Origin: Calothrix brevissima NIES-22
GTDB lineage: Bacteria > Cyanobacteriota > Cyanobacteriia > Cyanobacteriales > Nostocaceae
Assembly (NCBI RefSeq): GCF_002367995.1
Contig: NZ_AP018207.1
Location: 6,336,646-6,400,645 of the forward strand
DNA length: 64,000 nt
Direction of reading: 5' to 3'
The position numbers and the translations under genes are program-made. A model generated the notes under the pieces. It saw only the letters and a program-made list of their open reading frames with translations. It did not search any database and had not been told where the DNA came from. Positions 1 through 64,000 of this stretch are shown one piece after another; the stretch's first letter is position 1, and every line of letters begins with the position of its first letter.

Positions 1-10
1 GGAATTTCCC

Positions 11-976
11 ATGTCTACCATTGAACCGACAGTTTTACCAGGGCCTCGTTATGGACACCGGATTGAAGGTAAAACTATAGCTGAAACTTGGGTAAAAATT
101 ATTCATCGCATTAAAACAACTGGAACAATTCGACCCACTGGCTATGATGGTAAATGGCAAGAATTAATTGATTTGATGGCAGTTGTTACTGATGAGCCAG
201 AGAATTTTTATTTCCCTGAACCTAATTATTTACCGATTGATCGTAATTTTTTAGAAGAATACATTTGCCAAATTTTAGATGATGCACCCTATCGCGAAGG
301 GCTGAAATATACCTATGGTCAACGTTTACGTTCTTGGTTTGGACGAGACCAAATTGAGCAAGTGATTCACAAGTTAATAGGAGAAATTGACGCTGCAAGT
401 GCAGTCATGAATTTATGGGATGTAAAAGACCATGATAAGGGTGGTAGTCCTTGCTTGAATCACATTTGGCTGCGAGTTGTAGATAATGAATTATCACTAA
501 CTGCGACTCTCAGAAGTAATGATATGTTTGCTGCTTGGCCTGCAAATGCAATGGGATTGAGAGCTTTACAAAAACATATTAGAGATGAGATTGCCAAACG
601 TTCTGAATATAACTTGAAAATGGGGCCATTGATGACGCTCAGTCAGTCGGCTCATATATATGATGATACTTGGGAGAATGCGGATAGTCTAATTGCGAGT
701 CAATACACTAAAATTTTTAACCAGCGTAGCTATGATGATCCCTCTGGTAATTTCTTAATAGAGGTTGATGGCAAAGATATAGTTATTAGCCATACAACTC
801 CTGGTAGCGGTGAAGTAATTAAGTCTTACCGTGGGAAAAAGCCTCTCAGCCTAATGAGGGAGATTTGTGCTAACTCTCCAGCAATTCAGCTTGAACATAT
901 AGGTTATTTAGGTATAGAACTGCAGAAAGCAAGTGACTGTATTAAAAGTGGCAAGTCTTACATTCAGGATCGGTAA
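11..976 (+). CDS. thymidylate synthase-like protein
   Basis: Probable thymidylate synthase (dUMP to dTMP) of the type seen in cyanobacteria and archaea. The region around residues 145-151 (GGSPCLNH) carries the expected catalytic Cys. The downstream RSNDMFAAWPANAMGLR block matches the folate/dUMP-binding segment of the family, in which an Arg-Ser-Asn-Asp motif precedes a conserved Ala-Trp-Pro-x-Asn. The last ~90 residues form an extra domain absent from the E. coli enzyme. The ATG lies only 10 bases into the window, so promoter and upstream neighbours are unseen. The next three genes on the same strand also concern deoxynucleotides, which supports the call. It could instead be a dCMP hydroxymethylase-like relative. 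Confidence 0.8.
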   Translation: MSTIEPTVLPGPRYGHRIEGKTIAETWVKIIHRIKTTGTIRPTGYDGKWQELIDLMAVVTDEPENFYFPEPNYLPIDRNFLEEYICQILDDAPYREGLKYTYGQRLRSWFGRDQIEQVIHKLIGEIDAASAVMNLWDVKDHDKGGSPCLNHIWLRVVDNELSLTATLRSNDMFAAWPANAMGLRALQKHIRDEIAKRSEYNLKMGPLMTLSQSAHIYDDTWENADSLIASQYTKIFNQRSYDDPSGNFLIEVDGKDIVISHTTPGSGEVIKSYRGKKPLSLMREICANSPAIQLEHIGYLGIELQKASDCIKSGKSYIQDR

Positions 977-1219
977 GTGCAAAAAACTGAGATTATCATA
1001 AAATACTTAGCAATGCTAAGGTGGACAATGCCGCTTTACATATCAATTGTAGTTTCAATACAATAGAGTAAAGCTGAAAACACGTAAATCAATAGTTGTA
1101 TTTTATACAATTTATTTAGATGCCTCTAAATATCTTCTGGCGTGATTGGCTTATCTTGATAACTACATTGGAAGCCTTTGTAGAAAATTCTATTGCTTTG
1201 TGAAAGCAGGGAGTACTTG

Positions 1220-2062
1220 ATGTCAGTTTTGAGCGATCAGGATATTATTAGGGAACTTGGTAAAGGTATACTTTTTCATCCTCTTAAGCAAGGTAGCATA
1301 AAAGCCTGTGATTTATGTCTAACTGCCAGCGAGTATGCTTATGCTATTGGAAAAAAGCAACGTTTGATTATTGAAACGGAACCAAAACAAGGCAAACCTG
1401 ATGAGGAACAGCAATTTTTTAAAATACCACCAAAAGATACAGTTCTGGTGTGGACTGATGAATCTATCTGGCTTAGTAATCGATTTCGAGGGCCTCTTTA
1501 TTCTATAGTCGCAGAAGTCTCACGAGGCATAGGACACATTGGTACAAGAGTAAATCCTTGTTGGTCAGGTGCTCTTTGTATAGCATTGCATAATGTTTCA
1601 GATGATGAGCTAAGAATTAATGTAAGAGATGTTAAGCAACCAATTGTTTATTTAGCTATTGAAAAGTTAAGTTCCAAATCATCTAGTAGCCATAAATCTG
1701 ATAGAAATGCAAGACTGGATATGCTGCGTGGACGACCTAATAGCCAGGAAATATTCGATTATTTTAATCAAAAAGAAAATAATTGGATGATGGGGGACAC
1801 AGAGTTACTAAAAAAACTCATGTTTGAGTCAGATGAGTATAAGAAACTTAAAACAAGTGTTCATAATACATTACTGCGTTTTCTAGGTGCAGATGAACAG
1901 GTGAGGTGGACAGCAATAAACGCAATAGCAGCGTTATTAGCAGTAATAATTGCAGTGATTGCATTGTTTAAACCTTCTTCACCTAATCCAAATCCAACAA
2001 CGACTTCCAACCCACAGACACAAGCACAACCAAATCAAACAGTCACTCCAGGTACCCCTTAG
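1220..2062 (+). CDS. dCTP deaminase-like domain with C-terminal membrane anchor
   Basis: The N-terminus (MSVLSDQDIIRELGKGILFHP) and the later VSRGIGHIGTRVNPCWSG segment match the dCTP deaminase/dUTPase fold. Where E. coli Dcd has LEFYN with catalytic Glu138, this protein reads CIALHN, so the Glu is replaced by Ala. The Arg-Ser-Ser-x-Ala-Arg motif is also degraded. After a variable linker comes one membrane helix (WTAINAIAALLAVIIAVIAL) and a Pro/Asn/Thr-rich tail. I infer a membrane-tethered nucleotide-binding or sensing protein rather than a working deaminase. The ATG at 1220 has an AGGGA ribosome site just upstream; an in-frame TTG at 1193 is less likely. It lies 243 bases after the thymidylate synthase gene. 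Confidence 0.65.
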   Translation: MSVLSDQDIIRELGKGILFHPLKQGSIKACDLCLTASEYAYAIGKKQRLIIETEPKQGKPDEEQQFFKIPPKDTVLVWTDESIWLSNRFRGPLYSIVAEVSRGIGHIGTRVNPCWSGALCIALHNVSDDELRINVRDVKQPIVYLAIEKLSSKSSSSHKSDRNARLDMLRGRPNSQEIFDYFNQKENNWMMGDTELLKKLMFESDEYKKLKTSVHNTLLRFLGADEQVRWTAINAIAALLAVIIAVIALFKPSSPNPNPTTTSNPQTQAQPNQTVTPGTP

Positions 2063-2182
2063 TATTCACCTCTATTGTAGTCTAATATTTTTTATTGAAA
2101 ATTAATATTTCTATGAGAGAATAAACCTTCGGTTATTAAAACCGAGAGGAATGTCAATTGTAATGAAACTTGAGTAGTAAAA

Positions 2183-2608
2183 ATGTACAAGGTATATGTG
2201 TCTGGTGCATTGACTGATGTAATCAATCCAACAGCATGTAAGGCACTTTATGAAAAGATTGGTTTGCTTTGTGAAGAAGTAGGTTTTAAATCTTATGTTC
2301 CACATCTACATACCGATCCAGTCAACAATCCTGATATCAGTCCTAGCGAGGTTTTTAAACAAGATAAGTATCAGGTAAGTGTATCAGACTTAGTTATTGC
2401 TTACCTTGGCTCACTGTCATTTGGTGTCGGAATGGAATTAGCTTATGCAGAGACAAACAAGATTCCTATAATTCTTTTATATGAACAAGGTAAGCGTATA
2501 TCAAGATTTCCTCGTGGTATTCCAACTGTAATCGCTGAGGTCAAGTTTCATAATGATGAAGATGCTTTAACTCAACTTAAAAACATTTTGCTGAAATGGA
2601 ATAAGTAG
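2183..2608 (+). CDS. nucleoside 2-deoxyribosyltransferase-like protein
   Basis: A 141-residue protein with the alpha/beta fold signature of the nucleoside 2-deoxyribosyltransferase family: an N-terminal beta strand MYKVYVSGAL, a central SDLVIAYLG strand, and SFGVGMELAYA, in which the Glu corresponds to the family's nucleophile position. These enzymes exchange or hydrolyse the base of deoxynucleosides. It sits between a dCTP-deaminase-like gene and a dCMP deaminase gene on the same strand, 50 bases before the latter, which fits nucleotide salvage or housecleaning. Substrate cannot be deduced. Related uncharacterised proteins of this fold are hydrolases acting on modified nucleotides. Confidence 0.65.
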   Translation: MYKVYVSGALTDVINPTACKALYEKIGLLCEEVGFKSYVPHLHTDPVNNPDISPSEVFKQDKYQVSVSDLVIAYLGSLSFGVGMELAYAETNKIPIILLYEQGKRISRFPRGIPTVIAEVKFHNDEDALTQLKNILLKWNK

Positions 2609-2657
2609 TATCTAATGTTTTCTTGTTTAGCAAGGTGTAGAGTTTTAATTTGAAAAT

Positions 2658-3230
2658 ATGATACAAGATATATCCTCAATTGAGGAAAATACTCAAAGAC
2701 CAACATGGGATGAATACTTTTTAATGTTGGCTAAGTTAGCAGCTACTCGCTCAACTTGTCTAGCTTTTCCTGTAGGCGCTGTGATTGTGAAAAATAAGCA
2801 AGTAGTAGCTACAGGTTATAATGGCTCACCATCAGGTTCTGCTCACTGTACTACTCAAGGATATTGTTATCCAGGGTTAAGTAGTTGTGATGCTAGTAAG
2901 ACTTTACCATCGAGGGCTGTACACGCGGAAGCCAACGCGATCGCCCAAGCTGCAAAATATGGAATCTCGACAGAAGGTGCAAGTATTTATGTAACTTTAG
3001 AACCTTGTTTGTCTTGTTTAAAGTTAATTATCTCCGCAGGAATTAAAGAAGTGTTCTATGAAACTTCTTTTAATAGTGGAGAAAAAGCTTTAGTAAGAGA
3101 TTCTTTTATTAAGGAAGCTCTAGTTACTCTCAAACAAGTCAGACTTTCTGAAGCTACAGCAAAAAGAGCAGCTTCATTCATACTCTTATCTACTTCTGTT
3201 ACGAGTCTTGATACAGTAAAGAATTGCTAG
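2658..3230 (+). CDS. dCMP deaminase (ComEB/CDD family)
   Basis: Zinc-dependent cytidine/deoxycytidylate deaminase. The HAEANAI motif supplies one zinc ligand and the proton-shuttling Glu, and LEPCLSC supplies the two Cys ligands. The early VGAVIVKNKQVVATGYNGSP segment is the usual first strand and substrate loop. An insert with several Cys between these motifs is typical of dCMP deaminases rather than cytidine deaminases. The product dUMP would feed the thymidylate synthase encoded at the start of the window, so the cluster can make dTMP from dCMP. The C-terminal ~40 residues are not recognisable. Confidence 0.85.
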   Translation: MIQDISSIEENTQRPTWDEYFLMLAKLAATRSTCLAFPVGAVIVKNKQVVATGYNGSPSGSAHCTTQGYCYPGLSSCDASKTLPSRAVHAEANAIAQAAKYGISTEGASIYVTLEPCLSCLKLIISAGIKEVFYETSFNSGEKALVRDSFIKEALVTLKQVRLSEATAKRAASFILLSTSVTSLDTVKNC

Positions 3231-3386
3231 ATAAAATTGTCTGGTCATATTTTTTTATTCAAAGTTGGCTCAAAAGGCGAAATCATACCCTTTTGGGCCA
3301 TTTGAGTAATCCAGATATCGTTTTTAATCACAAGTCCACAGCTAATTTAAACAGAATTACTAGAATATCTTGAAGTGGCGCATTAT

Positions 3387-3923
3387 TTACGGGCTATGAC
3401 TGCGGCGAATTTCGGTAATTTGATCAGCTACATCCAACAGGGATTTTGGCATATCTGGCCCAGTGAGGATGATATCAACATGGGAAGGACGTTTGGCTAA
3501 GAATGCTAAAACTTCGCTTTCTGGAATTAAATTAAAGTTGATCGCTAAACTTAATTCATCTAAAACAACGAGAGAATACTGACCCTCACATACTACCTTT
3601 TGTGTATGTTGCCACAATTTTTGTAAGGCTTCGTTTTCTGCATCATCTAACTGTGGTGTATCGATACAACGAGGTAAATCGCAACGAATCCAATCTAAAT
3701 TTTGCCCCATTTGAATTGGTCGTTCATGCCCTTGGCGAATGCCACCTTTGAGAAATTGTACTACTAACACTGGGGTGCCTTGTCCGGCAATTCTCAGTGC
3801 TTGCGCCATAACATTTGTGAAAAAGTTACGGTGTGAGCTAGTGAAAACTTGTACTAGCCCTTCAATGGGGGATGGTAAATTAAGGGTTGAATTTACACTT
3901 GAGGTATCTAACTGAGCTACCAT
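3387..3923 (-). CDS. CobO/BtuR-like P-loop protein with degraded Walker A
   Basis: Resembles corrinoid adenosyltransferase CobO/BtuR over its length: VLVVQFLKGG, the GQNLDWIRCDLP region and the Walker B-like SLVVLDELSLAINFNLI are all recognisable. The nucleotide-binding loop, normally a TGxGKGKTTAA-type sequence, reads TSSHRNFFTNVMAQALR here, so the essential Gly-Lys-Thr is missing. ATP binding in the CobO manner is doubtful, and the protein may be a paralogue with another role. The gene is alone on its strand, convergent with the dCMP deaminase gene and divergent from the adenylate kinase gene. Confidence 0.6.
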   Translation of the reverse strand: MVAQLDTSSVNSTLNLPSPIEGLVQVFTSSHRNFFTNVMAQALRIAGQGTPVLVVQFLKGGIRQGHERPIQMGQNLDWIRCDLPRCIDTPQLDDAENEALQKLWQHTQKVVCEGQYSLVVLDELSLAINFNLIPESEVLAFLAKRPSHVDIILTGPDMPKSLLDVADQITEIRRSHSP

Positions 3924-4267
3924 AAAACGAAGTTTAAAATATTACAAATTCACAAAGAGTTTTTGCTGAAACAAGCGATCGCCAATTAACCTGTATAATC
4001 AATTAGATTTTCACACATGTATTTTATTGAGCCAGTTGCATTTTTAGTCAAGCACTACCTTTGTGTGGAAGTCAAGAGTTAATGATATTGGCATTAATCG
4101 GATATAAATGCAAGTCGTCATAAAACTCAAAACACAGAACTAGCAGTGCCAATTCATCAAGAACTTGGGTGCAAGCTCTGCAAATCAGCAGATGTTAGAT
4201 TTACTATTTGTTTGGGCACAACAGAGTAGGTAAGTAATAAATTTAACAGGATGAGGAGTAACGTGTT
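3924..4267. other. intergenic region, divergent promoters expected
   Basis: This 344-base stretch separates the CobO-like gene (leftward) from adenylate kinase (rightward), so both promoters should be here. I see one HIP1 octamer near 3980 and an AT-rich tract with a TATAAT-like hexamer near 3993. A purine-rich GGATGAGGAG block just before 4268 is a ribosome site for the next gene. No ORF or structured RNA is apparent. Confidence 0.4.
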
Positions 4268-4882
4268 GTGAGATTGGTGATTCTGGGTGGTTCAGGATCG
4301 GGGAAAAGCACTCAAGCAGAAAAACTTTGTAGATACTTTGAGATTCCGAAGATTTCTACAGGGGAAATTTTACGAGAGGCCATATCTGTTGACTCGCCAT
4401 CCTTCCGAGAAGATGCTTTGCAGTCAAGTGTCAACAATCACATGCATAATTTGGCAGATTTGGGACGCTATGCACAACCATACGTAGAAACTGGGGAACT
4501 AGTCCCGGACGAAATGATGATTGACTTGATTCGGATGCAGCTGACAAAGCTGGATTCCCAATCTGGTTGGATATTGGAAGGCTATCCGCGTACAGCTTTC
4601 CAAGCCGAAGAATTAGATTTTTTATTGGAATATTTAGGTCAAAAGTTAAATTGGGCAATTTATTTACAAGTACCAGAAGCTATTATGGTTAATCGTTGTT
4701 TGGGGCGATCGCTCAAAGATGAGCAATCCGAAATCGTCCAGAGGCGGATAGAGTTATTTTACGATCGCACTATTCCCATACTCGAATATTACGACCGTCG
4801 CCGCCGCCTATTAACGATTAATGGCGACCAATCGCGAGAACTAGTACACCAGCAAATTGTTAACCTTTTAGCAGTTCATTAA
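4268..4882 (+). CDS. adk: adenylate kinase
   Basis: Adenylate kinase family (ATP + AMP to 2 ADP). It has a complete P-loop (GGSGSGKST), the AMP-site KISTGEILR, the GELVPDEM segment and the GWILEGYPRT motif with its conserved Arg. The LID domain is short, as in the small form, with no zinc Cys. A C-terminal run of Arg (YYDRRRRL) is unusual. Cyanobacteria often carry more than one adk copy, and this one is not in a ribosomal-protein operon, so it may be the accessory paralogue. The start is GTG at 4268, preceded by a GAGGAG ribosome site. Confidence 0.85.
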   Translation: MRLVILGGSGSGKSTQAEKLCRYFEIPKISTGEILREAISVDSPSFREDALQSSVNNHMHNLADLGRYAQPYVETGELVPDEMMIDLIRMQLTKLDSQSGWILEGYPRTAFQAEELDFLLEYLGQKLNWAIYLQVPEAIMVNRCLGRSLKDEQSEIVQRRIELFYDRTIPILEYYDRRRRLLTINGDQSRELVHQQIVNLLAVH

Positions 4883-5016
4883 GAAAATCTGCAATTTTTC
4901 TGAGCAGTTGCAGGACTTAAGTTGGGCGCTGACTATACCAACAAGCTTCTAGAGAAGCTGTGACATTAAGGTAACCTTAAGGCAGTATTCTCTATGAAAA
5001 TTCTGAGGCAACTCCA

Positions 5017-5757
5017 ATGGTTTGGCAGCGTCCAGACGGCCGGAACTCCGACGAACTCCGTCCCATCAGCTTTGACAGTGGCTTTACTCGCTTTGCCCCT
5101 GGTTCTGTGCTGACAAAATGTGGTGATACAAAAGTACTTTGTACAGTCAGCGTTACCGAAGGAGTACCCAAATTTCTTGCAGGTAGCGGTAAAGGTTGGT
5201 TAACTGCTGAATATCGAATGCTTCCCAGTGCCACGCAACAACGGCAAGAACGGGAATTGATGAAATTATCGGGACGTACCCAAGAAATTCAGCGATTAAT
5301 TGGACGTAGCTTAAGGGCTGCCTTAGATTTTGAAGTTTTAGGAGAACGCACGTTAACCGTAGATGCCGATGTCTTGCAAGCCGATGCGGGAACGAGAACC
5401 ACAGCCATTACAGGTTCCTTCGTCGCCTTAGCTAACGCCATTTCCCAATTATTGCAGCAAGGGAAATTAGAGCGATCGCCTTTATGCGGACAAATAGCCG
5501 CCGTCTCCGTGGGTTTATTGGAAGGAGAACCATTTTTAGATCTCAACTATATCGAAGATGTAGCCGCCACAGTAGATTTCAACGTCGTCATGAATCAAAA
5601 TCTGGATTTCATTGAAATCCAAGGAACAGCAGAAGAAGGCAGCTTTAACCGCAAACAGTTAAATCAGTTATTAGATGTTGGCGAACAAGGCATTCAGGAA
5701 TTACTCATCGCCCAACGAGAAGCCATTACCGACTGGAAGGAGATTTTTGTGAATTAG
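5017..5757 (+). CDS. rph: ribonuclease PH
   Basis: Phosphate-dependent 3'-5' exoribonuclease that trims tRNA 3' ends. The whole 246-residue sequence matches the family: [15 protein letters not shown] at the start, [11 protein letters not shown], the [17 protein letters not shown] segment with phosphate-site Arg residues, [18 protein letters not shown], and [10 protein letters not shown]. Length is close to the typical 240 residues. Its stop codon is immediately followed by a short tandem-repeat block. Confidence 0.95.
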
Positions 5758-5997
5758 GGCATGGGGCATGGGGCATGGGGCATGGGGCAGGGAGCAGGGG
5801 GGACAAGGGAGACATGGGGGACATGGGGGACATGGGGGACATGGGGGACATGGGGGACATGGGGGACATGGGGGACATGGGGGACATGGGGGACATGGGG
5901 AAGGGGGATGCCCAATGCCCAATGCCCAATGCCCAATGCCCCATGCCCAATGCCCAATGCCCCATGCCCAATGCCCAATGCCCAATGCCCATCGACA
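5757..5997. repeat. short tandem repeat block (7- and 9-mers)
   Basis: Three tandem arrays abut each other: about four GGGGCAT-type 7-mers, then about nine GGGGGACAT-type 9-mers, then a run of CCCAATG/CCCCATG 7-mers. The first and last arrays are roughly complementary, so the transcript could fold into a long hairpin. Such arrays are typical of Nostoc-type genomes. Long open frames through it in all phases are low-complexity artefacts. It lies between rph and pgl. Confidence 0.9.
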
Positions 5998-6087
5998 ACT
6001 GATCTTAAAAGTTTCAAAAGTTCAAACGGGAGATTGTAATAAATTCGGTATTGTATTGCTGGAAGCAGGCAAAATGATGATAAAGCC

Positions 6088-6810
6088 ATGAACAAAACGG
6101 TCGAAGTTCTACCGGATCAGTCCGCTCTAGTTAAACGGGCGCTAGACTTGATTCTGTCCAAGATAGATACTGCTATTCAAGAGCGGGGGCGGTTTACTAT
6201 CGCCTTATCTGGCGGCAGTACACCTAAGCCGTTGTATGAGGCGATCGCTAATCAAAAACTGCCTTGGGATAAAATTCATGTATTCTGGGGCGATGAACGC
6301 TATGTGCCCCCAGATCATCCTGACAGCAATGAACTGATGGCGCGTCGTGCTTGGCTAGATCGGGTTGATATGCCGGAAACCAATATTCACCCCATACCAA
6401 CCTTGGAAGCCGATCCCGCAGTGGCGGCGGTGAAGTACGAACGGCATCTACATAACTTTTTCAATTCTGCATCCGGAGAGTTTCCCGCTTTGGATGTAGT
6501 TTTGCTAGGAATGGGTGATGATGCGCACACGGCTTCCTTATTTCCCCATACAGAAGCGTTAAAAGTCAGCGATCGCTTAATTACTGTGGGTAATAAAGAT
6601 AGCAGCATCCGCATTACTTTTACTTACCCATTTATCAACTCGGCTCGCAGCGTCATTTTTGTAGTTGCAGGTGCTAATAAACGCCCAGCTTTAGCTCAAG
6701 TATTTGCACCCGTAGCCGATGACTTTACTTACCCATCGCGCTTAATTCAACCCCAAGGGGAACTTTGGTGGCTGCTAGATGCGGCGGCGGGTGCAGAACT
6801 CCCTAGTTAA
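6088..6810 (+). CDS. pgl: 6-phosphogluconolactonase
   Basis: Hydrolyses 6-phosphogluconolactone in the oxidative pentose phosphate pathway. It belongs to the DevB/SOL family, shown by IALSGGSTPKPLYEAIA, VFWGDERYVPPDHPDSN and LLGMGDDAHTASLFPH, which carry the substrate-phosphate and catalytic residues. The 240-residue length is normal. It stands alone here, downstream of the tandem-repeat block. Confidence 0.93.
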   Translation: MNKTVEVLPDQSALVKRALDLILSKIDTAIQERGRFTIALSGGSTPKPLYEAIANQKLPWDKIHVFWGDERYVPPDHPDSNELMARRAWLDRVDMPETNIHPIPTLEADPAVAAVKYERHLHNFFNSASGEFPALDVVLLGMGDDAHTASLFPHTEALKVSDRLITVGNKDSSIRITFTYPFINSARSVIFVVAGANKRPALAQVFAPVADDFTYPSRLIQPQGELWWLLDAAAGAELPS

Positions 6811-7122
6811 TTTTCCCAGAGCTGTATTGTCTGGAAACTGGATCGGGAATCTTCTGGGTCGTCTACCATCATTAGTGATGTGGTATAAATGTTGACAAAT
6901 GGTAAATTGCCAAGTCTCTTTAACTTTGTCAACATCAAACAAGCGATCGCGAGTAGTTTTCTCTGATGCAGGTAATAACACCATCTGCAAGCTCTCTAGG
7001 AACAATGTCCAATTGCGACAGATGTTAACTTATCAGGAGTAATTGTTTTAAATTGAAAGCTAGAGTCGCATCTCTGCTTGCCAGTCCCATTTTACGATGA
7101 GCTTGAACAAAGGCTGAAATCC

Positions 7123-8028
7123 ATGATCGTCTGCCCTAATTGCAATCACCCCAACCCAGACGGCGCTGTCCAGTGTGAAGCATGTTATACGCCGTTACCA
7201 GCGACTAATAACTGTCCCAACTGTGGGGCAACTGTGCAGGCAGATGCCGCTTTCTGTGGTCAGTGTGGCCATAACTTGCGCGCAAGTGCTGCAGCACCAC
7301 CAACAGCAGTAGCCGCAACTGTCGCCCCTGACATTCCTTTAGAAGTGCCACCATTGGTTACTCCCGATCCCCTTGTCGAACTGGTACAACCAGATCCCTT
7401 GGCAGTTCCTAACCCGGTTGCTGCTTCGTCTTTACCACCCACAGCCGTGGCTGTTCCTCCAGAGGTACCAGTAGCACCAGTAGCGCCACCACCAGTTGTA
7501 CCAGTTGCAGTAGAAATTACTCCTGCATCGGAACCAGTAGCTGAGATTCCCGAACCAGAACCAGTAGCGGCGATTCCCGAACCAGAACCAGTAGCTGAGA
7601 TTCCCGAACCAGAACCAGTAGCGGCGATTCCCGAACCCGAACCAGTAGCTGTTGTACCGGCAGCACCTGCTGTTAGTCCTGCCAGAACCCAATTACAGCA
7701 GATTACTGCACAACTATTCCACGTACAAAGCGATACCAATATTGAATTACCCCAAACACTGTCTGTAATTCATATCGGCAAACCTAACGATCGCATTCCC
7801 CCAGATGTGGATGTCTCAGGATTTCCCAATTCGGAAATTGTCTCGCGGATTCACTCAGATATTCGCGTTGAAGGAGATGCTTTTTATATTGAAGATGTTG
7901 GTAGTTCCAATGGTACCTACATCAACAATTTGCCCCTATTACCAGGAAACAGACACCGCCTCAGACCAGGCGATCGCATCAGTTTGGGTAAGGGCGATTT
8001 GGTAACATTCCTCTTCCAACTCACTTAA
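7123..8028 (+). CDS. double zinc-ribbon, proline-rich, FHA-domain protein
   Basis: Two N-terminal zinc ribbons (CPNCNHPNPDGAVQCEAC and CPNCGATVQADAAFCGQC) are followed by a ~130-residue Pro/Ala/Val/Glu linker containing repeats of IPEPEPVA. A C-terminal forkhead-associated domain (about residues 215-300) shows the typical SRIHSDI and SSNGTYIN motifs that bind phosphothreonine peptides. Probably a signalling adaptor for Ser/Thr kinase pathways; its partner is unknown. I chose the ATG at 7123 because the zinc ribbon starts at once; an in-frame TTG at 7078 would add 15 residues. Confidence 0.8.
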   Translation: MIVCPNCNHPNPDGAVQCEACYTPLPATNNCPNCGATVQADAAFCGQCGHNLRASAAAPPTAVAATVAPDIPLEVPPLVTPDPLVELVQPDPLAVPNPVAASSLPPTAVAVPPEVPVAPVAPPPVVPVAVEITPASEPVAEIPEPEPVAAIPEPEPVAEIPEPEPVAAIPEPEPVAVVPAAPAVSPARTQLQQITAQLFHVQSDTNIELPQTLSVIHIGKPNDRIPPDVDVSGFPNSEIVSRIHSDIRVEGDAFYIEDVGSSNGTYINNLPLLPGNRHRLRPGDRISLGKGDLVTFLFQLT

Positions 8029-8143
8029 GTTAATTTTTTAGTCAAGGCTTTAGTCGTGAAAAAAATGACTAAAGTCCTGACTTTAAACTATTGGTAAATG
8101 GAGTACAAAGCAAACTGAACCATTGCGGATTCCTTAGGAAAAG

Positions 8144-8272
8144 GTGCGGGATGTGGGTATTGATGTTGGAATGTCAAATCCACGGTGGTTATCAGTACCT
8201 GGGGATAAGTTAGATTTAGCTGAACCTGAGAAGCCGCGTTTGCGTTCTAGTTTAGAAGAATTAAAGTCATAG
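8144..8272 (+). pseudogene. C-terminal gene fragment (possibly Uma2/DUF820-like)
   Basis: An in-frame stretch reads as a protein C-terminus ending in LRSSLEELKS followed by TAG, with no start codon or upstream part. The wording resembles tails of cyanobacterial Uma2-family proteins, but I cannot confirm that. A TTGACTG-type heptamer array follows at about 8328-8385. Confidence 0.3.
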
Positions 8273-8404
8273 AATAGTCAATAGTCATTTGTTAAGGGAC
8301 TTCCAAGTAAAAAAAGATTCCATTGCTATTGTTGACTGTTGACGGTTGACTGTTAACTGTGAACCGTCAACGGTTGACAGAATAATTTATTTTTTGGAGT
8401 TTCC

Positions 8405-8897
8405 TGTGACTTAAAGGAATTGTTTGCCGCAACGGCAAGCTTTTACTTTAATTTCACTCCGGTAATCTCATACTTTAGACAGTAGCCTGTTGGTTTATAG
8501 GGTAAAAATGGCTGAATTATTATCAAACTTCCTTAAATCAAGCATATTTACTGAAAAAGTGTTCAGAACAAACGGCAAGCTTTTACCTAAGTTTTGAACT
8601 CATGGCAACATTTTAGTTAAAACTGAACTATTTCGGTTGCGATCGCTATCGAGGGAGACAGTGAGTTTTCTCCACTATTTAAAGTAAAATTCTGCCGCTT
8701 GTTCAGAATTGAACTAAAAGTAAGCCGCTTGTTCATTGACCGTATTGTAAATAATTATACTTAATGATTGAGAATTTTATCAGAGTTACAGCAATTTTTA
8801 TCTCATAGACTACTAGATACTGTTTAAAGTATCAAGAAGCCGCAATCAAATTAAAGTAAAAGCTTGCCATTGCGGCAATCTTTTCCTTTAAGTCACA
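8405..8897. mobile_element. non-autonomous transposon relic (MITE-like) with 47-bp inverted ends
   Basis: Positions 8405-8451 and 8851-8897 are inverted copies matching at 43 of 47 bases. Both begin TGTGACTTAAAGGAA and contain GGCAAGCTTTTACTTTAA. Further partial copies of the inner motif occur inside: direct at about 8571-8590, inverted at about 8680-8706 and 8714-8735. There is no open frame of note between them, and the 5-bp flanks (TTTCC and CTCTT) do not match, so no target duplication is visible. The TGT terminus and several subterminal repeats recall the multi-site ends of Tn7-like transposons; that family link is inference. Confidence 0.65.
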
Positions 8898-9152
8898 CTC
8901 TTAACCTTGAAATTTCGTTAACCTTTGGTCACGGTATGGTTCAAAATTTGGTCACGCAGGGGGTAAAATCACAGCAATTGGGCTTAAATAAATCAGTGAT
9001 TTTTGTTAGGTGGGCAATACCCACCTTTGATGATTTGCTAAAGTTATCTGAATAAAAAACTGAATTTAACAATTACAAAACTTTGGATTGTTGGGTTACC
9101 CTTCGGGAAGCCGCTTTGCGTCTACGTTCCTCAACCCAACCTACATCTACAT

Positions 9153-10121
9153 CTACATCATATTTTTTGTTAAATATCCAATTTTTTGAATAGCTTTTTG
9201 CGCGTAAATACTAACTTCTCTATCGGGATCGTCTAAGGCTTGTTGCAGGGCGTTTAAGGCTTCAGTTGTACCCAAATTACCAAGTGCGATCGCGGCTTCT
9301 TTTCTCACATCTGAATACTCATCTGTTAAGGCTGCAATCAGTGCGGGTAAGGACTGAATATCGGGAATTTTCTGTAATACTTGAATGGCAAATTTTCTTA
9401 CCTGCCAATGTTCATCTTTAAGGGCAATTAATACAGTAGGAATAATCTTAGCATCAGCATGAAGGGCTAGAGATTTAGCAGCATTGCGGCGTACTTGCCA
9501 ATCAGTATCATTATTTAAGGCATTACTCAGCAAATCTACTATCTCTGCATCTGCTAAATGCCCTAATGTGAGCGCAGTTGCACGACGCACATTATCATCG
9601 CGATCGCGCATTAAAGATAAAGCTGGTGGGCATATCTGCACTTGATTGAGATAGCTGAGAGTTGTCACAGCAGCTTCCCGCAGTTGGGGATGTTCCGACT
9701 CAAAGAAGGATAGCACCGCCGGGAGTGACTGAGCATCATGTATCTTTCGCAACAAAATTAATACATTTAGTTGCAGGTTGATATCCGGTTGCTGTAATGC
9801 ATCTAACAACAGCAGCAAATCTTCAGATGATATTAACTCACCCAAAGCTGACAGCGCCTCGCTGCGAATTTCTGCATCTGCTGAAGCTAGACAAGGTAAT
9901 AAGGCGGGAACAGCGACAGGATTAGCAATTTCCCATAAAGCCGTAATAGCGATTTTCTGCACGGCGGTGCTTTCGTCTTGTAAGGCGACAATTAGCGCAT
10001 CAATCGCCGCCTCATCGCCCAAGTGTTGCAGGGTTTTTACCGCCACTAAGCGATCGCTTACTTCAGGCGATCGCAACATTTCCAACCATTCATTTAATTC
10101 AGAATCTATATTTGTTGACAT
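9153..10121 (-). CDS. HEAT-repeat protein
   Basis: A 322-residue protein made almost wholly of ~31-residue HEAT/PBS-lyase-type repeats, such as DALIVALQDESTAVQKIAI, DVRKEAAIALGNLG and QVRRNAAKSLALHADAK. Such superhelices are protein-interaction scaffolds; some cyanobacterial ones are phycobilin lyases (CpcE-like), but nothing here points to that. Its start lies 15 bases from the end of the ArgJ-like gene on the same strand, so the two may be co-transcribed. Confidence 0.8.
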   Translation of the reverse strand: MSTNIDSELNEWLEMLRSPEVSDRLVAVKTLQHLGDEAAIDALIVALQDESTAVQKIAITALWEIANPVAVPALLPCLASADAEIRSEALSALGELISSEDLLLLLDALQQPDINLQLNVLILLRKIHDAQSLPAVLSFFESEHPQLREAAVTTLSYLNQVQICPPALSLMRDRDDNVRRATALTLGHLADAEIVDLLSNALNNDTDWQVRRNAAKSLALHADAKIIPTVLIALKDEHWQVRKFAIQVLQKIPDIQSLPALIAALTDEYSDVRKEAAIALGNLGTTEALNALQQALDDPDREVSIYAQKAIQKIGYLTKNMM

Positions 10122-10135
10122 TGCAGAAATAATAA

Positions 10136-11287
10136 TTAAGTTGAGTATTTACCGTTAATTTCTACGTAACCTTCTGATAAATCACAACCCCAAACAGTTG
10201 CAATAGCTTCGCCAATATTTAAACTAACATGAATATTCACCTTATCTTGGGACATAACTTCTCGCAATTCTGCTAAATTTTCCTCAGTTAAAATATTTGG
10301 GTAAACCTTAACATTATCAAATTTAATGACAACCTTGTCTGGATTTATTGCCACTTCATTTTCACATTTACCTATAGCCATTGCCACTCTTCCCCAATTC
10401 GGATCGGCACCATATATAGCAGTCTTCACCAAAGGAGAATTAACAATTGCTTTCGCCACCTTTTTAGCTTGTGCATAATTTAAAGCTGAATCTACAGTTA
10501 CCTCAATTACCTTAGTCGCGCCTTCGCCGTCTCGCGCAATTTTCAAAACTAATTCTTGGGCTATTTCTTGCAATGCAATAGTAAATTCTTGTTCAGAAAC
10601 CTCACCAGCCAAACCATTAGCTAAAATTACAGCACTATCACTAGTAGAAGTATCAGTATCGATACTTAAACAATTAAATGTTTTATCTACAGTAGAGCGA
10701 AAAATTGAGCGCAACACATCAGCAGAAATCGCCGCATCGGTAAAAAAGAAAGCTAACAATGTTGCCATATTCGGCTCAATCATTCCCACGCCTTTAGCAA
10801 TTCCTACCAACTTAGCATTACCAACTTGTCGCGCCGCTAGCTTAGGTAAAGTATCGGTTGTCATAATACCGCGTGCTGCTAAATTAAAATCAGCCGCAGT
10901 TAATTTCTCGCCAATTCCTAACAAGCCTGTACGAATTTTTTCTATAGGATAACGTCTACCAATTACGCCTGTAGAAGCTATGACAATATTATCAGGAGAA
11001 ATTCCAGTTTCAGTGGCGACAATTTGAATAACTTCTTCCGTATCAGCTTTACCAATAGCACCATTAGCTACATTAGCGTTTTTAGAAATAACAACAATTC
11101 CCTGAGCTTGATTATCTTGTAAATTATGGCGGCTAAGAGTTACACTAGGGCCAGCAAAAAGACTTTGTGTAAATACTCCATCTGCAACACAGGGAACATC
11201 CGATTTAATCAAAACAAAATCATCGGTAAAGTCTTTGATACCTAAATTAGTAATAAAACTACTAAATCCTTGAGGAGATAACGACAT
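10136..11287 (-). CDS. ArgJ-family acetyltransferase-like protein
   Basis: Member of the ArgJ (glutamate/ornithine N-acetyltransferase) Ntn-hydrolase-like family. The self-cleavage site is present as KGVGMIEPNMATLLAFFFTDA, where the Thr becomes the new N-terminus and nucleophile. GADPNWGRVAMAIGKCE is the conserved later motif. At 383 residues it is slightly short, with a trimmed and divergent N-terminus compared with standard ArgJ. It follows the ferredoxin/flavoprotein/sulfonate-binding genes on the same strand, so it may be a paralogue with another acyl substrate rather than the arginine enzyme. Confidence 0.75.
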   Translation of the reverse strand: MSLSPQGFSSFITNLGIKDFTDDFVLIKSDVPCVADGVFTQSLFAGPSVTLSRHNLQDNQAQGIVVISKNANVANGAIGKADTEEVIQIVATETGISPDNIVIASTGVIGRRYPIEKIRTGLLGIGEKLTAADFNLAARGIMTTDTLPKLAARQVGNAKLVGIAKGVGMIEPNMATLLAFFFTDAAISADVLRSIFRSTVDKTFNCLSIDTDTSTSDSAVILANGLAGEVSEQEFTIALQEIAQELVLKIARDGEGATKVIEVTVDSALNYAQAKKVAKAIVNSPLVKTAIYGADPNWGRVAMAIGKCENEVAINPDKVVIKFDNVKVYPNILTEENLAELREVMSQDKVNIHVSLNIGEAIATVWGCDLSEGYVEINGKYST

Positions 11288-11426
11288 TATTTATATAAAA
11301 CTCCTGTGATTGGGTAATTTTATGATATTTGAATTGGAGCGTTCTTTAATTGGGCGAACTATTAATCATCCTGTAGGGTAGGCATTACTCTTAACAATTA
11401 GACATTTTATCCAACTGTTTTCTGAT

Positions 11427-11654
11427 TTACCTTAACAAGAAAGGAATTTGCACCTTAATGGCATTTGTAGGACATTCCCTTTCACAAGGAAGACAAAACC
11501 AGCATTCGTTATATTTCATATATGCTTTACCAGTTTCAGGATTTTTAGCTAATACATCAAGCGGACAAACCTCAATACAAACCCGACATTTTTCTAGACA
11601 TTTAGACTCATCCACAATCACTGGAACATCTACTCTTTGATTAACTAAAGCCAT
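11427..11654 (-). CDS. two-cluster 4Fe-4S ferredoxin
   Basis: A 75-residue ferredoxin with two cluster motifs: CLEKCRVCIEVCP and CWFCLPCERECP. It is similar to ferredoxins that partner fumarate-reductase-type flavoproteins, for example the AprB-like or AsfB-like type. It is encoded directly downstream of such a flavoprotein gene on the same strand, so it very likely passes electrons to or from it. Confidence 0.85.
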   Translation of the reverse strand: MALVNQRVDVPVIVDESKCLEKCRVCIEVCPLDVLAKNPETGKAYMKYNECWFCLPCERECPTNAIKVQIPFLLR

Positions 11655-11857
11655 TTAACACCTCTATAATTCTTATTATCTTTCTCTCACCAGCAATGCC
11701 CACCCTACAGAACGATTAATATTTGATACAGCATTTATCTCCGAAACTAAATTGGCGATCGCTTCTTATATCCTCACGAATCATTAACAACAAATCCCCC
11801 ATCCCTTAGCGCCCCTTTGCGTAAACCTCAGCGCCCCTTTGCGTTTAAAAATCAACC

Positions 11858-13567
11858 TTACTTAACCGCCACATCATAAACCTCTCTACCCAAATCCACA
11901 TCAACAACATAAGGCTCAACATCCCGCTTAAATAACACCATTTCCCCCCTTGTATCCTTCCTTAAATTCACATGACAAAACCATTCCTGATTATTCTTTT
12001 CAGGAAAATCTAAATGATAATGATAAAGCCCCCAACGGCTTTCTCGACGATATAAAGATGCTCTTGCAGCCATCTCCGCACAATCTCTAATAAAATGCAC
12101 CTCCATACAGCGCATCAATTCGTGCGGATCGCGCGCTCCCATTTGCGCCAAAGCATCATCATATCGCACAAAATTCTTCAGCCCAATTTCCATTTTGTAA
12201 TTTGATTTTGGCGGCTGTAAATAATCATTAACTAATCGCCGTAACTTATATTCAACTTGAGTATGGGGAATACCATTAGGATTATTTAACGGTGCATAAA
12301 TTCTCGCTTTCTCTGCATCTAAAAATTCCCCCTCCGGTTCCAAATGCTCCAAATCTTTGATGTAATCAATTGCATGAGTTCCTGCTAACCTGCCAAATAC
12401 AAATGCCCCAATCATATAATTATGAGGCACACTTGCCATATCTCCGGCTGCATACAATCCCGGTACAGTAGTTTCTGCTTTTTCATTCACCCAAACACCA
12501 GAAGCACTATGTCCGCTACATAACCCAATTTCTGAGATATTCATCTCAATTCCATGAGTGCGATAATCCTCACCTCTACCTTCATGAAATCTTCCCCGAC
12601 TAGGTCTTTCATTTGACCATAAAATAGACTCAATTTCGGAAATTGTATCTTCATCCAAATGAGTCATTTTCAATTGAATTGGCCCTTTACCAGAGTTCAA
12701 TTCTTTCCAAATTTCTAACATCATTTGCCCGCTCCAATAATCACAATTAATGAAGCGGTGTCCTTCGGCGTTGGCGGTATATGCACCAAATGGCCCGGCA
12801 ACATAAGCGCAAGCCGGGCCGTTATAATCTTTAATTAAAGGATTAATTTGGAAGCATTCGATATTAGTTAATTCTGCGCCTGCGTGGTAAGCCATTGAGT
12901 AACCATCACCCGCATTCGTGGGGTTTTCATAAGTACCGTAGAGGTAGCCAGATGCAGGTAATCCCAACCTGCCGCAAGCACCGGTGCAGAGAATCACAGC
13001 TTTGGCTTGGATAACCACAAAATCCCCAGCACGCACATCAAAGCCAACCGCACCAATCGCCCTTCCTTCTCTTACCAAAATTCTCGTCGCCATGACGCGG
13101 TTGGTAACATTAACTTTATGGCGTTTTACCTGTCGGGTAAGAATGGTTTTTAAGTCTTTACCTTCCGGCATAGGCAATACATATTTACCTACCCGATGCA
13201 CTTGTTTAACATCGTAATTGCCTTGGGGGTCTTTTTGGAACTTCACGCCCCAACTTTCGAGTTCTTGAATGGTTTCGTAACCTAGCTTGGCGGTTTGATA
13301 GACAGCTTTTTGATGCAGAATCCCATCATTCGCAATTGTGACTTCCCGTACATACTGTTCTGGCGTAGAGAATCCAGGGATAACGGCTGTATTTACGCCA
13401 TCCATTCCCATTGCGATCGCACCACTCCGACGAATATTAGCTTTCTCCAAAATCAGCACATTTGCCGCCGGATTAGCCTGTTTCGCCTTAATTCCCGCCA
13501 TCGTCCCCGCCGTACCACCGCCTATCACTAGTACATCGGTTTTGAGAAATTGGGTAGTTATTTCCAT
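11858..13567 (-). CDS. fumarate reductase/AprA-type FAD flavoprotein
   Basis: FAD-dependent oxidoreductase of the succinate dehydrogenase/fumarate reductase flavoprotein family. It has the N-terminal dinucleotide fold (DVLVIGGGTAGTMAGIKA), RRSGAIAMGMDGVNTA, the AVILCTGACGRLG segment and the C-terminal GLYAAGDMAS FAD contact. With the ferredoxin gene downstream and a sulfonate-type lipoprotein gene upstream it matches the order of Pseudomonas asfCAB (aryl-sulfonate use), so a role in organosulfur reduction is plausible but unproven. I place the start at 13567 (MEITTQFLKTD), which has an AGGTGAT ribosome site. An upstream in-frame start would translate the adjacent low-complexity heptamer repeat. 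Confidence 0.8.
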   Translation of the reverse strand: MEITTQFLKTDVLVIGGGTAGTMAGIKAKQANPAANVLILEKANIRRSGAIAMGMDGVNTAVIPGFSTPEQYVREVTIANDGILHQKAVYQTAKLGYETIQELESWGVKFQKDPQGNYDVKQVHRVGKYVLPMPEGKDLKTILTRQVKRHKVNVTNRVMATRILVREGRAIGAVGFDVRAGDFVVIQAKAVILCTGACGRLGLPASGYLYGTYENPTNAGDGYSMAYHAGAELTNIECFQINPLIKDYNGPACAYVAGPFGAYTANAEGHRFINCDYWSGQMMLEIWKELNSGKGPIQLKMTHLDEDTISEIESILWSNERPSRGRFHEGRGEDYRTHGIEMNISEIGLCSGHSASGVWVNEKAETTVPGLYAAGDMASVPHNYMIGAFVFGRLAGTHAIDYIKDLEHLEPEGEFLDAEKARIYAPLNNPNGIPHTQVEYKLRRLVNDYLQPPKSNYKMEIGLKNFVRYDDALAQMGARDPHELMRCMEVHFIRDCAEMAARASLYRRESRWGLYHYHLDFPEKNNQEWFCHVNLRKDTRGEMVLFKRDVEPYVVDVDLGREVYDVAVK

Positions 13568-13589
13568 ATCATCACCTGAGTTAAAAAGA

Positions 13590-13683
13590 GAGGGAAGAAA
13601 AGGGAGACAAGGAAGACAAGGGAGACAAGGAGGATAAAGAACTATTCCCCAATGCCCCATGCCCCATGCCCAATGCCCCATGC
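13590..13683. repeat. short tandem repeats (GGAGACAAG and CCCAATG types)
   Basis: Runs of GGGAGACAA/GGAAGACAA units are followed by CCCAATG/CCCCATG 7-mers, the same unit types as the block near 5.8 kb. They fill the gap between the flavoprotein gene and the upstream binding-protein gene. Confidence 0.8.
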
Positions 13684-13684
13684 C

Positions 13685-14806
13685 CTAATTCCGCCAAATT
13701 ATGTCCTTAACTTTAATTTCCTTGGGTATAAGTTTGATTTTGTAGAATGCATCGGCAATTTCTTGCTGTTTTGCAATTACTTCATCGGTAATCGGTAGTA
13801 CGCCATAATCACGCCGCTTTTCTGCTACTTCTAAAACCTCTGCATCAATACCCAATGCAGGTGAGAGGAATTTCGCTACTTCGCTATGGTTATTCTTTGC
13901 CCAATCGCTAGTCTTTTTCACTTCATCTAGAACTGTTTTCAAAATATCAGCGTGGTTATCGACAAAAGACTTAGCAGCTAGATAATAACCGCGATTCGGT
14001 GCTAATCCTGTAGCGTCGGTGAGGCTACGTGCGCCTGTGGCTTTCTCTGCTAAAGCTAAATAAGGGTCCCAAATTGCCCAAGCATCAACGTTTTTGCCTT
14101 CAAAAGCCGCCCTTCCATCGGCTGGTTGGAGGGTAACCGGTTGGATGTCACTATATTGCAATCCGGCTTTTTCTAGGGCTTTGACTACTAAATAGTTAGT
14201 GTTGGAACCTTTGGCGAAAGCTACTTTTTTACCTTTGAGATCCGCCACTGTTTTAATCGGTGAATCTTTGTGAACGAGGATGGCTTCAGCCTTGGTACTC
14301 CAAGGATCGTAAGCTACATAAACTAACGGTGTCCCTGCGGCTTGGGCAAATATTGGCGGTGCTTCTCCTGTGTAGCCAAAGTCTATACTACCAGCGTTGA
14401 TCGCCTCTAACATTGGTGGCCCGGAGGGAAATTCACTCCAGGTAACAGAAGCACCAGAAGCCGCCAAAGCTTTTTCTAAATCGCCTTTGGTTTTTAACGC
14501 ACTTAAAATTGTTCCTGCTTTCTGGAACCCAATCCGCACTGTATTACTACTAACAGATGGACTGGGACTAGATGCTGGCGTTGTCTGTTCTGTGGGTGTT
14601 GCTGTTGGTGTTGTGGTTGCTTGCTGGCTTGTGTTTGAAGAACAAGCTGAAACAAATAAAACTAAGCCAAGCCCAACTGCAAACAGTAGCGAGAAAATCC
14701 TGATTCTGCGCTGCTTAAACCTTTGGAGAAATCCCAGAAAAATATTTAATATACGAGATGTAACGAGCCTGGACAACATAAATACTCTGTTTCTCATGGT
14801 AAACAC
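13685..14806 (-). CDS. SsuA-like sulfonate ABC transporter substrate-binding lipoprotein
   Basis: Periplasmic solute-binding lipoprotein. Positively charged residues precede a hydrophobic segment ending in the lipobox VSAC (about residues 52-55), then a Thr/Pro/Ser linker, then an SsuA/NrtA-type domain (VRIGFQKAGTILSALK, GPPMLEAINAGSIDFGYTGEAPP, DAWAIWDPYLALAE). This is the aliphatic sulfonate/taurine subfamily. No permease or ATPase gene is adjacent; instead a flavoprotein and ferredoxin follow on the same strand, as in asf-type clusters. The start is uncertain because several Met lie before the signal segment. Confidence 0.85.
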   Translation of the reverse strand: MFTMRNRVFMLSRLVTSRILNIFLGFLQRFKQRRIRIFSLLFAVGLGLVLFVSACSSNTSQQATTTPTATPTEQTTPASSPSPSVSSNTVRIGFQKAGTILSALKTKGDLEKALAASGASVTWSEFPSGPPMLEAINAGSIDFGYTGEAPPIFAQAAGTPLVYVAYDPWSTKAEAILVHKDSPIKTVADLKGKKVAFAKGSNTNYLVVKALEKAGLQYSDIQPVTLQPADGRAAFEGKNVDAWAIWDPYLALAEKATGARSLTDATGLAPNRGYYLAAKSFVDNHADILKTVLDEVKKTSDWAKNNHSEVAKFLSPALGIDAEVLEVAEKRRDYGVLPITDEVIAKQQEIADAFYKIKLIPKEIKVKDIIWRN

Positions 14807-15202
14807 TTAGGCAACAACCAAAATCTACAGTAAATGGATTAATTAACCGTAGATTTAAGCGATCAAAACGCCATACAACAGTTTGTCTCTCAGACATCGC
14901 TGAGAAACCTTGGTAAATATTGCTTACTGGTGCAAGCAATGAAATTATTTCAGCATCATACTACGGTAGATTGACCTAAATACAGTATTTTGCAGTAAAT
15001 TTTATTAGTCATTAGTCATTGGTCATTTGGTCATTGGTAAGCGCGATCGCATTCTGCAACAAAAAATCGCCCAATCTATTGCTAGAGCAAATATTATTGA
15101 TTCTCAATACCAATTTAAAAAAGAATGGGACAGATGGTAGGGGCATGGCACTGCCATGCCCTCTAGAATATATTGATGTGCCGCTTTCCAAAATATATTT
15201 TT
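14807..15202. other. intergenic region, no gene seen
   Basis: This 396-base stretch contains the likely upstream region of the binding-protein operon, a few ATTAGTCATTGGTC-type heptamers near 15005-15035 and one HIP1 octamer near 15043. I see no convincing gene in it. Confidence 0.4.
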
Positions 15203-16390
15203 TTAATTGATCGCAGGAGTCGATTGTAATTTGAGTAATCTCTCTCCTGCTTTGGCTAAAGTTTCTGGCTGCTTGCTAAAACAAAATCTAATAAAATTCT
15301 TACCCGTCTCTGATTGAGCGAAAAAGCTAGAACCAGGAACTACCGCTACACCAATTTCTTTAATTAAATATGTAGCGAATTCCACATCATTTTGATAGCC
15401 AAATTTGGCAATATCTGCAAATACATAATAGGCTCCTTGAGGCACAAAATAAGGAATTCCCACCACATCTAAAATTTGCAGAATTTGATGGCGTTTTTGT
15501 TGATATAATTTGGCTAATTCTTCATAGTAACTAACAGGAAGTTTCATCGCTGCCACACCAGCCCTTTGTAAAGGTGCGGGTGCACCAACTGTCAGAAAAT
15601 CATGGACTTTCCTAATTGCACCTGTTAATTCTGGATTGGCTAAAATATAGCCAACTCGCCAACCAGTGACACTATAAGTTTTAGAAAGACCATTAATTGT
15701 CACTGTTCTTTCTGCCATTCCTGGTAGCGTTGCCATTGCTATATGTTGTGTGTTGTCATAAAGAATATGTTCGTAAATTTCATCTGTGAATACCAATACA
15801 TCCCATTTTTGACAAAGTTCAGCTATTAAATTTAGTTCTTCACGAGTAAATACTTTTCCTGTGGGATTATGGGGCGTATTAATAATAATGGCTTTTGTAC
15901 GTTCATTAAATGCCTGAGTTAATTCTGCTGCATCAAATGTCCAATCAGGCGCATGTAGAGATACATAACGAGGCGTTGCACTGGCTAAAATTGCATCGGG
16001 CCCATAGTTTTCATAATAGGGTTCAAAAACTATGACTTCATCACCTGGATTGAGAGTAGCTAACATTACCGCCGCCATTGCTTCTGTAGAACCGCAGGTA
16101 ACAGTAATTTGTCGTTCTGGATCGATATTTAAACCTAAATACCAGTTAACTTTTTCGGCGATCGCGTGACGAAACGCTTTATCACCCCAAGTAATGGCAT
16201 ATTGATTAATATCCTCTGTAATTGCGGCGATCGCTGCTTGTTTCAACTCTAGCGGACAAGGAAAATCAGGAAATCCCTGCGCCAAATTCACCGCACCATA
16301 CTGTAATGCAACTCTCGTCATTTCGCGAATGACTGACTCTGTGAACTGGTTTGCTTTATCTGAAATTCTTGGCTTTCCTACCGGAGTCAC
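15203..16390 (-). CDS. PLP-dependent aminotransferase, class I/II
   Basis: Fold-type I aminotransferase. It shows AVNLAQGFPDFP at the N-terminus, INTPHNPTGKV, TDEIYEHILYD and the PLP-binding lysine in INGLSKTYSVTGWRVGY, followed by FIRFCFSKQPETL near the end with the substrate-carboxylate Arg. It is closest in style to kynurenine/methionine (YbdL-like) aminotransferases, but the exact substrate cannot be assigned. The ATG at 16390 lies just downstream of a palindromic operator-like sequence. Confidence 0.85.
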   Translation of the reverse strand: MTPVGKPRISDKANQFTESVIREMTRVALQYGAVNLAQGFPDFPCPLELKQAAIAAITEDINQYAITWGDKAFRHAIAEKVNWYLGLNIDPERQITVTCGSTEAMAAVMLATLNPGDEVIVFEPYYENYGPDAILASATPRYVSLHAPDWTFDAAELTQAFNERTKAIIINTPHNPTGKVFTREELNLIAELCQKWDVLVFTDEIYEHILYDNTQHIAMATLPGMAERTVTINGLSKTYSVTGWRVGYILANPELTGAIRKVHDFLTVGAPAPLQRAGVAAMKLPVSYYEELAKLYQQKRHQILQILDVVGIPYFVPQGAYYVFADIAKFGYQNDVEFATYLIKEIGVAVVPGSSFFAQSETGKNFIRFCFSKQPETLAKAGERLLKLQSTPAIN

Positions 16391-16412
16391 GTTGATTCCT
16401 CTGAGATTATTT

Positions 16413-16452
16413 TATAATATACTTTAAATCGATAAACTTATCGTATATTATA
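16413..16452. promoter_or_regulatory. nested palindrome upstream of the aminotransferase gene
   Basis: TATAATATAC (16413-16422) and GTATATTATA (16443-16452) are exact inverted repeats, and between them CGATAAACTTATCG (16430-16443) is another perfect palindrome. It sits 23-62 bases upstream of the aminotransferase ATG on its minus strand, so it is a good candidate repressor site overlapping the promoter. Confidence 0.5.
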
Positions 16453-16572
16453 GGCGATCGCTAAATAATAATACTAAATTGCGGCTTGTCGGACAAATCT
16501 CTTCCTTTGTACAACTATGGGGGGCTAAAGAGTTAGCCATAGTAGTATCTTGCTGCAATATTAATCGCAATC

Positions 16573-16794
16573 TTATCTGTATTTGCTATTAAAACAAAAT
16601 TCCAAACATTCTTGTTGTGCTTTTTGAAAGAAATTTTGTTGAATATTTACAAAGTCACGGAAGCCAATAAATGCAAGCTCTTGAACATCTATTTGAGTAT
16701 GGCTCAAATATCTTATCGCTAAGTTCAACGCTTCTAAAGCAGCATCTGCATGTTTTTTGTCAACACCATAATTTTTATAATTACCATGAATCAC
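16573..16794 (-). CDS. small hypothetical protein
   Basis: A 73-residue frame starting with GTG, rich in Ala, Asn and Gln, with two probable amphipathic helices. I recognise no family. It may be the 3' remnant of a longer gene disrupted when the neighbouring TnpB element arrived; the frame stays open for 22 codons upstream without an ATG. Confidence 0.3.
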   Translation of the reverse strand: MIHGNYKNYGVDKKHADAALEALNLAIRYLSHTQIDVQELAFIGFRDFVNIQQNFFQKAQQECLEFCFNSKYR

Positions 16795-16899
16795 AACCCA
16801 ATACCAAGAACTAATTTTTTTCCAGAAAAATCTACTTTTCCATTGGTATCTTTTAAGTATTTATCAATAGTAATAGGTCGATATTTGGAGTAGTTCACT

Positions 16900-18132
16900 A
16901 TGAAACGACAAGCAATAAAAATCAGGTTGTACCCCACAGATGAACAGGTTCAAGTGTTGGCTCAACAATTCGGATGTGCGCGTTGGTGGTGGAATTATGG
17001 GCTAAATCAATGCATTGAAACCTACAAATCAACTGGCAAAGGCTTGTCTCAATCTGGACTTAATTCTTTGTTGCCAGGACTCAAAAAAGATAAAGAAACA
17101 GAATGGCTAGGAGAATGTTATTCACAGGTATTACAATCTGTGAGCCTAAACCTCAGTCGTGCATATCAAAACTTTTTTGAAGGTAGAGCAAAATACCCTA
17201 AATTCAAATCAAGACATCATCGACAATCAATTCAATATCCTCAAAAGGTGAAACAAGTTGATGAAACTTTGAAATTTCCCGGTAAGTTGGGAAGTGTAAA
17301 AGCAAAAATTCATCGTCCACTTGACGGGACTATCAAAACGGTTACTGTTAGTAAATGCCCGTCGGGTAAATACTATGCATCGGTTTTGATGGAATATGAG
17401 GATGATTACCCTTCGTCTAATACAGATGGCAAGGCTATAGGAATAGACTTACGTGTAAAAGACTTTGCAATTACCTATGATGGCGAAAAAGTTTCCAAAT
17501 ACTCGCATCCTAAACACTTAGCTAAATATGAAAAGAAGTTAGCTAAAAAACAACGTATTGCTGCACGTAAAGTCAAGGGCAGTAATCGCCGTAGAAAAGC
17601 AACAAGAATTGTAGCTAGGGTATACGAGCAAGTTAGCAATGTCCGTCAAGACTATTTACATAAGCTATCTAGGAAGATAGTTGATAATAATCAAGTCGTG
17701 GTAGTCGAAAACCTAAACGTCAAGGGCATGGTTCGTAACCATAAACTAGCAAAGGCAATATCTGATACTGGATGGGGTACTTTTATCAACTTCTTATCCT
17801 ACAAACTAGAACGTAGTGGTGGGAAGTTGGTAGAAATAAACAGATGGTTTCCTAGTTCCAAACTTTGCTCTAATTGTCATTACCAAATCAACGAGTTACC
17901 GCTAGATGTAAGAACCTGGATTTGTCCTAGTTGCGGTACTCATCATGACAGAGATGGTAATGCAGCAATAAACATTAGAGCGGAAGGTATCAGAATGCTG
18001 TTCTCCTCTGGGACGGGGGAGGCTAACGCCAATGGAGAGGAAGTAAGACCAATTCGGGGGCGTAAGCCTAAGATGCGGCATTCCTCCGTGAAGTTGGAAG
18101 CCCACACTGCACCGTCAGCTCAGTGTGGGTAG
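16900..18132 (+). CDS. TnpB, IS200/IS605-type RNA-guided nuclease
   Basis: A 410-residue TnpB with all three RuvC residues visible: Asp in GIDLRVKDFA, Glu in VVVENLNVKGM and Asp in THHDRDGNAAINIRA. The four-Cys zinc ribbon is CSNCH...CPSCG, and the N-terminus is the usual MKRQAIKIRLYPT. TnpB nucleases are guided by an RNA made from the element's right end. No TnpA lies nearby, so transposition would need help in trans. TAGTTCAC occurs directly before the start (16891-16898) and again at the right end (18130-18137). Confidence 0.9.
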   Translation: MKRQAIKIRLYPTDEQVQVLAQQFGCARWWWNYGLNQCIETYKSTGKGLSQSGLNSLLPGLKKDKETEWLGECYSQVLQSVSLNLSRAYQNFFEGRAKYPKFKSRHHRQSIQYPQKVKQVDETLKFPGKLGSVKAKIHRPLDGTIKTVTVSKCPSGKYYASVLMEYEDDYPSSNTDGKAIGIDLRVKDFAITYDGEKVSKYSHPKHLAKYEKKLAKKQRIAARKVKGSNRRRKATRIVARVYEQVSNVRQDYLHKLSRKIVDNNQVVVVENLNVKGMVRNHKLAKAISDTGWGTFINFLSYKLERSGGKLVEINRWFPSSKLCSNCHYQINELPLDVRTWICPSCGTHHDRDGNAAINIRAEGIRMLFSSGTGEANANGEEVRPIRGRKPKMRHSSVKLEAHTAPSAQCG

Positions 18133-18137
18133 TTCAC
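18101..18137 (+). ncRNA. right-end hairpin of the TnpB element (probable omega-RNA 3' end)
   Basis: CCCACACTG (18101-18109) pairs perfectly with CAGTGTGGG (18121-18129), with an 11-base loop, inside the 3' end of the TnpB frame and directly followed by TAGTTCAC. Right-end hairpins overlapping tnpB are typical IS605 ends and form the 3' part of the guide RNA; the guide would lie just beyond 18137. Confidence 0.55.
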
Positions 18138-18182
18138 AAAGTCTATTTTTCGAGTATGAAATTTTTTATTAAGAAGTAGCTT

Positions 18183-18917
18183 ATGGCAGGCGCAATTATT
18201 ACAGGTGGGAATTCTGGGATTGGTAGAGCAACTGCAATTTTATTTGCACAGAAAGGTTACCAAGTAACCATCGCGGCAAGGCGATTAGAGGCACTGATAA
18301 AAGTGCAGCAAGAAATCAAAGAATTTGGGGGCGACTGTTCAATTATCCCTACCAATGTTTCTATTGCAGCGGAAGTTGAGAAATTGATGGAAAATGCGAT
18401 TTCTCAATGGGGGACAATCGACGTGGTTATCAATGCAGCAGGGGTTCTTCATTCAGGAACTATCTTGGATACTGATGAAGCAGCTTGGGATCGCATAATT
18501 GATATCAATCTCAAAGGTACATTTTTAGTTAATCAAGCAGCATTACGTCATATGCTGCCTCGAAAGTCAGGGTCGATTGTGAATGTGGCTTCGGATTTAG
18601 GTGTTACAGGAGGACGTAATATCGCTGCCTATTGTGCTTCTAAAGGTGGAGTCGTGTTACTTACTAAAGCGATGGCTTTAGACCATTCTCACGAAGGTGT
18701 ACGAGTAAATGTACTTTGTCCTGGTGTTGTAATAACACCGATGATTGCTGAAGTAGATGAAGCCGAACGAGCACAATGGGAAAGTGTTGTTCCTCTAAAA
18801 CGTTTTGCTACAGCACAAGAAGTGGCTGAAGCTGCTTACTTTTTAGCTCATGCTCAATATGCGACGGGAAGTTGTTTATTGCTTGATGGAGGAAATACAG
18901 CAGGTGGAGCCGTTTAA
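18183..18917 (+). CDS. short-chain dehydrogenase/reductase
   Basis: Classical SDR of 244 residues: NAD(P)-binding TGGNSGIG, NAAG at the fourth strand, and a catalytic Ser plus YCASK with Tyr and Lys. The Arg residues after the second strand (AARRLEAL) suggest NADP(H). The substrate is unknown. It starts 46 bases after the TnpB element's right end, so its native promoter may have been displaced. Confidence 0.85.
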   Translation: MAGAIITGGNSGIGRATAILFAQKGYQVTIAARRLEALIKVQQEIKEFGGDCSIIPTNVSIAAEVEKLMENAISQWGTIDVVINAAGVLHSGTILDTDEAAWDRIIDINLKGTFLVNQAALRHMLPRKSGSIVNVASDLGVTGGRNIAAYCASKGGVVLLTKAMALDHSHEGVRVNVLCPGVVITPMIAEVDEAERAQWESVVPLKRFATAQEVAEAAYFLAHAQYATGSCLLLDGGNTAGGAV

Positions 18918-19142
18918 CTATCTGTTACAAATTATTGCGGACGGTGCCAAGTCTCTTCAATAGTCACGGGAGAAGCGTTCACCAAAATTTTTTGGACACC
19001 CGCGTTTCTTCTCTTCTAAAGTGAAAAATATCAATAAAACCAACGTAAATATTGTTCGTAATGTTCGTGCGCGAACGTACTATTTTGTCCAAAATCTAAA
19101 ATTATTAGCGTAGGCACAGCCCGCCGTAGGCATCGCCAACCG

Positions 19143-19220
19143 ATACCAGGATACAATCGTTTCTATATCCGTGATCCGGGTGGCAATCGCCTGGAAATTG
19201 TATCGGCAAAATCAAGGTAG
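19143..19220 (+). pseudogene. C-terminal remnant of a glyoxalase/VOC-fold gene
   Basis: An in-frame stretch encodes NRFYIRDPGGNRLEIVSA and then a stop. This is the canonical end of a glyoxalase/VOC protein, with the metal-ligand Glu in NRLEI. No upstream part of the gene is present; preceding bases are repetitive. The rest of this 300-base gap holds a GTTCG/CGAAC inverted repeat at 19063-19076 and no gene. Confidence 0.55.
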
Positions 19221-19224
19221 TCCC

Positions 19225-21399
19225 TCAAATTTGGTAATCTAAGGTGACTAAAACTTTGCCGCCACGTTGGTTAGCAGGTACGGCTTCCGCCATTTTTTGT
19301 GGGTAAGGAAGGTTCAAGTTGTTCATCAATTCAATAAACTGACTGCGGCTGCGTCCCAAAAATCGAGGATTCCAGCGCTTTTCTTCGCCAATGGTAGATA
19401 CTGTTCTCCCTTGATAGTCGTGTCCGGGGAATACCCAGGTGTCATCTGGAAGGGTAAATAGCTTTTGGGTAACGACATCATAAAGTAAGCCCGCATCGCC
19501 GCTTTGGAAGTCGGTACGACCGCAACCCCCGATAAATAACGCATCTCCGGTTAATAAGTGAGTCCCGTTAACGAGGTAAGCCATGTGAGAGTCGGTATGT
19601 CCGGGAGTAGCGATCGCTTGGATTTGCACAGAACCTAATTGTAAAATCTCACCATCAGCAATATAGCGATCGCTAGGCACAGGTTTAGCTTTATCAGGGA
19701 AAACACTTAAGCAGCCTGTAAATTGGCGTAGCTGACCCGTACCCGTAATATGGTCAGCGTGAATATGAGTCTCTAAGCAGTAAAGTAAAGTTAAATCAAG
19801 TTTTTGCAATACTTGTAAGTCCCGTTCTACCAGTTCCAATACCGGATCTACCAAAATAGCAGCTTTGGTTTGTGGATCGGCAATTAGGTATGTATAGGTA
19901 CTCGATTCGCGATCGTAAAGTTGACGAAATAGCATGGCAGGTTTGGGTAAATCGCTCAATGGATTTCCAGCGAACCAATCTCTTGCCATAGCGTAAGGTC
20001 TGGGATTGAGAGATTTCAGTAACTCTTGCGCCAAAGCGGCTGCTTGCAGGCGAATTTCTGGAACTGCTGTAGTCTCCCACAGGTCACCTTTGCGGGGCGT
20101 TCCCAAGGTATAAAGTATTTCTGAAACTTTGCCATTAGCATCAATCACTGCACCGTTAGCAGCAGTCTCCATCCCCATAGATAAAGCATGAGGACGAATC
20201 AGCCCTTGTGCTTGCAAATTAGCAATTAGAGTATTTTTTACAGTTCTATAGTTACAATTTGCACCTGTACAGTTAATAATTCGGTTCACTTGTAAAACAA
20301 TATTGGCTTGGGTTCCCCGTTCACAAATTTTTACCTCAACTGCATTTTCTTTTTCCTGACAAGTCTGAATTCTGCCGCCGTAATAATTCAGTTGTCCAGA
20401 TTGGAGAGTATTATCTAATACATCAGCAATTTCTTCGGCAATCCGGTGGCGGTAAACTTCCCAGTAAGCTTTAACATGACGAAGAAAGCGCTTTTGTTCG
20501 CGGATTGGTAGTGTTTGCCAAAGTTGTTGAGAAATTGGGCGAATAGCATCAATGACTGCGCGCCAATCATAACCATGAATCGCGGCTGTGTGAATTTCTT
20601 GACGTACTAAACCCAGTAAACCCCGCGCTGTTTTGGGTGCAGTCTCTAAATCAAGATAAGTAAAATAGGGAATTGTTGCTTGGTGATGTTGGGGTGTTAA
20701 TCCATGACGGGAAACAGCATGAATTTTGCCGCGAAATCCTTGCTGCTTTAAAGCTACAACTACATCAACCATCGTCAACCCACTTCCCACCAACAAAAGA
20801 GAATCATCTGAATTGAGATTGCTAATTGCATCGCTAGCCCAAGCATCTTTAACATGGGGATGATTATTTCCTAGCGCCGCAATTGGTTGTGGTAAAGAAG
20901 CGGGAAGATTCCCCAAAGCGAGGACAACTTTTTGCACATGCAAAGCCTTACCGCTACTGAGTTGGATTTTAGTGTGATAGTTGCTGGTTTCAATGGCGAT
21001 CGCTTCATCGCCAATTCTCTCTAAACTGATATAAGCTGGCGCATTCGCTTCTGCTTCGGTTAAAATCGCCTGGATATATTCCCCATAAACTTGACGGGGT
21101 ACAAATGTCGCTGCGGTAATGTCAGTATGTCCGTTGTTATGCAGCCACTTTAAGAAATGTTTGGGTTTATCTGCAAAAGCGCTCATTTTCCCGGCGGGGA
21201 CATTCAGCAAATGATTTTTAATCGGCGTACTGTATGCAACTCCTTTACCGATTTCTGTCCGGCGTTCAATCAACTTAATAGAAATTGGTATAGTTGCATT
21301 ACGCAAAATATTGGCTGCAACAAGAGAACCGCTAAAGCCACCTCCAATAATTGCGATCGTGCTAGGAGAAACAGTTTGGTTCAAAATATAGTTGTACAT
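19225..21399 (-). CDS. fusion of FAD/NAD(P)-binding oxidoreductase and ETHE1-like persulfide dioxygenase
   Basis: Residues 1-470 form a flavoprotein of the HcpA/lysine-hydroxylase-like NAD_binding_9 type: TIAIIGGGFSGSLVAANIL, the NHLLNVPAGKMSAF motif and a second nucleotide site LLLVGSGLTMVDVVVAL. Residues ~485-724 form a metallo-beta-lactamase domain of the ETHE1 persulfide dioxygenase group: LETHIHADHITG, ATPGHTDSHMAYL, TGDALFIGGCGRTDFQSGDA and FPGHDYQGRTVSTI. ETHE1 oxidises glutathione persulfide to sulfite; the flavoprotein half may supply or handle the sulfur substrate, but this is inference. I see no frameshift at the joint, so it is a genuine single frame. Confidence 0.8.
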   Translation of the reverse strand: MYNYILNQTVSPSTIAIIGGGFSGSLVAANILRNATIPISIKLIERRTEIGKGVAYSTPIKNHLLNVPAGKMSAFADKPKHFLKWLHNNGHTDITAATFVPRQVYGEYIQAILTEAEANAPAYISLERIGDEAIAIETSNYHTKIQLSSGKALHVQKVVLALGNLPASLPQPIAALGNNHPHVKDAWASDAISNLNSDDSLLLVGSGLTMVDVVVALKQQGFRGKIHAVSRHGLTPQHHQATIPYFTYLDLETAPKTARGLLGLVRQEIHTAAIHGYDWRAVIDAIRPISQQLWQTLPIREQKRFLRHVKAYWEVYRHRIAEEIADVLDNTLQSGQLNYYGGRIQTCQEKENAVEVKICERGTQANIVLQVNRIINCTGANCNYRTVKNTLIANLQAQGLIRPHALSMGMETAANGAVIDANGKVSEILYTLGTPRKGDLWETTAVPEIRLQAAALAQELLKSLNPRPYAMARDWFAGNPLSDLPKPAMLFRQLYDRESSTYTYLIADPQTKAAILVDPVLELVERDLQVLQKLDLTLLYCLETHIHADHITGTGQLRQFTGCLSVFPDKAKPVPSDRYIADGEILQLGSVQIQAIATPGHTDSHMAYLVNGTHLLTGDALFIGGCGRTDFQSGDAGLLYDVVTQKLFTLPDDTWVFPGHDYQGRTVSTIGEEKRWNPRFLGRSRSQFIELMNNLNLPYPQKMAEAVPANQRGGKVLVTLDYQI

Positions 21400-21870
21400 A
21401 AGAGTTATGAGATAGACTTGTTGCTACATAGCTACTAATTTAGAATAGTTAAATCCCGATGTGTATCGGTTTTTCCTAGTAACTAGGTTAAGTAAATATA
21501 AACACACATTATGCTGGCGAAAAAGGTGTCATTTCATCTGAATTTACTATTTCTTATTGGTAATTATTCTGCTTTGACTAGTTACCATAACATTAATGTC
21601 TATTACATAAGCATTTAGCGGATTTCACTGGACATTTTGTCAGCAAAGACGAGAGAAATACGGGTGTTTTCAAATAAGCTGTTATTAACTACCTTAGAGC
21701 AAAAAATTTTCTAACTTAAATGTCAAAATTTACTGACAAAAATAATAGCTCTCAATAGTAGGGTGTCTATTGTCCAGCATATTCTGCAAATTGCTGAAAT
21801 CCAGGAAAGCAAATATTTAGCTTATATTTAAATTTCGTAACATCATTTAATGGTGGAGATGTGAAAACAG
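21400..21870. other. intergenic region between divergent genes
   Basis: 471 AT-rich bases between the fusion gene (leftward) and the FosX-like gene (rightward). I find no open frame or structured element; promoters for both genes should lie here. Confidence 0.35.
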
Positions 21871-22278
21871 ATGATTCAAGGTATCAGCCACATTACATTT
21901 ATAGTTAAAGATTTAGAGAAAATGACAAAATTTCTCACAACTATATTTGCGGCACAAGAAGTATATGCAAGTGGTGAGAATTTTTTCTCTATTACCAAAG
22001 AAAAATTTTTCCTAATTGATGACTTGTGGATTGCGATTATGGAGGGTGAACCGTTAGCGGAAAAGACCTATAACCATATAGCTTTTAAAATAGCCCCAGA
22101 AGACTATGAACTTTATGCAGCGAGAATTAAAAGTTTGGGGGTAGATGTCAAAGAAGATAGAAACCGTGTTGAAGGTGAAGGACGTTCTCTTTATTTCTAT
22201 GACTACGATAACCATTTGTTTGAGTTACACACAGGTACTTTGAATCAGCGCTTGCAAAACTACCTACGTGCAAAATAA
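21871..22278 (+). CDS. fosX: FosX-like fosfomycin hydrolase
   Basis: A 135-residue VOC-fold enzyme closely resembling Listeria FosX: GISHITFIVKDLEKMTKFL, the EKFFLIDDLWIAIMEGE block, TYNHIAFKI and YDNHLFELHTGTL. The metal ligands His (SHIT), His (NHIAF) and Glu (FELHTG) are present. FosX opens the fosfomycin epoxide with water; in a cyanobacterium the natural substrate may differ. It is the last host gene before the integrated element. Confidence 0.85.
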   Translation: MIQGISHITFIVKDLEKMTKFLTTIFAAQEVYASGENFFSITKEKFFLIDDLWIAIMEGEPLAEKTYNHIAFKIAPEDYELYAARIKSLGVDVKEDRNRVEGEGRSLYFYDYDNHLFELHTGTLNQRLQNYLRAK

Positions 22279-22496
22279 ATGCTAGATATGAGCAGAAGCT
22301 TTCATTGAAGGCAATAATAAACACTATATGCCATAATAGCTATATAGCTTTAAAAGCTATATAATAAATTATTGGACTGATATCGATCAAAAGTGAGCTG
22401 GTTGAGTTATGCTAATATAGTAAAGCTTGTGCTTTGTGGCTATTCTGCGGCTACCTAACTAAAAAAAGTTAGATTATGCTCTAGAAAGTCCGTGCT

Positions 22497-22533
22497 GGCG
22501 GCATAGCCAAGTGGTAAGGCAGAGGTCTGCAAA
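22497..22533 (+). pseudogene. 5' half of tRNA-Cys, left attachment site
   Basis: These 37 bases are identical to the first 37 bases of the intact tRNA-Cys at 50379, ending in the anticodon loop (CTGCAAA). Beyond them the sequence diverges completely. This is the pattern left when an element recombines in an anticodon loop and supplies its own 5' half elsewhere. No 3' half is present here, so no functional tRNA can be made. Confidence 0.9.
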
Positions 22534-22802
22534 TGATAACTGACGCTTATCTGAACGTAAGAATAAGGTTTTCAGCCTCTATAAAATAAGCTATTAACCA
22601 ATTTGGCTACTCAACTGGCTACTAGAATTATAACCCATTTAGCTTCATAGATCTAAGTAATAAGTCATTTAACAAAGTGTAAAGGTATATAGGTAGTGTA
22701 TAGTTTACTAACACTACCTATCTAATTAATTAACCTCCTAAGAATATGTAAATGGATATTCAAAGGTTAGGAGAATTTGGCAGTCACAAGTTCTCTGCTC
22801 TC
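22534..22802. other. left end of the element, non-coding
   Basis: Contains a tandem pair of TGGCTACT sites at about 22602-22622, which recur at the element's right end and are candidate recombinase arm sites. A hairpin at about 22691-22719 (AGGTAGTGT...ACACTACCT) follows. No gene is seen. Confidence 0.45.
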
Positions 22803-23786
22803 TTAAGCTGCCTCTTGATTACCCTCGTTGATTAATCTGTCAATGATTTTACTAGATATTTCAGCAGCTTTTTTGTACAGCAGGGTTTCTCCTTCTGTTT
22901 CATCTATGAATATCTCCCATGCTTTATCCATTAGATTATCCAAAGATTCAACTTCTTTTACCTTATGTGGGATATTATCTTTTAATCTCTGACCAGGTCT
23001 AATTCCAAAGATAGCCCATCTAGCTATATACTTCCCATATGCCAGTCGAGTCTCCTTTGTTGTATTTCTATGAGATCTCCGAGCAAAATGTAAGGCAGCA
23101 ATTCTAATGGTCTTATCATGATTATCAGCATTCAATGCTGCTGAAGATATAGAATCTATTCCCTCTGAATTAGCTCCTAATGTTTGTGCATCTAAGTGAG
23201 CTATCTCTGCTCCCCTCATGCGTCTAGAATCATTGTCTTTAATCAACAATGGAAGAAGATAGTTTTTATCTTTTATCTCCTTATAAATGACCCTTATTGA
23301 TTGCTCCAAGTACTCAATAAATAATGATTGTCTCTGCTCTTCATCATTAAATTTAGCCTGAGCTAGGAGAGCAAATACATGAGCAATGCTAAAAATTCTG
23401 TGTCTGCCTCCAATAAGATAAAGTTTTCCATTGAAATCTCCTACGACAATGTCATTCATTAACCAATGATCTTTTTTGAAGATTGAATTGACAAGCTCTT
23501 TAATTCTGTTTTGTTTGAGATCATATTGTTTAAACTCAGCATTACTATGTGACAATGCTTCTGTTAGTAATGACCTCAAGCTATAAGACCTTGAGTTTGG
23601 TATTGAAGTATATTGCTCCTGATAATTCTTATTAAAGCTGCCTGTATCAGATACTTCAATAAATGAATCTACATCTTTTAAGTCCTCATCCTTAAGCAAC
23701 TGGAGGGCTTTTTTATCTGAAGTGAGATGCAAATAAGTACTGTAATTCAATACAGCCTGGTCGTTAGGTGTTCTGTTGCCTTGCAT
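22803..23786 (-). CDS. ParB-like domain protein of the element
   Basis: A 327-residue protein whose central DFNGKLYLIGGRHRIFSIAHVF segment resembles the ParB/sulfiredoxin-fold motif (dGkyyviaGhrRlrA). The flanking regions are helical and charged and match nothing I know. ParB-like phage proteins act in partition, as nucleases or as regulators; the role here is open. It is the first gene inside the left attachment site and is transcribed toward it. The start lies in an AT-rich leader (TTAATTAATT) without a ribosome site. Confidence 0.5.
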   Translation of the reverse strand: MQGNRTPNDQAVLNYSTYLHLTSDKKALQLLKDEDLKDVDSFIEVSDTGSFNKNYQEQYTSIPNSRSYSLRSLLTEALSHSNAEFKQYDLKQNRIKELVNSIFKKDHWLMNDIVVGDFNGKLYLIGGRHRIFSIAHVFALLAQAKFNDEEQRQSLFIEYLEQSIRVIYKEIKDKNYLLPLLIKDNDSRRMRGAEIAHLDAQTLGANSEGIDSISSAALNADNHDKTIRIAALHFARRSHRNTTKETRLAYGKYIARWAIFGIRPGQRLKDNIPHKVKEVESLDNLMDKAWEIFIDETEGETLLYKKAAEISSKIIDRLINEGNQEAA

Positions 23787-24054
23787 AATTAATTAAATCA
23801 TTAATATCCAATAAGTAATCAGAGGATGTTCTGATTAAGTGCACTCGATTATTTACTGGGTGACTTTCTATTAAACTGGTACTGAGTCTTGTTCTTGAAG
23901 TGAATCAGTCACCAGATATCTAAATAATATATGACTTGCCTGCTAGTAGTCTAGGTGTGGTTTACACTACCAGCAGAGTTAGGACTACCAAAAGCTTATG
24001 TAATTATGAACATAGATAGGGGACTAATTAGCTACAGCGATCGCAAGTGAAAGA

Positions 24055-24345
24055 TTACTCCTTATACGCATTACTAACCATTACACTAAGATAAAACAAA
24101 CCAATTAATCCAATCTTAGTCCAATCCTTACCCCCTTCCTTCCACCATTTATAGAAGTCAAACCCCTCTCCATTACTTTGTCCATTACTACCTGCTTGTC
24201 TATTCATCTCATTGACCTTATCAAACTGATCAACTTCATGTCTTTGAATCTCAACAGGATCAAATGCAGGGTTAGATTGAGATAATGCAGGAGATGTTAT
24301 TGAACAAGCTAATATTAAAGGTAAGAGGAGCTTACTGAGTTTCAT
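24055..24345 (-). CDS. small secreted or membrane protein
   Basis: 96 residues: a clear signal peptide (MKLSKLLLPLILACSITSPALS), a polar Gln/Asn-rich middle, and a C-terminal hydrophobic segment IGLIGLFYLSVMVSNA. The two-hydrophobic-segment layout would suit a lysis accessory or envelope protein, but I recognise no family. Confidence 0.55.
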   Translation of the reverse strand: MKLSKLLLPLILACSITSPALSQSNPAFDPVEIQRHEVDQFDKVNEMNRQAGSNGQSNGEGFDFYKWWKEGGKDWTKIGLIGLFYLSVMVSNAYKE

Positions 24346-24536
24346 TGATGTCAGCCTACTGATATACCTAGGACTAGGTTACCCAAATTTAAGCGTGTAA
24401 TAGCAGGTAGGCAGAGCTTGCATCTCTGACACAAGACAGAGCAGACTAAATACCCATAAAAATAGAGGGTAAGATCACCTCCCCTCCTTAAATCGATGCT
24501 ATTAATGCTAATATATGCACCCTGTATAAATAACTA

Positions 24537-24998
24537 TCATTTAAATAGCTCAATAATAGCAGTGATAGCACCTGCCAGAAAAAATGTTACTTTGTTGGCA
24601 GCAATAAACTGAGTTATTGGTTTAGCTAAAGCTTTAATACCCTTAGTAGCATTATTGATTACTGACTTCCTTTCCCAATTATCTACTATTGGTTTAGGTA
24701 CAATAAAGTGAACCGAGTAGTAGGTATATTGACCAGAAGCAGAAGACTTTGTTGGGGGTGTTACCTCATAGAAAATAAACTCACCTGTGCTGAGAGGAGC
24801 ATAAAATACTTCTTTATCAATAACTAGCGGACTGTGGATAAGTTCACCTGGGAACTGACCTTCATAAATCAAATCAAACACTTCACTCTTGTAAGCTTCT
24901 TGTGTTTCTACAGAAGCTAGCTGTAACTGCTCAAGAACAGTTGGTAAATGTTCAATGATCAGGTTCAGTTTCTTGTTCAGGTATTGTTGTTTCAGCAT
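24537..24998 (-). CDS. hypothetical protein with C-terminal membrane segment
   Basis: Starting at the ATG at 24998 (MLKQQYLNKKL) gives 153 residues; an upstream TTG start is possible. The C-terminus is hydrophobic (VTFFLAGAITAIIELF). The middle has a beta-rich portion (FIFYEVTPPTK, YTYYSVHFIVPKP). The 5' end overlaps the upstream 63-residue gene by 47 bases in another phase, suggesting translational coupling. Function unknown. Confidence 0.5.
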   Translation of the reverse strand: MLKQQYLNKKLNLIIEHLPTVLEQLQLASVETQEAYKSEVFDLIYEGQFPGELIHSPLVIDKEVFYAPLSTGEFIFYEVTPPTKSSASGQYTYYSVHFIVPKPIVDNWERKSVINNATKGIKALAKPITQFIAANKVTFFLAGAITAIIELFK

Positions 24999-25143
24999 AA
25001 GGTGCTTTTTTACTTGAGGACAGTTCTGGAACCAAGCCCTCCTCAATCAGATGCTCAAGTATTGAAGTAGCTAGCTGCTTCTTCTTTACTATTTCATCTT
25101 TAGTAGGGGGTCTTGGAACAGAGAGGGATTTTTTTGCATTCAT
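24952..25143 (-). CDS. small hypothetical protein
   Basis: 63 residues, Lys-rich at the N-terminus (MNAKKSLSVPRPP) and acidic at the end (ETTIPEQETEPDH), with a single predicted helix (VKKKQLATSILEHLIEEG). It overlaps the downstream gene and is the promoter-proximal gene of the leftward arm. No family recognised. Confidence 0.4.
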   Translation of the reverse strand: MNAKKSLSVPRPPTKDEIVKKKQLATSILEHLIEEGLVPELSSSKKAPYAETTIPEQETEPDH

Positions 25144-26074
25144 AGTGGCTCAGCTTGTGAAATGATGTGGTCTCAGTACTTATTATTCATTTGTCAGATT
25201 AGTGGGATATCCCCCTAACTAAGTGAGGCAGCACCTCTGTCTGGTGTTGCTCATCTAGTATGTGTCGATTGGGAGGGGGAATGTTGGATGCCGCGATTTT
25301 GGAATAGATAGACATAGCTTCACACTTACTCATGATTAAAGGAAATTTTCCAACAATCTATTGCTAGTAAATTGTTGACTGTTTAAAGTCTAGAAATTAA
25401 AGCTATGGTGCTTATTAATTGGCTGGTAACCATTAAAATAAGCATTAGCCTTACAGACCTAAGTGACTTGTGACAAACATAACCAGGCCAAACACTAGCA
25501 GGACTACGGTTGACACTCCTGTGGATGGTGAAATAACCGAACAATATATAGGTATAGAGCGATATAGGTGTTTGGTAATCGATTTAGAGCAGATTTGATG
25601 CGATCGCTTCTACTTATACTTAGTAGAAGTATGTGCAGACTTAAATGAGTTGAATAGAGAATGTTGAGTATATTTGATCAAATTAGGTAGTTACCAATAG
25701 TAAAAGTTTTAAATAATGAATATTCAATTAATAGGTAATCTGCTAAATGCCTATTCTCAATAAGTAATATAAAACCTTGATTATTACGTTAAATATTCTC
25801 AATAATAAAGAGCAAGGAGAACGTGTAAAATGTCTAGGATACATATGTAGTAAGGCTTGCAGCTATCTATATAGTAGTACTATGCTATCTATGTCTTTCT
25901 CTTCCCTCTGATTCCCTTCCTTCCTCCTCCTTTCTCCTTTGAGATTTAACTAATTAATTTACTATTTAGTTAACTTAGGGATTTGAATTAATATCAAAAA
26001 TTGATTTATAAAACTTGCACAAATTCTTATATATAGAAGATATAATATTCTTATATAACAAGTTCATACTAATT
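25144..26074. other. long non-coding region upstream of the replicase (possible origin)
   Basis: 931 bases without a supportable gene. It contains an inverted repeat CTTCTAC...GTAGAAG at about 25609-25631 beside a HIP1 octamer, repeat copy A (listed separately), and TATTCTCAATA-type motifs near 25752 and 25791 that recur beyond the replicase gene. A TTGCACAA...TATAAT promoter-like arrangement lies at 26015-26046. The position next to a polymerase-like gene makes this a candidate replication origin. Confidence 0.4.
25751..25980 (-). repeat. ~240-bp element repeat, copy A (inverted)
   Basis: Read on the minus strand this has the same order of blocks as copies B and C: a CCTAAGTTAA-type start, a long purine tract, AGATAGCATAGTACTACTA (RC of 25872-25890), ACACGTTCTCCTTGCT (RC around 25811-25826) and TTATTGAGAATATTTAACG. 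It is inverted relative to copy B, so the two flank the replicase gene. Confidence 0.8.
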
Positions 26075-26224
26075 ATGAGTAAGAAAGATTACGCGATTAT
26101 TCCAGTTAGCATCCCTAAAGAATTATGGGAGAAGATTCAAGCAGATGCTCCTTACAAGTACAGATTAGCATCAGGGCAAATTAGATGGGTTCTTGAGCAG
26201 TATTATTCAAATAATGCCCATTAA
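26075..26224 (+). CDS. small ribbon-helix-helix-like protein
   Basis: 49 residues from the ATG at 26075. A strand YAIIPVSIPKELW is followed by helices KIQADAP and SGQIRWVLEQYY, the layout of CopG/MetJ-type ribbon-helix-helix DNA-binding proteins. It lies just upstream of the replicase gene, as copy-number regulators of plasmids do. A frame extension to a TTG at 26015 is unlikely because it would run through the promoter-like region. Confidence 0.5.
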   Translation: MSKKDYAIIPVSIPKELWEKIQADAPYKYRLASGQIRWVLEQYYSNNAH

Positions 26225-26278
26225 GTATCAATAGGTTTTACATATTATTAAATTGTGGATAGGATGACGATCTAAAAA

Positions 26279-26298
26279 GGGAGTGTTAGTGTACTCCC
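26279..26298 (+). terminator. hairpin after the small regulator gene
   Basis: GGGAGT...ACTCCC stem with an 8-base loop, followed 10 bases later by a T-rich tract. Probable terminator or attenuator between the ribbon-helix-helix gene and the replicase gene. Confidence 0.5.
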
Positions 26299-26375
26299 CT
26301 ACCACTTTTTCCTTATCTCACTAGCTACTCCTTCGTCGTAGATGAAGCTATAAAATTTATATATAACATTAACCA

Positions 26376-27965
26376 ATGACAGAATCTTACATAATCAGCA
26401 CATACAGGGTACCAGAGAGTGTAAAAGTCTATGTATTAGACAATCTACTGCACTCCTATAATCAAGACACCAAAGAATTATTTGCACATATTCTATTTGG
26501 AACTAGCTACTACATTGGAAGAGATAGACACAGTCTTGAAGTAGATGAAGAAATAGGTTGGGTTCCAGTTAGCTATAACTTAATGAAGAAAAAATGGAAG
26601 AAGCCTGAAGAACTACAATGGGGTTTATTACTTGAAGATGGGTTGCTAGAGCTTAAAGTTATTCATGAAACTGAAGATGGGAAGAAGATAACTTATAGTA
26701 GAGATTATGGTAAAAGTAGAGAGTTTAGAGTACCGCTAGATGTAGTAGATCAGATATTAGATAAGTATCCCAAAGAGACATCAGAGTTTGTTGATTGCCA
26801 GTACTATAACTTGGTGGATGGTAAGAAAAAGAACCAGTTCACTAGACACAAGCTTAGTAATAAAACTGGTCATCCTATTCCAGAACTAATTCAGAGCAGT
26901 ATTAAAGCTATTAAAAGATGTGTGGTTAATGATAAAGCAGTTATGGCATATTTAAAAGATAAAGAATTTGAAGCAGAATTTAGTGGTAAAGATATAGAAA
27001 GAAGAAGATATATTAATGATAAAAACTGCTATGACTCAATTAGAGGGACAGGTATAAAGTTGTTAGAAGGTGGATTAATAGAGTATTACCCTTCCTATGA
27101 TGTTCAAGATTCTGGTAGACTAAATGAGCAACGTGGTGGCTTTCAATCCTGCTCAAGACAAATGAAACAGGTCGCTTTTAGTGATATTCCTAATCTCAAG
27201 AATTATGACCTTAAATCTAGTCAAGTCTGGGGACTTATTCAATGGTTTGAGGCAGCTAATCTTGATACTAGTTGGCTCAGATTCTACTTATCTAGAGATA
27301 AGCAAGAATATGCTAATGCTGTAGGTATATCTAAGGATAGATGGAAGCAGTGCTTTATGGCCCTAATTATGGGTGGACACTTGCCAAAGAAAGTTACTAA
27401 CAAGACTTTTGAAGATTCTACCCTAGCAATAATTAATTACCTGAATGAGGAAGCTGATGGTGATACCTCTAAAGCTCTTGAGTTATATGAAAAGTTTGTT
27501 AAACTAGTTGCCCCATTAAAAGCTGTTATTGATCAATGGCAGGATTGGTTAATTAATACCTATGTTCCACTAAGCTCTACTTATCCCAAAGGTAAGCAGT
27601 ATGTATCTAATAAGACAGGGATGACATTCTGTATATCTGACTATAGAACTAAAGATGGTAATTGGAAGGATATTAATCAACTGAAGAGAAGACTCTCAGC
27701 TTTCTACCTACAAGGTAATGAGGCAGCATTTATCCATCACCTAACTTGGGTATCTGAGCAGTATGGTTATGAGGTCATGAATAACCAGCATGATGGAATG
27801 GTTGTAATAGGTGAGATTCCTGAGGCAGCAGTTGAATATGCTAGACAGCAGAGTGGATTAAAGTATGCTGAACTTGAAGAGAAACCTTTCCTAGAAAAAA
27901 AAGAAGAAAAAGAACCAACATATAAATTTCTTTCCTTAGGAGAACTTCTTAATCTAATGAGATAG
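26376..27965 (+). CDS. family-A polymerase-like replicase
   Basis: 529 residues. The C-terminal half carries the family-A palm/fingers pattern in order. Motif A is NYDLKSSQ (Asp278). Motif B is KQCFMALIMGG, with Lys324 and the expected K-x7-(Y)-G spacing, Met332 replacing Tyr. A Q-helix AFYLQGNEAAF has Gln446 where Pol I has Gln849. Motif C is NNQHDGMVV (His472-Asp473), with Gly where Pol I has Glu. There is no 3'-5' exonuclease domain. The N-terminal 250 residues are unrecognised and may bind origin DNA. It could be a plasmid-type replication protein, a primase-polymerase or a T7-like RNA polymerase relative. It lies between inverted repeats A and B. Confidence 0.6.
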   Translation: MTESYIISTYRVPESVKVYVLDNLLHSYNQDTKELFAHILFGTSYYIGRDRHSLEVDEEIGWVPVSYNLMKKKWKKPEELQWGLLLEDGLLELKVIHETEDGKKITYSRDYGKSREFRVPLDVVDQILDKYPKETSEFVDCQYYNLVDGKKKNQFTRHKLSNKTGHPIPELIQSSIKAIKRCVVNDKAVMAYLKDKEFEAEFSGKDIERRRYINDKNCYDSIRGTGIKLLEGGLIEYYPSYDVQDSGRLNEQRGGFQSCSRQMKQVAFSDIPNLKNYDLKSSQVWGLIQWFEAANLDTSWLRFYLSRDKQEYANAVGISKDRWKQCFMALIMGGHLPKKVTNKTFEDSTLAIINYLNEEADGDTSKALELYEKFVKLVAPLKAVIDQWQDWLINTYVPLSSTYPKGKQYVSNKTGMTFCISDYRTKDGNWKDINQLKRRLSAFYLQGNEAAFIHHLTWVSEQYGYEVMNNQHDGMVVIGEIPEAAVEYARQQSGLKYAELEEKPFLEKKEEKEPTYKFLSLGELLNLMR

Positions 27966-28008
27966 AAAACCTTTCTATAAATCAAATAAATAATCTCAAA
28001 AGGAGAAT

Positions 28009-28040
28009 AAGGGAATCTATTCAGGTTCCCTTTATTTTTT
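28009..28040 (+). terminator. terminator of the replicase gene
   Basis: AAGGGAA...TTCCCTT stem with a 10-base loop followed by TTATTTTTT, 45 bases after the replicase stop codon: a clear intrinsic terminator. Confidence 0.75.
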
Positions 28041-28278
28041 ACCCTTAGTTAAATATATTAGTTAACTCTCCAAAGAAAGGAAGGAAGGAAAGGGAAAGAG
28101 AGAACAGGAGGAAGAGGAGGAAGAAGAGAAGGAACACAGATAGCATAGTACTACTATAGTAACCTCTACAACCTATATATAGTAATACTTTCAGGTATTT
28201 TACTCGTTCTCCTTGCTCCCTTTTATTGAGAATATTTAACGTAATAATAAGCCTTTCAAAAAGCTTATTGAGAATACT
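28041..28278 (+). repeat. ~240-bp element repeat, copy B
   Basis: Block order: CCCTTAGTTAAATATATTAG, a 70-base purine tract (GGAAGGAAGG..., AGGAGGAAGAGG), AGATAGCATAGTACTACTA (28138-28156), CGTTCTCCTTGCT (28205-28217), TTATTGAGAATATTTAACG, and a second TTATTGAGAATA near 28266. Copy A is its inverted counterpart and copy C a direct one. It precedes the tail gene cluster, so it may be a promoter/leader unit. Confidence 0.8.
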
Positions 28279-28455
28279 AATCCACTAATTAAATTAAATA
28301 TATATGAGGGATTGGACATTAGTAATTATTAGACCTCTAATTCATGCTTAGCACCAATCTACTAAATCCCTACCTACTAAGGGGGGATTACACATCACTA
28401 AATAATGTAGACCATTAATTTATCCCTTCATTTCCATGATAAGAATCTCCTCAAC

Positions 28456-28707
28456 TTATAGCCCAGGCAAAGGTGACCTTGGCTTTAGCGATGGGGGCTT
28501 TTCATAGCCCGACTCTTTAGTTACCTTCCATCCCTTATAATGACTTCTTTGATTAGTGACTACCTTACTCATACCTTTTTTATTTAAATTATGTATTCTA
28601 CAGAATTCTGCAAGATTATATACTATAAATTCTTCCCCTTGTGGAGAGTAAACCTTCCAATTACAGGCTTTAGTCACTTTACCTTTTAAAGCTTCACTTA
28701 TACTCAA
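28456..28707 (-). CDS. stand-alone NUMOD/homing-endonuclease DNA-binding domain
   Basis: 83 residues from a TTG start; no ATG or GTG lies in frame upstream. The YSPQGEEFIVYNLAEFCRIH and following HYKGWKV segments match the DNA-binding repeat commonly found at the N-terminus of phage HNH homing endonucleases, but no HNH or GIY-YIG catalytic part follows. It is opposite to, and only 15 bases from, the first tail gene, so it may be a domesticated regulator or an endonuclease remnant. Confidence 0.55.
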   Translation of the reverse strand: MSISEALKGKVTKACNWKVYSPQGEEFIVYNLAEFCRIHNLNKKGMSKVVTNQRSHYKGWKVTKESGYEKPPSLKPRSPLPGL

Positions 28708-28722
28708 ATAGAAAAGATAGAG

Positions 28723-29031
28723 ATGGTGCTGGGATATAACAGTCCCATCTCTTCAGTTGTCCATAGTCAGTTATCTACCAATTTCACTCAAGTAGTTTAT
28801 GACAGAGCAGTAGCAATACTAACTGATTTAGATGATATTAATGCCAAGTTAAAAGAGGCAACTGATACCAGCTATGTCACTGAATCTAGGGGTTCTAAGT
28901 TATCTTACTCTCAACATGTAAGGCACCTTAAATCTGAAGCTACAAGGTTACTGAAGGAGTTAGCCCATATTCTATCTGTAGATGTAGCTTTTAATATTTA
29001 CTTCTCTAATACCCCTAAGGCTTACTGGTAA
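28723..29031 (+). CDS. hypothetical protein at the head of the tail operon
   Basis: 102 residues, mostly helical, no family recognised. It is the first gene of the rightward tail cluster and lies 4 bases before the tail-completion gene, so a small neck or connector protein is plausible from position only. Confidence 0.45.
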   Translation: MVLGYNSPISSVVHSQLSTNFTQVVYDRAVAILTDLDDINAKLKEATDTSYVTESRGSKLSYSQHVRHLKSEATRLLKELAHILSVDVAFNIYFSNTPKAYW

Positions 29032-29035
29032 TTAA

Positions 29036-29353
29036 ATGATTTCATATAATATCAAAGCAAAAGGTTCTCTATTTTCTAATAAGAACCTATTTAAAGAAAT
29101 TTTGAGAGAATCATTAAATGAGACAGCAGACTGGGCAAAGAGCAGAGTTAAGAGTAGGACTCCTGTTATAACTGGAAGGTTAAAAGCTGGGTGGAATACT
29201 ACAACGAATCAACAGTCCTTTAACTTAAATAACCCTGTATATTATGCCCCTTATGTAGAGAGAAGAAGGGGCATGTTATATAAAACTGTTCCTGAAGCAG
29301 AAAGCAAGCTGATAAGTAACACTGAGAGATTAATTAAGGATAAAACTCAATGA
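29036..29353 (+). CDS. HK97 gp10-like tail-completion protein
   Basis: 105 residues with the pattern of the HK97-gp10/minor tail family: an N-terminal helix ending in ADWAKSRVKSRTPVITGRLKAGW, then NPVYYAPYVERRRGML and a C-terminal helix. These proteins sit at the tail top and join it to the neck. Its stop overlaps the ATG of the sheath gene (ATGA), so the two are coupled. Confidence 0.65.
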   Translation: MISYNIKAKGSLFSNKNLFKEILRESLNETADWAKSRVKSRTPVITGRLKAGWNTTTNQQSFNLNNPVYYAPYVERRRGMLYKTVPEAESKLISNTERLIKDKTQ

Positions 29354-30489
29354 CTTTATATCAGAAGCTAGCTGAAGTAGAAGATAAGATAAGTTCTATA
29401 GAAGTTAAGTTAGGGCTTCCTCAACGTAAACATCTGTTAGTAAGACATCAGACTCTAAATCAGAATAATGTTCGTCTTATAACAGATACTTTAATATTAC
29501 CTAAACCTTATATTACTAACATATCACCTCGCTTTGCTAATTTACAGGTAGCCTTTGAAGGGGTAGATGGCTTAGGGATGAGAGTAATTAACTCTCTATT
29601 AGATACACCTAACTCAGCTAGCTTTGTATATGCTATTGAGAACTCTTTTGACTACCAAGATGAGTTACCTCAAGGGTTTCTGATCTGTCCTCAGGCATTT
29701 ACCTCTTACACTCAAAATGACAGAATAGCTGTCGGGCTAGCAATGGAAGCTCATTGCTCAGACGATCAATTTGATTGGGTAGCTTTAATTGATGCAGGCC
29801 CAGAGATGAGTCTAACAGCAGCTCAATCAGAAGGACTCCTATATAACTCACCACAAGGTCACTCTAGTTTCTATTATCCCCATCTAATTGATTTAGAAGG
29901 TAATATTGTACCTCCTTCGGCAGCAGTAGCGGGGATGGCTACACGCAGATATCAAACAGAAGGTTTTGAGCAACCACCTGCTGGTGCTAAATTTCCTTTG
30001 TTAGGTGTTACTGATGTGTTTACTAAAATCAGCACTCAACAACAAGAGACAGTTAACCCATTAGGTATAAATCTTATCCGCAACCTTAGAAATAAAGGTG
30101 TAGTTGTATGGGCAATGAGAACTCGCTCTAGTAATGAGTTCTACACCTTCCTCAACACTCGTGTTATTATGAACGTGCTAAATGGCACTCTACGTAGAGG
30201 ATTTGATAATGAATTATTCTCTGCTATAGATGGTCAAGGTATGCTGTTACGCTCTATTTATGAGGCTGCTTATACTGTATGTGCTCGTCTATGGAGAGGT
30301 AAGGCTTTATTTGGTGCTACTGAGAAAGAAGCATTTGAAATTAAGTGTGACTTTGATAATAACTCTAGAGAAGAACTAGAGAGAGGAAATGTTCTCTTAG
30401 AAGTATATGTAGTTCCCGCTCCTTCTATGGAGAAATTATTAATTAATACTATTAGAGTATCTATTGGAACACTGCCTTTGCTGGACTAG
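29350..30489 (+). CDS. contractile tail sheath protein, probably truncated and fused
   Basis: From about residue 88 on, the protein is a tail sheath: AIENSFDYQDELPQGFLICPQAF, FYYPHLIDLEGNIVPPSAAV, VNPLGINLIRNLRNKGVVVW, a TRVIMNVLNGTLRRG-type segment and LEVYVVPAPSMEKLLI. Residues 1-80 (LGLPQRKHLLVRHQTL...LPKPYITNISP) do not look like a sheath start but resemble another cyanophage neck protein. At 379 residues it is shorter than usual sheaths. A deletion fusing a neck gene to the sheath's C-terminal part would explain this. The expected tube gene does not follow. Confidence 0.75.
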   Translation: MTLYQKLAEVEDKISSIEVKLGLPQRKHLLVRHQTLNQNNVRLITDTLILPKPYITNISPRFANLQVAFEGVDGLGMRVINSLLDTPNSASFVYAIENSFDYQDELPQGFLICPQAFTSYTQNDRIAVGLAMEAHCSDDQFDWVALIDAGPEMSLTAAQSEGLLYNSPQGHSSFYYPHLIDLEGNIVPPSAAVAGMATRRYQTEGFEQPPAGAKFPLLGVTDVFTKISTQQQETVNPLGINLIRNLRNKGVVVWAMRTRSSNEFYTFLNTRVIMNVLNGTLRRGFDNELFSAIDGQGMLLRSIYEAAYTVCARLWRGKALFGATEKEAFEIKCDFDNNSREELERGNVLLEVYVVPAPSMEKLLINTIRVSIGTLPLLD

Positions 30490-32159
30490 ATGGTAAATTA
30501 GATGCAATTGAAAGAAAGGCAGCTTTAAGTAGCCTAAAGGAATTAGCCACATGGGGAACTTTAGCTGGTAAAATAGCAAACTCTACTCCTCAAAACACTG
30601 CTAAGGATCTATCTAACTTTATTTCTAAGTCAGCAGGGTTAGGAGAGCTATTCAATAATAACTTATTTCAGAATAATCCTACAGTTAGGAAGAGTATTAT
30701 AAAGCAGCTTACTGGGAGTGAGGATACACCTTTAAGAGATGCTACAGAAATTTATAAAACTAAGACAAGTAGTGAATTAAGAGATATATTACTTAATGCT
30801 TTAAAACAAGATAAAGAGGTTATAGATTCTCTAACTGATTCTATAGATGGTGTATTTGGACTTATTAGTGATAGTCTATTTGGATTATATACAGGAACCT
30901 TTGGTTTATTAAGAGACTTAGACAGTAAGGCAGAAGGTAATCAGTCAGCTTTAAAGTCAATCAATAAAACTCTACTTGAAATATTTGGAGCAGATGGTCT
31001 ATTTGTCACATTATCTAGAAGTCTAGATAAAGCGGGAATTCATTTTATAGATCCAATGCGATCATTAAGTACAGTAGCAGAATCTTTCTCTTCTTGGGTA
31101 AAACATCTTAAAGATAGTTTGAATAACTTTATTAAAACAGGAGACTTAAGCCAAATTGCAAGCTTATTTAGCTTTAAAGGATTAGGTGAAAGGTTAGCAG
31201 CAGTAGTTAATAATATATTTAAGTTTTTAAATAGAGTTAATTGGAATGAAGTTTTTGGTTTTATAGGTACTAAATTAGCCGAGCTTATTAATGAGGCATT
31301 AGATTTTCTCTTTAAGTTAGACTATACTCAGATAATAAATACCTTCTCCAAGATTACAGTTGGATTATTCAATGGTATATTTCAATTTTTAATTAAGCTC
31401 GATTGGTTGAAACCTATTGCAGTGATAGTGAAAATTATTAGCTCTGCTTTAATTTCTATAGTCAAATCTATATTCGATGCTGTAATAAATATAGTTAAAG
31501 AGGCTATCTCATTAATAACTTCACCAATACAATTTGTTTTAAATTTATTAGGTAGATTTATAGCAGATACTTTTGAAACTATATTTAATATATGGGATTT
31601 TATTAGCAGAGCAATTTTCAGCTCTTTAGATACCTTAAAAGATACCTTATTAAACTTTTTTAGGGAATTTACTGTTGCCATACCATCAGTAAAAGACACC
31701 ATTAATAAAGATATAAATGTTAATGGTGCAGTTACTAATAGTAGTGTTACAAGCAGTGATAGTAATACCAACAAGAAAACTATTGAAACTCATAATGATG
31801 ATCCGTTGGGAAGATTAAGTCCTTTCAGTTTTATATATTCTATCTTTAGTAAGGTAGGTGGATTATTTCAAGGTAATAAAGCCGATGGACAAAATGTATC
31901 TACTCTATTATCAGCTATAAGCAATGAGAGAGATAAAGCCCCCTCAGGCTCGGATTTAGTAGTAGCTAATACTTCAGAGGTAATACTTAATAGGCAGCAG
32001 CAGTCTGCCTTATTGGGTGGCTTATCAGGTAGAGGTAATGTAAGTATAGGTAATATAAATATATACACTCAAGCTAAAGACCCAGAGGAAATAGGTAGGA
32101 TTGCAGTTAAGTATATTGAAAGACAATTACAAAATAATCTAGCCTACGCAGTTAGTTAA
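30490..32159 (+). CDS. tape measure protein with broken start
   Basis: Phase 3 is open from 30456 to the stop at 32159 with no ATG, GTG or TTG until an ATG at 31056. An ATG at 30490 overlaps the sheath stop but runs into TAG after three codons (ATGGTAAATTAG); adding one G (ATGGGTAAA) would join it to the long frame and give ~556 residues. The coded protein has long amphipathic and hydrophobic helices (LKPIAVIVKIISSALISIVK) and the typical C-terminus SGSDLVVANTSEVILN...NINIYTQAKDPEEI of tape measure proteins, which set tail length and may insert in the membrane. If the deletion is real, only the 367-residue part from 31056 would be made. Confidence 0.7.
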
Positions 32160-32162
32160 TTA

Positions 32163-32197
32163 GAGCCTTAACCTAGAGTTAAGGCTTATTTTTTTTA
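32163..32197 (+). terminator. hairpin after the tape measure gene
   Basis: AGCCTTAAC...GTTAAGGCT stem followed by a run of T residues, immediately after the tape-measure stop: an intrinsic terminator or attenuator within the tail operon. Confidence 0.75.
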
Positions 32198-32207
32198 TCT
32201 ATTTATT

Positions 32208-32990
32208 ATGAATACTCAATTAATAAATGAATTAAGTCCTGTAGATAAGGTTATAGGCATCTATGCAACTCTCGTAGATGAATTAAATAAAACAGTCTAC
32301 TCCTTTTTATTCAACCCTGAAGAGAAAACTTTCTCTAGAAGTGCATTTTATAGTGAAGGAGTAACTGCATTAACGTCCTTACCTTCCCAACAATATAAAT
32401 ATACAACTGGGCTTACTTTAACCCTGGATAATTTGCTTTTAGAATCCTATAGTCGAGGAAGAAGCTGTAAGAGTATAATGCAGGACTTACAGAAGTTAAT
32501 GGTAGCCAACCCTGCTGCCCTTAAGTATGCCCCTACTCCAGTTTATTTTAAATGGGGTAAGGATGAATTTGGCCCTGCTGTAATTACAGACTTAAAATGG
32601 AAAGAGACTCAATGGTTGAACGGTGAGGTAGCAACGGCTAGAGTGAGCTTCACTTTATTAGAAATACCAGAGAGTCAACTACCTAGAAAAGCTAAAGAAG
32701 AGACCTCTCAGAATAAGCTTAAAGCTGCCTTAAAGTCATCGAATAAGCTAACAGATAGACAGAAGGAAGAAGCTATCTCTAAAGCTAAAGGCTGGTTAAA
32801 ACAGAATATAAATAAATTCTCTGATAATATATCTTCTTTAATTAGAATAAACAAATATAAACTTTCTGTATCTGATAATGGCACTGTTAGCTTATTTAAT
32901 CAAAAGAATGTTCTATTAGGGACTGTAGGTACTTATAAAGACGGCAAACTCAATACCTCAAATAATAATTTGTCTAGAGTAAATATTTAA
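32208..32990 (+). CDS. Afp7/gp53-like baseplate protein
   Basis: The first ~160 residues match the contractile-injection-system 'tube initiator/LysM' family (Afp7-like): YSFLFNPEEKTFSRSAFYSE, LTLTLDNLLLESYSRGRSCK, YFKWGKDEFGPAVITDLKWK and ARVSFTLLEIPESQLP. The C-terminal ~90 residues are Lys-rich and helical. Such proteins link the tube end to the hub. The LysM domain itself is on the next gene. Confidence 0.65.
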   Translation: MNTQLINELSPVDKVIGIYATLVDELNKTVYSFLFNPEEKTFSRSAFYSEGVTALTSLPSQQYKYTTGLTLTLDNLLLESYSRGRSCKSIMQDLQKLMVANPAALKYAPTPVYFKWGKDEFGPAVITDLKWKETQWLNGEVATARVSFTLLEIPESQLPRKAKEETSQNKLKAALKSSNKLTDRQKEEAISKAKGWLKQNINKFSDNISSLIRINKYKLSVSDNGTVSLFNQKNVLLGTVGTYKDGKLNTSNNNLSRVNI

Positions 32991-33007
32991 ATTAACAGGA
33001 ATAATCA

Positions 33008-33484
33008 ATGAGCACATTACCTTTATCTGAATCCTTAGCTAAGGTTATCAGAATAAGCGCAGGAGATTCTCTATCTAATATTGCAAGCCAAGTATTAGGA
33101 GATTATTCCTCTTGGAGAGAGATAGCAACTATCAATGATATAGATATCTTCAAGGCAATAGAGATAGGGCAAACCTTAACAATACCTACTAAAGAAGAAG
33201 CAGAGAGGAGATTTAAAGACCAAGCTGCTATTGAGATTAATGGTATTAACAAGGAAGTTCAATCTAGGGTTAAAGAGATATTAAACTCTAGAGAAGTTAA
33301 AACTATTACTAAGCTATTAGGAATTAATGTAGACCAGGATAAGATACTCAAGGATTTAGATTTATCTTCCATATCTAAGAGTTTGGCTGCTCCTACTAAA
33401 GCAGAGAGAATTAGGAAGGCACTTAAAACTAGTAGTTATGAACCTGAAGTACCTGTATGGAGGTTAATAGATTGGGTGCTCTAG
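33008..33484 (+). CDS. LysM-domain tail protein (P2 gpX-like)
   Basis: The N-terminal segment IRISAGDSLSNIASQVLGDY...WREIATINDI...IEIGQTLTIP is a LysM domain; the remaining ~90 residues are helical and charged. Small LysM proteins (P2 gpX, T4 gp53 domain) glue hub and tube in contractile tails. It lies 17 bases after the Afp7-like gene. Confidence 0.75.
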   Translation: MSTLPLSESLAKVIRISAGDSLSNIASQVLGDYSSWREIATINDIDIFKAIEIGQTLTIPTKEEAERRFKDQAAIEINGINKEVQSRVKEILNSREVKTITKLLGINVDQDKILKDLDLSSISKSLAAPTKAERIRKALKTSSYEPEVPVWRLIDWVL

Positions 33485-33544
33485 ACTCTAGCTATAAACA
33501 TAACATTCTTTCTACATTTATTTTAATAATATATAAATCTAATT

Positions 33545-36430
33545 ATGGTTAATCCAAATCCAGGGCTTTCATTACTTGACCCTTATGTAAAAATCACTTT
33601 AGGCTCGCTAGGTAGTCAAGATGGAGATACATTTATTATAGGTGATGGTAAATTAATAAGTGCCTCAGTAACTCTAGGTGAAGGTAAAGTTCAATCTAGC
33701 TGTAGCTTTACTGTATTAGATCCAGATAAAAAGTTAGCTGATAAATACTTTTCTTATATTGAAACAGTAGGTGGATTAGATCCAATTCCTGATCCTGAAG
33801 CCCAATCTAATAATAGTAATACTACTCCTGTTACTGACCCAAATCAGTCAAATAGTACAGCAGGTAAAGTCATATTTGATAATGTTCAGGCTTCCACTTA
33901 TGACGGTAAAGGTAAAACAGGTGGTGGAGCTAAAGGGGCTTACGGGGATGTAATAGATTTTAATGGCTATTATGCTGCAATGGTAGATACCAAATACAAG
34001 TATGCTACTATGAGGGTCACCAACTTAGCTAACAATAAATCAGTTGTAGTTAAGGTAGTGGATAGAGGCCCATTTGCTGTAGATAGTAATGGTAATACTA
34101 TCTACCCACTAAGAGAGAATCCTACTAGAAAGATTGACTTAACTCCTAAAGCCTTTAGTGAATTAGCTCCTATTAGTCAGGGAATTATTAACGTAAAGAT
34201 TGAATGGATAGAAGCTGAGACTACCACTGCTTCATCATCTAATAAAAATAAAACTGTACAAGAAATAGTTCAAGAAGACTATCAAAAGACTAAACAGGAA
34301 AAAGCTAGTAATAATCCATTTAAAGCAGAGAAGATAGGTGACTGGCCATTACCTAAAGTTGGCCCTACTAAGTCAATATTATTAATACCAGGGCATTTAG
34401 TTGATACAAATTCTGGAGGGGGTGGAGATACAACATACAATGGTGAAAGTAGGTCTATAGAAAGTGTTGCAAATATATTAACTGTAGAAGTATTAAAAAA
34501 TGAATTATCTAAAGCAGGCTATACGGTATTAACTCCTACTACATCATCAAGAGGATTAGCAGTAGTTAAGGATGATGGTGTTTATAATTCTTCACAACAA
34601 AATGTATTCTTAGATTCTATCACTAAGTATAAAAATCAAGGATATTATGTATCAGAAATACACTTTGATGATGCTGCTGGAGGTGGAGGTGAATCAGGAG
34701 TAATTCCTGAGAGACTTAACAGCGAAAGTAATGGTAGTTCTCTTAGTGTAATGTCCGTAGCATTAGCTAATAAAATTGGATTTTTTCCTTATGGATACAG
34801 GAAAATATTAGGAGCACCAAGAAGGGGTATTTCTATGATAGAAATGGGGCCTATTTCACCATATTCTAGTTATATCTCTAGCGGTAATTATAATGGATTT
34901 AAAGCAGCTATTTTACCTACTGTTAAAAAGATAGTAGAAGCATTCAATACTGTTGCCTCAGCTAGTGCTGCCAGTAAAGCAGCCGAGTCTACGTCTACTA
35001 CTCCCACTAAGGAAGCTGTACCTACTCCAGTTACTCTAGCTGGCTCACAGATTACAGTAGAGTTGGGTTATGGTGGCAAGACAATAGCAGCTTATTCCTT
35101 TATCCATACTGGTTTAAGATTCAGTTTATTTGAACCTAATGCTCTTGAGTTCACTGGTCAAGCTGCCTCCTGGGTAATGACTCAGAGAATTAAGAATACT
35201 GTTTACCAGAATATGAGCTTTAAGAAGATAGCTCAGAGAATCACTAGTAGCTATGGCATGAAGCTAGATATGCCTGAGGAAGGCCCAACTTATAATTATT
35301 TCCCTCAGCGTGGTCAAACTGACTATGAAGCTTTACTGATTGAAGCTAGGAGAATTGGTTACAGGGTGTATACCAAGGGAGCTACCTTATCTATTAAACC
35401 TAGAGCAGGTGTCATTACAGATAAGGAGATATTTGTCCTAGAGTATGGTTCCAATATGGGTACTAGTTTTGAGGCAGTACATCAAGCTCAAAAGGATGCT
35501 GAAGGTGGGGCTAGGTCATCTGTACCAGGAGCTAATAACTCAACTGGGGAAAGGAAATATGAGATTGACCCAGATACAGGTCAAATGGTGCAGAAGAGAA
35601 AGGAGAATGTAATTGGTACTGGTAGAGATTCTGCGATCGCAACTACAGGATCACCAATCAAAGCACCTGCTCCTAAGACTACTGGTACTACTGATAAGCA
35701 GGATGCTGACAGGAAAGCTAATGAGGACAGGATTAAGGGCATTATAGCTAATGCTGACTTTCCTACTACCCCAGAAGCACTGACATTAGACCCGGATACC
35801 CCCTTCTTAACTAAAGGTATTAGTGATTCACTAGACAGAATGTGGGTAGTTGATACAGTGATTCATGTTTATAAGAAAGGGTATTTTAATACTATTATTA
35901 AATGTTATTCTCCCCTTCATAATAAAAATTACAGTGCTGATATAGCTTCTACTGATACAACAAATATTTCATCAACTACTAGTAGTCCTACAGACTTCAT
36001 AATACCAACTAAAGGTGTATATACATCAGAGTTTGGGCCCCGTTGGGGGAGAAACCACAATGGAGTAGATATAGCTGAGATATTAGGTACTCCAATTTAT
36101 GCAGCAGCATCAGGTACAGCTACTATTGGGGCAAGTGGTTGTCTCTTTTCTCCAATTGGAAATAATGTTATTAATCGTGGATGTGGTGGAGGATTTGGTA
36201 ATCATGTAATTATTAATCATGCTAATGGTTATCAAACTATATATGCTCATTTAAGTGAAATAACTATAGAAAACAATACTCAAGTATCTCAAGGTCAAAT
36301 GATAGGTAAAATGGGCAATTCTGGAGCATCTAACGGAACACATTTGCATTGGGAAGTTAGATTGAATGGTAAACCTATTAATCCAGGAAGTGTAGTTAAA
36401 CTACCTTTTTTATTAAGTCGTATATTTTAA
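33545..36430 (+). CDS. baseplate hub with three cell-wall hydrolase domains
   Basis: 961 residues, mosaic. Residues 1-75 form the start of a gpD/gp27-type hub. Residues ~108-222 form an RlpA-like double-psi barrel (VVVKVVDRGPF, RKIDLTPKAFSELAPISQGI). Residues ~276-467 form an amidase_3-like domain with His284 (LIPGHLVD), Glu301, His373 (SEIHFDD) and Glu433 (SMIEMGP) at the zinc/catalytic positions. Residues ~495-800 are the rest of the hub (FFP-type FPQRGQTDYEALLIEARRIGY, late-control-D style). Residues ~815-955 are an M23 peptidase with His838/Asp842 (HNGVDIA), His902 and His933/His935 (GTHLHWEV). All expected metal ligands are present. It should locally open peptidoglycan during tail penetration. 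Confidence 0.85.
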   Translation: MVNPNPGLSLLDPYVKITLGSLGSQDGDTFIIGDGKLISASVTLGEGKVQSSCSFTVLDPDKKLADKYFSYIETVGGLDPIPDPEAQSNNSNTTPVTDPNQSNSTAGKVIFDNVQASTYDGKGKTGGGAKGAYGDVIDFNGYYAAMVDTKYKYATMRVTNLANNKSVVVKVVDRGPFAVDSNGNTIYPLRENPTRKIDLTPKAFSELAPISQGIINVKIEWIEAETTTASSSNKNKTVQEIVQEDYQKTKQEKASNNPFKAEKIGDWPLPKVGPTKSILLIPGHLVDTNSGGGGDTTYNGESRSIESVANILTVEVLKNELSKAGYTVLTPTTSSRGLAVVKDDGVYNSSQQNVFLDSITKYKNQGYYVSEIHFDDAAGGGGESGVIPERLNSESNGSSLSVMSVALANKIGFFPYGYRKILGAPRRGISMIEMGPISPYSSYISSGNYNGFKAAILPTVKKIVEAFNTVASASAASKAAESTSTTPTKEAVPTPVTLAGSQITVELGYGGKTIAAYSFIHTGLRFSLFEPNALEFTGQAASWVMTQRIKNTVYQNMSFKKIAQRITSSYGMKLDMPEEGPTYNYFPQRGQTDYEALLIEARRIGYRVYTKGATLSIKPRAGVITDKEIFVLEYGSNMGTSFEAVHQAQKDAEGGARSSVPGANNSTGERKYEIDPDTGQMVQKRKENVIGTGRDSAIATTGSPIKAPAPKTTGTTDKQDADRKANEDRIKGIIANADFPTTPEALTLDPDTPFLTKGISDSLDRMWVVDTVIHVYKKGYFNTIIKCYSPLHNKNYSADIASTDTTNISSTTSSPTDFIIPTKGVYTSEFGPRWGRNHNGVDIAEILGTPIYAAASGTATIGASGCLFSPIGNNVINRGCGGGFGNHVIINHANGYQTIYAHLSEITIENNTQVSQGQMIGKMGNSGASNGTHLHWEVRLNGKPINPGSVVKLPFLLSRIF

Positions 36431-36434
36431 AGAT

Positions 36435-37163
36435 ATGGAACAATTATTTGAAATTTTAAATAATGCTCAAAAAGCATCACAAATAGCTTTCGATTTAGTT
36501 GGTAGAATTAATCAAGCGACCTTAGGGATAGTAGTAAATAACCAAGATCCAGAGAATAAACGTAGGATTAAAGTCTCCTTACCATCTTCTCCACAGGTAC
36601 AAAGTGATTGGTTAAGGAGACTATCAACATCACCTAATATTGATGCTCCATTACCTGCCATAGGCATGACAGTGTTAGTTCTCTTTGCAGAAGGGGTTGA
36701 GACTAATGGATATTACCTTAGTTTAATTAACCAAACTAATCCTCCTAGAGATAAAGAATCAGCACAGGATGATTATTCTGAAGCTATTCCAGGTAATAAG
36801 GTTGTTGAAGTAGGGGGCAATCTTGATGAGGTTATTAGTGGAGATACTACACAATCTACATCGGGAAATGAGGAGCATAGAACCGATGGCAACATACTTA
36901 TTGAATGTGGTCAAGCTATTACCCTAAGGACTGATTCAGGGGCATCCATTACCTTATCTAGTGCGGGATATGTGGAGATTAAAGATGTACTAGGTAGAAG
37001 AATTAGGTTAGGTGGTGTAGGGGGAGTTAATAACCAATGGGATCTTGCAGGTTACCCACTAACGGTAATTAATGCAACCTCATTTACTATTAATGGGAAA
37101 GAAGTAGCGACTGTTGACGCCACTACAAATGAGGGAGATGTAATTACTAATCGTGGGTGGTGA
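36435..37163 (+). CDS. baseplate spike (gpV-like)
   Basis: Residues ~28-95 form the OB-fold of gpV/VgrG-type spikes (LGIVVNNQDPENKRRIKVSLP, GMTVLVLFAEGVETNGYYL). A repetitive beta-rich stem follows (EVGGNLDEVISGDTTQSTSG, ILIECGQAITLRTDSGASI) that would form the needle. It follows the hub gene by 4 bases, the usual order. Confidence 0.8.
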   Translation: MEQLFEILNNAQKASQIAFDLVGRINQATLGIVVNNQDPENKRRIKVSLPSSPQVQSDWLRRLSTSPNIDAPLPAIGMTVLVLFAEGVETNGYYLSLINQTNPPRDKESAQDDYSEAIPGNKVVEVGGNLDEVISGDTTQSTSGNEEHRTDGNILIECGQAITLRTDSGASITLSSAGYVEIKDVLGRRIRLGGVGGVNNQWDLAGYPLTVINATSFTINGKEVATVDATTNEGDVITNRGW

Positions 37164-37169
37164 TAAATT

Positions 37170-37351
37170 CCCCCCTTAGTTAAATGTATTAGTTAAACAA
37201 TTGGTAAACCTCAAAAGGAGAAGAGAGAGAGGAAGAGAAGAGGGAACAGAGGAGGGAGAAGAAGAACACAAGATAGCATAGTACTACTATAGTAACCTCT
37301 ACAAGCCTTATCCTGTATAGCTTTGAGGTCATTTTACACGTTCTCCTTGCT
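37170..37351 (+). repeat. element repeat, copy C, between spike and gp25 genes
   Basis: Shares with copy B the CCCTTAGTTAAATGTATTAG start, a purine tract (GGAGAAGAGAGAGAGGAAGA), AGATAGCATAGTACTACTA (37271-37289), AGTAACCTCTACAA and CGTTCTCCTTGCT (37339-37351), but lacks the TTATTGAGAATA end. It interrupts an otherwise tightly packed baseplate operon and ends about 45 bases before gp25, which favours a promoter/leader role. Confidence 0.8.
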
Positions 37352-37395
37352 CTTCTTAAATAGAAGAATTTGCACAATTACTTATTTATAGAAAC

Positions 37396-37743
37396 ATGAC
37401 AATACAAAAAGGGATAGCTTTCCCATTACAAATTGACCCAATCAGGGGCAACTTAAAGGTAGCTAGTGAAGGGGAACTTACTAAGGGACATATATTATCT
37501 TGGCTCCAGACAGAGGTATTTGAAAGGGTAATGAGACCAACTTATGGATTAAAAGACCCTTTATTTAACTCTATTGATGCTATGTCAAGAATAACAGTTG
37601 AGATAGAGTCAGGATTAGAGCAATATATCCCTACTGCTTCATTTCAAGTAAGTGGTTCTATTAATGATCAAGGTCAAGTAGTAATTTTAATTTACTGGTA
37701 CTACTTAAATGAGGAACAATTACCTATTTCAATTATTTTTTAA
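37396..37743 (+). CDS. baseplate wedge protein gp25/gpW-like
   Basis: 115 residues with the gp25-lysozyme-like family pattern: IAFPLQIDPIRGNLKVASEG, WLQTEVFERVMRPTYGL and ITVEIESGLEQYIPT. It is the most conserved wedge component of contractile systems and initiates sheath assembly. It lies 12 bases before gene J. Confidence 0.85.
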   Translation: MTIQKGIAFPLQIDPIRGNLKVASEGELTKGHILSWLQTEVFERVMRPTYGLKDPLFNSIDAMSRITVEIESGLEQYIPTASFQVSGSINDQGQVVILIYWYYLNEEQLPISIIF

Positions 37744-37755
37744 CAATAATTTAAT

Positions 37756-38934
37756 ATGACTGATATATCATCAATACAATTGTCGAGTGTGATCATTGAT
37801 GAACGTACAGAGGAGGAATTAGTCTCCCAAGCCCAACTTAGAGTATTTAATGCCTCAGGAGGTCAATTAAATGATTTCTCTGAGAATTCGCCTGTAGCTG
37901 CCTTAATTCAAGGTCAAGCTTTTGCTGCTTCTGAACTTCTCTACTGGGTAAATAAACTTCCATTAGCTCTGGTAATAGATTTCTTAAAGGTCACTGGTGT
38001 AGAGCAATCTCTAGGTACTAAGGCAGTAACTACTCTTACATTTACCCTTACTGCACCTCAATCAACTCCCTTTACTATTCCAGAGGGGTTTGAAGTAGTA
38101 GATTCATCTGGTACTTATTCATTCTTCACTGATGCTACTCTTCAGATACCTCCCGGACTTATGGCTGGTTCTGTAACTGCTACTGCTGAGGAAGTAGGTA
38201 GCCAGTACAATCTATCAGCTTACACAATCACTAGAGCTACTCAGCCCCTTAGCTTCTTATCCTCAGTAGTTAATACTGAAGCTTCCTTAGGGGGAACTGA
38301 TGCTGAAACATTAGATCAAACCATAAGTAGAGGATTAACTGAATTAAGAATTAGAAATCTAGTATCAGAAGATGATTATGAAACTGCTGCTGAGGAGATA
38401 TTAGGTCAAGGATCAGTAGCTAAAGCAATAGGTTTACTATCTAGAAATAAGAATGAGGAAGAGTTAGGGGCAGTACATTTATTTCTCCTAAATGCCAATC
38501 AGGAACCCGCTAATGATGCTCAAATTAGTTTAGTAAGTGATTCATTAAGCAAGAGAATTCAACTAGGTACACAGCTTTATATAAGCCCAATGGAGCTTAT
38601 AAGTATCAGTGCATCATTGATAGCCAGAGTAACAACTGGAGCCAATGTTGAACAGGTTATAAATGATTTATGGGAAGCTTATCAAAGCTACCTTAACCCT
38701 TCTACTTATCCACCTGGTCAAGATATTATTCTTAATGAAGTAGAGTATCACCTAAGGCTAACTGAGGGTATTAAGAATATCCAAACACTTGCATTAAATG
38801 GATCTCCTACTAATATATCTTTACCTAATTTATATACTCTACCTTCACCATATTCATTATATGTTCAGTTAGTAGATGGCAGTAGAGTGATATATGCAGG
38901 TGTACGTGGTGCTGGAGAGACTCCTGATTTTTAA
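37756..38934 (+). CDS. baseplate protein J
   Basis: 392-residue gpJ/gp6-type wedge protein, recognised by FNASGGQLNDFSENSPVAALIQGQ, EGFEVVDSSGTYSFFTDA and ETLDQTISRGLTELRIRNLVSEDDYE. The length is typical. It starts from ATG in an AT-rich leader (AATTTAATATG). Confidence 0.85.
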   Translation: MTDISSIQLSSVIIDERTEEELVSQAQLRVFNASGGQLNDFSENSPVAALIQGQAFAASELLYWVNKLPLALVIDFLKVTGVEQSLGTKAVTTLTFTLTAPQSTPFTIPEGFEVVDSSGTYSFFTDATLQIPPGLMAGSVTATAEEVGSQYNLSAYTITRATQPLSFLSSVVNTEASLGGTDAETLDQTISRGLTELRIRNLVSEDDYETAAEEILGQGSVAKAIGLLSRNKNEEELGAVHLFLLNANQEPANDAQISLVSDSLSKRIQLGTQLYISPMELISISASLIARVTTGANVEQVINDLWEAYQSYLNPSTYPPGQDIILNEVEYHLRLTEGIKNIQTLALNGSPTNISLPNLYTLPSPYSLYVQLVDGSRVIYAGVRGAGETPDF

Positions 38935-38936
38935 TT

Positions 38937-39548
38937 ATGACTACATATGAAGCTTGGGTAATAGAAAAAGCCCCAATATTTTCAAGACTCCCAGAAGTGT
39001 ATAGAGATAATCCTGTAACCCAATATTTAGTAACCTTCTGGGATGAGTTATTAATATCAACTAAAGATAAGATTGATGATCTACAGCAAAGGCAGCTTAA
39101 CCCATTAACTTGTGATTCTAACTGGCTTGATTTCTTAGCTCCTTTATGTGGCTTTACAGGCATATATTGGGATAAAAACTGGAAAGAAAATTATAAAAGA
39201 AATTTATTATTCTACTCCTATACTAAAATCTGGTCTAATAAAGGTAGCAGAGAAGCTCTTAGTACAGTTTTATTCTGCTTTGAGATACCACATGAGATTG
39301 CTGGTAGAGGAGATTTTATCTTTGGGCAATCTAAATTAGGACAAGACCCATTAGGTAAATCAGGTTGGGAATATACTGTATACCTAAAGACAATGTATAG
39401 AGATACTCCTCAAGTAGAACTAGTTAAAAAGTTAATTAAACTCTTTGGGCCTTGCTGGTGTAAAGCAGATATTAAATTTGATGATTCTGTTATTAAGGAT
39501 TACCTAATACTTGATGATAATCAACTCATTGTTTACACACTTTTATAA
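38937..39548 (+). CDS. tail protein I (P2 gpI-like)
   Basis: 203 residues. SRLPEVYRDNPVTQYLVTFWDELL and CDSNWLDFLAPLCGF are the usual gpI-family start; the mid part is NLLFYSYTKIWSNKGSREAL. gpI joins wedge J to the fibres. It begins 2 bases after the J stop, so it is coupled. Confidence 0.8.
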   Translation: MTTYEAWVIEKAPIFSRLPEVYRDNPVTQYLVTFWDELLISTKDKIDDLQQRQLNPLTCDSNWLDFLAPLCGFTGIYWDKNWKENYKRNLLFYSYTKIWSNKGSREALSTVLFCFEIPHEIAGRGDFIFGQSKLGQDPLGKSGWEYTVYLKTMYRDTPQVELVKKLIKLFGPCWCKADIKFDDSVIKDYLILDDNQLIVYTLL

Positions 39549-39575
39549 AAATAATTAATTTAAATATATTTAAAT

Positions 39576-41264
39576 ATGAGTCAGATTTTAGGAACTCTCC
39601 TAGATTCTGGAGGCAATCCTATAACAGGTAAGTTGAGAGTTACTCTTTCAGGTAACCTTATAGAAGTTAGTGCTAATCCAGACTCTATATATCTTACACA
39701 GCCTAGTGTATTTACCATTACTAATGGTGTAGTAGATATAAATTTAGATGAATCAGAAACTAAGAAGATAACTTATAGGTTTGAATTCTTTAAGGCTGAT
39801 GGAGAAGGTAATTTAATTGAACCTGCCCTTCTAGATTTTTATGCCTTAGTACCTAATAGCACTCCTGTGCAGCTTGCCAATCTTGTTCCTACTGGAATGG
39901 TAAATGATGTACTAGATACAGGAGCACTAAGAATAGCACAATTAATTGCTTCTGACACTAACCTTTCAGCTAATATAGGTGGGCCTTTCCCTAGAGGTAA
40001 CTGGAGTTCAGAAGTTACTTATAAATATCGTGATTTAGTAAATTATCTAAACAGAACATATATATCTAGAAGTATTCTACCAATTACAGGTATATTACCT
40101 ACAAATGATACTTACTGGATGAGGATACCTGTTGAGGTAAATGGAAGTTTAATATTAGGTTCTGATGTTCCTTATGGAGTAAGCTGGAGTGGTTCTGGTT
40201 TAGCTACTTCTCAGGATGCTGTATATAATAAAATCCAATCTATAATTAATGACCTTAGCTTAAAAGCTAATATCATTAGTCCAACTTTCTCAGGTGTAGT
40301 TAATTTTAATAATACTTTAAAAACTAAACCAGGCAGTACTAATATTCCAGGTCTAGATATTCAGACAGCTAGTGGAGCTAGATCAACCATTAGATTTAGT
40401 GATACTAATGGTTTAACTAGATGGGAGATATTTAAATCTGAGGTAGCTGAGTCTGGTAGTAATGCTGGTAGTAATCTAACTATTAATAGTTATGATGACT
40501 CAGGTAATTTAATTGGATGGTGCATGGATATTAACAGAGCTAGTAGAGCAGTTAATGTTCCTAATCCATCTGCTGGAGATAATTCTACAAGGGTTGCTAA
40601 TACTAGCTGGGTAACTAATAAACTAACGTCATATGCTACATTAAATAGTCCATCATTTACTGGTGTTGCTACATCTACTACACCTTCTGATCCTTTTGAT
40701 AACTCAGCTAGAATAGCTACTACCCAACATGTAAGGAATATTCTTTCTTATTATGCTCCTACATATAGCCCAGTATTTCAAGGTACTCCTACTTTTAATG
40801 GAGTAACTAATTTTAATAGTAGTACTGTTATTAATAATACTTTAACTGTTAATCCTTCTGGAATATTTACTCCTGGGGTAAATATTCAATCATCTAGTGG
40901 TAATAGATCTTGTATAAGATTTTCAAGTAATACTGGAGCAAATAGATGGGAAATATTTAAGAATGAAGCAGCAGAAGCAGGTTCTAATTCAGGCTCTAAT
41001 TTTGTAATAAATAGATATGATGATTCTGGTAATTATCTAGATTATGCCTTCAGTATAGATCGTTATAACGGTAAGGTAACTCTCAATGGTAATACTACTG
41101 TTAATGGTAAACTAAATTGCAATAGCTTAGGTACTGTTTTAGCTACTGATTTAGCTAACTCTGGTGTTGCTGGTAATCCAGGAGATATAGTTATATCTGC
41201 AACTTATTTATATATTTGCGTGGCTAGCAATTCTTGGAAGAGAGTAGCTTTAAGTAGTTTTTAA
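39576..41264 (+). CDS. tail fibre with two internal repeat units
   Basis: 562 residues. The N-terminal ~110 residues (QILGTLLDSGGNPITGKLRVTL...) resemble fibre attachment domains. Residues ~256-322 and ~433-499 are two copies of a ~65-residue unit (for example SGARSTIRFSD..RWEIFKSEVAESGSN and SGNRSCIRFSSNTGANRWEIF), joined by YATLNSPSFTGVATSTTP-type linkers of phage fibres. No C-terminal chaperone (S74) domain is visible. Confidence 0.75.
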   Translation: MSQILGTLLDSGGNPITGKLRVTLSGNLIEVSANPDSIYLTQPSVFTITNGVVDINLDESETKKITYRFEFFKADGEGNLIEPALLDFYALVPNSTPVQLANLVPTGMVNDVLDTGALRIAQLIASDTNLSANIGGPFPRGNWSSEVTYKYRDLVNYLNRTYISRSILPITGILPTNDTYWMRIPVEVNGSLILGSDVPYGVSWSGSGLATSQDAVYNKIQSIINDLSLKANIISPTFSGVVNFNNTLKTKPGSTNIPGLDIQTASGARSTIRFSDTNGLTRWEIFKSEVAESGSNAGSNLTINSYDDSGNLIGWCMDINRASRAVNVPNPSAGDNSTRVANTSWVTNKLTSYATLNSPSFTGVATSTTPSDPFDNSARIATTQHVRNILSYYAPTYSPVFQGTPTFNGVTNFNSSTVINNTLTVNPSGIFTPGVNIQSSSGNRSCIRFSSNTGANRWEIFKNEAAEAGSNSGSNFVINRYDDSGNYLDYAFSIDRYNGKVTLNGNTTVNGKLNCNSLGTVLATDLANSGVAGNPGDIVISATYLYICVASNSWKRVALSSF

Positions 41265-41288
41265 TTTAAATATTGAGAATAATTTAAG

Positions 41289-42377
41289 ATGACAAGAAGG
41301 CAATTTCAAGATGGAGACATCTTCTATGCTGAGGATGCAAACCAAATAGCATACCCTATACCAGATGGTCAGGATTTTATTGGACATGGCCCTAAGATAA
41401 TTGATAATTATCTTGATGATGGTAGTGATCAAATTAAGTCCAGATTCTATAATTTCTACGACAGATTAAAGGTTAGTCATCAATCAGGACTAACCTTTAA
41501 TTATTTAGGAGGTTCTATATTACTTAGTAATGGAAATATTGTTTCTATTGCTAGTGGTTCCTTTAATGTTCCAGATAACTCTACTGTTTATGTATTTGTA
41601 GCTAGTAATGGAACATTACAACAATCTAGTCAATTACCTAATGAATCTTTTCCATTAGCTAAAATCAGCACTTCTGCTGGAATTCTTAATGGTTCTATAA
41701 TTGACCTTAGAGATAAATTAATAGATAGAATTTCACCTTCAACCATTCCTGTTACCCAGATATTACCTACTGGAATGATTGCACCATTTGGGGGTAATTC
41801 AGTTCCTAGCGGCTGGTTATTATGCAATGGCAGTGAATATTCAATCAACAATTACCCTGCCTTATATGCCATTCTAGGTACCGCTTATGGCGGAAATGGA
41901 ACTACTACATTTAGAGTACCTGATTTAAGAGGTAGAGGTTTAATAGGTGCTGGTCAAGGTAGTGGATTAACTAATAGAACATTAGGTCAATCTGGTGGTC
42001 AAGAAACAGTTACCCTAAGTACTTCTCAAATACCTTCACATACTCATGGAATTAATGACCCAGGGCATAGCCACTCTATAAATGATCCAGGACATACTCA
42101 TGGTGTATATGATCCTGGTCATAGCCATAAAGTAAGGGTCAATAGAAATGATGGTACTGGTAATTATATTGCCGATAGTAATGGAGGTCATCAGTTTCTT
42201 GTAACTAATGAATTTGAAGCCTTAACGTCAGGTACTAACATCGGTATCTATGGTAGTGGAACTGGGATTAGTTTAAATGCAGCTAATAGTGGAATTACTG
42301 TTAATGCTCAAGGTGGTAATGGTTCACATGAAAATATGCCTCCTTATCTGGTTATGAATTATATGATTAAAACTTAA
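41289..42377 (+). CDS. collar-domain tail fibre with HxH repeats
   Basis: The C-terminal half is a phage collar domain (GMIAPFGGNSVPSGWLLCNGSEY, TTFRVPDLRGRGLIGAGQG) as in short tail fibres. Three near-identical repeats follow: HTHGINDPG, HSHSINDPG and HTHGVYDPG, then HSHKV. In T4 gp37, HxH motifs bind iron ions along the fibre tip, so metal binding is likely here. It ends GNGSHENMPPYLVMNYMI, also typical. Confidence 0.85.
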   Translation: MTRRQFQDGDIFYAEDANQIAYPIPDGQDFIGHGPKIIDNYLDDGSDQIKSRFYNFYDRLKVSHQSGLTFNYLGGSILLSNGNIVSIASGSFNVPDNSTVYVFVASNGTLQQSSQLPNESFPLAKISTSAGILNGSIIDLRDKLIDRISPSTIPVTQILPTGMIAPFGGNSVPSGWLLCNGSEYSINNYPALYAILGTAYGGNGTTTFRVPDLRGRGLIGAGQGSGLTNRTLGQSGGQETVTLSTSQIPSHTHGINDPGHSHSINDPGHTHGVYDPGHSHKVRVNRNDGTGNYIADSNGGHQFLVTNEFEALTSGTNIGIYGSGTGISLNAANSGITVNAQGGNGSHENMPPYLVMNYMIKT

Positions 42378-42382
42378 ATAAC

Positions 42383-43102
42383 ATGAGAAAATCTTTAACA
42401 AATGGTGATTATGCAGAAGCAGTATTCATAGTAGATTCTGCTGGTAATGCTGCTTCTCTAGGTGGTAGTGGAGGTGGAAGTGGAGATGCTTCTGCTACTA
42501 ACCAGCTAACTCAAATAGATAAATTAACAAATATAGACACAGACCTCGGTTCTGCAGGTGATTCTGCTGCTACTTCAGATACTGGAAGTTTTAGTATTAT
42601 CTCTTTGATAAAGAGAATATTATCCACAAAACTACCAAACTTAGTTAGTAATAGAATCCCTGTTGATGGTTCTGGAGTAACACAACCTATATCTGCATCT
42701 TCTTTACCTCTACCTACTAATGCAGCTTCTCAATCAGATGTATTAGCTGTACGCGATCGCTTAATGCCTACAAGTGGTACTTCAGTATATAGTACTTTAG
42801 GTACAAGTGCTGGAGCTAATATTAAGAACACTGCTGGTACTGTGTACAACATCTCCTGCACTAATGTAAATGCAAGTACTAGATATTTTCAATTATTTGA
42901 TAGCACTTCTGCACCTTCTGGGACTCCCATTAGAAGTTATCCAGTATACGGCAATGGTGGATTCTTAGTAATAGGTCAAGACTTCTTAGGAGGTGCTGGT
43001 ATAAGCTTTAATACAGGCATTACTTGGGGATTTAGTACTACTTCATTAACCTACACTGCTGGTTCAGCTACAGATGTAATTACTACAGTGAGGTATACAT
43101 AA
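42383..43102 (+). CDS. fibre-associated structural protein
   Basis: 239 residues, Ser/Gly/Thr-rich and beta-rich, with a flexible GGSGGGSGDAS hinge near residue 35. The PISASSLPLPTNAAS phrase recurs in shorter form in the gene at 43685 (SLPLPTGASTE), marking related virion proteins. Its stop overlaps the next ATG. Probable decoration or fibre subunit; no family assigned. Confidence 0.5.
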   Translation: MRKSLTNGDYAEAVFIVDSAGNAASLGGSGGGSGDASATNQLTQIDKLTNIDTDLGSAGDSAATSDTGSFSIISLIKRILSTKLPNLVSNRIPVDGSGVTQPISASSLPLPTNAASQSDVLAVRDRLMPTSGTSVYSTLGTSAGANIKNTAGTVYNISCTNVNASTRYFQLFDSTSAPSGTPIRSYPVYGNGGFLVIGQDFLGGAGISFNTGITWGFSTTSLTYTAGSATDVITTVRYT

Positions 43103-43659
43103 TGAGTGGAAGCTTTGCACCTAATATTGCTGGTATTCATCCTGGATTTGTAGCTGGAAGATATTATATGGCTCATTACCCAGGCAACCCTACCACTGGT
43201 ACATTAAGTACAGGATTTATTTACTATGTATTCTATTACTTACCTGTAGCCTCTAACTTTGATAGGATTTGTGTCAACGTTACTACACAAGCTTCAGCAG
43301 GTAATACAGGGAGACTAGGTATTTATAGTCTTTCAGGTAACACACCTACTTCCCTAATTGTAGATGCTGGAGATGTAGCTATAGATTCAACAGGAGCTAA
43401 AGAAGCAACTATTAATACTAGTCTTGCTCCTGGATGGTATGCTCTTGCGTTTATGCAAAGTGGGGGTACTGCTGCATTTAGCATTGCAGGAACTTCTGCT
43501 TCTGTTGCTGGTTATGTTTATGGCACTACATCAGTTTCAACTACTTTTAATAGCTGCCTAAGAGCTACACAATCTTATGGATCTTTACCAAGTACAGCAC
43601 CTACAACTTCAATTGGTTTAGTTACTGGTGCTCCAATTATCTGGCTTAGAGCCGCTTAA
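43102..43659 (+). CDS. hypothetical beta-sandwich virion protein
   Basis: 185 residues with alternating short hydrophobic strands (YYVFYYLPVASNFDRICVNV, GWYALAFMQSGGTAAF), like carbohydrate-binding or fibre-tip domains. The start overlaps the upstream stop by one base (TAATG), so it is coupled. No family recognised. Confidence 0.45.
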   Translation: MSGSFAPNIAGIHPGFVAGRYYMAHYPGNPTTGTLSTGFIYYVFYYLPVASNFDRICVNVTTQASAGNTGRLGIYSLSGNTPTSLIVDAGDVAIDSTGAKEATINTSLAPGWYALAFMQSGGTAAFSIAGTSASVAGYVYGTTSVSTTFNSCLRATQSYGSLPSTAPTTSIGLVTGAPIIWLRAA

Positions 43660-43684
43660 TAAATAAACTGTTTAAACAATAATT

Positions 43685-44092
43685 ATGGCTAACATTTTAG
43701 TTAAAGACGCTTATAACAAAACTATTTATATAGGTGCTAGGGGATCTGGTACTGCTGATGATCCTTATGTAACTCAGCAAGATAATCTGATAATGAATAC
43801 ATCCCTGCCCCTACCTACAGGAGCTTCTACAGAAGCCACAGTAAGTTCAATCAAGTCATTGAATGAGATGTCACTGGGGCAGAGAGGACACACTTTTGTA
43901 ACTACTAACACCTCTCAAACAGGTTCATGGGTAGCTATACAGGTGGTAGAAAATGCTTATTTTACTAGTCTAACTTGTGCTAATACAACAGTCCCAGCAA
44001 TAAATGTAGCATTACCTGTTGGATTTATATTGTATGGAAATATCACAGCGTTTACCTTAAGCTATGGAAAAGTTATAGCTTATAAAAGTTAA
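43685..44092 (+). CDS. hypothetical virion protein
   Basis: 135 residues, beta-rich, with a MANILVKDAYNKTIYIGARG start and a SLPLPTGASTE linker shared with the product encoded at 42383. The C-terminal half (NAYFTSLTCANTTVPAINVA, VGFILYGNITAFTLSYG) looks like a small tip domain. Probably part of the adhesion apparatus. Confidence 0.45.
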   Translation: MANILVKDAYNKTIYIGARGSGTADDPYVTQQDNLIMNTSLPLPTGASTEATVSSIKSLNEMSLGQRGHTFVTTNTSQTGSWVAIQVVENAYFTSLTCANTTVPAINVALPVGFILYGNITAFTLSYGKVIAYKS

Positions 44093-44103
44093 TAATTACT
44101 AAT

Positions 44104-46617
44104 ATGAAATTATCATTAGGATTAGGCTTATTTTATAGCAATATTTTATCTACAGGAAATAAGCCTCCTGTAGTCAATGGCTATCAAGCAGATAGAGTTT
44201 TAATAGGTGGAGGGGGATTTATTTTAGGGGTAAGAAATCATCCCCAAGAAGCTGGACTATCTTATATATTTACTGACGTAGGAGGAGCTTACAAGCTTAA
44301 TTCAAGTACTAATAAATGGGATGCAATTACAAACTTTCCTTACTTTGATGCTTCTCCAGGACAGCAGTATGGTGTTGAAGACCTTGCTCTAGATCCCTCT
44401 AATCCTAATGTAGTTTATCTCTGTTCAGGAAAGTATTCTACCCAAGGTGTAAAAGGGGATTTCCTTAAGTCAACAAACAAAGGAGCTACTTGGAGTAAAT
44501 TAGGCTTAAATGTCTACTTTGGGGGCAATAATGCTGATCGTCATACTGGCTCTATGGTTCAGGTATCACCCCATGATAGTAATCATATAATTGTAGCGAC
44601 TCGTCATGAAGGCATTTGGTTAACTTTCAATGGTGGTTTAAGTAGTAATGATTGGATTAGCTCTAATTTAATTCCATGCACTCCTTATGTACAAAAATCT
44701 TCATGGAATATATCTAGAGCTATTAGATCTGTACACATTGATAAACTCGACCAAAATATAGTATATGCAGCATTATCTGACCAGCCATATACTCTATACA
44801 ATGGAACAAGTATAACCCCTTATTCCACTGCAAATGCAGGTTTATATAAATCAACTGATAAAGGTTTAAATTGGAGTAAGGTTGATAATCAACCAGCAGG
44901 ATTAACTAAGATTAATCGTATTGCTCAATCTAGTAATGGTACTATCTGGATAACACATACTACAGGCTTCTGTAAATTAAATACAAATGGTACATTTACT
45001 AATTACACTAATACTACTCTTGGTATAGGCTCTACTGGATTTGGAGCTATAGCTGTATCCCCATTTGATCCATTAGAAGTTACTGTAATGACTTATGGTA
45101 ATTATGCTAAAACAAGGATATTTAGAACCCTTAATGCGGGTTCAACTTGGAGTGAAATTACTTATACCTATCAAACAATGCCTTGGTCTACTCCAAGTGC
45201 TAATGCACATTATTTAACTACTAATGTGCCTGATTGTTCTTATAACAATCACATAGCAAGTAATAAGCCAGATGAACTTTATTTCACTTCTTTCTTTGGT
45301 GTATATAAGACCACTAATTCTAGAGCTACTACAGCTTATTTTGAGCTACCTATAGAACATGTTGAGGAATTAGTAACCTTAGGTTTGTTCTGCCCACCAG
45401 CTTCTAATACACGTAGTATTCCCTCATTAATATCAGCTAATGCTGACATAGGAGCATTTGTTCATGGTAATGGGTTTGATCAATATCCCAGCTTACATGT
45501 TGATGATTATTTCCTTACACTAAGTCAACATAGTAATAGGGCTAATTATCCAAGGGATATAGCTTTCTGTATGCAGCAACCACAGCATATGGTTCTATCA
45601 GGTACTCGCAATTTTAGCCCCTATGGAAATATTCTTTTAGTTAGCTCTGATGCTGGATCTACTTGGACACCTACAGCATCATTACCTCCTGGAATATCTA
45701 CCTCTACTAGCGGGATAGATGGTACTCCTCAGGCTCCTAGAATAGCTTACTCAGCTACTACCCCAGGGGTATTTTTAGTTAGTAGAACCAACGGTGAGCC
45801 ATGCTTGACTGTTAATAATGGTAATACTTTTATCACTAGTGCATCTGATGATAAGCCAGGTGGAGATCCCTACACTCAATTTAGCTGGAAGTTTACTCTA
45901 GCTGCTGACAAAGTCAATGGTAATAAGTTCTATTACATAAAGGATTACCAATTGTGGTTAGCTACTTGGAATGGTTCAACCACATCTCCCAGTTATACCT
46001 GGCAATTAATCAACCCTTCGACTGGATTAAGTAGCTCTCATACATATCAAGGTATATTGACTGCTCCAAATCAAACAGGTCATCTGTGGATATATTCAAG
46101 CTCTACTTCTACTAATTCCCCTAAACTAGCTAAATCTGTAGATGGTGGATATACTTTTACCTCAATAACAGGATTTGACAAAGTAATCCTTGCTGCTATT
46201 GGTAAGGGATCTGGGGCAGAAGGAGATGCTGACTATACTGTATATGCTTTTGGATCTCGCAGTAACGTATGGGGTGTATATCAATCTGTTGATTTAGGTA
46301 ATAATTGGAATCTATTAGATACTGGAGATCTCAATATAGCTAATGATCCTAACTGTATGGCAGCAAGCTTACAGACTTTTGGTGAAGTATTTATTGGATC
46401 TAATGGCTCTGGTATTTATTGGATAACTCCTAAACAATCAGAGTTGCAGGGTATTCTTCTAAGAGAAGATGGGGATTACCTTTTAAGAGAAGATAGCTCT
46501 TATATACTGCAAGAAGATTTTACAAATAATCCTGTTTCCAACTTACTAAGAGAAGATAGTTATTCTCTTCTAAGAGAAGACAACTCACTTTTACTAAGAC
46601 AAGACAATATTAATTAA
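44104..46617 (+). CDS. GH74/sialidase-like beta-propeller tail protein
   Basis: 837 residues. The opening RVLIGGGGFILGVRNHP...IFTDVGGAYKLN (Asp58) and LALDPSNPNVVYLCSGKY followed by FLKSTNKGATWSKL are the signature of GH74 xyloglucanases and other tandem seven-blade propellers. BNR-like blades recur (GLYKSTDKGLNWSKV, KTRIFRTLNAGSTWSEI). Probably a polysaccharide depolymerase or receptor-binding spike for the cyanobacterial sheath. The final ~60 residues are six degenerate LLREDxxYx repeats, a likely trimerisation or attachment tail. Catalytic competence cannot be proved by reading. Confidence 0.7.
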   Translation: MKLSLGLGLFYSNILSTGNKPPVVNGYQADRVLIGGGGFILGVRNHPQEAGLSYIFTDVGGAYKLNSSTNKWDAITNFPYFDASPGQQYGVEDLALDPSNPNVVYLCSGKYSTQGVKGDFLKSTNKGATWSKLGLNVYFGGNNADRHTGSMVQVSPHDSNHIIVATRHEGIWLTFNGGLSSNDWISSNLIPCTPYVQKSSWNISRAIRSVHIDKLDQNIVYAALSDQPYTLYNGTSITPYSTANAGLYKSTDKGLNWSKVDNQPAGLTKINRIAQSSNGTIWITHTTGFCKLNTNGTFTNYTNTTLGIGSTGFGAIAVSPFDPLEVTVMTYGNYAKTRIFRTLNAGSTWSEITYTYQTMPWSTPSANAHYLTTNVPDCSYNNHIASNKPDELYFTSFFGVYKTTNSRATTAYFELPIEHVEELVTLGLFCPPASNTRSIPSLISANADIGAFVHGNGFDQYPSLHVDDYFLTLSQHSNRANYPRDIAFCMQQPQHMVLSGTRNFSPYGNILLVSSDAGSTWTPTASLPPGISTSTSGIDGTPQAPRIAYSATTPGVFLVSRTNGEPCLTVNNGNTFITSASDDKPGGDPYTQFSWKFTLAADKVNGNKFYYIKDYQLWLATWNGSTTSPSYTWQLINPSTGLSSSHTYQGILTAPNQTGHLWIYSSSTSTNSPKLAKSVDGGYTFTSITGFDKVILAAIGKGSGAEGDADYTVYAFGSRSNVWGVYQSVDLGNNWNLLDTGDLNIANDPNCMAASLQTFGEVFIGSNGSGIYWITPKQSELQGILLREDGDYLLREDSSYILQEDFTNNPVSNLLREDSYSLLREDNSLLLRQDNIN

Positions 46618-46650
46618 TTTTAACTTTATAAGAAATTTAATTTAAAATTT

Positions 46651-47784
46651 ATGGCTAATAAAAAGATAACTGAAGAGCTATCTCTTGCGAGTAATCAGTT
46701 AGACCGCGCTAATGATGTATTACCAATTGTTGATACCTCTGAAGGTACAGCAGGGAATCGTAAAATAACTCCTGATGCTTTTATGGCAGGTACACCAGCT
46801 ACTACTTCTGCTCCAGGATCAATGAGTGCTGCTGATAAAGTTAAGCTAGATAGTGTTAGTACAGCTAATATAGTTTATACAAATACAGATCAGACTATTA
46901 CTGGCACTAAGACCATTAGCACTCAGAATATAACATCTAGTACTAATAAACCAAGCGCTCCTGGTTCAGGCAATATCATGCTCTATGCTAGGAATTTATC
47001 TGGTAGAGTATTCCCCCATTGGCAAACTCCAGATGGTAGAGAATACATTGCTCAAACAGGTTTAGCTAGAAACCCTGTGGTTAGCTTTACCCCAATGAAT
47101 GGTACTTCTATAGGGACGTATGGTCAATTTGCTACCACAGTTGGCACTGTATCTCACATTACACCCAGTGATGATTTAATCCCTTATATGGCTAATCTAG
47201 CTAGTGCTAGTGCTACAAATACGAACGTAACTCCTAATACTACAAATATTATATGTAGTATAAGTACTAATGCAAGAATACATTGTAGAGGTAGTAATAG
47301 TAATGGCTTTGGAGGTTTCTTATACTTTGCTCGCTTGTTCTTCCCTGATTCTAGCTATACCAACAACAGAATCTTTATAGGGATGTTCAGCAAGAACCCT
47401 AATGCTACTAATATAGGTTGGTTTGACGGTTATCCAACTACTACTGATAATCCAGATGGTAATTATGCTTGTTTTCAGTACAGCACATCTAGAGGAGATA
47501 CAGAGTGGCAGTTCACAACCAAGGATGGTACAACACAGAATGTTACTCCTATAACTGGTGCTACTTTTACTGTTCAAAAGGTATATGATTTCTTCATCTA
47601 CTGCCCAAGAGCAGCTAGTACTATTACTTATCAGTTAAATAATATAACTGATGGGGTTAGTTATGCTGGCTCAACCTCTACTAACTTACCTTCTGCTACT
47701 GAATATCTAGGTGGGGGATTTCAACTTAGAGCACCTTCAGCAGGTGGTAGTAATCTAAGATGGAATCGCTTGTACATAGAATAA
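46651..47784 (+). CDS. tail fibre/adhesin-like protein
   Basis: 377 residues. The N-terminus ELSLASNQLDRANDVLPIVDTSEGTAGNRKITPDAFM and SAPGSMSAADKVKLDSV linker are standard for phage fibre shafts. The C-terminal ~200 residues are a beta-rich globular domain ending GGGFQLRAPSAGGSNLRWNRLYIE, similar to lectin-like receptor-binding tips. Confidence 0.65.
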   Translation: MANKKITEELSLASNQLDRANDVLPIVDTSEGTAGNRKITPDAFMAGTPATTSAPGSMSAADKVKLDSVSTANIVYTNTDQTITGTKTISTQNITSSTNKPSAPGSGNIMLYARNLSGRVFPHWQTPDGREYIAQTGLARNPVVSFTPMNGTSIGTYGQFATTVGTVSHITPSDDLIPYMANLASASATNTNVTPNTTNIICSISTNARIHCRGSNSNGFGGFLYFARLFFPDSSYTNNRIFIGMFSKNPNATNIGWFDGYPTTTDNPDGNYACFQYSTSRGDTEWQFTTKDGTTQNVTPITGATFTVQKVYDFFIYCPRAASTITYQLNNITDGVSYAGSTSTNLPSATEYLGGGFQLRAPSAGGSNLRWNRLYIE

Positions 47785-47805
47785 AATTACAAATTATATA
47801 AATAG

Positions 47806-47838
47806 AAAGACCCTTACTTTAATTAAGTAGGGGTCTTT
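47806..47838 (+). terminator. terminator of the tail operon
   Basis: AAAGACCC...GGGTCTTT stem with an AT loop and following T-rich bases, 21 bases after the last fibre gene: an intrinsic terminator. Confidence 0.75.
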
Positions 47839-47859
47839 ATTAATATTAAGGAATATATT

Positions 47860-48321
47860 ATGGCTGACCTATTACAACAGGAGAAACCAAATCAAAATAA
47901 CATAATAGAGCTATCTCCTAATATTCAAGATAAGATAGTTGATCAAGTCTTAATTCAAGCTGGTGGAGTGGGTTTAGGAATAGTTGTAGCTATTGTTGGG
48001 GCATTATTTATAGCTAATTGGCTAGGAATCAAGCCTGCTATTGAAGAATGGTCTAAGAAGCAGAGAATTGAATCAGATACATTAAAATCTATTTCAGATA
48101 CCTTAAGTCAATTGATGAAGGATAATCAACTTCATAGCAACAAATGTGCTGAAGATAATATAAAAATCACCAAATCAATTGAAGGTGTTGATACTAAGGT
48201 TACTGAGCTTAGAGAAGATTTTAGAGATCTGAGATATGAAATTAGAGGTAATAATCGACATAGCTCTTCCTCTAGATCTAGTCAATCTTTTAACCATAGT
48301 ACTCCCAATGATACTTATTGA
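47860..48321 (+). CDS. single-span membrane protein with coiled coil (holin-like)
   Basis: 153 residues: a polar start, one strong membrane segment (GLGIVVAIVGALFIANWLGI), then a heptad-like helix region (KSIEGVDTKVTELREDFRDL) and a Ser/His-rich tail. This layout is common for phage holin/spanin-region proteins placed after fibre genes; the specific function is not proven. Confidence 0.5.
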   Translation: MADLLQQEKPNQNNIIELSPNIQDKIVDQVLIQAGGVGLGIVVAIVGALFIANWLGIKPAIEEWSKKQRIESDTLKSISDTLSQLMKDNQLHSNKCAEDNIKITKSIEGVDTKVTELREDFRDLRYEIRGNNRHSSSSRSSQSFNHSTPNDTY

Positions 48322-48461
48322 GTATCTAACAGATAAATATCCTTTAAAGCATCATACATAGCTCTCTTTTCTTTCTTGTCTTTAGGTGTCAAATCATCTG
48401 ATGTATAAGCATCAATCATATAAAATACTTTCTTTAGGTGATAGGGTAATGCAACTAACAT
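48315..48461 (-). CDS. 48-residue small protein
   Basis: A complete short frame: MLVALPYHLKKVFYMIDAYT, then a charged helix region with DDLTPKDKKEKRAMYDA, ending LLDTQ. Its 3' end overlaps the holin-like gene by 7 bases in the opposite direction. The leader ATTTTAATTAAATATG before its start is identical in core to the leader of the nuclease-like gene that starts at 50069, which argues that it is a real gene. Confidence 0.5.
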   Translation of the reverse strand: MLVALPYHLKKVFYMIDAYTSDDLTPKDKKEKRAMYDALKDIYLLDTQ

Positions 48462-48508
48462 ATTTAATTAAAATTGAATATTCATATACCCTATACCTTA
48501 ATTAATAA

Positions 48509-48916
48509 ATGAACTTAACAAGTAGGCATTGTCTTATGGATACAATTTATATTGCTCCAGAGTATGTTGAATATTTCAAGGATAAAAAGGGTGAGTTACA
48601 TCCGCTTTGCTTTTATCTCTATAGTGACGGGTATATTGAAGGTAAATATGTCAATAGTCTCGACCTACTAGAAGCGATAGGTTATGTTTACGTCTGGGAT
48701 TCTTGGCAAGCTATTAGGAAAGCCAAAGAGCTAGAGTTAGGAACTATTGAATGCTCATTGACTACAAAGTATTATGATGAGGAGAGGGATGGTTACTATA
48801 TATTTGATGAGGACTTTATTACCCTTGATCAGGCTAAAGTAGTAGTTGAATCTACTTCTAAAATAGGCAAAGGTGAAAAACAGAGACTTCTAACCTTTAT
48901 AAAAAATTCAATGTAA
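48509..48916 (+). CDS. hypothetical protein
   Basis: 135 residues, acidic and aromatic-rich (IYIAPEYVEYFKDK, EERDGYYIFDEDFITLDQAK). A second Met at residue 10 (MDTIYIAPEY) is an alternative start. No family recognised. It is followed directly by a strong bidirectional terminator. Confidence 0.5.
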   Translation: MNLTSRHCLMDTIYIAPEYVEYFKDKKGELHPLCFYLYSDGYIEGKYVNSLDLLEAIGYVYVWDSWQAIRKAKELELGTIECSLTTKYYDEERDGYYIFDEDFITLDQAKVVVESTSKIGKGEKQRLLTFIKNSM

Positions 48917-48950
48917 AAAAGACCCCTAGAGTGATAATCTAGGGGTCTTT
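48917..48950. terminator. bidirectional terminator
   Basis: AAAAAAGACCCCTAGA...TCTAGGGGTCTTT: a 13-bp near-perfect stem with A-rich and T-rich flanks, placed between two convergent genes, so it can serve both. Confidence 0.85.
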
Positions 48951-48968
48951 CTTCTTTATATAGTGAAT

Positions 48969-50069
48969 TTAACTTGCGATCGCTTTCCTACTTTGCATAG
49001 GGAGTATATTACTAGATTGAGTATTAGGTAAGGTTAAAAGTTTCTTAACAGTTTCATACTCATTTACTAAAGTGCTGTTTACAAAGTAAGGGTCATTCTT
49101 ATGGTAAGCCTTAGCTTTCTCTAATAGAAATAATGTTAATTTACGTACATTCCATATTTCTACATCATCATATTGCTGGCACTTATCTAATGCCTCAGCA
49201 GTGCCTCCAAATGGAGCTACAAGGATTAGTTTAACGTGTTGGGTATCAAAGTATGTTTTAAGGACTTCAGGGTATCTCTTGGCCTCTACAGAGTCTACTA
49301 AATCATAATAATCAATTACATTCTTCTTAAGTTCATAGCAGGTGATAACTCTACCTTTGGTTTTATGGGGTTGAAGGTGGATAAGATCAAATCTTCTAAC
49401 TGTTGTTTTGCTTTGAGGAAAGTCAGGGAATGATCTTTCTGATTTTAGAGTGTAAGGGGTCATTGAACTTAGGTAACTAATGTCTCTCTGCAATGCTTCC
49501 TCAGAACTCCAACCTGATCTGTAAATTATTTGTTTATCTACTTGGGTAATACCAAGTTCTTTGTCTGCCCCTTGTTTAATAGCAGTAGCACCTAGAATCT
49601 GGAAATCTTTAGAAGCCTCACTACGTCCTTGCACTAGGTAGCTGTAAGCATGGAACCAATCACCTACCCAAAGGGAATTAATACGACCTAATGATTCACC
49701 AGTAACTTGAAAGTATTTATCTTTGAATTTCTTTAACCTTTCACCTTCTAATTTGGAAGCCCTACCATGTAAGGATTTGACGGGGAGTTTTTGTACACTC
49801 CTCGTCAAATTAACCTCACCATCTAAAGGTTTGACGAGGTCTCTTCCAACAGACCCTGTCAAATTAGCCCAATTATCTTTATAATCATCTGAGCCTAATC
49901 CCTTAGCTTCACTAAGTTGAGACATTACAAAGTAAGCTCCAGTACCTTTGTCAGAAGGAACCCACTTTAAGTTGTATTTATCAACCAACTGCATTAGTTC
50001 AGTAAGGATAGATTTATCTGCTTGAGGTTGTTGAGCTAGGATTGATTCTTGAAGTTGTATATTAAGCAT
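48969..50069 (-). CDS. PD-(D/E)XK nuclease-like protein
   Basis: 366 residues. The C-terminal half contains VRRFDLIHLQPH...VITCYELKKNVIDY: a strand with Asp, then Glu-x-Lys at the expected distance, as in PD-(D/E)XK nucleases, followed by helix-strand LKTYFDTQHVKLILVAP. The N-terminal ~160 residues are unrecognised. A phage nuclease, restriction-like or exclusion function is possible. It is transcribed leftward from the element's right end. Confidence 0.5.
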   Translation of the reverse strand: MLNIQLQESILAQQPQADKSILTELMQLVDKYNLKWVPSDKGTGAYFVMSQLSEAKGLGSDDYKDNWANLTGSVGRDLVKPLDGEVNLTRSVQKLPVKSLHGRASKLEGERLKKFKDKYFQVTGESLGRINSLWVGDWFHAYSYLVQGRSEASKDFQILGATAIKQGADKELGITQVDKQIIYRSGWSSEEALQRDISYLSSMTPYTLKSERSFPDFPQSKTTVRRFDLIHLQPHKTKGRVITCYELKKNVIDYYDLVDSVEAKRYPEVLKTYFDTQHVKLILVAPFGGTAEALDKCQQYDDVEIWNVRKLTLFLLEKAKAYHKNDPYFVNSTLVNEYETVKKLLTLPNTQSSNILPMQSRKAIAS

Positions 50070-50269
50070 ATTTAATTAAAATTCATATCTTGATTTACTA
50101 GGACATTTACCTGCCCATATCCTAATAATATAAAAACAGTTAATGCATAAAGTGGGATATTAATTAAGTCATCAATATGGATGAATCTTATTTTCCAATT
50201 TAATTAACTTTATAGCTATTTAGTTATTAAAATTGTGTATAAAATAAATTTGTTATACGTATATTGATC

Positions 50270-50378
50270 TAAATTGGCTAGTTGAGCTATGCTAGTGTAG
50301 TTAAGCCCGTGCCCTAGTGGCTACTTTTTTGGCTACTCAAGAGCTAAAAGTAAGGTAAGATGAATAGAAGCCTATGCT
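50270..50378. promoter_or_regulatory. tRNA-Cys promoter region with recombinase-site-like repeats
   Basis: About 110 bases are clearly related (roughly three-quarters identical by eye) to the stretch upstream of the left tRNA fragment (about 22380-22496). It includes paired TGGCTACT motifs spaced 12-13 bases apart near 50330-50350. If the element boundary is at the tRNA, this promoter is brought by the element itself and keeps the tRNA expressed. Confidence 0.5.
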
Positions 50379-50450
<72 letters not shown>

Positions 50451-50470
50451 TTAACAAAATCAAGTACTTC

Positions 50471-50490
50471 AGGGCTTTCAAGCCCTTTTT
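50471..50490 (+). terminator. tRNA terminator
   Basis: AGGGCTT-TC-AAGCCCT hairpin followed by TTTTT, 20 bases after the tRNA end. Confidence 0.8.
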
Positions 50491-50740
50491 TATTGGATAT
50501 TCAAAGGCTTGCAAAACAAGCCTTTAAAGATTTTTGGGGTTATTTTGGGTAGTTTGGATAAAGAACTGACTTTTCCCGTTAAGTTGTGAAACAACGAAAT
50601 GGCAAGGGTTTCAGACTACAGTTTATTCTCAATTACTTAAAATTAATGACAATGAATTAGCAGAGAATAGGGCTTTGGGCTAGGGGTATAGTACGCGCTC
50701 GCTCAATCAAGAAAATAACGGGAAAAGTCAGGGATAAAGA

Positions 50741-50847
50741 ACTGGGGTAAAACTGGGGTAAAAATGTAAGGTAGAGGTATTTACCCCAATAAGTGTTTCT
50801 GGGGTAAAACTGGGGTAAAGTGGAAGGATAAAGGTCTTTACCCCAGT
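50741..50847. promoter_or_regulatory. GGGGTAAA direct/inverted repeat array upstream of the integrase gene
   Basis: ACTGGGGTAAA occurs in tandem at 50741 and 50752, CTGGGGTAAA at 50799 and ACTGGGGTAAA at 50809; the inverse TTTACCCC lies at 50780 and 50837. This forms two ~57-base units of [direct, direct, inverted] ending 12 bases before the integrase ATG. It is likely bound by the integrase (autoregulation or arm sites) or by a repressor. Confidence 0.7.
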
Positions 50848-50858
50848 TGATTGCTTTT

Positions 50859-52097
50859 ATGGAATCTCAAATATCTCAAAATCTTGCCCCACGAGGTTCA
50901 GTACAAATCAAGAACTCTAATGGCAGTCTTCAACTAGTTTTTTCTCATCCGATTATTACGCCGACGGGAGAGCTAAAAACCAAGCGTTTCTACCTTTCGA
51001 CAAGGCACAATGATACGCCTTTAGGAAGGCATTTGGCATCGACTTTAGCAGCAAAAATCCAGAGGGATATTGACTATGGAGAGTTTGATGCCAGTTTAGC
51101 TAAATACAAACCAGCAGCGTCATTAAGCACTGTTAGCCCAATTACCTCAAGTACTCCTTCAGCTACCCCCCAACATGACTTGGGAGAATTATGGGAAAAA
51201 TACGCTGAATTTAAAAAACCACAGGTTAGTCCTTCGACTTATGCCGTTGACTATCGCAAGTACCGCAATCATATTGCTAAGTTACCAACAAAGAACTTGG
51301 ATGATGCGATCGCAATTCGAGACTATTTACTTGCAAATCTCAGTGCTAATGCAGCTAAACGTACTTTGACAAATATAAATGCTTGCTGTGATTGGGCGCT
51401 CAAGAGTCAGCTAATTGAATCCAATCCCTTCCAAAGTATGGCAAAAGATATTCAAATGCCAAAGTCAGAATCGGCAGAGTATGAAATTAATCCCTTTACC
51501 AAGGAAGAACGCGACATTATAATTCAGGCATTTGAGGAGAGCAAACTCTACAGGTACTATGCCCCTTTAGTAAAATTCCTATTTTTTACTGGTTGCAGAC
51601 CATCAGAAGCGATCGCACTACAATGGAAGCATATCAGTGATAAATACATTAATTTTGAGCAAGCAATTACCATCAGTACTAAAGGGTTAGCCCTCAAAGA
51701 TGGATTAAAAACCCAAAGCCAAAGACGTTTTCCGATTGGTCCTCAGCAACGTGAAATTTTAGACTCTATCAAACCTGATAACTGTAACCCAGAAGATTTT
51801 ATCTTTAGAAGCAAGAAAGGCGGCATAGTAGACTTTGGAGATTTTCTCAATCATGCTTGGAAAGGTTACAAAAATCAACGTGGAACACATATCGATGGAA
51901 TCGTAACTCAACTGGTAAAACAGGGTGTAGTCAGCGAATATCGCAAACCTTACCAATGCAGACACACTTTTATTACTCTTTGCCTGGAAGCTGACATTGA
52001 TGCGAAGGATGTAGGAAGGTGGGTTGGCAACTCTCCAGAAATTATTTACAAGCATTACGCAGGTAATAAACGTAATCTTCAAGTGCCAGAATTATAA
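50859..52097 (+). CDS. tyrosine recombinase (phage integrase)
   Basis: 412 residues from the ATG at 50859. The N-terminal ~75 residues match the Arm-DNA-binding domain (DUF3596-like: RGSVQIKNSNGSLQLVFSHP). A SAM-like core-binding domain follows (LGELWEKYAEFKKPQVSPST), then the catalytic domain with Arg in FTGCRPSEAIAL, HxxR in YQCRHTFITLCLEA, and His/Tyr in WVGNSPEIIYKHYAG. The tetrad looks complete. The gene lies ~410 bases downstream of the intact tRNA-Cys, outside the repeat-bounded element, in a codon and base style nearer the host. Confidence 0.9.
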   Translation: MESQISQNLAPRGSVQIKNSNGSLQLVFSHPIITPTGELKTKRFYLSTRHNDTPLGRHLASTLAAKIQRDIDYGEFDASLAKYKPAASLSTVSPITSSTPSATPQHDLGELWEKYAEFKKPQVSPSTYAVDYRKYRNHIAKLPTKNLDDAIAIRDYLLANLSANAAKRTLTNINACCDWALKSQLIESNPFQSMAKDIQMPKSESAEYEINPFTKEERDIIIQAFEESKLYRYYAPLVKFLFFTGCRPSEAIALQWKHISDKYINFEQAITISTKGLALKDGLKTQSQRRFPIGPQQREILDSIKPDNCNPEDFIFRSKKGGIVDFGDFLNHAWKGYKNQRGTHIDGIVTQLVKQGVVSEYRKPYQCRHTFITLCLEADIDAKDVGRWVGNSPEIIYKHYAGNKRNLQVPEL

Positions 52098-52391
52098 ATT
52101 GTTGAATTACAAGATAGGCGATCGCCTACAAAGCAATTGTGTCAATGAAAAAATACGGTGATCAGAAATAACCGACCTACTTATCCTGGAAAAGTTGAGA
52201 ATATACGGATTTGCAACGCTATAGGCTATTTTAAGCTTAAAATAGTAAAACCCCCACTGAGTAAGGGTTTTAGAGTAAATATTTTTAAGGACATTAATTT
52301 GTCAAGCGATCATTTAATTTGGCAATCGACAAATGACTAATGACAAATGACTAATGACACCTATCTACTTTATCCTTCATCCTTGAATTGA

Positions 52392-52877
52392 TTATTTTGC
52401 TAATTCACTTTCGAGAGTCGCAATTAATTCGGGTGAATATGGCTTGACACTACTTTTAAAGCGCGCGACAACTTCACCTTGCTTATTAACTACAAATTTT
52501 TCAAAATTCCAAGCTACAGGCCCGGTTGGTTCAACTGCATTTGTGAGTCGCGCATAAAGTGGGTGTTCTTGCGGCCCTTTAGTTTGCACTTTATCGAATA
52601 GTTCAAAACTCACTCCATACTTACTAGTACAGAATTGAACAATTTCTTCGTTACTACCTGGTTCTTGTGCGCCAAAATCATTGCAAGGAAAAGCCAGAAT
52701 GCTTAATCCAGCATCTTGATATTCTTGCTTCAACTTTTCTAACCCCTCATATTGAGGAGTATAACCACAGTAGGATGCTACATTCACAATTAATAGTACT
52801 TTCCCCTGGTACTCGCTCAATTGCTTATTCTCACCATTGATGGTTGTGACTGTAATGTCAGAAATGTTAGCGCTCAT
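52392..52877 (-). CDS. glutathione peroxidase family protein
   Basis: 161-residue thiol peroxidase. The NVASYCGYTPQYEGLEKL motif has the peroxidatic residue as Cys rather than selenocysteine; FPCNDFGAQEPGSNEEI and WNFEKFVVNKQGEVV follow. It reduces H2O2 or lipid hydroperoxides, in cyanobacteria often with NADPH or thioredoxin as reductant. Its start is 27 bases from the stop of the upstream gene on the same strand, suggesting a two-gene operon. Confidence 0.9.
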   Translation of the reverse strand: MSANISDITVTTINGENKQLSEYQGKVLLIVNVASYCGYTPQYEGLEKLKQEYQDAGLSILAFPCNDFGAQEPGSNEEIVQFCTSKYGVSFELFDKVQTKGPQEHPLYARLTNAVEPTGPVAWNFEKFVVNKQGEVVARFKSSVKPYSPELIATLESELAK

Positions 52878-52903
52878 GTTAAATTTTTGCTGGTGAATTA
52901 TTA

Positions 52904-53797
52904 CTAAATTTTGTCAGAAATTGGCTGGTAATTTTCTGCAGCAAACTCCTTTTCAATTTGCAGATATTGCGGAACACCAACCAGTGCTTGAAAATCTTGA
53001 AAGCTGACTAATTGGTCAAAATTCGCTGTGTTTCCCTGAGCTTTAAGCTGCTCAAAGCAAGCAGTCATAATTTTTGTGACGGCTAATAAAGCAGTTAAGG
53101 GGAAAAAGACGATTTTGAAACCTAATTGCTGTAACTCAGCCGGAGACATCTGCGGAGTTTTACCACCTTCAACGATATTAGCGATTAGTGGCACTTTGGG
53201 AAAAGCGGCGGCGATCGCTTTTAATTCTTCAACAGATTGGGGCGCTTCCACAAATAGTATATCTGCACCAGCTGCAATATAAGCACGACCGCGAGCGATC
53301 GCTGCTTCTAAACCCAGTGGCGCACGGGCATCAGTCCGGGCAATAATTACTAAATCGCTATCACCTCTTGCTTTTACAGCCGCGCGGATTTTACCCGCAT
53401 GTTCTGCAAGGGAAACCACACGCTTACCTTCAAAATGACCGCACTTTTTCGGCCATTCCTGATCCTCTAACAGTACCCCAGCCAAACCCAACTGTACAGC
53501 ATCCTTGATAGTCCGCATGACATTCAAGGCGTTACCATAGCCAGTATCTAAATCCGCAATCAACGGTACATCAATTGACTGAGCAATTCGCCCTACACTG
53601 TAGAGCATTTCTGTAGCCGTGAGAAAACCATAGTCTGGTAAACCCAAGGTAGAAGCAGCAATACCGAAACCGCTAGTAGCCACAACTTCAAAACCTGACT
53701 TTTGGGCTAGTTTCGCACCCAAACAGTCATAAACCCCAGGAATCACAATAATTTCAGGACGCGCTAATAACTGACGCAGTTTTTGTCCAGCTGACAT
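52904..53797 (-). CDS. isocitrate lyase/PEP mutase superfamily enzyme
   Basis: 297 residues. Diagnostic features are DLDTGYGNA (metal site), EDQEWPKKCGHFEGKRVV with the lyase Cys in KKCGH, and IIARTDARAPLGLEAAIARG. The KKCGH loop indicates a C-C lyase (methylisocitrate or dimethylmalate lyase-like, or oxaloacetate-acting) rather than PEP mutase. The exact substrate is not assignable. Probably co-transcribed with the peroxidase gene. Confidence 0.85.
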   Translation of the reverse strand: MSAGQKLRQLLARPEIIVIPGVYDCLGAKLAQKSGFEVVATSGFGIAASTLGLPDYGFLTATEMLYSVGRIAQSIDVPLIADLDTGYGNALNVMRTIKDAVQLGLAGVLLEDQEWPKKCGHFEGKRVVSLAEHAGKIRAAVKARGDSDLVIIARTDARAPLGLEAAIARGRAYIAAGADILFVEAPQSVEELKAIAAAFPKVPLIANIVEGGKTPQMSPAELQQLGFKIVFFPLTALLAVTKIMTACFEQLKAQGNTANFDQLVSFQDFQALVGVPQYLQIEKEFAAENYQPISDKI

Positions 53798-53944
53798 AGA
53801 GTAATTTTTAAATCGAGAATTCCCCTATATGAGAATACAGCCTTCGATGCCAAATTTGATTCGCTATGCCTGTCAGTTGTCAGTTGTTAGGGAACTCCAA
53901 AGAATAAATTATGCCAAATTGTAGGGGCGGGGTGACCCCCAACC

Positions 53945-54226
53945 CTACGAGATTGCTGGGGTTTTTGAGAGTTCCAGCTGCTCAATACCAACAATTTCTG
54001 GATTGTTTTTAATTTCTTGGTGGGTGTGAAATGTGAAATGTCGCTGCTGTGCGACTTGTTGCCATTCTTGTTGCAATGCTGTGTGGGGATAACTACCACT
54101 GTTAAGCATGTCCAAGATTCCCGGCCAAACTAGTTTAATAGTATGGACATCACCAACAAACACTTTAAACCGACCAATGTTAGCGATCGCATAAATTCCA
54201 CTAGCCATAAGCATGAGAAAATCCAT
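53945..54226 (-). CDS. GIY-YIG-like small protein
   Basis: 93 residues. SGIYAIANIGRFKVFVGDV resembles the start of GIY-YIG domains, with VFVG in place of YIG/YVG, and LNSGSYPHTALQQEWQQVAQ...FTFHTHQEI resembles the conserved helix and Glu region. The second tyrosine of the motif is replaced, so activity is uncertain. Confidence 0.45.
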   Translation of the reverse strand: MDFLMLMASGIYAIANIGRFKVFVGDVHTIKLVWPGILDMLNSGSYPHTALQQEWQQVAQQRHFTFHTHQEIKNNPEIVGIEQLELSKTPAIS

Positions 54227-54254
54227 TAGTGATCAAAAAGTCCTCAGGGCAAGC

Positions 54255-54330
54255 ACAAACAAAGACACAGGGCAATCAATGCCCCATGCCCCATGCCTCA
54301 TGCCCTATGCCCTATGCCCTATAATCAAAA
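54255..54330. repeat. short tandem heptamers
   Basis: ATGCCCC/ATGCCCT 7-mers in tandem between two minus-strand genes, of the same kind as the arrays near 5.9 and 13.6 kb. Confidence 0.7.
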
Positions 54331-54331
54331 T

Positions 54332-56329
54332 TTACCCTTCTAGCGATCGCTTATATACTGGTCTACCTTGGGAATCGTAGATAGCCAAAGACATATTCGC
54401 ATTGTCACTAATTACACCAAGGGCTTGCCGTAAAATTTCTAAGTGTTTATTGCCATTGGCAATCATTCCCGGATTCCCCGAATTTGCGGGTATATTACTT
54501 TGCCTTGCTTGGTCATATTCACGGGTTAACTGGACATTAATTTCTTGATTACTGATAGTAAAAGTACATATCCGCAGCCCCTGAGTACAAACTTTATTAA
54601 GATCGGTACGAGTTTTTTGCAAATTATTAGCAATTTCTAGTTTTGCTTGTGCCTGTTTCAGGGTGGAAGAATAAGGTTCAATTAAAGATTGTGCCTGACG
54701 ATATTGAAAGCTATCCTCATTTATTTGTTTAGCCGATTGTAAAGCTAGTTCCCATTGAGCAACAGCCCCTTGCCATTGTTGCTTCTGCTCAAACTCTTTA
54801 GCCTGCTTGGCGGCGTTAATAGCTTGTTGATAGGTTTTCGCGGCTAGTTGTTCTTTAGTGGCGCGATTGCGTGCTGTTGCTAATTTTGGTTTGTATTCTT
54901 TTAACAGTTCTTGTGCTTGTTGATATTCTGAGCTATTGGGCGGAATGATAATCAAAGCATTAACTGCTACTTGCCAAGTAGACTGAACTTTGATTAAGTC
55001 TCTTAGGGATTTAATTGTGGTTTCTTGTTGGGCGGCGGCATTCGCTACAGCTTTTGCTGCATTCAGTTTTTTGAGCCATTTTTCAGCTACGAGTAATTGC
55101 TGATTAATACCGTTCAATCCAGCACGATAACTCAGCAATTTTACTTGAGCTAAATTGTACAATTCGCTATTAGCAGCGATCGCTTCTAATGGGGCGATCG
55201 CTCTTCGCCATAGTTTTTGTCTTGCCTGTAATTCCTCTAAGTTAGCAGTAGGCCTTTGGGTTTTCTTCATAGCCAAAGTTCCTGCTTGTAAAGCTTTGAC
55301 TACCCCATCGATTTTTTCGGTCGAACTAGCTAAATTAGCTTGCAGTTCCTCAATTTTGCCCTTATTCAGCGACCAACCAGGAATCTGTGCTAGTTCATTC
55401 TTGGAAGCTTCGATTTGTTGTTGTACTGTGACTAATTGCTGCTCAGATTTCGCCTGACGCATTAAGCGTTTAGATTCAGTTGTTAATTGTTCTGCATTTT
55501 GTATTGCTGGACAATTTGAAAGAATACAAGGATTGGCAAGAAAGTAAATTCCGCTACCTAAAACCAAAGTGCCTACACCAGCTACAGCCAACAATATCAA
55601 CTTGATGGGTTTTTTGGACTTAGAAGTTAATAAATTTGGTGCGTCTGCTAAGGGATCGAAGGGTGCTTCTTCCTCAATGTCATCCCTAAAGGAACCATTA
55701 GAGATAGTAGAAGCGAAGGCTGCATCAGATTCGTGGTTGAAATCGCTGAATGTTGGTGTGGAATCAGGGGGAGTGACTGACTCATCAAGTTCATCAGCGA
55801 ATGAACGGCCAAATATAGGTGGTGTATAAGACGAATCAGTCTCATCACTGAATGCAGTTTTGGCATCAGTTGGCGTGAAGTCGGAATTAACTTCATCGCT
55901 TCTGTCCTCCGGTATAGGATCGGATAAAGAAGGGAAATTTAACTCATTACCAAAGGCATTAACCGTAGATTCTTGGGCAACACTTGGCTGTTGCGGATTA
56001 TAGGTATTTATCTCATCAATTTCTACCCTCTGATTAATATAGAGGGAACGTTTGGTATAAGGACGTTTTTCACCCAATACTCGCAGAAAGCATTGTATAG
56101 GTTCATGCCGATGACTTAGTAGTGACTGGATGGCATCCTCAAGTACTTGAAAGACTGTGTGAGTGTCAACTGTCAAGCCTGTTGGATGTTGAATGAGAAT
56201 CATTAGTTCATCATTATTGACAGCACACTTCACTTGGAAGGCTCCACCAAACGGGACTTCGGCCAGAAATAGTTCCTGCAAAGTTTTGGTTAGTAGCTGT
56301 AGGTCATCTTGCTGAACGGCTACTTTCAT
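54332..56329 (-). CDS. membrane-anchored coiled-coil protein
   Basis: 665 residues from the ATG at 56329 (MKVAVQQDDLQLL); a GTG further upstream is less likely. The N-terminal ~90-residue globular domain is conserved-looking but unnamed. An acidic Ser/Asp-rich linker, one membrane helix (LILLAVAGVGTLVLGSGIYFL), then a long helical coiled-coil region rich in Ala/Gln and a small C-terminal domain (ALGVISDNANMSLAIYDSQGRPVYKR) follow. Probably a thylakoid or plasma-membrane scaffold; no function assigned. Confidence 0.6.
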   Translation of the reverse strand: MKVAVQQDDLQLLTKTLQELFLAEVPFGGAFQVKCAVNNDELMILIQHPTGLTVDTHTVFQVLEDAIQSLLSHRHEPIQCFLRVLGEKRPYTKRSLYINQRVEIDEINTYNPQQPSVAQESTVNAFGNELNFPSLSDPIPEDRSDEVNSDFTPTDAKTAFSDETDSSYTPPIFGRSFADELDESVTPPDSTPTFSDFNHESDAAFASTISNGSFRDDIEEEAPFDPLADAPNLLTSKSKKPIKLILLAVAGVGTLVLGSGIYFLANPCILSNCPAIQNAEQLTTESKRLMRQAKSEQQLVTVQQQIEASKNELAQIPGWSLNKGKIEELQANLASSTEKIDGVVKALQAGTLAMKKTQRPTANLEELQARQKLWRRAIAPLEAIAANSELYNLAQVKLLSYRAGLNGINQQLLVAEKWLKKLNAAKAVANAAAQQETTIKSLRDLIKVQSTWQVAVNALIIIPPNSSEYQQAQELLKEYKPKLATARNRATKEQLAAKTYQQAINAAKQAKEFEQKQQWQGAVAQWELALQSAKQINEDSFQYRQAQSLIEPYSSTLKQAQAKLEIANNLQKTRTDLNKVCTQGLRICTFTISNQEINVQLTREYDQARQSNIPANSGNPGMIANGNKHLEILRQALGVISDNANMSLAIYDSQGRPVYKRSLEG

Positions 56330-56753
56330 AGAGGTTTCTTCTATATAGTGTTTCTTATCTTCGAGAGAGGGAAAGTTCGGACTTTCGTTTTTGGAATGCA
56401 GATGCACAGTTTAAGCAACCAGAGCCAGAGAATCAGATTGACCAACTTTCTAACACAAATTCTGAGTTTTCACCAAAAATCTACAGAACAGGAATTACCT
56501 GTCTCTACCTAGTTGTCCCCCAATTCAAGTACTATTTGACAATCTTACAGAAATGAGAAATTACTCCTAAAAAATGGGCATAATAAAATCTTTGGTTATT
56601 TTCCCTCAGTTCCCAAGGCAGATAAAATGCATCGCTGCTACTGAGCTTGAGTTGAGCATTTACAAAAAAGGCTAGCTGAAAGCCCTTGAGGAACAGGCGC
56701 ACAGCGCCGTCCAAGCGTACTTTAGGCAAGGGATGAAAGCTGCCGGAAGCCCT

Positions 56754-56906
56754 TTAGGGCTGAGTGATGTTTTCTCTTTTTGGTTCTGGCAGGGTATCAA
56801 TCAATTCTTCTACTATTTGAGTAATTGTTTTCTCTTTTTCCACTGCTAATAAACGCAACTTATTAAGTCTGCGCTCGGTAATCCGAATATGTAAATCTTT
56901 TTTCAT
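56754..56906 (-). CDS. 50-residue ribbon-helix-helix protein beside TnpB
   Basis: A complete short frame: MKKDLHIRITERRLNKLRLL, then AVEKEKTITQIVEELIDTLP. The strand DLHIRI followed by two helices is a CopG-type ribbon-helix-helix. It is divergent from the TnpB gene with 72 bases between the starts, where it could repress it. Its end overlaps a perfect AGCCCTTTAGGGCT hairpin (56748-56761). Confidence 0.6.
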   Translation of the reverse strand: MKKDLHIRITERRLNKLRLLAVEKEKTITQIVEELIDTLPEPKRENITQP

Positions 56907-56978
56907 TATTTGTGCACATAATGCGAACATATTTATGTGAGTATATATTTAGTAAAAAAAACAAGGAGGTGATTAAAC

Positions 56979-58361
56979 TTGCTAACAAACTATGTATACA
57001 AACTCAGACCAAATGCAACACAATCAACAAAAATGAGTAATTGGGTAGATATGCTCAGAAGTCACTATAACTGGTGTCTTAATGACCGATTAACCCAATA
57101 TGCTCAACAATTTATCATGGGTGAATATTGTGATATAAGGACTAAAGCTGAAGCTTGTCCGCTTACTTGTTTTGTTAGCAAGAATGGTGCAACGGGTGAA
57201 CCTTGGAAAGAAAGTAAAATCGATAAAAAAGGTAATCCTGTAAATCCACGCCGTAATGCTGGAATGATTCAAGATGCTGCACTACCAGAGCTTAAAAAAG
57301 CTAGACCTTGGTTTGCTGGCATTGACTCAACAGCGTTGCAACAAAATATTAAAAGACTAGATAAAGCCTATGAGAACTTTTTTGACGGTCGTGGATTCCC
57401 AAAATTCAAAAATCGTTCTAATTTCACATCTTTCACGATGACGATGGGTATTAAAATCCAGAAAAATAAAATCTATCTACCCAAATTAGGCTGGATGAGA
57501 TTTTATCATTCTCGTCAAATACCCGATGGATTCACAATCAAAGCAGCAACAACTCGCAAGCGTCAAGATGGTTGGTACATATCATTAAGAATTGAAGATA
57601 AAACCATACCTGACTATGTTTCTAGTCCATTGACTAATGTTAAATCAATCCTTGGTTGTGATTTAGGCTTAACAAAATTGGTACATCTTTCTGATAATTC
57701 TCAAATTGATAATCCAAGGTTTGCAACCAACAAAAAGACAAGAGGCACTTTAAAACTACGTCAGCGTCGTATTAGTCGCAAAGTCAAAGGTAGTGTTAAC
57801 CGCAAGAAAGAAACCAAAAAAATAGGCAGACTTCATAAGAAAATCGCTGATAAGCGTCAAGCTAGAGAGTGGCAAGTTGCGAATAAAATAATTTCTAGAA
57901 ATGTTGATGCAATTGCTATTGAAGATTTAAATGTATCAGGGATGATGAGACGCTGCAAAGTTAAAGTAGACTCAACTACTGGCAGGTTTTTAAGCAATGG
58001 TCAATCTAGAAAGAAAGCATTAAATCGGTCTATTTCTGATGCAAGTTGGAGTGATTTGACTTTAAAAATTGAGTATCTGGCTGCAAAGCAAGGAAAGGTC
58101 GTAATTAAGGTTAATCCTAAGCACTCTAGCCAAGAATGCCGTAATTGTGGTCATGTGGACAAATCTAATAGAGACGGTGAAAAATTCATCTGTGTTAAAT
58201 GTGGACACATGACACATGCTGATATTGGAGCGGCTAAAACCATCAGAGATAGAGCATTTGATATGGTACGTGGGGACTCCGCGAAACCTCAACGCCCGAA
58301 ACAACGTAAGGAGACATCAACACGCACAAAGAGTGCAAACGTGTTGAGCCTGGGAACCTGA
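56979..58361 (+). CDS. TnpB, second RNA-guided nuclease
   Basis: 460-residue TnpB, distinct from the one at 16.9 kb (longer N-terminal insert). The RuvC residues are intact: Asp in LGCDLGLTKLV, Glu in IAIEDLNVSGMMRR and Asp in THADIGAAKTIRDRA; the zinc ribbon is CRNCG...CVKCG. The start is TTG at 56979 behind a near-consensus AAGGAGGTGA ribosome site 7 bases upstream. No TnpA is nearby. A small ribbon-helix-helix gene diverges from it. Confidence 0.9.
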   Translation: MLTNYVYKLRPNATQSTKMSNWVDMLRSHYNWCLNDRLTQYAQQFIMGEYCDIRTKAEACPLTCFVSKNGATGEPWKESKIDKKGNPVNPRRNAGMIQDAALPELKKARPWFAGIDSTALQQNIKRLDKAYENFFDGRGFPKFKNRSNFTSFTMTMGIKIQKNKIYLPKLGWMRFYHSRQIPDGFTIKAATTRKRQDGWYISLRIEDKTIPDYVSSPLTNVKSILGCDLGLTKLVHLSDNSQIDNPRFATNKKTRGTLKLRQRRISRKVKGSVNRKKETKKIGRLHKKIADKRQAREWQVANKIISRNVDAIAIEDLNVSGMMRRCKVKVDSTTGRFLSNGQSRKKALNRSISDASWSDLTLKIEYLAAKQGKVVIKVNPKHSSQECRNCGHVDKSNRDGEKFICVKCGHMTHADIGAAKTIRDRAFDMVRGDSAKPQRPKQRKETSTRTKSANVLSLGT

Positions 58362-58427
58362 GCAATCAGGATATTAAGACAGCGATGTTTTAAGAATCTC
58401 CGTGGCGTAGCAAGGGAGAGTGTCAAA
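58318..58427 (+). ncRNA. probable omega-RNA 3' region / right end of the TnpB element
   Basis: CAACACG (58318-58324) pairs with CGTGTTG (58340-58346) across the end of the TnpB frame. Farther on, an AATCTCCGTGG...GGGAGAG hairpin ends with TGTCAAAG, a common right-end form of cyanobacterial IS605 elements. The remaining bases to 58724 show no gene. Confidence 0.45.
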
Positions 58428-58724
58428 GTACACTAAGAATTGTCAAAAGCTAAATATACCTGACGATCGCGGTTGCTGATGAATATGATGATTCACTGAC
58501 AACCTGGGAAATTTACTGAGGAGATTAATTACCTATTGGGGAACTACTACTAATTTTTGGGTGGTAAAGTTTAATTTACCTTAGTGACTGAATTAGATAA
58601 AATTGATTGATGAAATTAAATTTTTATAGGTATGTATAGCTAAGTTTGTTATCAAGTTGCTGTGAAAGATTAACAGCAATAGTTACAGAAATACTCTGCA
58701 AATGTCGCTACCAGGTGCGTGTTC

Positions 58725-59951
58725 ATGGATTTATTAGAATACCAAGTTAAAGAATGGTTTGGGAAAATCGGCATTCCTGTATTGCCATCTCAAAGAATCG
58801 ATCATCCCACCGATCTCAAGCGGTTAAAAATTCGTTATCCTGTAGTGTTAAAATCGCAAGTCCATGCAGCTGAACGGGCGAAAGCAGGTGGAGTCAGGAT
58901 TGTAGAAACAACCATCGATGCGATCGCAGCTGCGCAAACAATCTTCAATTTGCCAATTTGGGGCGAGTTACCAGAGGTGATATTGGCAGAGTCAAGATAT
59001 GATGCCAAGCAAGAATTATATTTAGCAGTAGTTTTAGATACTGCGGTCTGTCGCCCAGTGCTTTTAGGCTGCAAGGAAGCTGATATTGATTGGGAATCAG
59101 CCGGGGAAAAAATGGAATATGTGGTAGTAGAACAGGAATTTTCGCCCTTTTATGCCCGCAGATTAGCTTTAAAGTTGGGTTTAGAAGGTGCCTTGATGCA
59201 GTCGATTAGCGATGCGATCGAGAAAATGTATCAGTTATTCATCCAGAAAGATTTAGACTTAGTCGAAATTAATCCTCTAGGGGTGAGTGCTTCCGGTCAA
59301 GTTATGGCTTTGAATGGTAAAGTCAGAGTTAACGAACGAGCGATTGGGCGACATCCCGAAATTTCCCAAATGGCAGCAAAAATTGTCAAATCTCACGGAA
59401 ATAGCGAGACTAACGGTCATGGGGGTAAATGGGATAGTGGAGAAACACACGGTAAAATCGGCATTCTCGGTAATGGTACAGGTTCGGTATTGGCAACTTT
59501 AGATTTAGTTGTCAATTCTGGGGGTAAGCCGGGACTGTGCTTAAATTTACGCCATGCTTTTTTAAGCGATACAGCTGAGACGACATTTTGCGATCGCTTA
59601 GATACGAGTTTAAAAATCTTGACTGCTGATAAAAGCATACAAGTAATTTTGATCAATCTCTTGGGTAGCAGTTCCCAAGATACAGAATTGGCTGAAGTGA
59701 TTGGTAAATTTATTCAACAAGATAAAACGGAAATTAAACCCCAATCTGTCCGTTCTAACGGGCAAAGAAGCCGTCGCGATAGTGGTTCTCCCCGATTAGT
59801 AGTCCGACTGGCTGGTTCAGAATTTAACACAGCTAGAAAATATTTAGCTACCTTAAAAACCCAAAGTGATAGCCTGATCGTAGTCGAAAATCTAGACGAA
59901 GCAGTAGCAGAATCAGTACGTTTGGCTAAGTCAACTGTATCTAAACGGTAG
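58725..59951 (+). CDS. succinate-CoA ligase beta subunit-like protein
   Basis: 408 residues from the ATG at 58725; a GTG lies 6 bases upstream. The N-terminal ATP-grasp part is clear (MDLLEYQVKEWFGKIGIPVL, VVLKSQVHAAERAKAGGVR, LDLVEINPLGVSASGQVMAL), as in SucC. The C-terminal CoA-ligase lobe has GILGNGTGSVLATLDLVVNSGGKPG and VILINLLG, but with a hydrophilic insertion around residues 325-345 (SNGQRSRRDSGS). It is 411 bases upstream of the alpha-like gene on the same strand. Confidence 0.75.
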   Translation: MDLLEYQVKEWFGKIGIPVLPSQRIDHPTDLKRLKIRYPVVLKSQVHAAERAKAGGVRIVETTIDAIAAAQTIFNLPIWGELPEVILAESRYDAKQELYLAVVLDTAVCRPVLLGCKEADIDWESAGEKMEYVVVEQEFSPFYARRLALKLGLEGALMQSISDAIEKMYQLFIQKDLDLVEINPLGVSASGQVMALNGKVRVNERAIGRHPEISQMAAKIVKSHGNSETNGHGGKWDSGETHGKIGILGNGTGSVLATLDLVVNSGGKPGLCLNLRHAFLSDTAETTFCDRLDTSLKILTADKSIQVILINLLGSSSQDTELAEVIGKFIQQDKTEIKPQSVRSNGQRSRRDSGSPRLVVRLAGSEFNTARKYLATLKTQSDSLIVVENLDEAVAESVRLAKSTVSKR

Positions 59952-60361
59952 AGTCGGCGAATCAAAATAGCTGCGATCGCTACCTAATAGAATGTTGAAT
60001 AAGTATTGTAATTAACAACTCACTTGTGTTAGCGATCCCAATTCATCGGAACTTTGGGAAAAGTAACAATAAGTGAATGTGTTATGCAATACTTGTTTAA
60101 CATTTTTGTAGCATAACCTAGAATTAATCAGTTTTTTTCCACAATATTTGTAAAATATAGTCAAAATTATCTGTTGTAAACTCGTGTAATCTAAAACACA
60201 TATTTATTGTGCGATCGCTTTATCTATCATTGGTTATTGCTATTTACACGACTAATGACTGTCTTAACCCAAGATTGTGCAAATTAGACGATCGTTAACT
60301 CATGTATTGATATCTTCCCCGTACTTATAGCGCTGGGATGGCAAAATTACCGTAATTTTTT
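59952..60361. other. intergenic region between the two CoA-ligase-like genes
   Basis: 410 AT-rich bases with two HIP1-containing segments (near 59984 and 60211) and no open frame. The length makes simple co-transcription without an internal promoter less certain. Confidence 0.35.
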
Positions 60362-61243
60362 ATGAATTTAACCCTAGACAGTAAAGTCATCATCCAAGGT
60401 TTCAGTGAATTTATCACAGCAACTCATGTGACGCAAATGAAAGCTTATGGCACTAATTTAGTTGCTGGTGTAAATCCTGGATTTGGTGGAAAACAATTGT
60501 ACGATCTGCCAGTCTTCGATTTAGTAGAGGAAGTTGTCAAACAGTTTGGGGCAATTGACACAACTATTATATGTGTTAATCCTTACCAAGTTTTAGATGC
60601 AGCCTTAGAAGCGATCGCCTCGAATATTCGCCAGATTATCATCATCTCGGCTGGCGTGCCACCTTTAGATATGGTGCAATTACTGCGCAAAGCCGAAGCC
60701 TGTGAAACTTTGGTAGTCGGACCTAACAGTCCGGGGATCATCGTTCCGGGGAAAATTATTCTCGGTACTCACCCCAGTGAATTTTATACCCCTGGTAATG
60801 TGGGAATTGTCAGCCGTAGCAGTACTCTCACCTACGAAGTTGCTTGGGAATTAACCAAAGCCGGTTTAGGGCAATCGATTAGCGTCAGTATTGGCAGCGA
60901 TACCATAGTTGGCTCATCATTTCTGCAATGGCTGCAAATTCTTGATGAGGATGAAACCACACAAGCAATTGTATTAGTCGGGCAACCAGGCGGCGGTAGC
61001 GAAGAAGCCGCAGCTCGCTACATTACCGAAGCCATTGATAAACCAGTAATTGCCTATATTGCCGGGAAGCACGCCCCCCCAGGCAAACATTGGCGGCAAA
61101 CTGGTACTTTAGCCACCATTATCGGCCGCGATCCCAACTTTGGCACAGCACAAAATAAATTACTGGCTTTCCAAGAAGCACATGTCCCCGTAGCCGAACG
61201 CCCTTCCCAAATTCCCGAATTAGTGAGGAAGGCGATTAAGTGA
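60362..61243 (+). CDS. succinate-CoA ligase alpha subunit-like protein lacking the phospho-histidine
   Basis: 293 residues of the SucD fold: a CoA-binding Rossmann start (KVIIQGFSEFITATHVTQMKA, GVNPGFGG), VVGPNSPGIIVP and VGIVSRSSTLTYEVAWELT. The catalytic loop, normally APxGKRMGHAGAI with the phosphorylated His, reads APPGKHWRQTGTLA, so Gln stands at that position. The usual phospho-enzyme mechanism would be blocked. It may be a regulatory or altered-specificity paralogue, or an acyl-CoA-binding protein. Confidence 0.75.
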   Translation: MNLTLDSKVIIQGFSEFITATHVTQMKAYGTNLVAGVNPGFGGKQLYDLPVFDLVEEVVKQFGAIDTTIICVNPYQVLDAALEAIASNIRQIIIISAGVPPLDMVQLLRKAEACETLVVGPNSPGIIVPGKIILGTHPSEFYTPGNVGIVSRSSTLTYEVAWELTKAGLGQSISVSIGSDTIVGSSFLQWLQILDEDETTQAIVLVGQPGGGSEEAAARYITEAIDKPVIAYIAGKHAPPGKHWRQTGTLATIIGRDPNFGTAQNKLLAFQEAHVPVAERPSQIPELVRKAIK

Positions 61244-61249
61244 TGGGCA

Positions 61250-61497
61250 TTGGGCATTGGGCATGGAGGACAAGGGAAGGGGGACAAGGAGGACAAGGGG
61301 GACAAGGAGGACAAATGACCATTGACCATTGACCATTGACCATTGACCATTGACCATTGACCATTGACCATTGACCATTGACCATTGACCATTGACCATT
61401 GACCATTGACCATTGACCATTGACCATTGACCATTGACCATTGACCATTGACCATTGACCATTGACCATTGACCATTGACCATTGACCATTGGCACA
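61250..61497. repeat. CCATTGA heptamer array
   Basis: After GGGCATT and GGACAAG short units there are about 25 near-perfect tandem CCATTGA 7-mers (61314-61491), ending just before the RelA/SpoT stop. Long frames through it are artefacts of the repeat. It sits between convergent genes. Confidence 0.9.
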
Positions 61498-61518
61498 AAG
61501 GGCGGGAAAACCCCGCCC

Positions 61519-63789
61519 CTACTCGTCAATTTGACCGATGCGCCGAATATTGAGAATGTCGCTCATTTTTTTAATTTGCACAAACACTTGTTCTAGTTGG
61601 GGGCGATCGCGTATATCTATACCCAAGTCCATTAATGCTGGTTGTCCAATTGCTGTTTTTACTTGGGCGTAGCGGACGTTAATTCCCTGGTCGCTTAACC
61701 GCGATAAGATATCTTTTAAAACGCCCACTCGGTCTAATGCTTCAATTTGAATATTCACCGGGTAAGTATGGGGACGAGAACTATGTTCGGCGGCTGGGTT
61801 CCAACCTACTGGTACTAGGCGTTCATATTCGACGCATTCCAGGTTATGACAGCCTTGGCGATGGATGGAAATGCCTTTACCTCTGGTAACTACACCAATA
61901 ATTGGTTCGCCAGGAATGGGCGTACAACAGCCAGCTAGATGATATACCAAACCTTCTACTCCAACAATTGGCGAATCACTGGCACGGGAGGTTGCAGGCG
62001 CATCGCGTAAAGCTTTGTTAGCTGCGGCTGATTCTTTGGGGAGAAATGGCTGAACAACAGCAAGGGGTTGTTGGGCTTTGACGACTTCGCGCCAACGGTT
62101 TAACACTAAATTTAGGGTGATTTCACCGTAACCTAAACCGGCAAGTAAATCTTCCACGCTGTGGTAATTACATTTTTCGGCGACACTCTGCATTGCATCT
62201 GATTTCAGCAGGCTATCAAAACCGGTTTTACCCAGTTCTTTTTCTAGTAATTCCCGACCGCGAGCCACATTTTCTTCCCGGCGCGATCGCTTGTACCATT
62301 GTTTAATCCGGTATTTAGCGGCGGAGGTTCTGACAAAGTTCAACCAATCCAAGCTGGGGTGGCTGTTCTTTTGCGTCATGATTTCCACAATATCGCCGTT
62401 TTGCAAGCGGGTTGATAAGGGAACCATGCGCCCGTTCACTTTTGCCCCGGCACAGTGGTTGCCAACTTCAGTGTGAATGTGGTAAGCAAAATCAATACTG
62501 GTGGAACCAGGGCTTAAGGGTATGACATCACCTTTCGGGGTGAATACATATACATCATCTTCAAATAAATTATCTTTGACGCTATCTAAATACTCTTGAG
62601 CATCTTTTAAATCGCTTTGCCATTCGAGTAATTGCCGCAACCAAGTAAACTTTTCATCAGTGGTACTTAAATGGCTATTGTTAGAATTGCCTGTTTCTTT
62701 ATATTTCCAATGGGCAGCAATCCCGTACTCCGCAATATGGTGCATTTCCATTGTGCGAATTTGTACTTCTAACGGACGACCTGTCAGCCCAATTACACCA
62801 GTATGCAATGACTGGTAACGGTTCGGTTTTGGTAGCCCAATGTAATCTTTAAATCTACCAGGAATTGGGCGAAAGGCATCATGAACTATGGCTAAAGCAC
62901 GGTAACATTCTTCGTTAGTTTCAACAATTATTCGCAATGCGGCTAAGTCATAAATCTCATGAAATTCTTTTTGCTGTCGTTGCATCTTTTGGTAGATACT
63001 ATAAAGATGCTTGGGACGACCGCTAATATCCAGACATTTGATGCTGGCTTGTTGCAAGCGATCGCGTAAAGTGGCTGTAGCTTTGGCTAATTTTTCTTCT
63101 CGCGATGTGCGTTTCTCGGAAACATGCTGTTGAATTTGCCGGAAAGCATCAGGTTCTAAATATTTAAACGATAAATCTTCTAGTTCCCATTTAAAATGCC
63201 AGATCCCCAAACGATTAGCTAAGGGCGCAAAAATATCTCTGGTTTCTTGGGCAATACGGCGGCGTTTTTCATCTGGCATTACTTGTAAAGTTCGCATATT
63301 ATGTAAACGGTCTGCTAACTTCACAACAATGACGCGAATATCTTGCGCCATTGCTAAAAACATCCGGCGAAAGTTTTCCGCTTGACTTTCTGTTTTACTT
63401 TTGAAATTAATTTTAGAAAGTTTAGTAACGCCTTCAACTAATTGTCTAACTTCTGCGCCAAAAAGCTCTCCTATTTGCTCAATTGTGATATCTGTATCTT
63501 CCACTACATCATGGAGAAATCCAGCTGCTATCATAGCAGGACTACCACCTAAATCATATAGTAATCCCGCTACAGCGACGGGATGACAAATGTAAGGTTC
63601 GCCGGATTTACGGTATTGTCCTTGATGCAGTTGATAAGCAAATTCAAATGCACGACAAATTAAATTAGCATCATTAAACCTGCGATCGCTTTCAGCATTG
63701 CCATTACTAGTTTTTGAATGGGTTATGCATTTCTTAAGCCAATCCGGAAGAGGAATATCAACTGAAGAATTAAGAACTATAGTGCTCAT
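61519..63789 (-). CDS. bifunctional (p)ppGpp synthetase/hydrolase
   Basis: 756-residue RelA/SpoT homologue. The N-terminal HD hydrolase has AAGFLHDVVEDTD and KLADRLHNMRTL; the synthetase has HEIYDLAALRIIV, GRFKDYIGLPKPNRYQSLHT and VQIRTMEMHHIAEYGIAAHW. A TGS domain (VFTPKGDVIPLSPGSTSIDFAY), a zinc-finger/CC region (AGCCTPIPGEPI) and a C-terminal ACT domain follow. Both catalytic halves appear intact, so it is likely the main stringent-response enzyme of the cell. The gene is alone on its strand; the last 210 bases of the window hold only its upstream region. Confidence 0.95.
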   Translation of the reverse strand: MSTIVLNSSVDIPLPDWLKKCITHSKTSNGNAESDRRFNDANLICRAFEFAYQLHQGQYRKSGEPYICHPVAVAGLLYDLGGSPAMIAAGFLHDVVEDTDITIEQIGELFGAEVRQLVEGVTKLSKINFKSKTESQAENFRRMFLAMAQDIRVIVVKLADRLHNMRTLQVMPDEKRRRIAQETRDIFAPLANRLGIWHFKWELEDLSFKYLEPDAFRQIQQHVSEKRTSREEKLAKATATLRDRLQQASIKCLDISGRPKHLYSIYQKMQRQQKEFHEIYDLAALRIIVETNEECYRALAIVHDAFRPIPGRFKDYIGLPKPNRYQSLHTGVIGLTGRPLEVQIRTMEMHHIAEYGIAAHWKYKETGNSNNSHLSTTDEKFTWLRQLLEWQSDLKDAQEYLDSVKDNLFEDDVYVFTPKGDVIPLSPGSTSIDFAYHIHTEVGNHCAGAKVNGRMVPLSTRLQNGDIVEIMTQKNSHPSLDWLNFVRTSAAKYRIKQWYKRSRREENVARGRELLEKELGKTGFDSLLKSDAMQSVAEKCNYHSVEDLLAGLGYGEITLNLVLNRWREVVKAQQPLAVVQPFLPKESAAANKALRDAPATSRASDSPIVGVEGLVYHLAGCCTPIPGEPIIGVVTRGKGISIHRQGCHNLECVEYERLVPVGWNPAAEHSSRPHTYPVNIQIEALDRVGVLKDILSRLSDQGINVRYAQVKTAIGQPALMDLGIDIRDRPQLEQVFVQIKKMSDILNIRRIGQIDE

Positions 63790-64000
63790 ACAAAGGGGAC
63801 TAGAGGTGATCTGTGGTTAATTTCAGATAGGGACAAAAATTACAGCATTGTCGATAGCAAATGCTGTTGTCCAAAGGCTAGTTCATCAAGTCATATAAAT
63901 CTGATACCTTTATTGCCTATGGTAATCATCCAGTGCGGGTTTCTTGCTGCATCATCCCAAATATATATTGCTGGCAAATGAAGCCTCAAAGCATAATTTG

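Follow-up and report, generated by a model that had tools for sequence, protein, structure and literature searches.

The nearest solved hub to the one reported here is gp15 of the Anabaena myophage A-1(L), for which three additional wall-lytic domains have been described, a lysozyme, an 'endoglucanase' and a peptidase (PMC10966104). The latter two lyse Anabaena cells, mutants of the gp15 domains lose expression or activity, and the gp16 protein of the same phage contains LysM (PMC10966104). For the enzyme classes concerned, Amidase_3 proteins use two histidines and one glutamate as zinc ligands, together with a catalytic glutamate (PMC9929850); M23 peptidases are recognized by Hx3D and HxH motifs (PMC9662197), and PMC9712689 names a catalytic aspartate of RlpA.

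The window analysed here, a stretch of 64,000 nucleotides from Calothrix brevissima NIES-22, contains an open reading frame that starts with ATG, has no internal stop and encodes 961 residues (Table 1). An earlier note on this DNA had read the product as a hub combined with an RlpA-like double-psi barrel (DPBB), an amidase-like module and an M23 peptidase, and all of these parts were found, in the order hub N-segment, DPBB, amidase-like module, hub core, M23. The proposal of a split gpD-type hub is borne out by two separate stretches of the protein that align, in order, to the A-1(L) hub structure 8kea. A profile built from eight hub cores also retrieves 8kea (E 6.3e-53), and the core is 28% identical to that of A-1(L) gp15. 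Hub identity, module order and membership of the M23 and DPBB families are established at the level of sequence. The note had further taken it as a mark of novelty that a single lytic domain is the usual complement of phage hubs; the A-1(L) hub has three, the 'endoglucanase' among them being a DPBB by Pfam, and a three-hydrolase hub is thus already known. What appears to be new relative to A-1(L) is the replacement of the lysozyme by an amidase-like module, and a different module order.

Table 1. Features of the hub gene and its surroundings, in window coordinates.
Feature	Coordinates	Strand	Basis
Likely left attachment site: 41-bp direct repeat, 5' half of tRNA-Cys	22493..22533	+	second copy 50375..50415
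Remnant: neck-position gene start joined to sheath residues 183-477, without the sheath N-terminus	29350..30489	+	tblastn with relative G389
Tape-measure remnant without ~144 N-terminal residues	30456..32159	+	comparison with relative
Tube-initiator-like protein	32208..32990	+	position; CIS_tube E 3.5e-5, below cut-off; phrog_33886 (function unknown) E 3e-21
LysM-type baseplate protein, likely A-1(L) gp16 counterpart	33008..33484	+	PHROG endolysin and baseplate matches; A-1(L) gene order
Baseplate hub bearing wall-lytic insertions, 961 aa	33545..36430	+	ORF; 8kea_A match E 1.3e-39
Hub barrel N-terminal segment, residues 1-80	33545..33784	+	residues 12-105 = 8kea 3-94
RlpA-like DPBB module, residues ~107-228	33863..34228	+	Pfam DPBB_1; column comparison; DRGP kept, TAAH-type His absent
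Divergent Amidase_3-like module (putative), residues ~275-466	34367..34942	+	profile search, hhalign, column comparison
gpD-type hub core, main part, residues 499-800	35039..35944	+	residues 450-805 = 8kea 376-726; core profile
M23 peptidase module, residues ~815-955, ligands complete	35987..36409	+	Pfam Peptidase_M23 at 837-947, E 2.4e-28; 9gy1 E 3.9e-23
Central spike, OB-fold, gpV-like	36435..37163	+	Phage_base_V E 2.4e-7
gp25-like sheath initiator	37396..37743	+	GPW_gp25 E 0.0095, below cut-off; PHROG baseplate protein E 2.1e-6
Wedge	37756..38934	+	phrog_6 E 1.2e-32
Tail protein	38937..39548	+	phrog_32946 E 1.4e-46
Right repeat copy (50375..50415) and intact tRNA-Cys (50379..50450)	50375..50450	+	

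Profile and motif evidence make the M23 peptidase module certain and complete. Both motifs are present (His838/Asp842 and His933/His935), and the ligand set named earlier, His838, Asp842 and His935, is found in full. Across 15 aligned hubs, the window copy included, His838, Asp842 and His902 are invariant, and His933 and His935 are conserved in at least 90%. A search of the genome contigs with the whole hub returned one locus, with the match confined to the M23 part.

The DPBB module matches Pfam DPBB_1 (PF03330) at residues 150-219 with 39.3 bits (E 7.8e-10), above the gathering score of 28.8, which upholds the RlpA-like assignment. Comparison of alignment columns places the Asp of the DRGP motif in the window hub; from the alignment, we take this residue to be the putative RlpA catalytic Asp. 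The TAAH-motif His has a role in the RlpA lytic transglycosylase, and at its position the window module has Met, where A-1(L) and both host DPBB proteins compared have the His. A literature search for RlpA residue numbers found none.

The amidase-like module is more divergent. Its match to Amidase_3 (PF01520) scores 13.3 bits (E 0.088), below the Pfam gathering score of 27. PHROG assigns 'baseplate protein' to seven of the eight phage copies. With hhalign, the module aligns to host Amidase_3 amidases (90%, E 1.5e-6) over its first half only, and the match weakens (84%, 52 columns) when a larger alignment including cellular relatives is used. Of the four residues that the earlier note proposed for the active site, His284, His373 and Glu433 are conserved in all 20 aligned sequences. 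The fourth, Glu301, is probably wrong, and Glu306 is the better candidate: it lies opposite the ligand Glu of the host amidases in the hhalign comparison, and a Glu placed 19 residues ahead of a Gly, found in 20 of 20 sequences, supports this register. A MAFFT alignment does not bring Glu306 of the phage copies and the cellular Glu into one column, and one cellular relative (L109) has a Glu at the Glu301 column. We propose His284, Glu306 and His373 as candidate zinc ligands and Glu433 as the putative catalytic residue. No relative of the module was found in the phages collection, nor of the combined DPBB and amidase stretch in the plasmids collection. A related amidase-like module also occurs in tape-measure-like proteins.

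These module assignments invite two alternative readings. The module that we treat as an amidase might be a different zinc hydrolase whose active site is arranged in a similar way, or a descendant that has lost activity, rather than an N-acetylmuramoyl-L-alanine amidase. No curated family reaches its own cut-off on this module, an Amidase_3 listing at E up to 10 includes none of the 12 cellular relatives, two of these relatives scanned in full received no Pfam name, and the C-terminal half falls outside the hhalign match. A PDB search with a profile built only from the eight phage copies retrieved no amidase and gave two chance-level matches (E 0.3 and 0.43). However, once cellular relatives were added, the single PDB match was the endolysin amidase 3QAY (E 8.3e-4); no Pfam family other than Amidase_3 recurs among the members (four of 20, all of them among the eight phage copies, with E allowed up to 10); there is a weak match of one member to NCBIfam AmiC (E 0.17); and the three invariant residues fit the same picture. 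We therefore consider the alternative unlikely, and read the module as a very divergent Amidase_3 domain with a predicted fold, so that the earlier amidase_3-like assignment is partly borne out: profile comparison supports it, but it falls below the Pfam cut-off. Matters are far more evenly poised for the DPBB, which has close to an even chance of being a glycan-binding or positioning domain with no enzymatic role, leaving the hub with two activities, amidase and M23, instead of the three complementary cuts in glycan, amide and peptide bonds that the earlier note proposed. The His common to A-1(L) and the two host proteins is missing at the aligned column in all 14 prophage DPBBs, and E. coli RlpA, with Ser for Asp, is described as inactive and structural (PMC9712689). 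The Asp is nevertheless kept in 12 of the 14, the two without it being the DPBB plus amidase hubs L069 and L031, which have a His two residues beyond the aligned column; and the counterpart DPBB of A-1(L) does lyse cells (PMC10966104).

A third alternative concerns the locus as a whole. The genes run in the order LysM protein, hub, spike, gp25, wedge, and the reading frames for hub, spike, wedge and fibre proteins are intact while head genes are missing, as would be expected were this a working tailocin or contractile injection element. Yet the tube gene is missing together with two small chaperone-position genes before the tape-measure remnant, and both sheath and tape measure are truncated. 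No tube gene was found elsewhere in the genome by a search that finds one in relatives G129 and G164. Without a tube and a full sheath no contractile tail is expected, and we rejected the tailocin reading, which we hold to be highly improbable, since complete tube and sheath genes are not present. Judged by its gene content, the prophage, which lacks genes for capsid, portal, terminase and tube, is defective; consequently the hub probably serves no infectious particle in this strain, and its present function is doubtful.

Taken together, we consider it likely that the protein is the baseplate hub and tail lysin of an A-1(L)-type cyanobacterial contractile-tailed phage, left behind in a defective prophage. 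In such a phage the hub barrel, divided in the A-1(L) manner, would form a trimer around the spike, with the DPBB and the divergent Amidase_3 module held between the two barrel parts and the M23 peptidase at the C-terminus. When the tail contracts, the spike would be driven through the outer membrane, and the modules would make a local opening in the peptidoglycan for passage of the tube: M23 may cut stem-peptide bonds, the amidase may strip stem peptides from the glycan, and the DPBB would either cut the glycan or only bind it.

Comparison of 28 hub genes suggests that such modules move between hubs; loci L045 and L087-L103 were retrieved and lay outside the further analysis. Three assigned modules occur in 11 of the 28, in varying combinations. 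Between the window hub and its nearest relative (L029), 46 of 205 fourfold sites differ in the backbone and 60 of 108 in the lytic modules (p 9e-9). This uneven silent-site divergence along the gene is visible in the sequences themselves, and suggests the exchange of whole modules as its cause, possibly as cassettes passing through more conserved linkers. Two of the related hubs have a broken appearance. The M23 reading frame of L029 ends at a group I intron, and for this reason the domain was not counted as lost; no Rfam family accounts for the split of the L057/L071 hub. A motif had pointed to an L,D-transpeptidase in the L079 cassette, a candidate that neither Pfam nor the PDB supports. The multi-hydrolase hub of A-1(L) may be one state of a family that combines and exchanges lysozyme-like, GH19-like, DPBB, amidase-like, M23 and CHAP modules, and tests on members of that family could show which bonds of the wall have to be broken for a phage to get into a cyanobacterium. 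The amidase-like module in turn links the hubs to a protein family of small-genome cyanobacteria that has no name and is probably secreted. A bolder and unlikely idea is that cyanobacterial phage hubs are combinatorial wall-opening heads, with one backbone and two module ports, into which homologous exchange via conserved linkers brings new modules; the window set of LytM/M23, Amidase_3 and RlpA-like DPBB would then copy the host septum-splitting relay in one protein, the amidase baring glycan for the DPBB to cut.

Among known systems, the endolysin CD27L amidase domain (3QAY) and AmiP share with the amidase-like module the GH motif, a Glu in register by hhalign, the second His and the final Glu; the stretch from the first His to the ligand-position Glu is longer in the window module, with 22 residues against 15 in AmiP (PMC9929850), and the window module differs from these Amidase_3 examples in scoring below the Pfam cut-off and in lying inside a hub. 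The septal lytic transglycosylase RlpA (PF03330) has in common with the window hub a DPBB with the DRGP Asp, while the window module has no His at the TAAH position and no SPOR domain is among the hub's Pfam matches. Phage phi29 gp13, whose second domain is a lysozyme, is not a baseplate hub of the window type. Like the window hub it is a virion-associated M23 wall hydrolase, described as a tail-associated M23 D,D-endopeptidase (PMC9662197). Closest is A-1(L) gp15, with which the window hub shares the split barrel, modules inserted after the N-segment, a DPBB, a C-terminal M23-like peptidase and a LysM partner gene directly upstream. The two differ in that A-1(L) has a lysozyme followed by a DPBB, whereas the window hub has a DPBB followed by the Amidase_3-like module; the His is present in the A-1(L) DPBB and absent from that of the window; and in our alignment the A-1(L) M23 domain lacks the first His, while the window M23 has all of its ligands.

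The 961-codon ORF that the earlier note had read as a baseplate hub is a real feature, correctly located and for the most part well interpreted. Its top match among PDB sequences is the hub of the Anabaena myophage A-1(L) (8kea_A, E 1.3e-39), and this match falls into two main stretches, with hub residues 12-105 corresponding to 3-94 and residues 450-805 to 376-726. A long insertion therefore separates the two parts of the hub, which bears out the earlier reading. Pfam identifies two of the inserted or appended domains above their cut-offs, together with a weak match to Phage_GPD (residues 539-595, E 0.076); Amidase_3 is absent from the Pfam listing when the whole 961-residue protein is scanned. 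The neighbourhood fits the hub identity: a gene for a LysM-type protein lies immediately upstream, the same arrangement as in A-1(L), and spike, gp25-like and wedge genes follow downstream. Of 388 genomes in the class, 16 have relatives of the hub core, a count that includes the window's own genome and five weak matches with short ORFs (359-388 codons). Relatives also occur in phages of Nostoc, Anabaena and Leptolyngbya, which points to a cyanobacterial host.

Coordinates of the hub gene in the window and of its Pfam domains in the encoded protein
Feature	Position	Strand	Details
Baseplate hub ORF	33545-36430	+	961 codons, ATG start, zero internal stops
DPBB_1	hub residues 150-219		39.3 bits against a cut-off of 28.8 (Pfam)
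Peptidase_M23	hub residues 837-947		98.6 bits against a cut-off of 28.7 (Pfam)

The M23 motif rule requires Hx3D and HxH (PMC9662197), and the ligands that had been proposed, His838, Asp842 and His935, are present and match it together with His933. Across 15 hubs His838, Asp842 and His902 are invariant, and the M23 peptidase is the safest of the three predicted activities. The catalytic residue of RlpA is an Asp, and E. coli RlpA is described as inactive because it has Ser in its place (PMC9712689). The window's DPBB retains an Asp in the stretch VVDRGPF, which is taken to be this residue; it is kept in 12 of the 14 aligned prophage DPBBs, with Ser and Thr in L069 and L031. The His of the TAAH motif, which has a role in RlpA, is shared by A-1(L) and the two host DPBB proteins but absent from that column in all 14 prophage DPBBs, with L069 and L031 carrying a His two residues downstream of it. 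The window's DPBB may cut glycan.

No curated library names the third, amidase-like module above its own cut-off. Amidase_3 reaches 13.3 bits on the window copy against a cut-off of 27, and with matches admitted up to E 10 it is listed for four of eight phage copies and, by subtraction, for none of 12 cellular relatives. In NCBIfam the window copy has no match and a single member of the 20 matches AmiC (E 0.17), while a PHROG named baseplate protein is matched by seven of the eight phage copies. Aligned by hhalign with six host Amidase_3 domains, the eight phage-type copies match at 90% (E 1.5e-6), over the first half only, and the match weakens to 84% over 52 columns when the 12 cellular relatives are added. 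A PDB search with the profile of the phage copies alone returned no amidase; the profile of all 20 members gave a single match, the endolysin 3qay (E 8.3e-4), which is the catalytic domain of CD27L (PMC9929850).

The published zinc site of such amidases consists of two His and one Glu, accompanied by a catalytic Glu (PMC9929850). Of the residues assigned to it in the earlier note, His284, His373 and Glu433 are kept in all 20 aligned sequences, the window included, but Glu301 is probably not a ligand. It is kept in all eight phage-type copies but in only one of 12 cellular ones (L109). Read off the hhalign alignment, the Glu at the ligand position of the host domains lies opposite Glu306 rather than Glu301. 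Furthermore, all 20 sequences have a Glu exactly 19 residues ahead of a Gly, a few of them twice, and the same spacing is seen in 3qay and in the host domains counted (L046, L048 and L049). The MAFFT alignment of the 20 speaks against this assignment: a gap intervenes there, and Glu306 of the phage copies and the cellular Glu fall in different columns. We propose Glu306 as the candidate ligand.

A scan of viral contigs with the first three module copies found 13 loci, the window's own contig among them. Four are hub ORFs (L055-L058). The remaining nine (L059-L067) hold long ORFs, 2,152-3,256 codons in length and in some cases truncated at the locus border, that by eye look like tape-measure proteins; the pairs listed resemble each other at 74-100%, so they represent few independent cases. 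In all nine an M23 domain precedes the amidase-like module, and six have an SLT-like stretch, which on L059 scores 21.0 bits against a cut-off of 21.3. The module is also found in 46 of 388 genomes of the class, namely the window's genome, genome G129 and 44 genomes of one other cyanobacterial family, where it lies in open frames of 253-358 codons. From the six sequences viewed by eye these proteins, which are free-standing (L104-L121), are probably secreted, and Pfam had no family for either of the two scanned at full length. The reuse of modules in tape-measure-like proteins and the unnamed cellular family are among the more interesting results of the analysis.

Module combinations were surveyed by blastp of 31 protein rows with modules cut from these same proteins. 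Leaving aside L059, the tape-measure-like row, and a duplicate entry (L037 = L086, no other pair exceeding 95%), and counting the halves of one split gene (L057/L071) once, this gives 28 hub genes, a biased sample since they were gathered by similarity to the window hub. DPBB occurs in 15, the amidase-like module in seven and M23 in 26 (that of A-1(L) counted via Pfam), with a CHAP-like end replacing M23 in the other two. Three assigned modules are present in 11 of the 28: DPBB, amidase and M23 in six (the window, L069, L031, L073, L076 and L057/L071), DPBB, lysozyme-like and M23 in four (L070, L072, L075 and A-1(L)), and GH19, amidase and M23 in one (L058). Here 'lysozyme-like' means that blastp finds a stretch similar to the lysozyme of A-1(L); the two such stretches scanned alone (L070, L081) received no name from Pfam. 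The L082 ORF has only core and M23, and L035/L085, L038 and L079 carry inserts without a module assignment. The hub cassette at L079:5437-5985, with an HHDGG...GTAGCL stretch, falls below every Pfam cut-off and has zero PDB matches. In L057/L071 the break in the gene falls after the amidase module and before the core, and Rfam offers no family that explains it.

Comparison with the nearest relative's hub, L029, reveals uneven divergence. Amino acid identity is 88% in the N-segment, 77%, 91% and 91% in the three successive linkers and 91% in the core, against 62% in the DPBB, 41% in the amidase and 58% in the M23; the final 40 core residues drop to 65%. Selection at the protein level alone could be invoked for such a contrast, but silent sites differ too: the lytic modules have 60 differences at 108 fourfold-degenerate sites and the backbone (N-segment, linkers and core) has 46 at 205 (Fisher p 8.9e-9, an optimistic value, as the borders were set after the protein alignment was viewed and sites within a gene are non-independent). 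Apparent exchange of whole modules is therefore the better explanation. The contrast takes another form against L031, where M23 is 80% identical but the core 72%, and is blurred against L073 and L076 because their linkers diverge as well. Apparent module exchange also ranks among the more interesting results. The L029 gene is itself interrupted just upstream of the M23 HxH motif: at L029:9272-9551 Rfam places a group I intron (84.9 bits, RF00028), downstream of which lies an HLHW stretch.

The prophage carrying the window hub is defective. Its relative G389 (L041, L029 and L042) has terminase, portal, scaffold, capsid and tube genes (PHROGs), and 16 of the 31 G389 ORFs searched are unmatched in the window, including these five and the pair of small genes that lies between the tube and tape-measure genes. 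Matches to the G389 sheath and tape measure begin at residues 183 and 145; over window positions 26376-32159 head and tube genes are gone, and sheath and tape measure are truncated. Terminase and portal were sought within the window, whereas tube and capsid proteins were searched against the whole of its own genome without a match, the same searches finding G129, G164 and G389. The IMG/VR contig G388 is 100% identical over 26376-52097 with the same deletions, and may be the same strain, hence no independent proof of them. The element is flanked by two direct copies of a 41-bp sequence from the 5' half of tRNA-Cys (22493-22533 and 50375-50415), a likely attachment site, although the integrase (50847-52097) lies outside the repeat pair. 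The element also encodes a 529-aa protein (26376-27965; 78% identical to its G389 counterpart, no Pfam match, one weak PHROG, polymerase-like by eye) and, following fibre-like genes, an 837-aa protein (44104-46617) with repeated S-x-D-x-G-x-T-W-like motifs seen by eye.

In the ancestral phage, the spike would most likely have pierced the outer membrane and the hub modules would have opened the wall locally, the amidase and M23 jointly stripping and cutting stem peptides and the DPBB cutting or holding glycan. RlpA has been proposed to partner with amidases (PMC6895207), and this suggests a relay of amidase and DPBB packed in one protein. Against such a relay, DPBB and M23 occur with no other assigned module in four of the 28 hubs (L074, L077, L078 and L080), and the DPBB Asp is lost in two of the six hubs that combine DPBB and amidase.

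The literature already contains one hub that bears three wall-lytic domains. The extra domains of the A-1(L) hub (gp15, L009) are described as a lysozyme (56-265), an endoglucanase (266-430) and a peptidase (736-899); lysis of Anabaena cells is reported for the latter two, and single catalytic-residue mutants lost expression or activity (PMC10966104). In our alignment its M23-like domain (about 736-899) is without the first ligand His, though activity is reported (PMC10966104). Titles and abstract openings among the literature matches listed, a scope mostly outside subscription papers, name no hub with an amidase module, and we do not claim its absence from print. The A-1(L) 'endoglucanase' stretch contains a DPBB_1 domain (Pfam, 292-379, E 2.1e-17), so that it and the RlpA-like domain of the window are both DPBB modules of the same kind. 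The window hub is a new combination, DPBB, Amidase_3-like and M23, of a published kind of hub, carried in a defective prophage.
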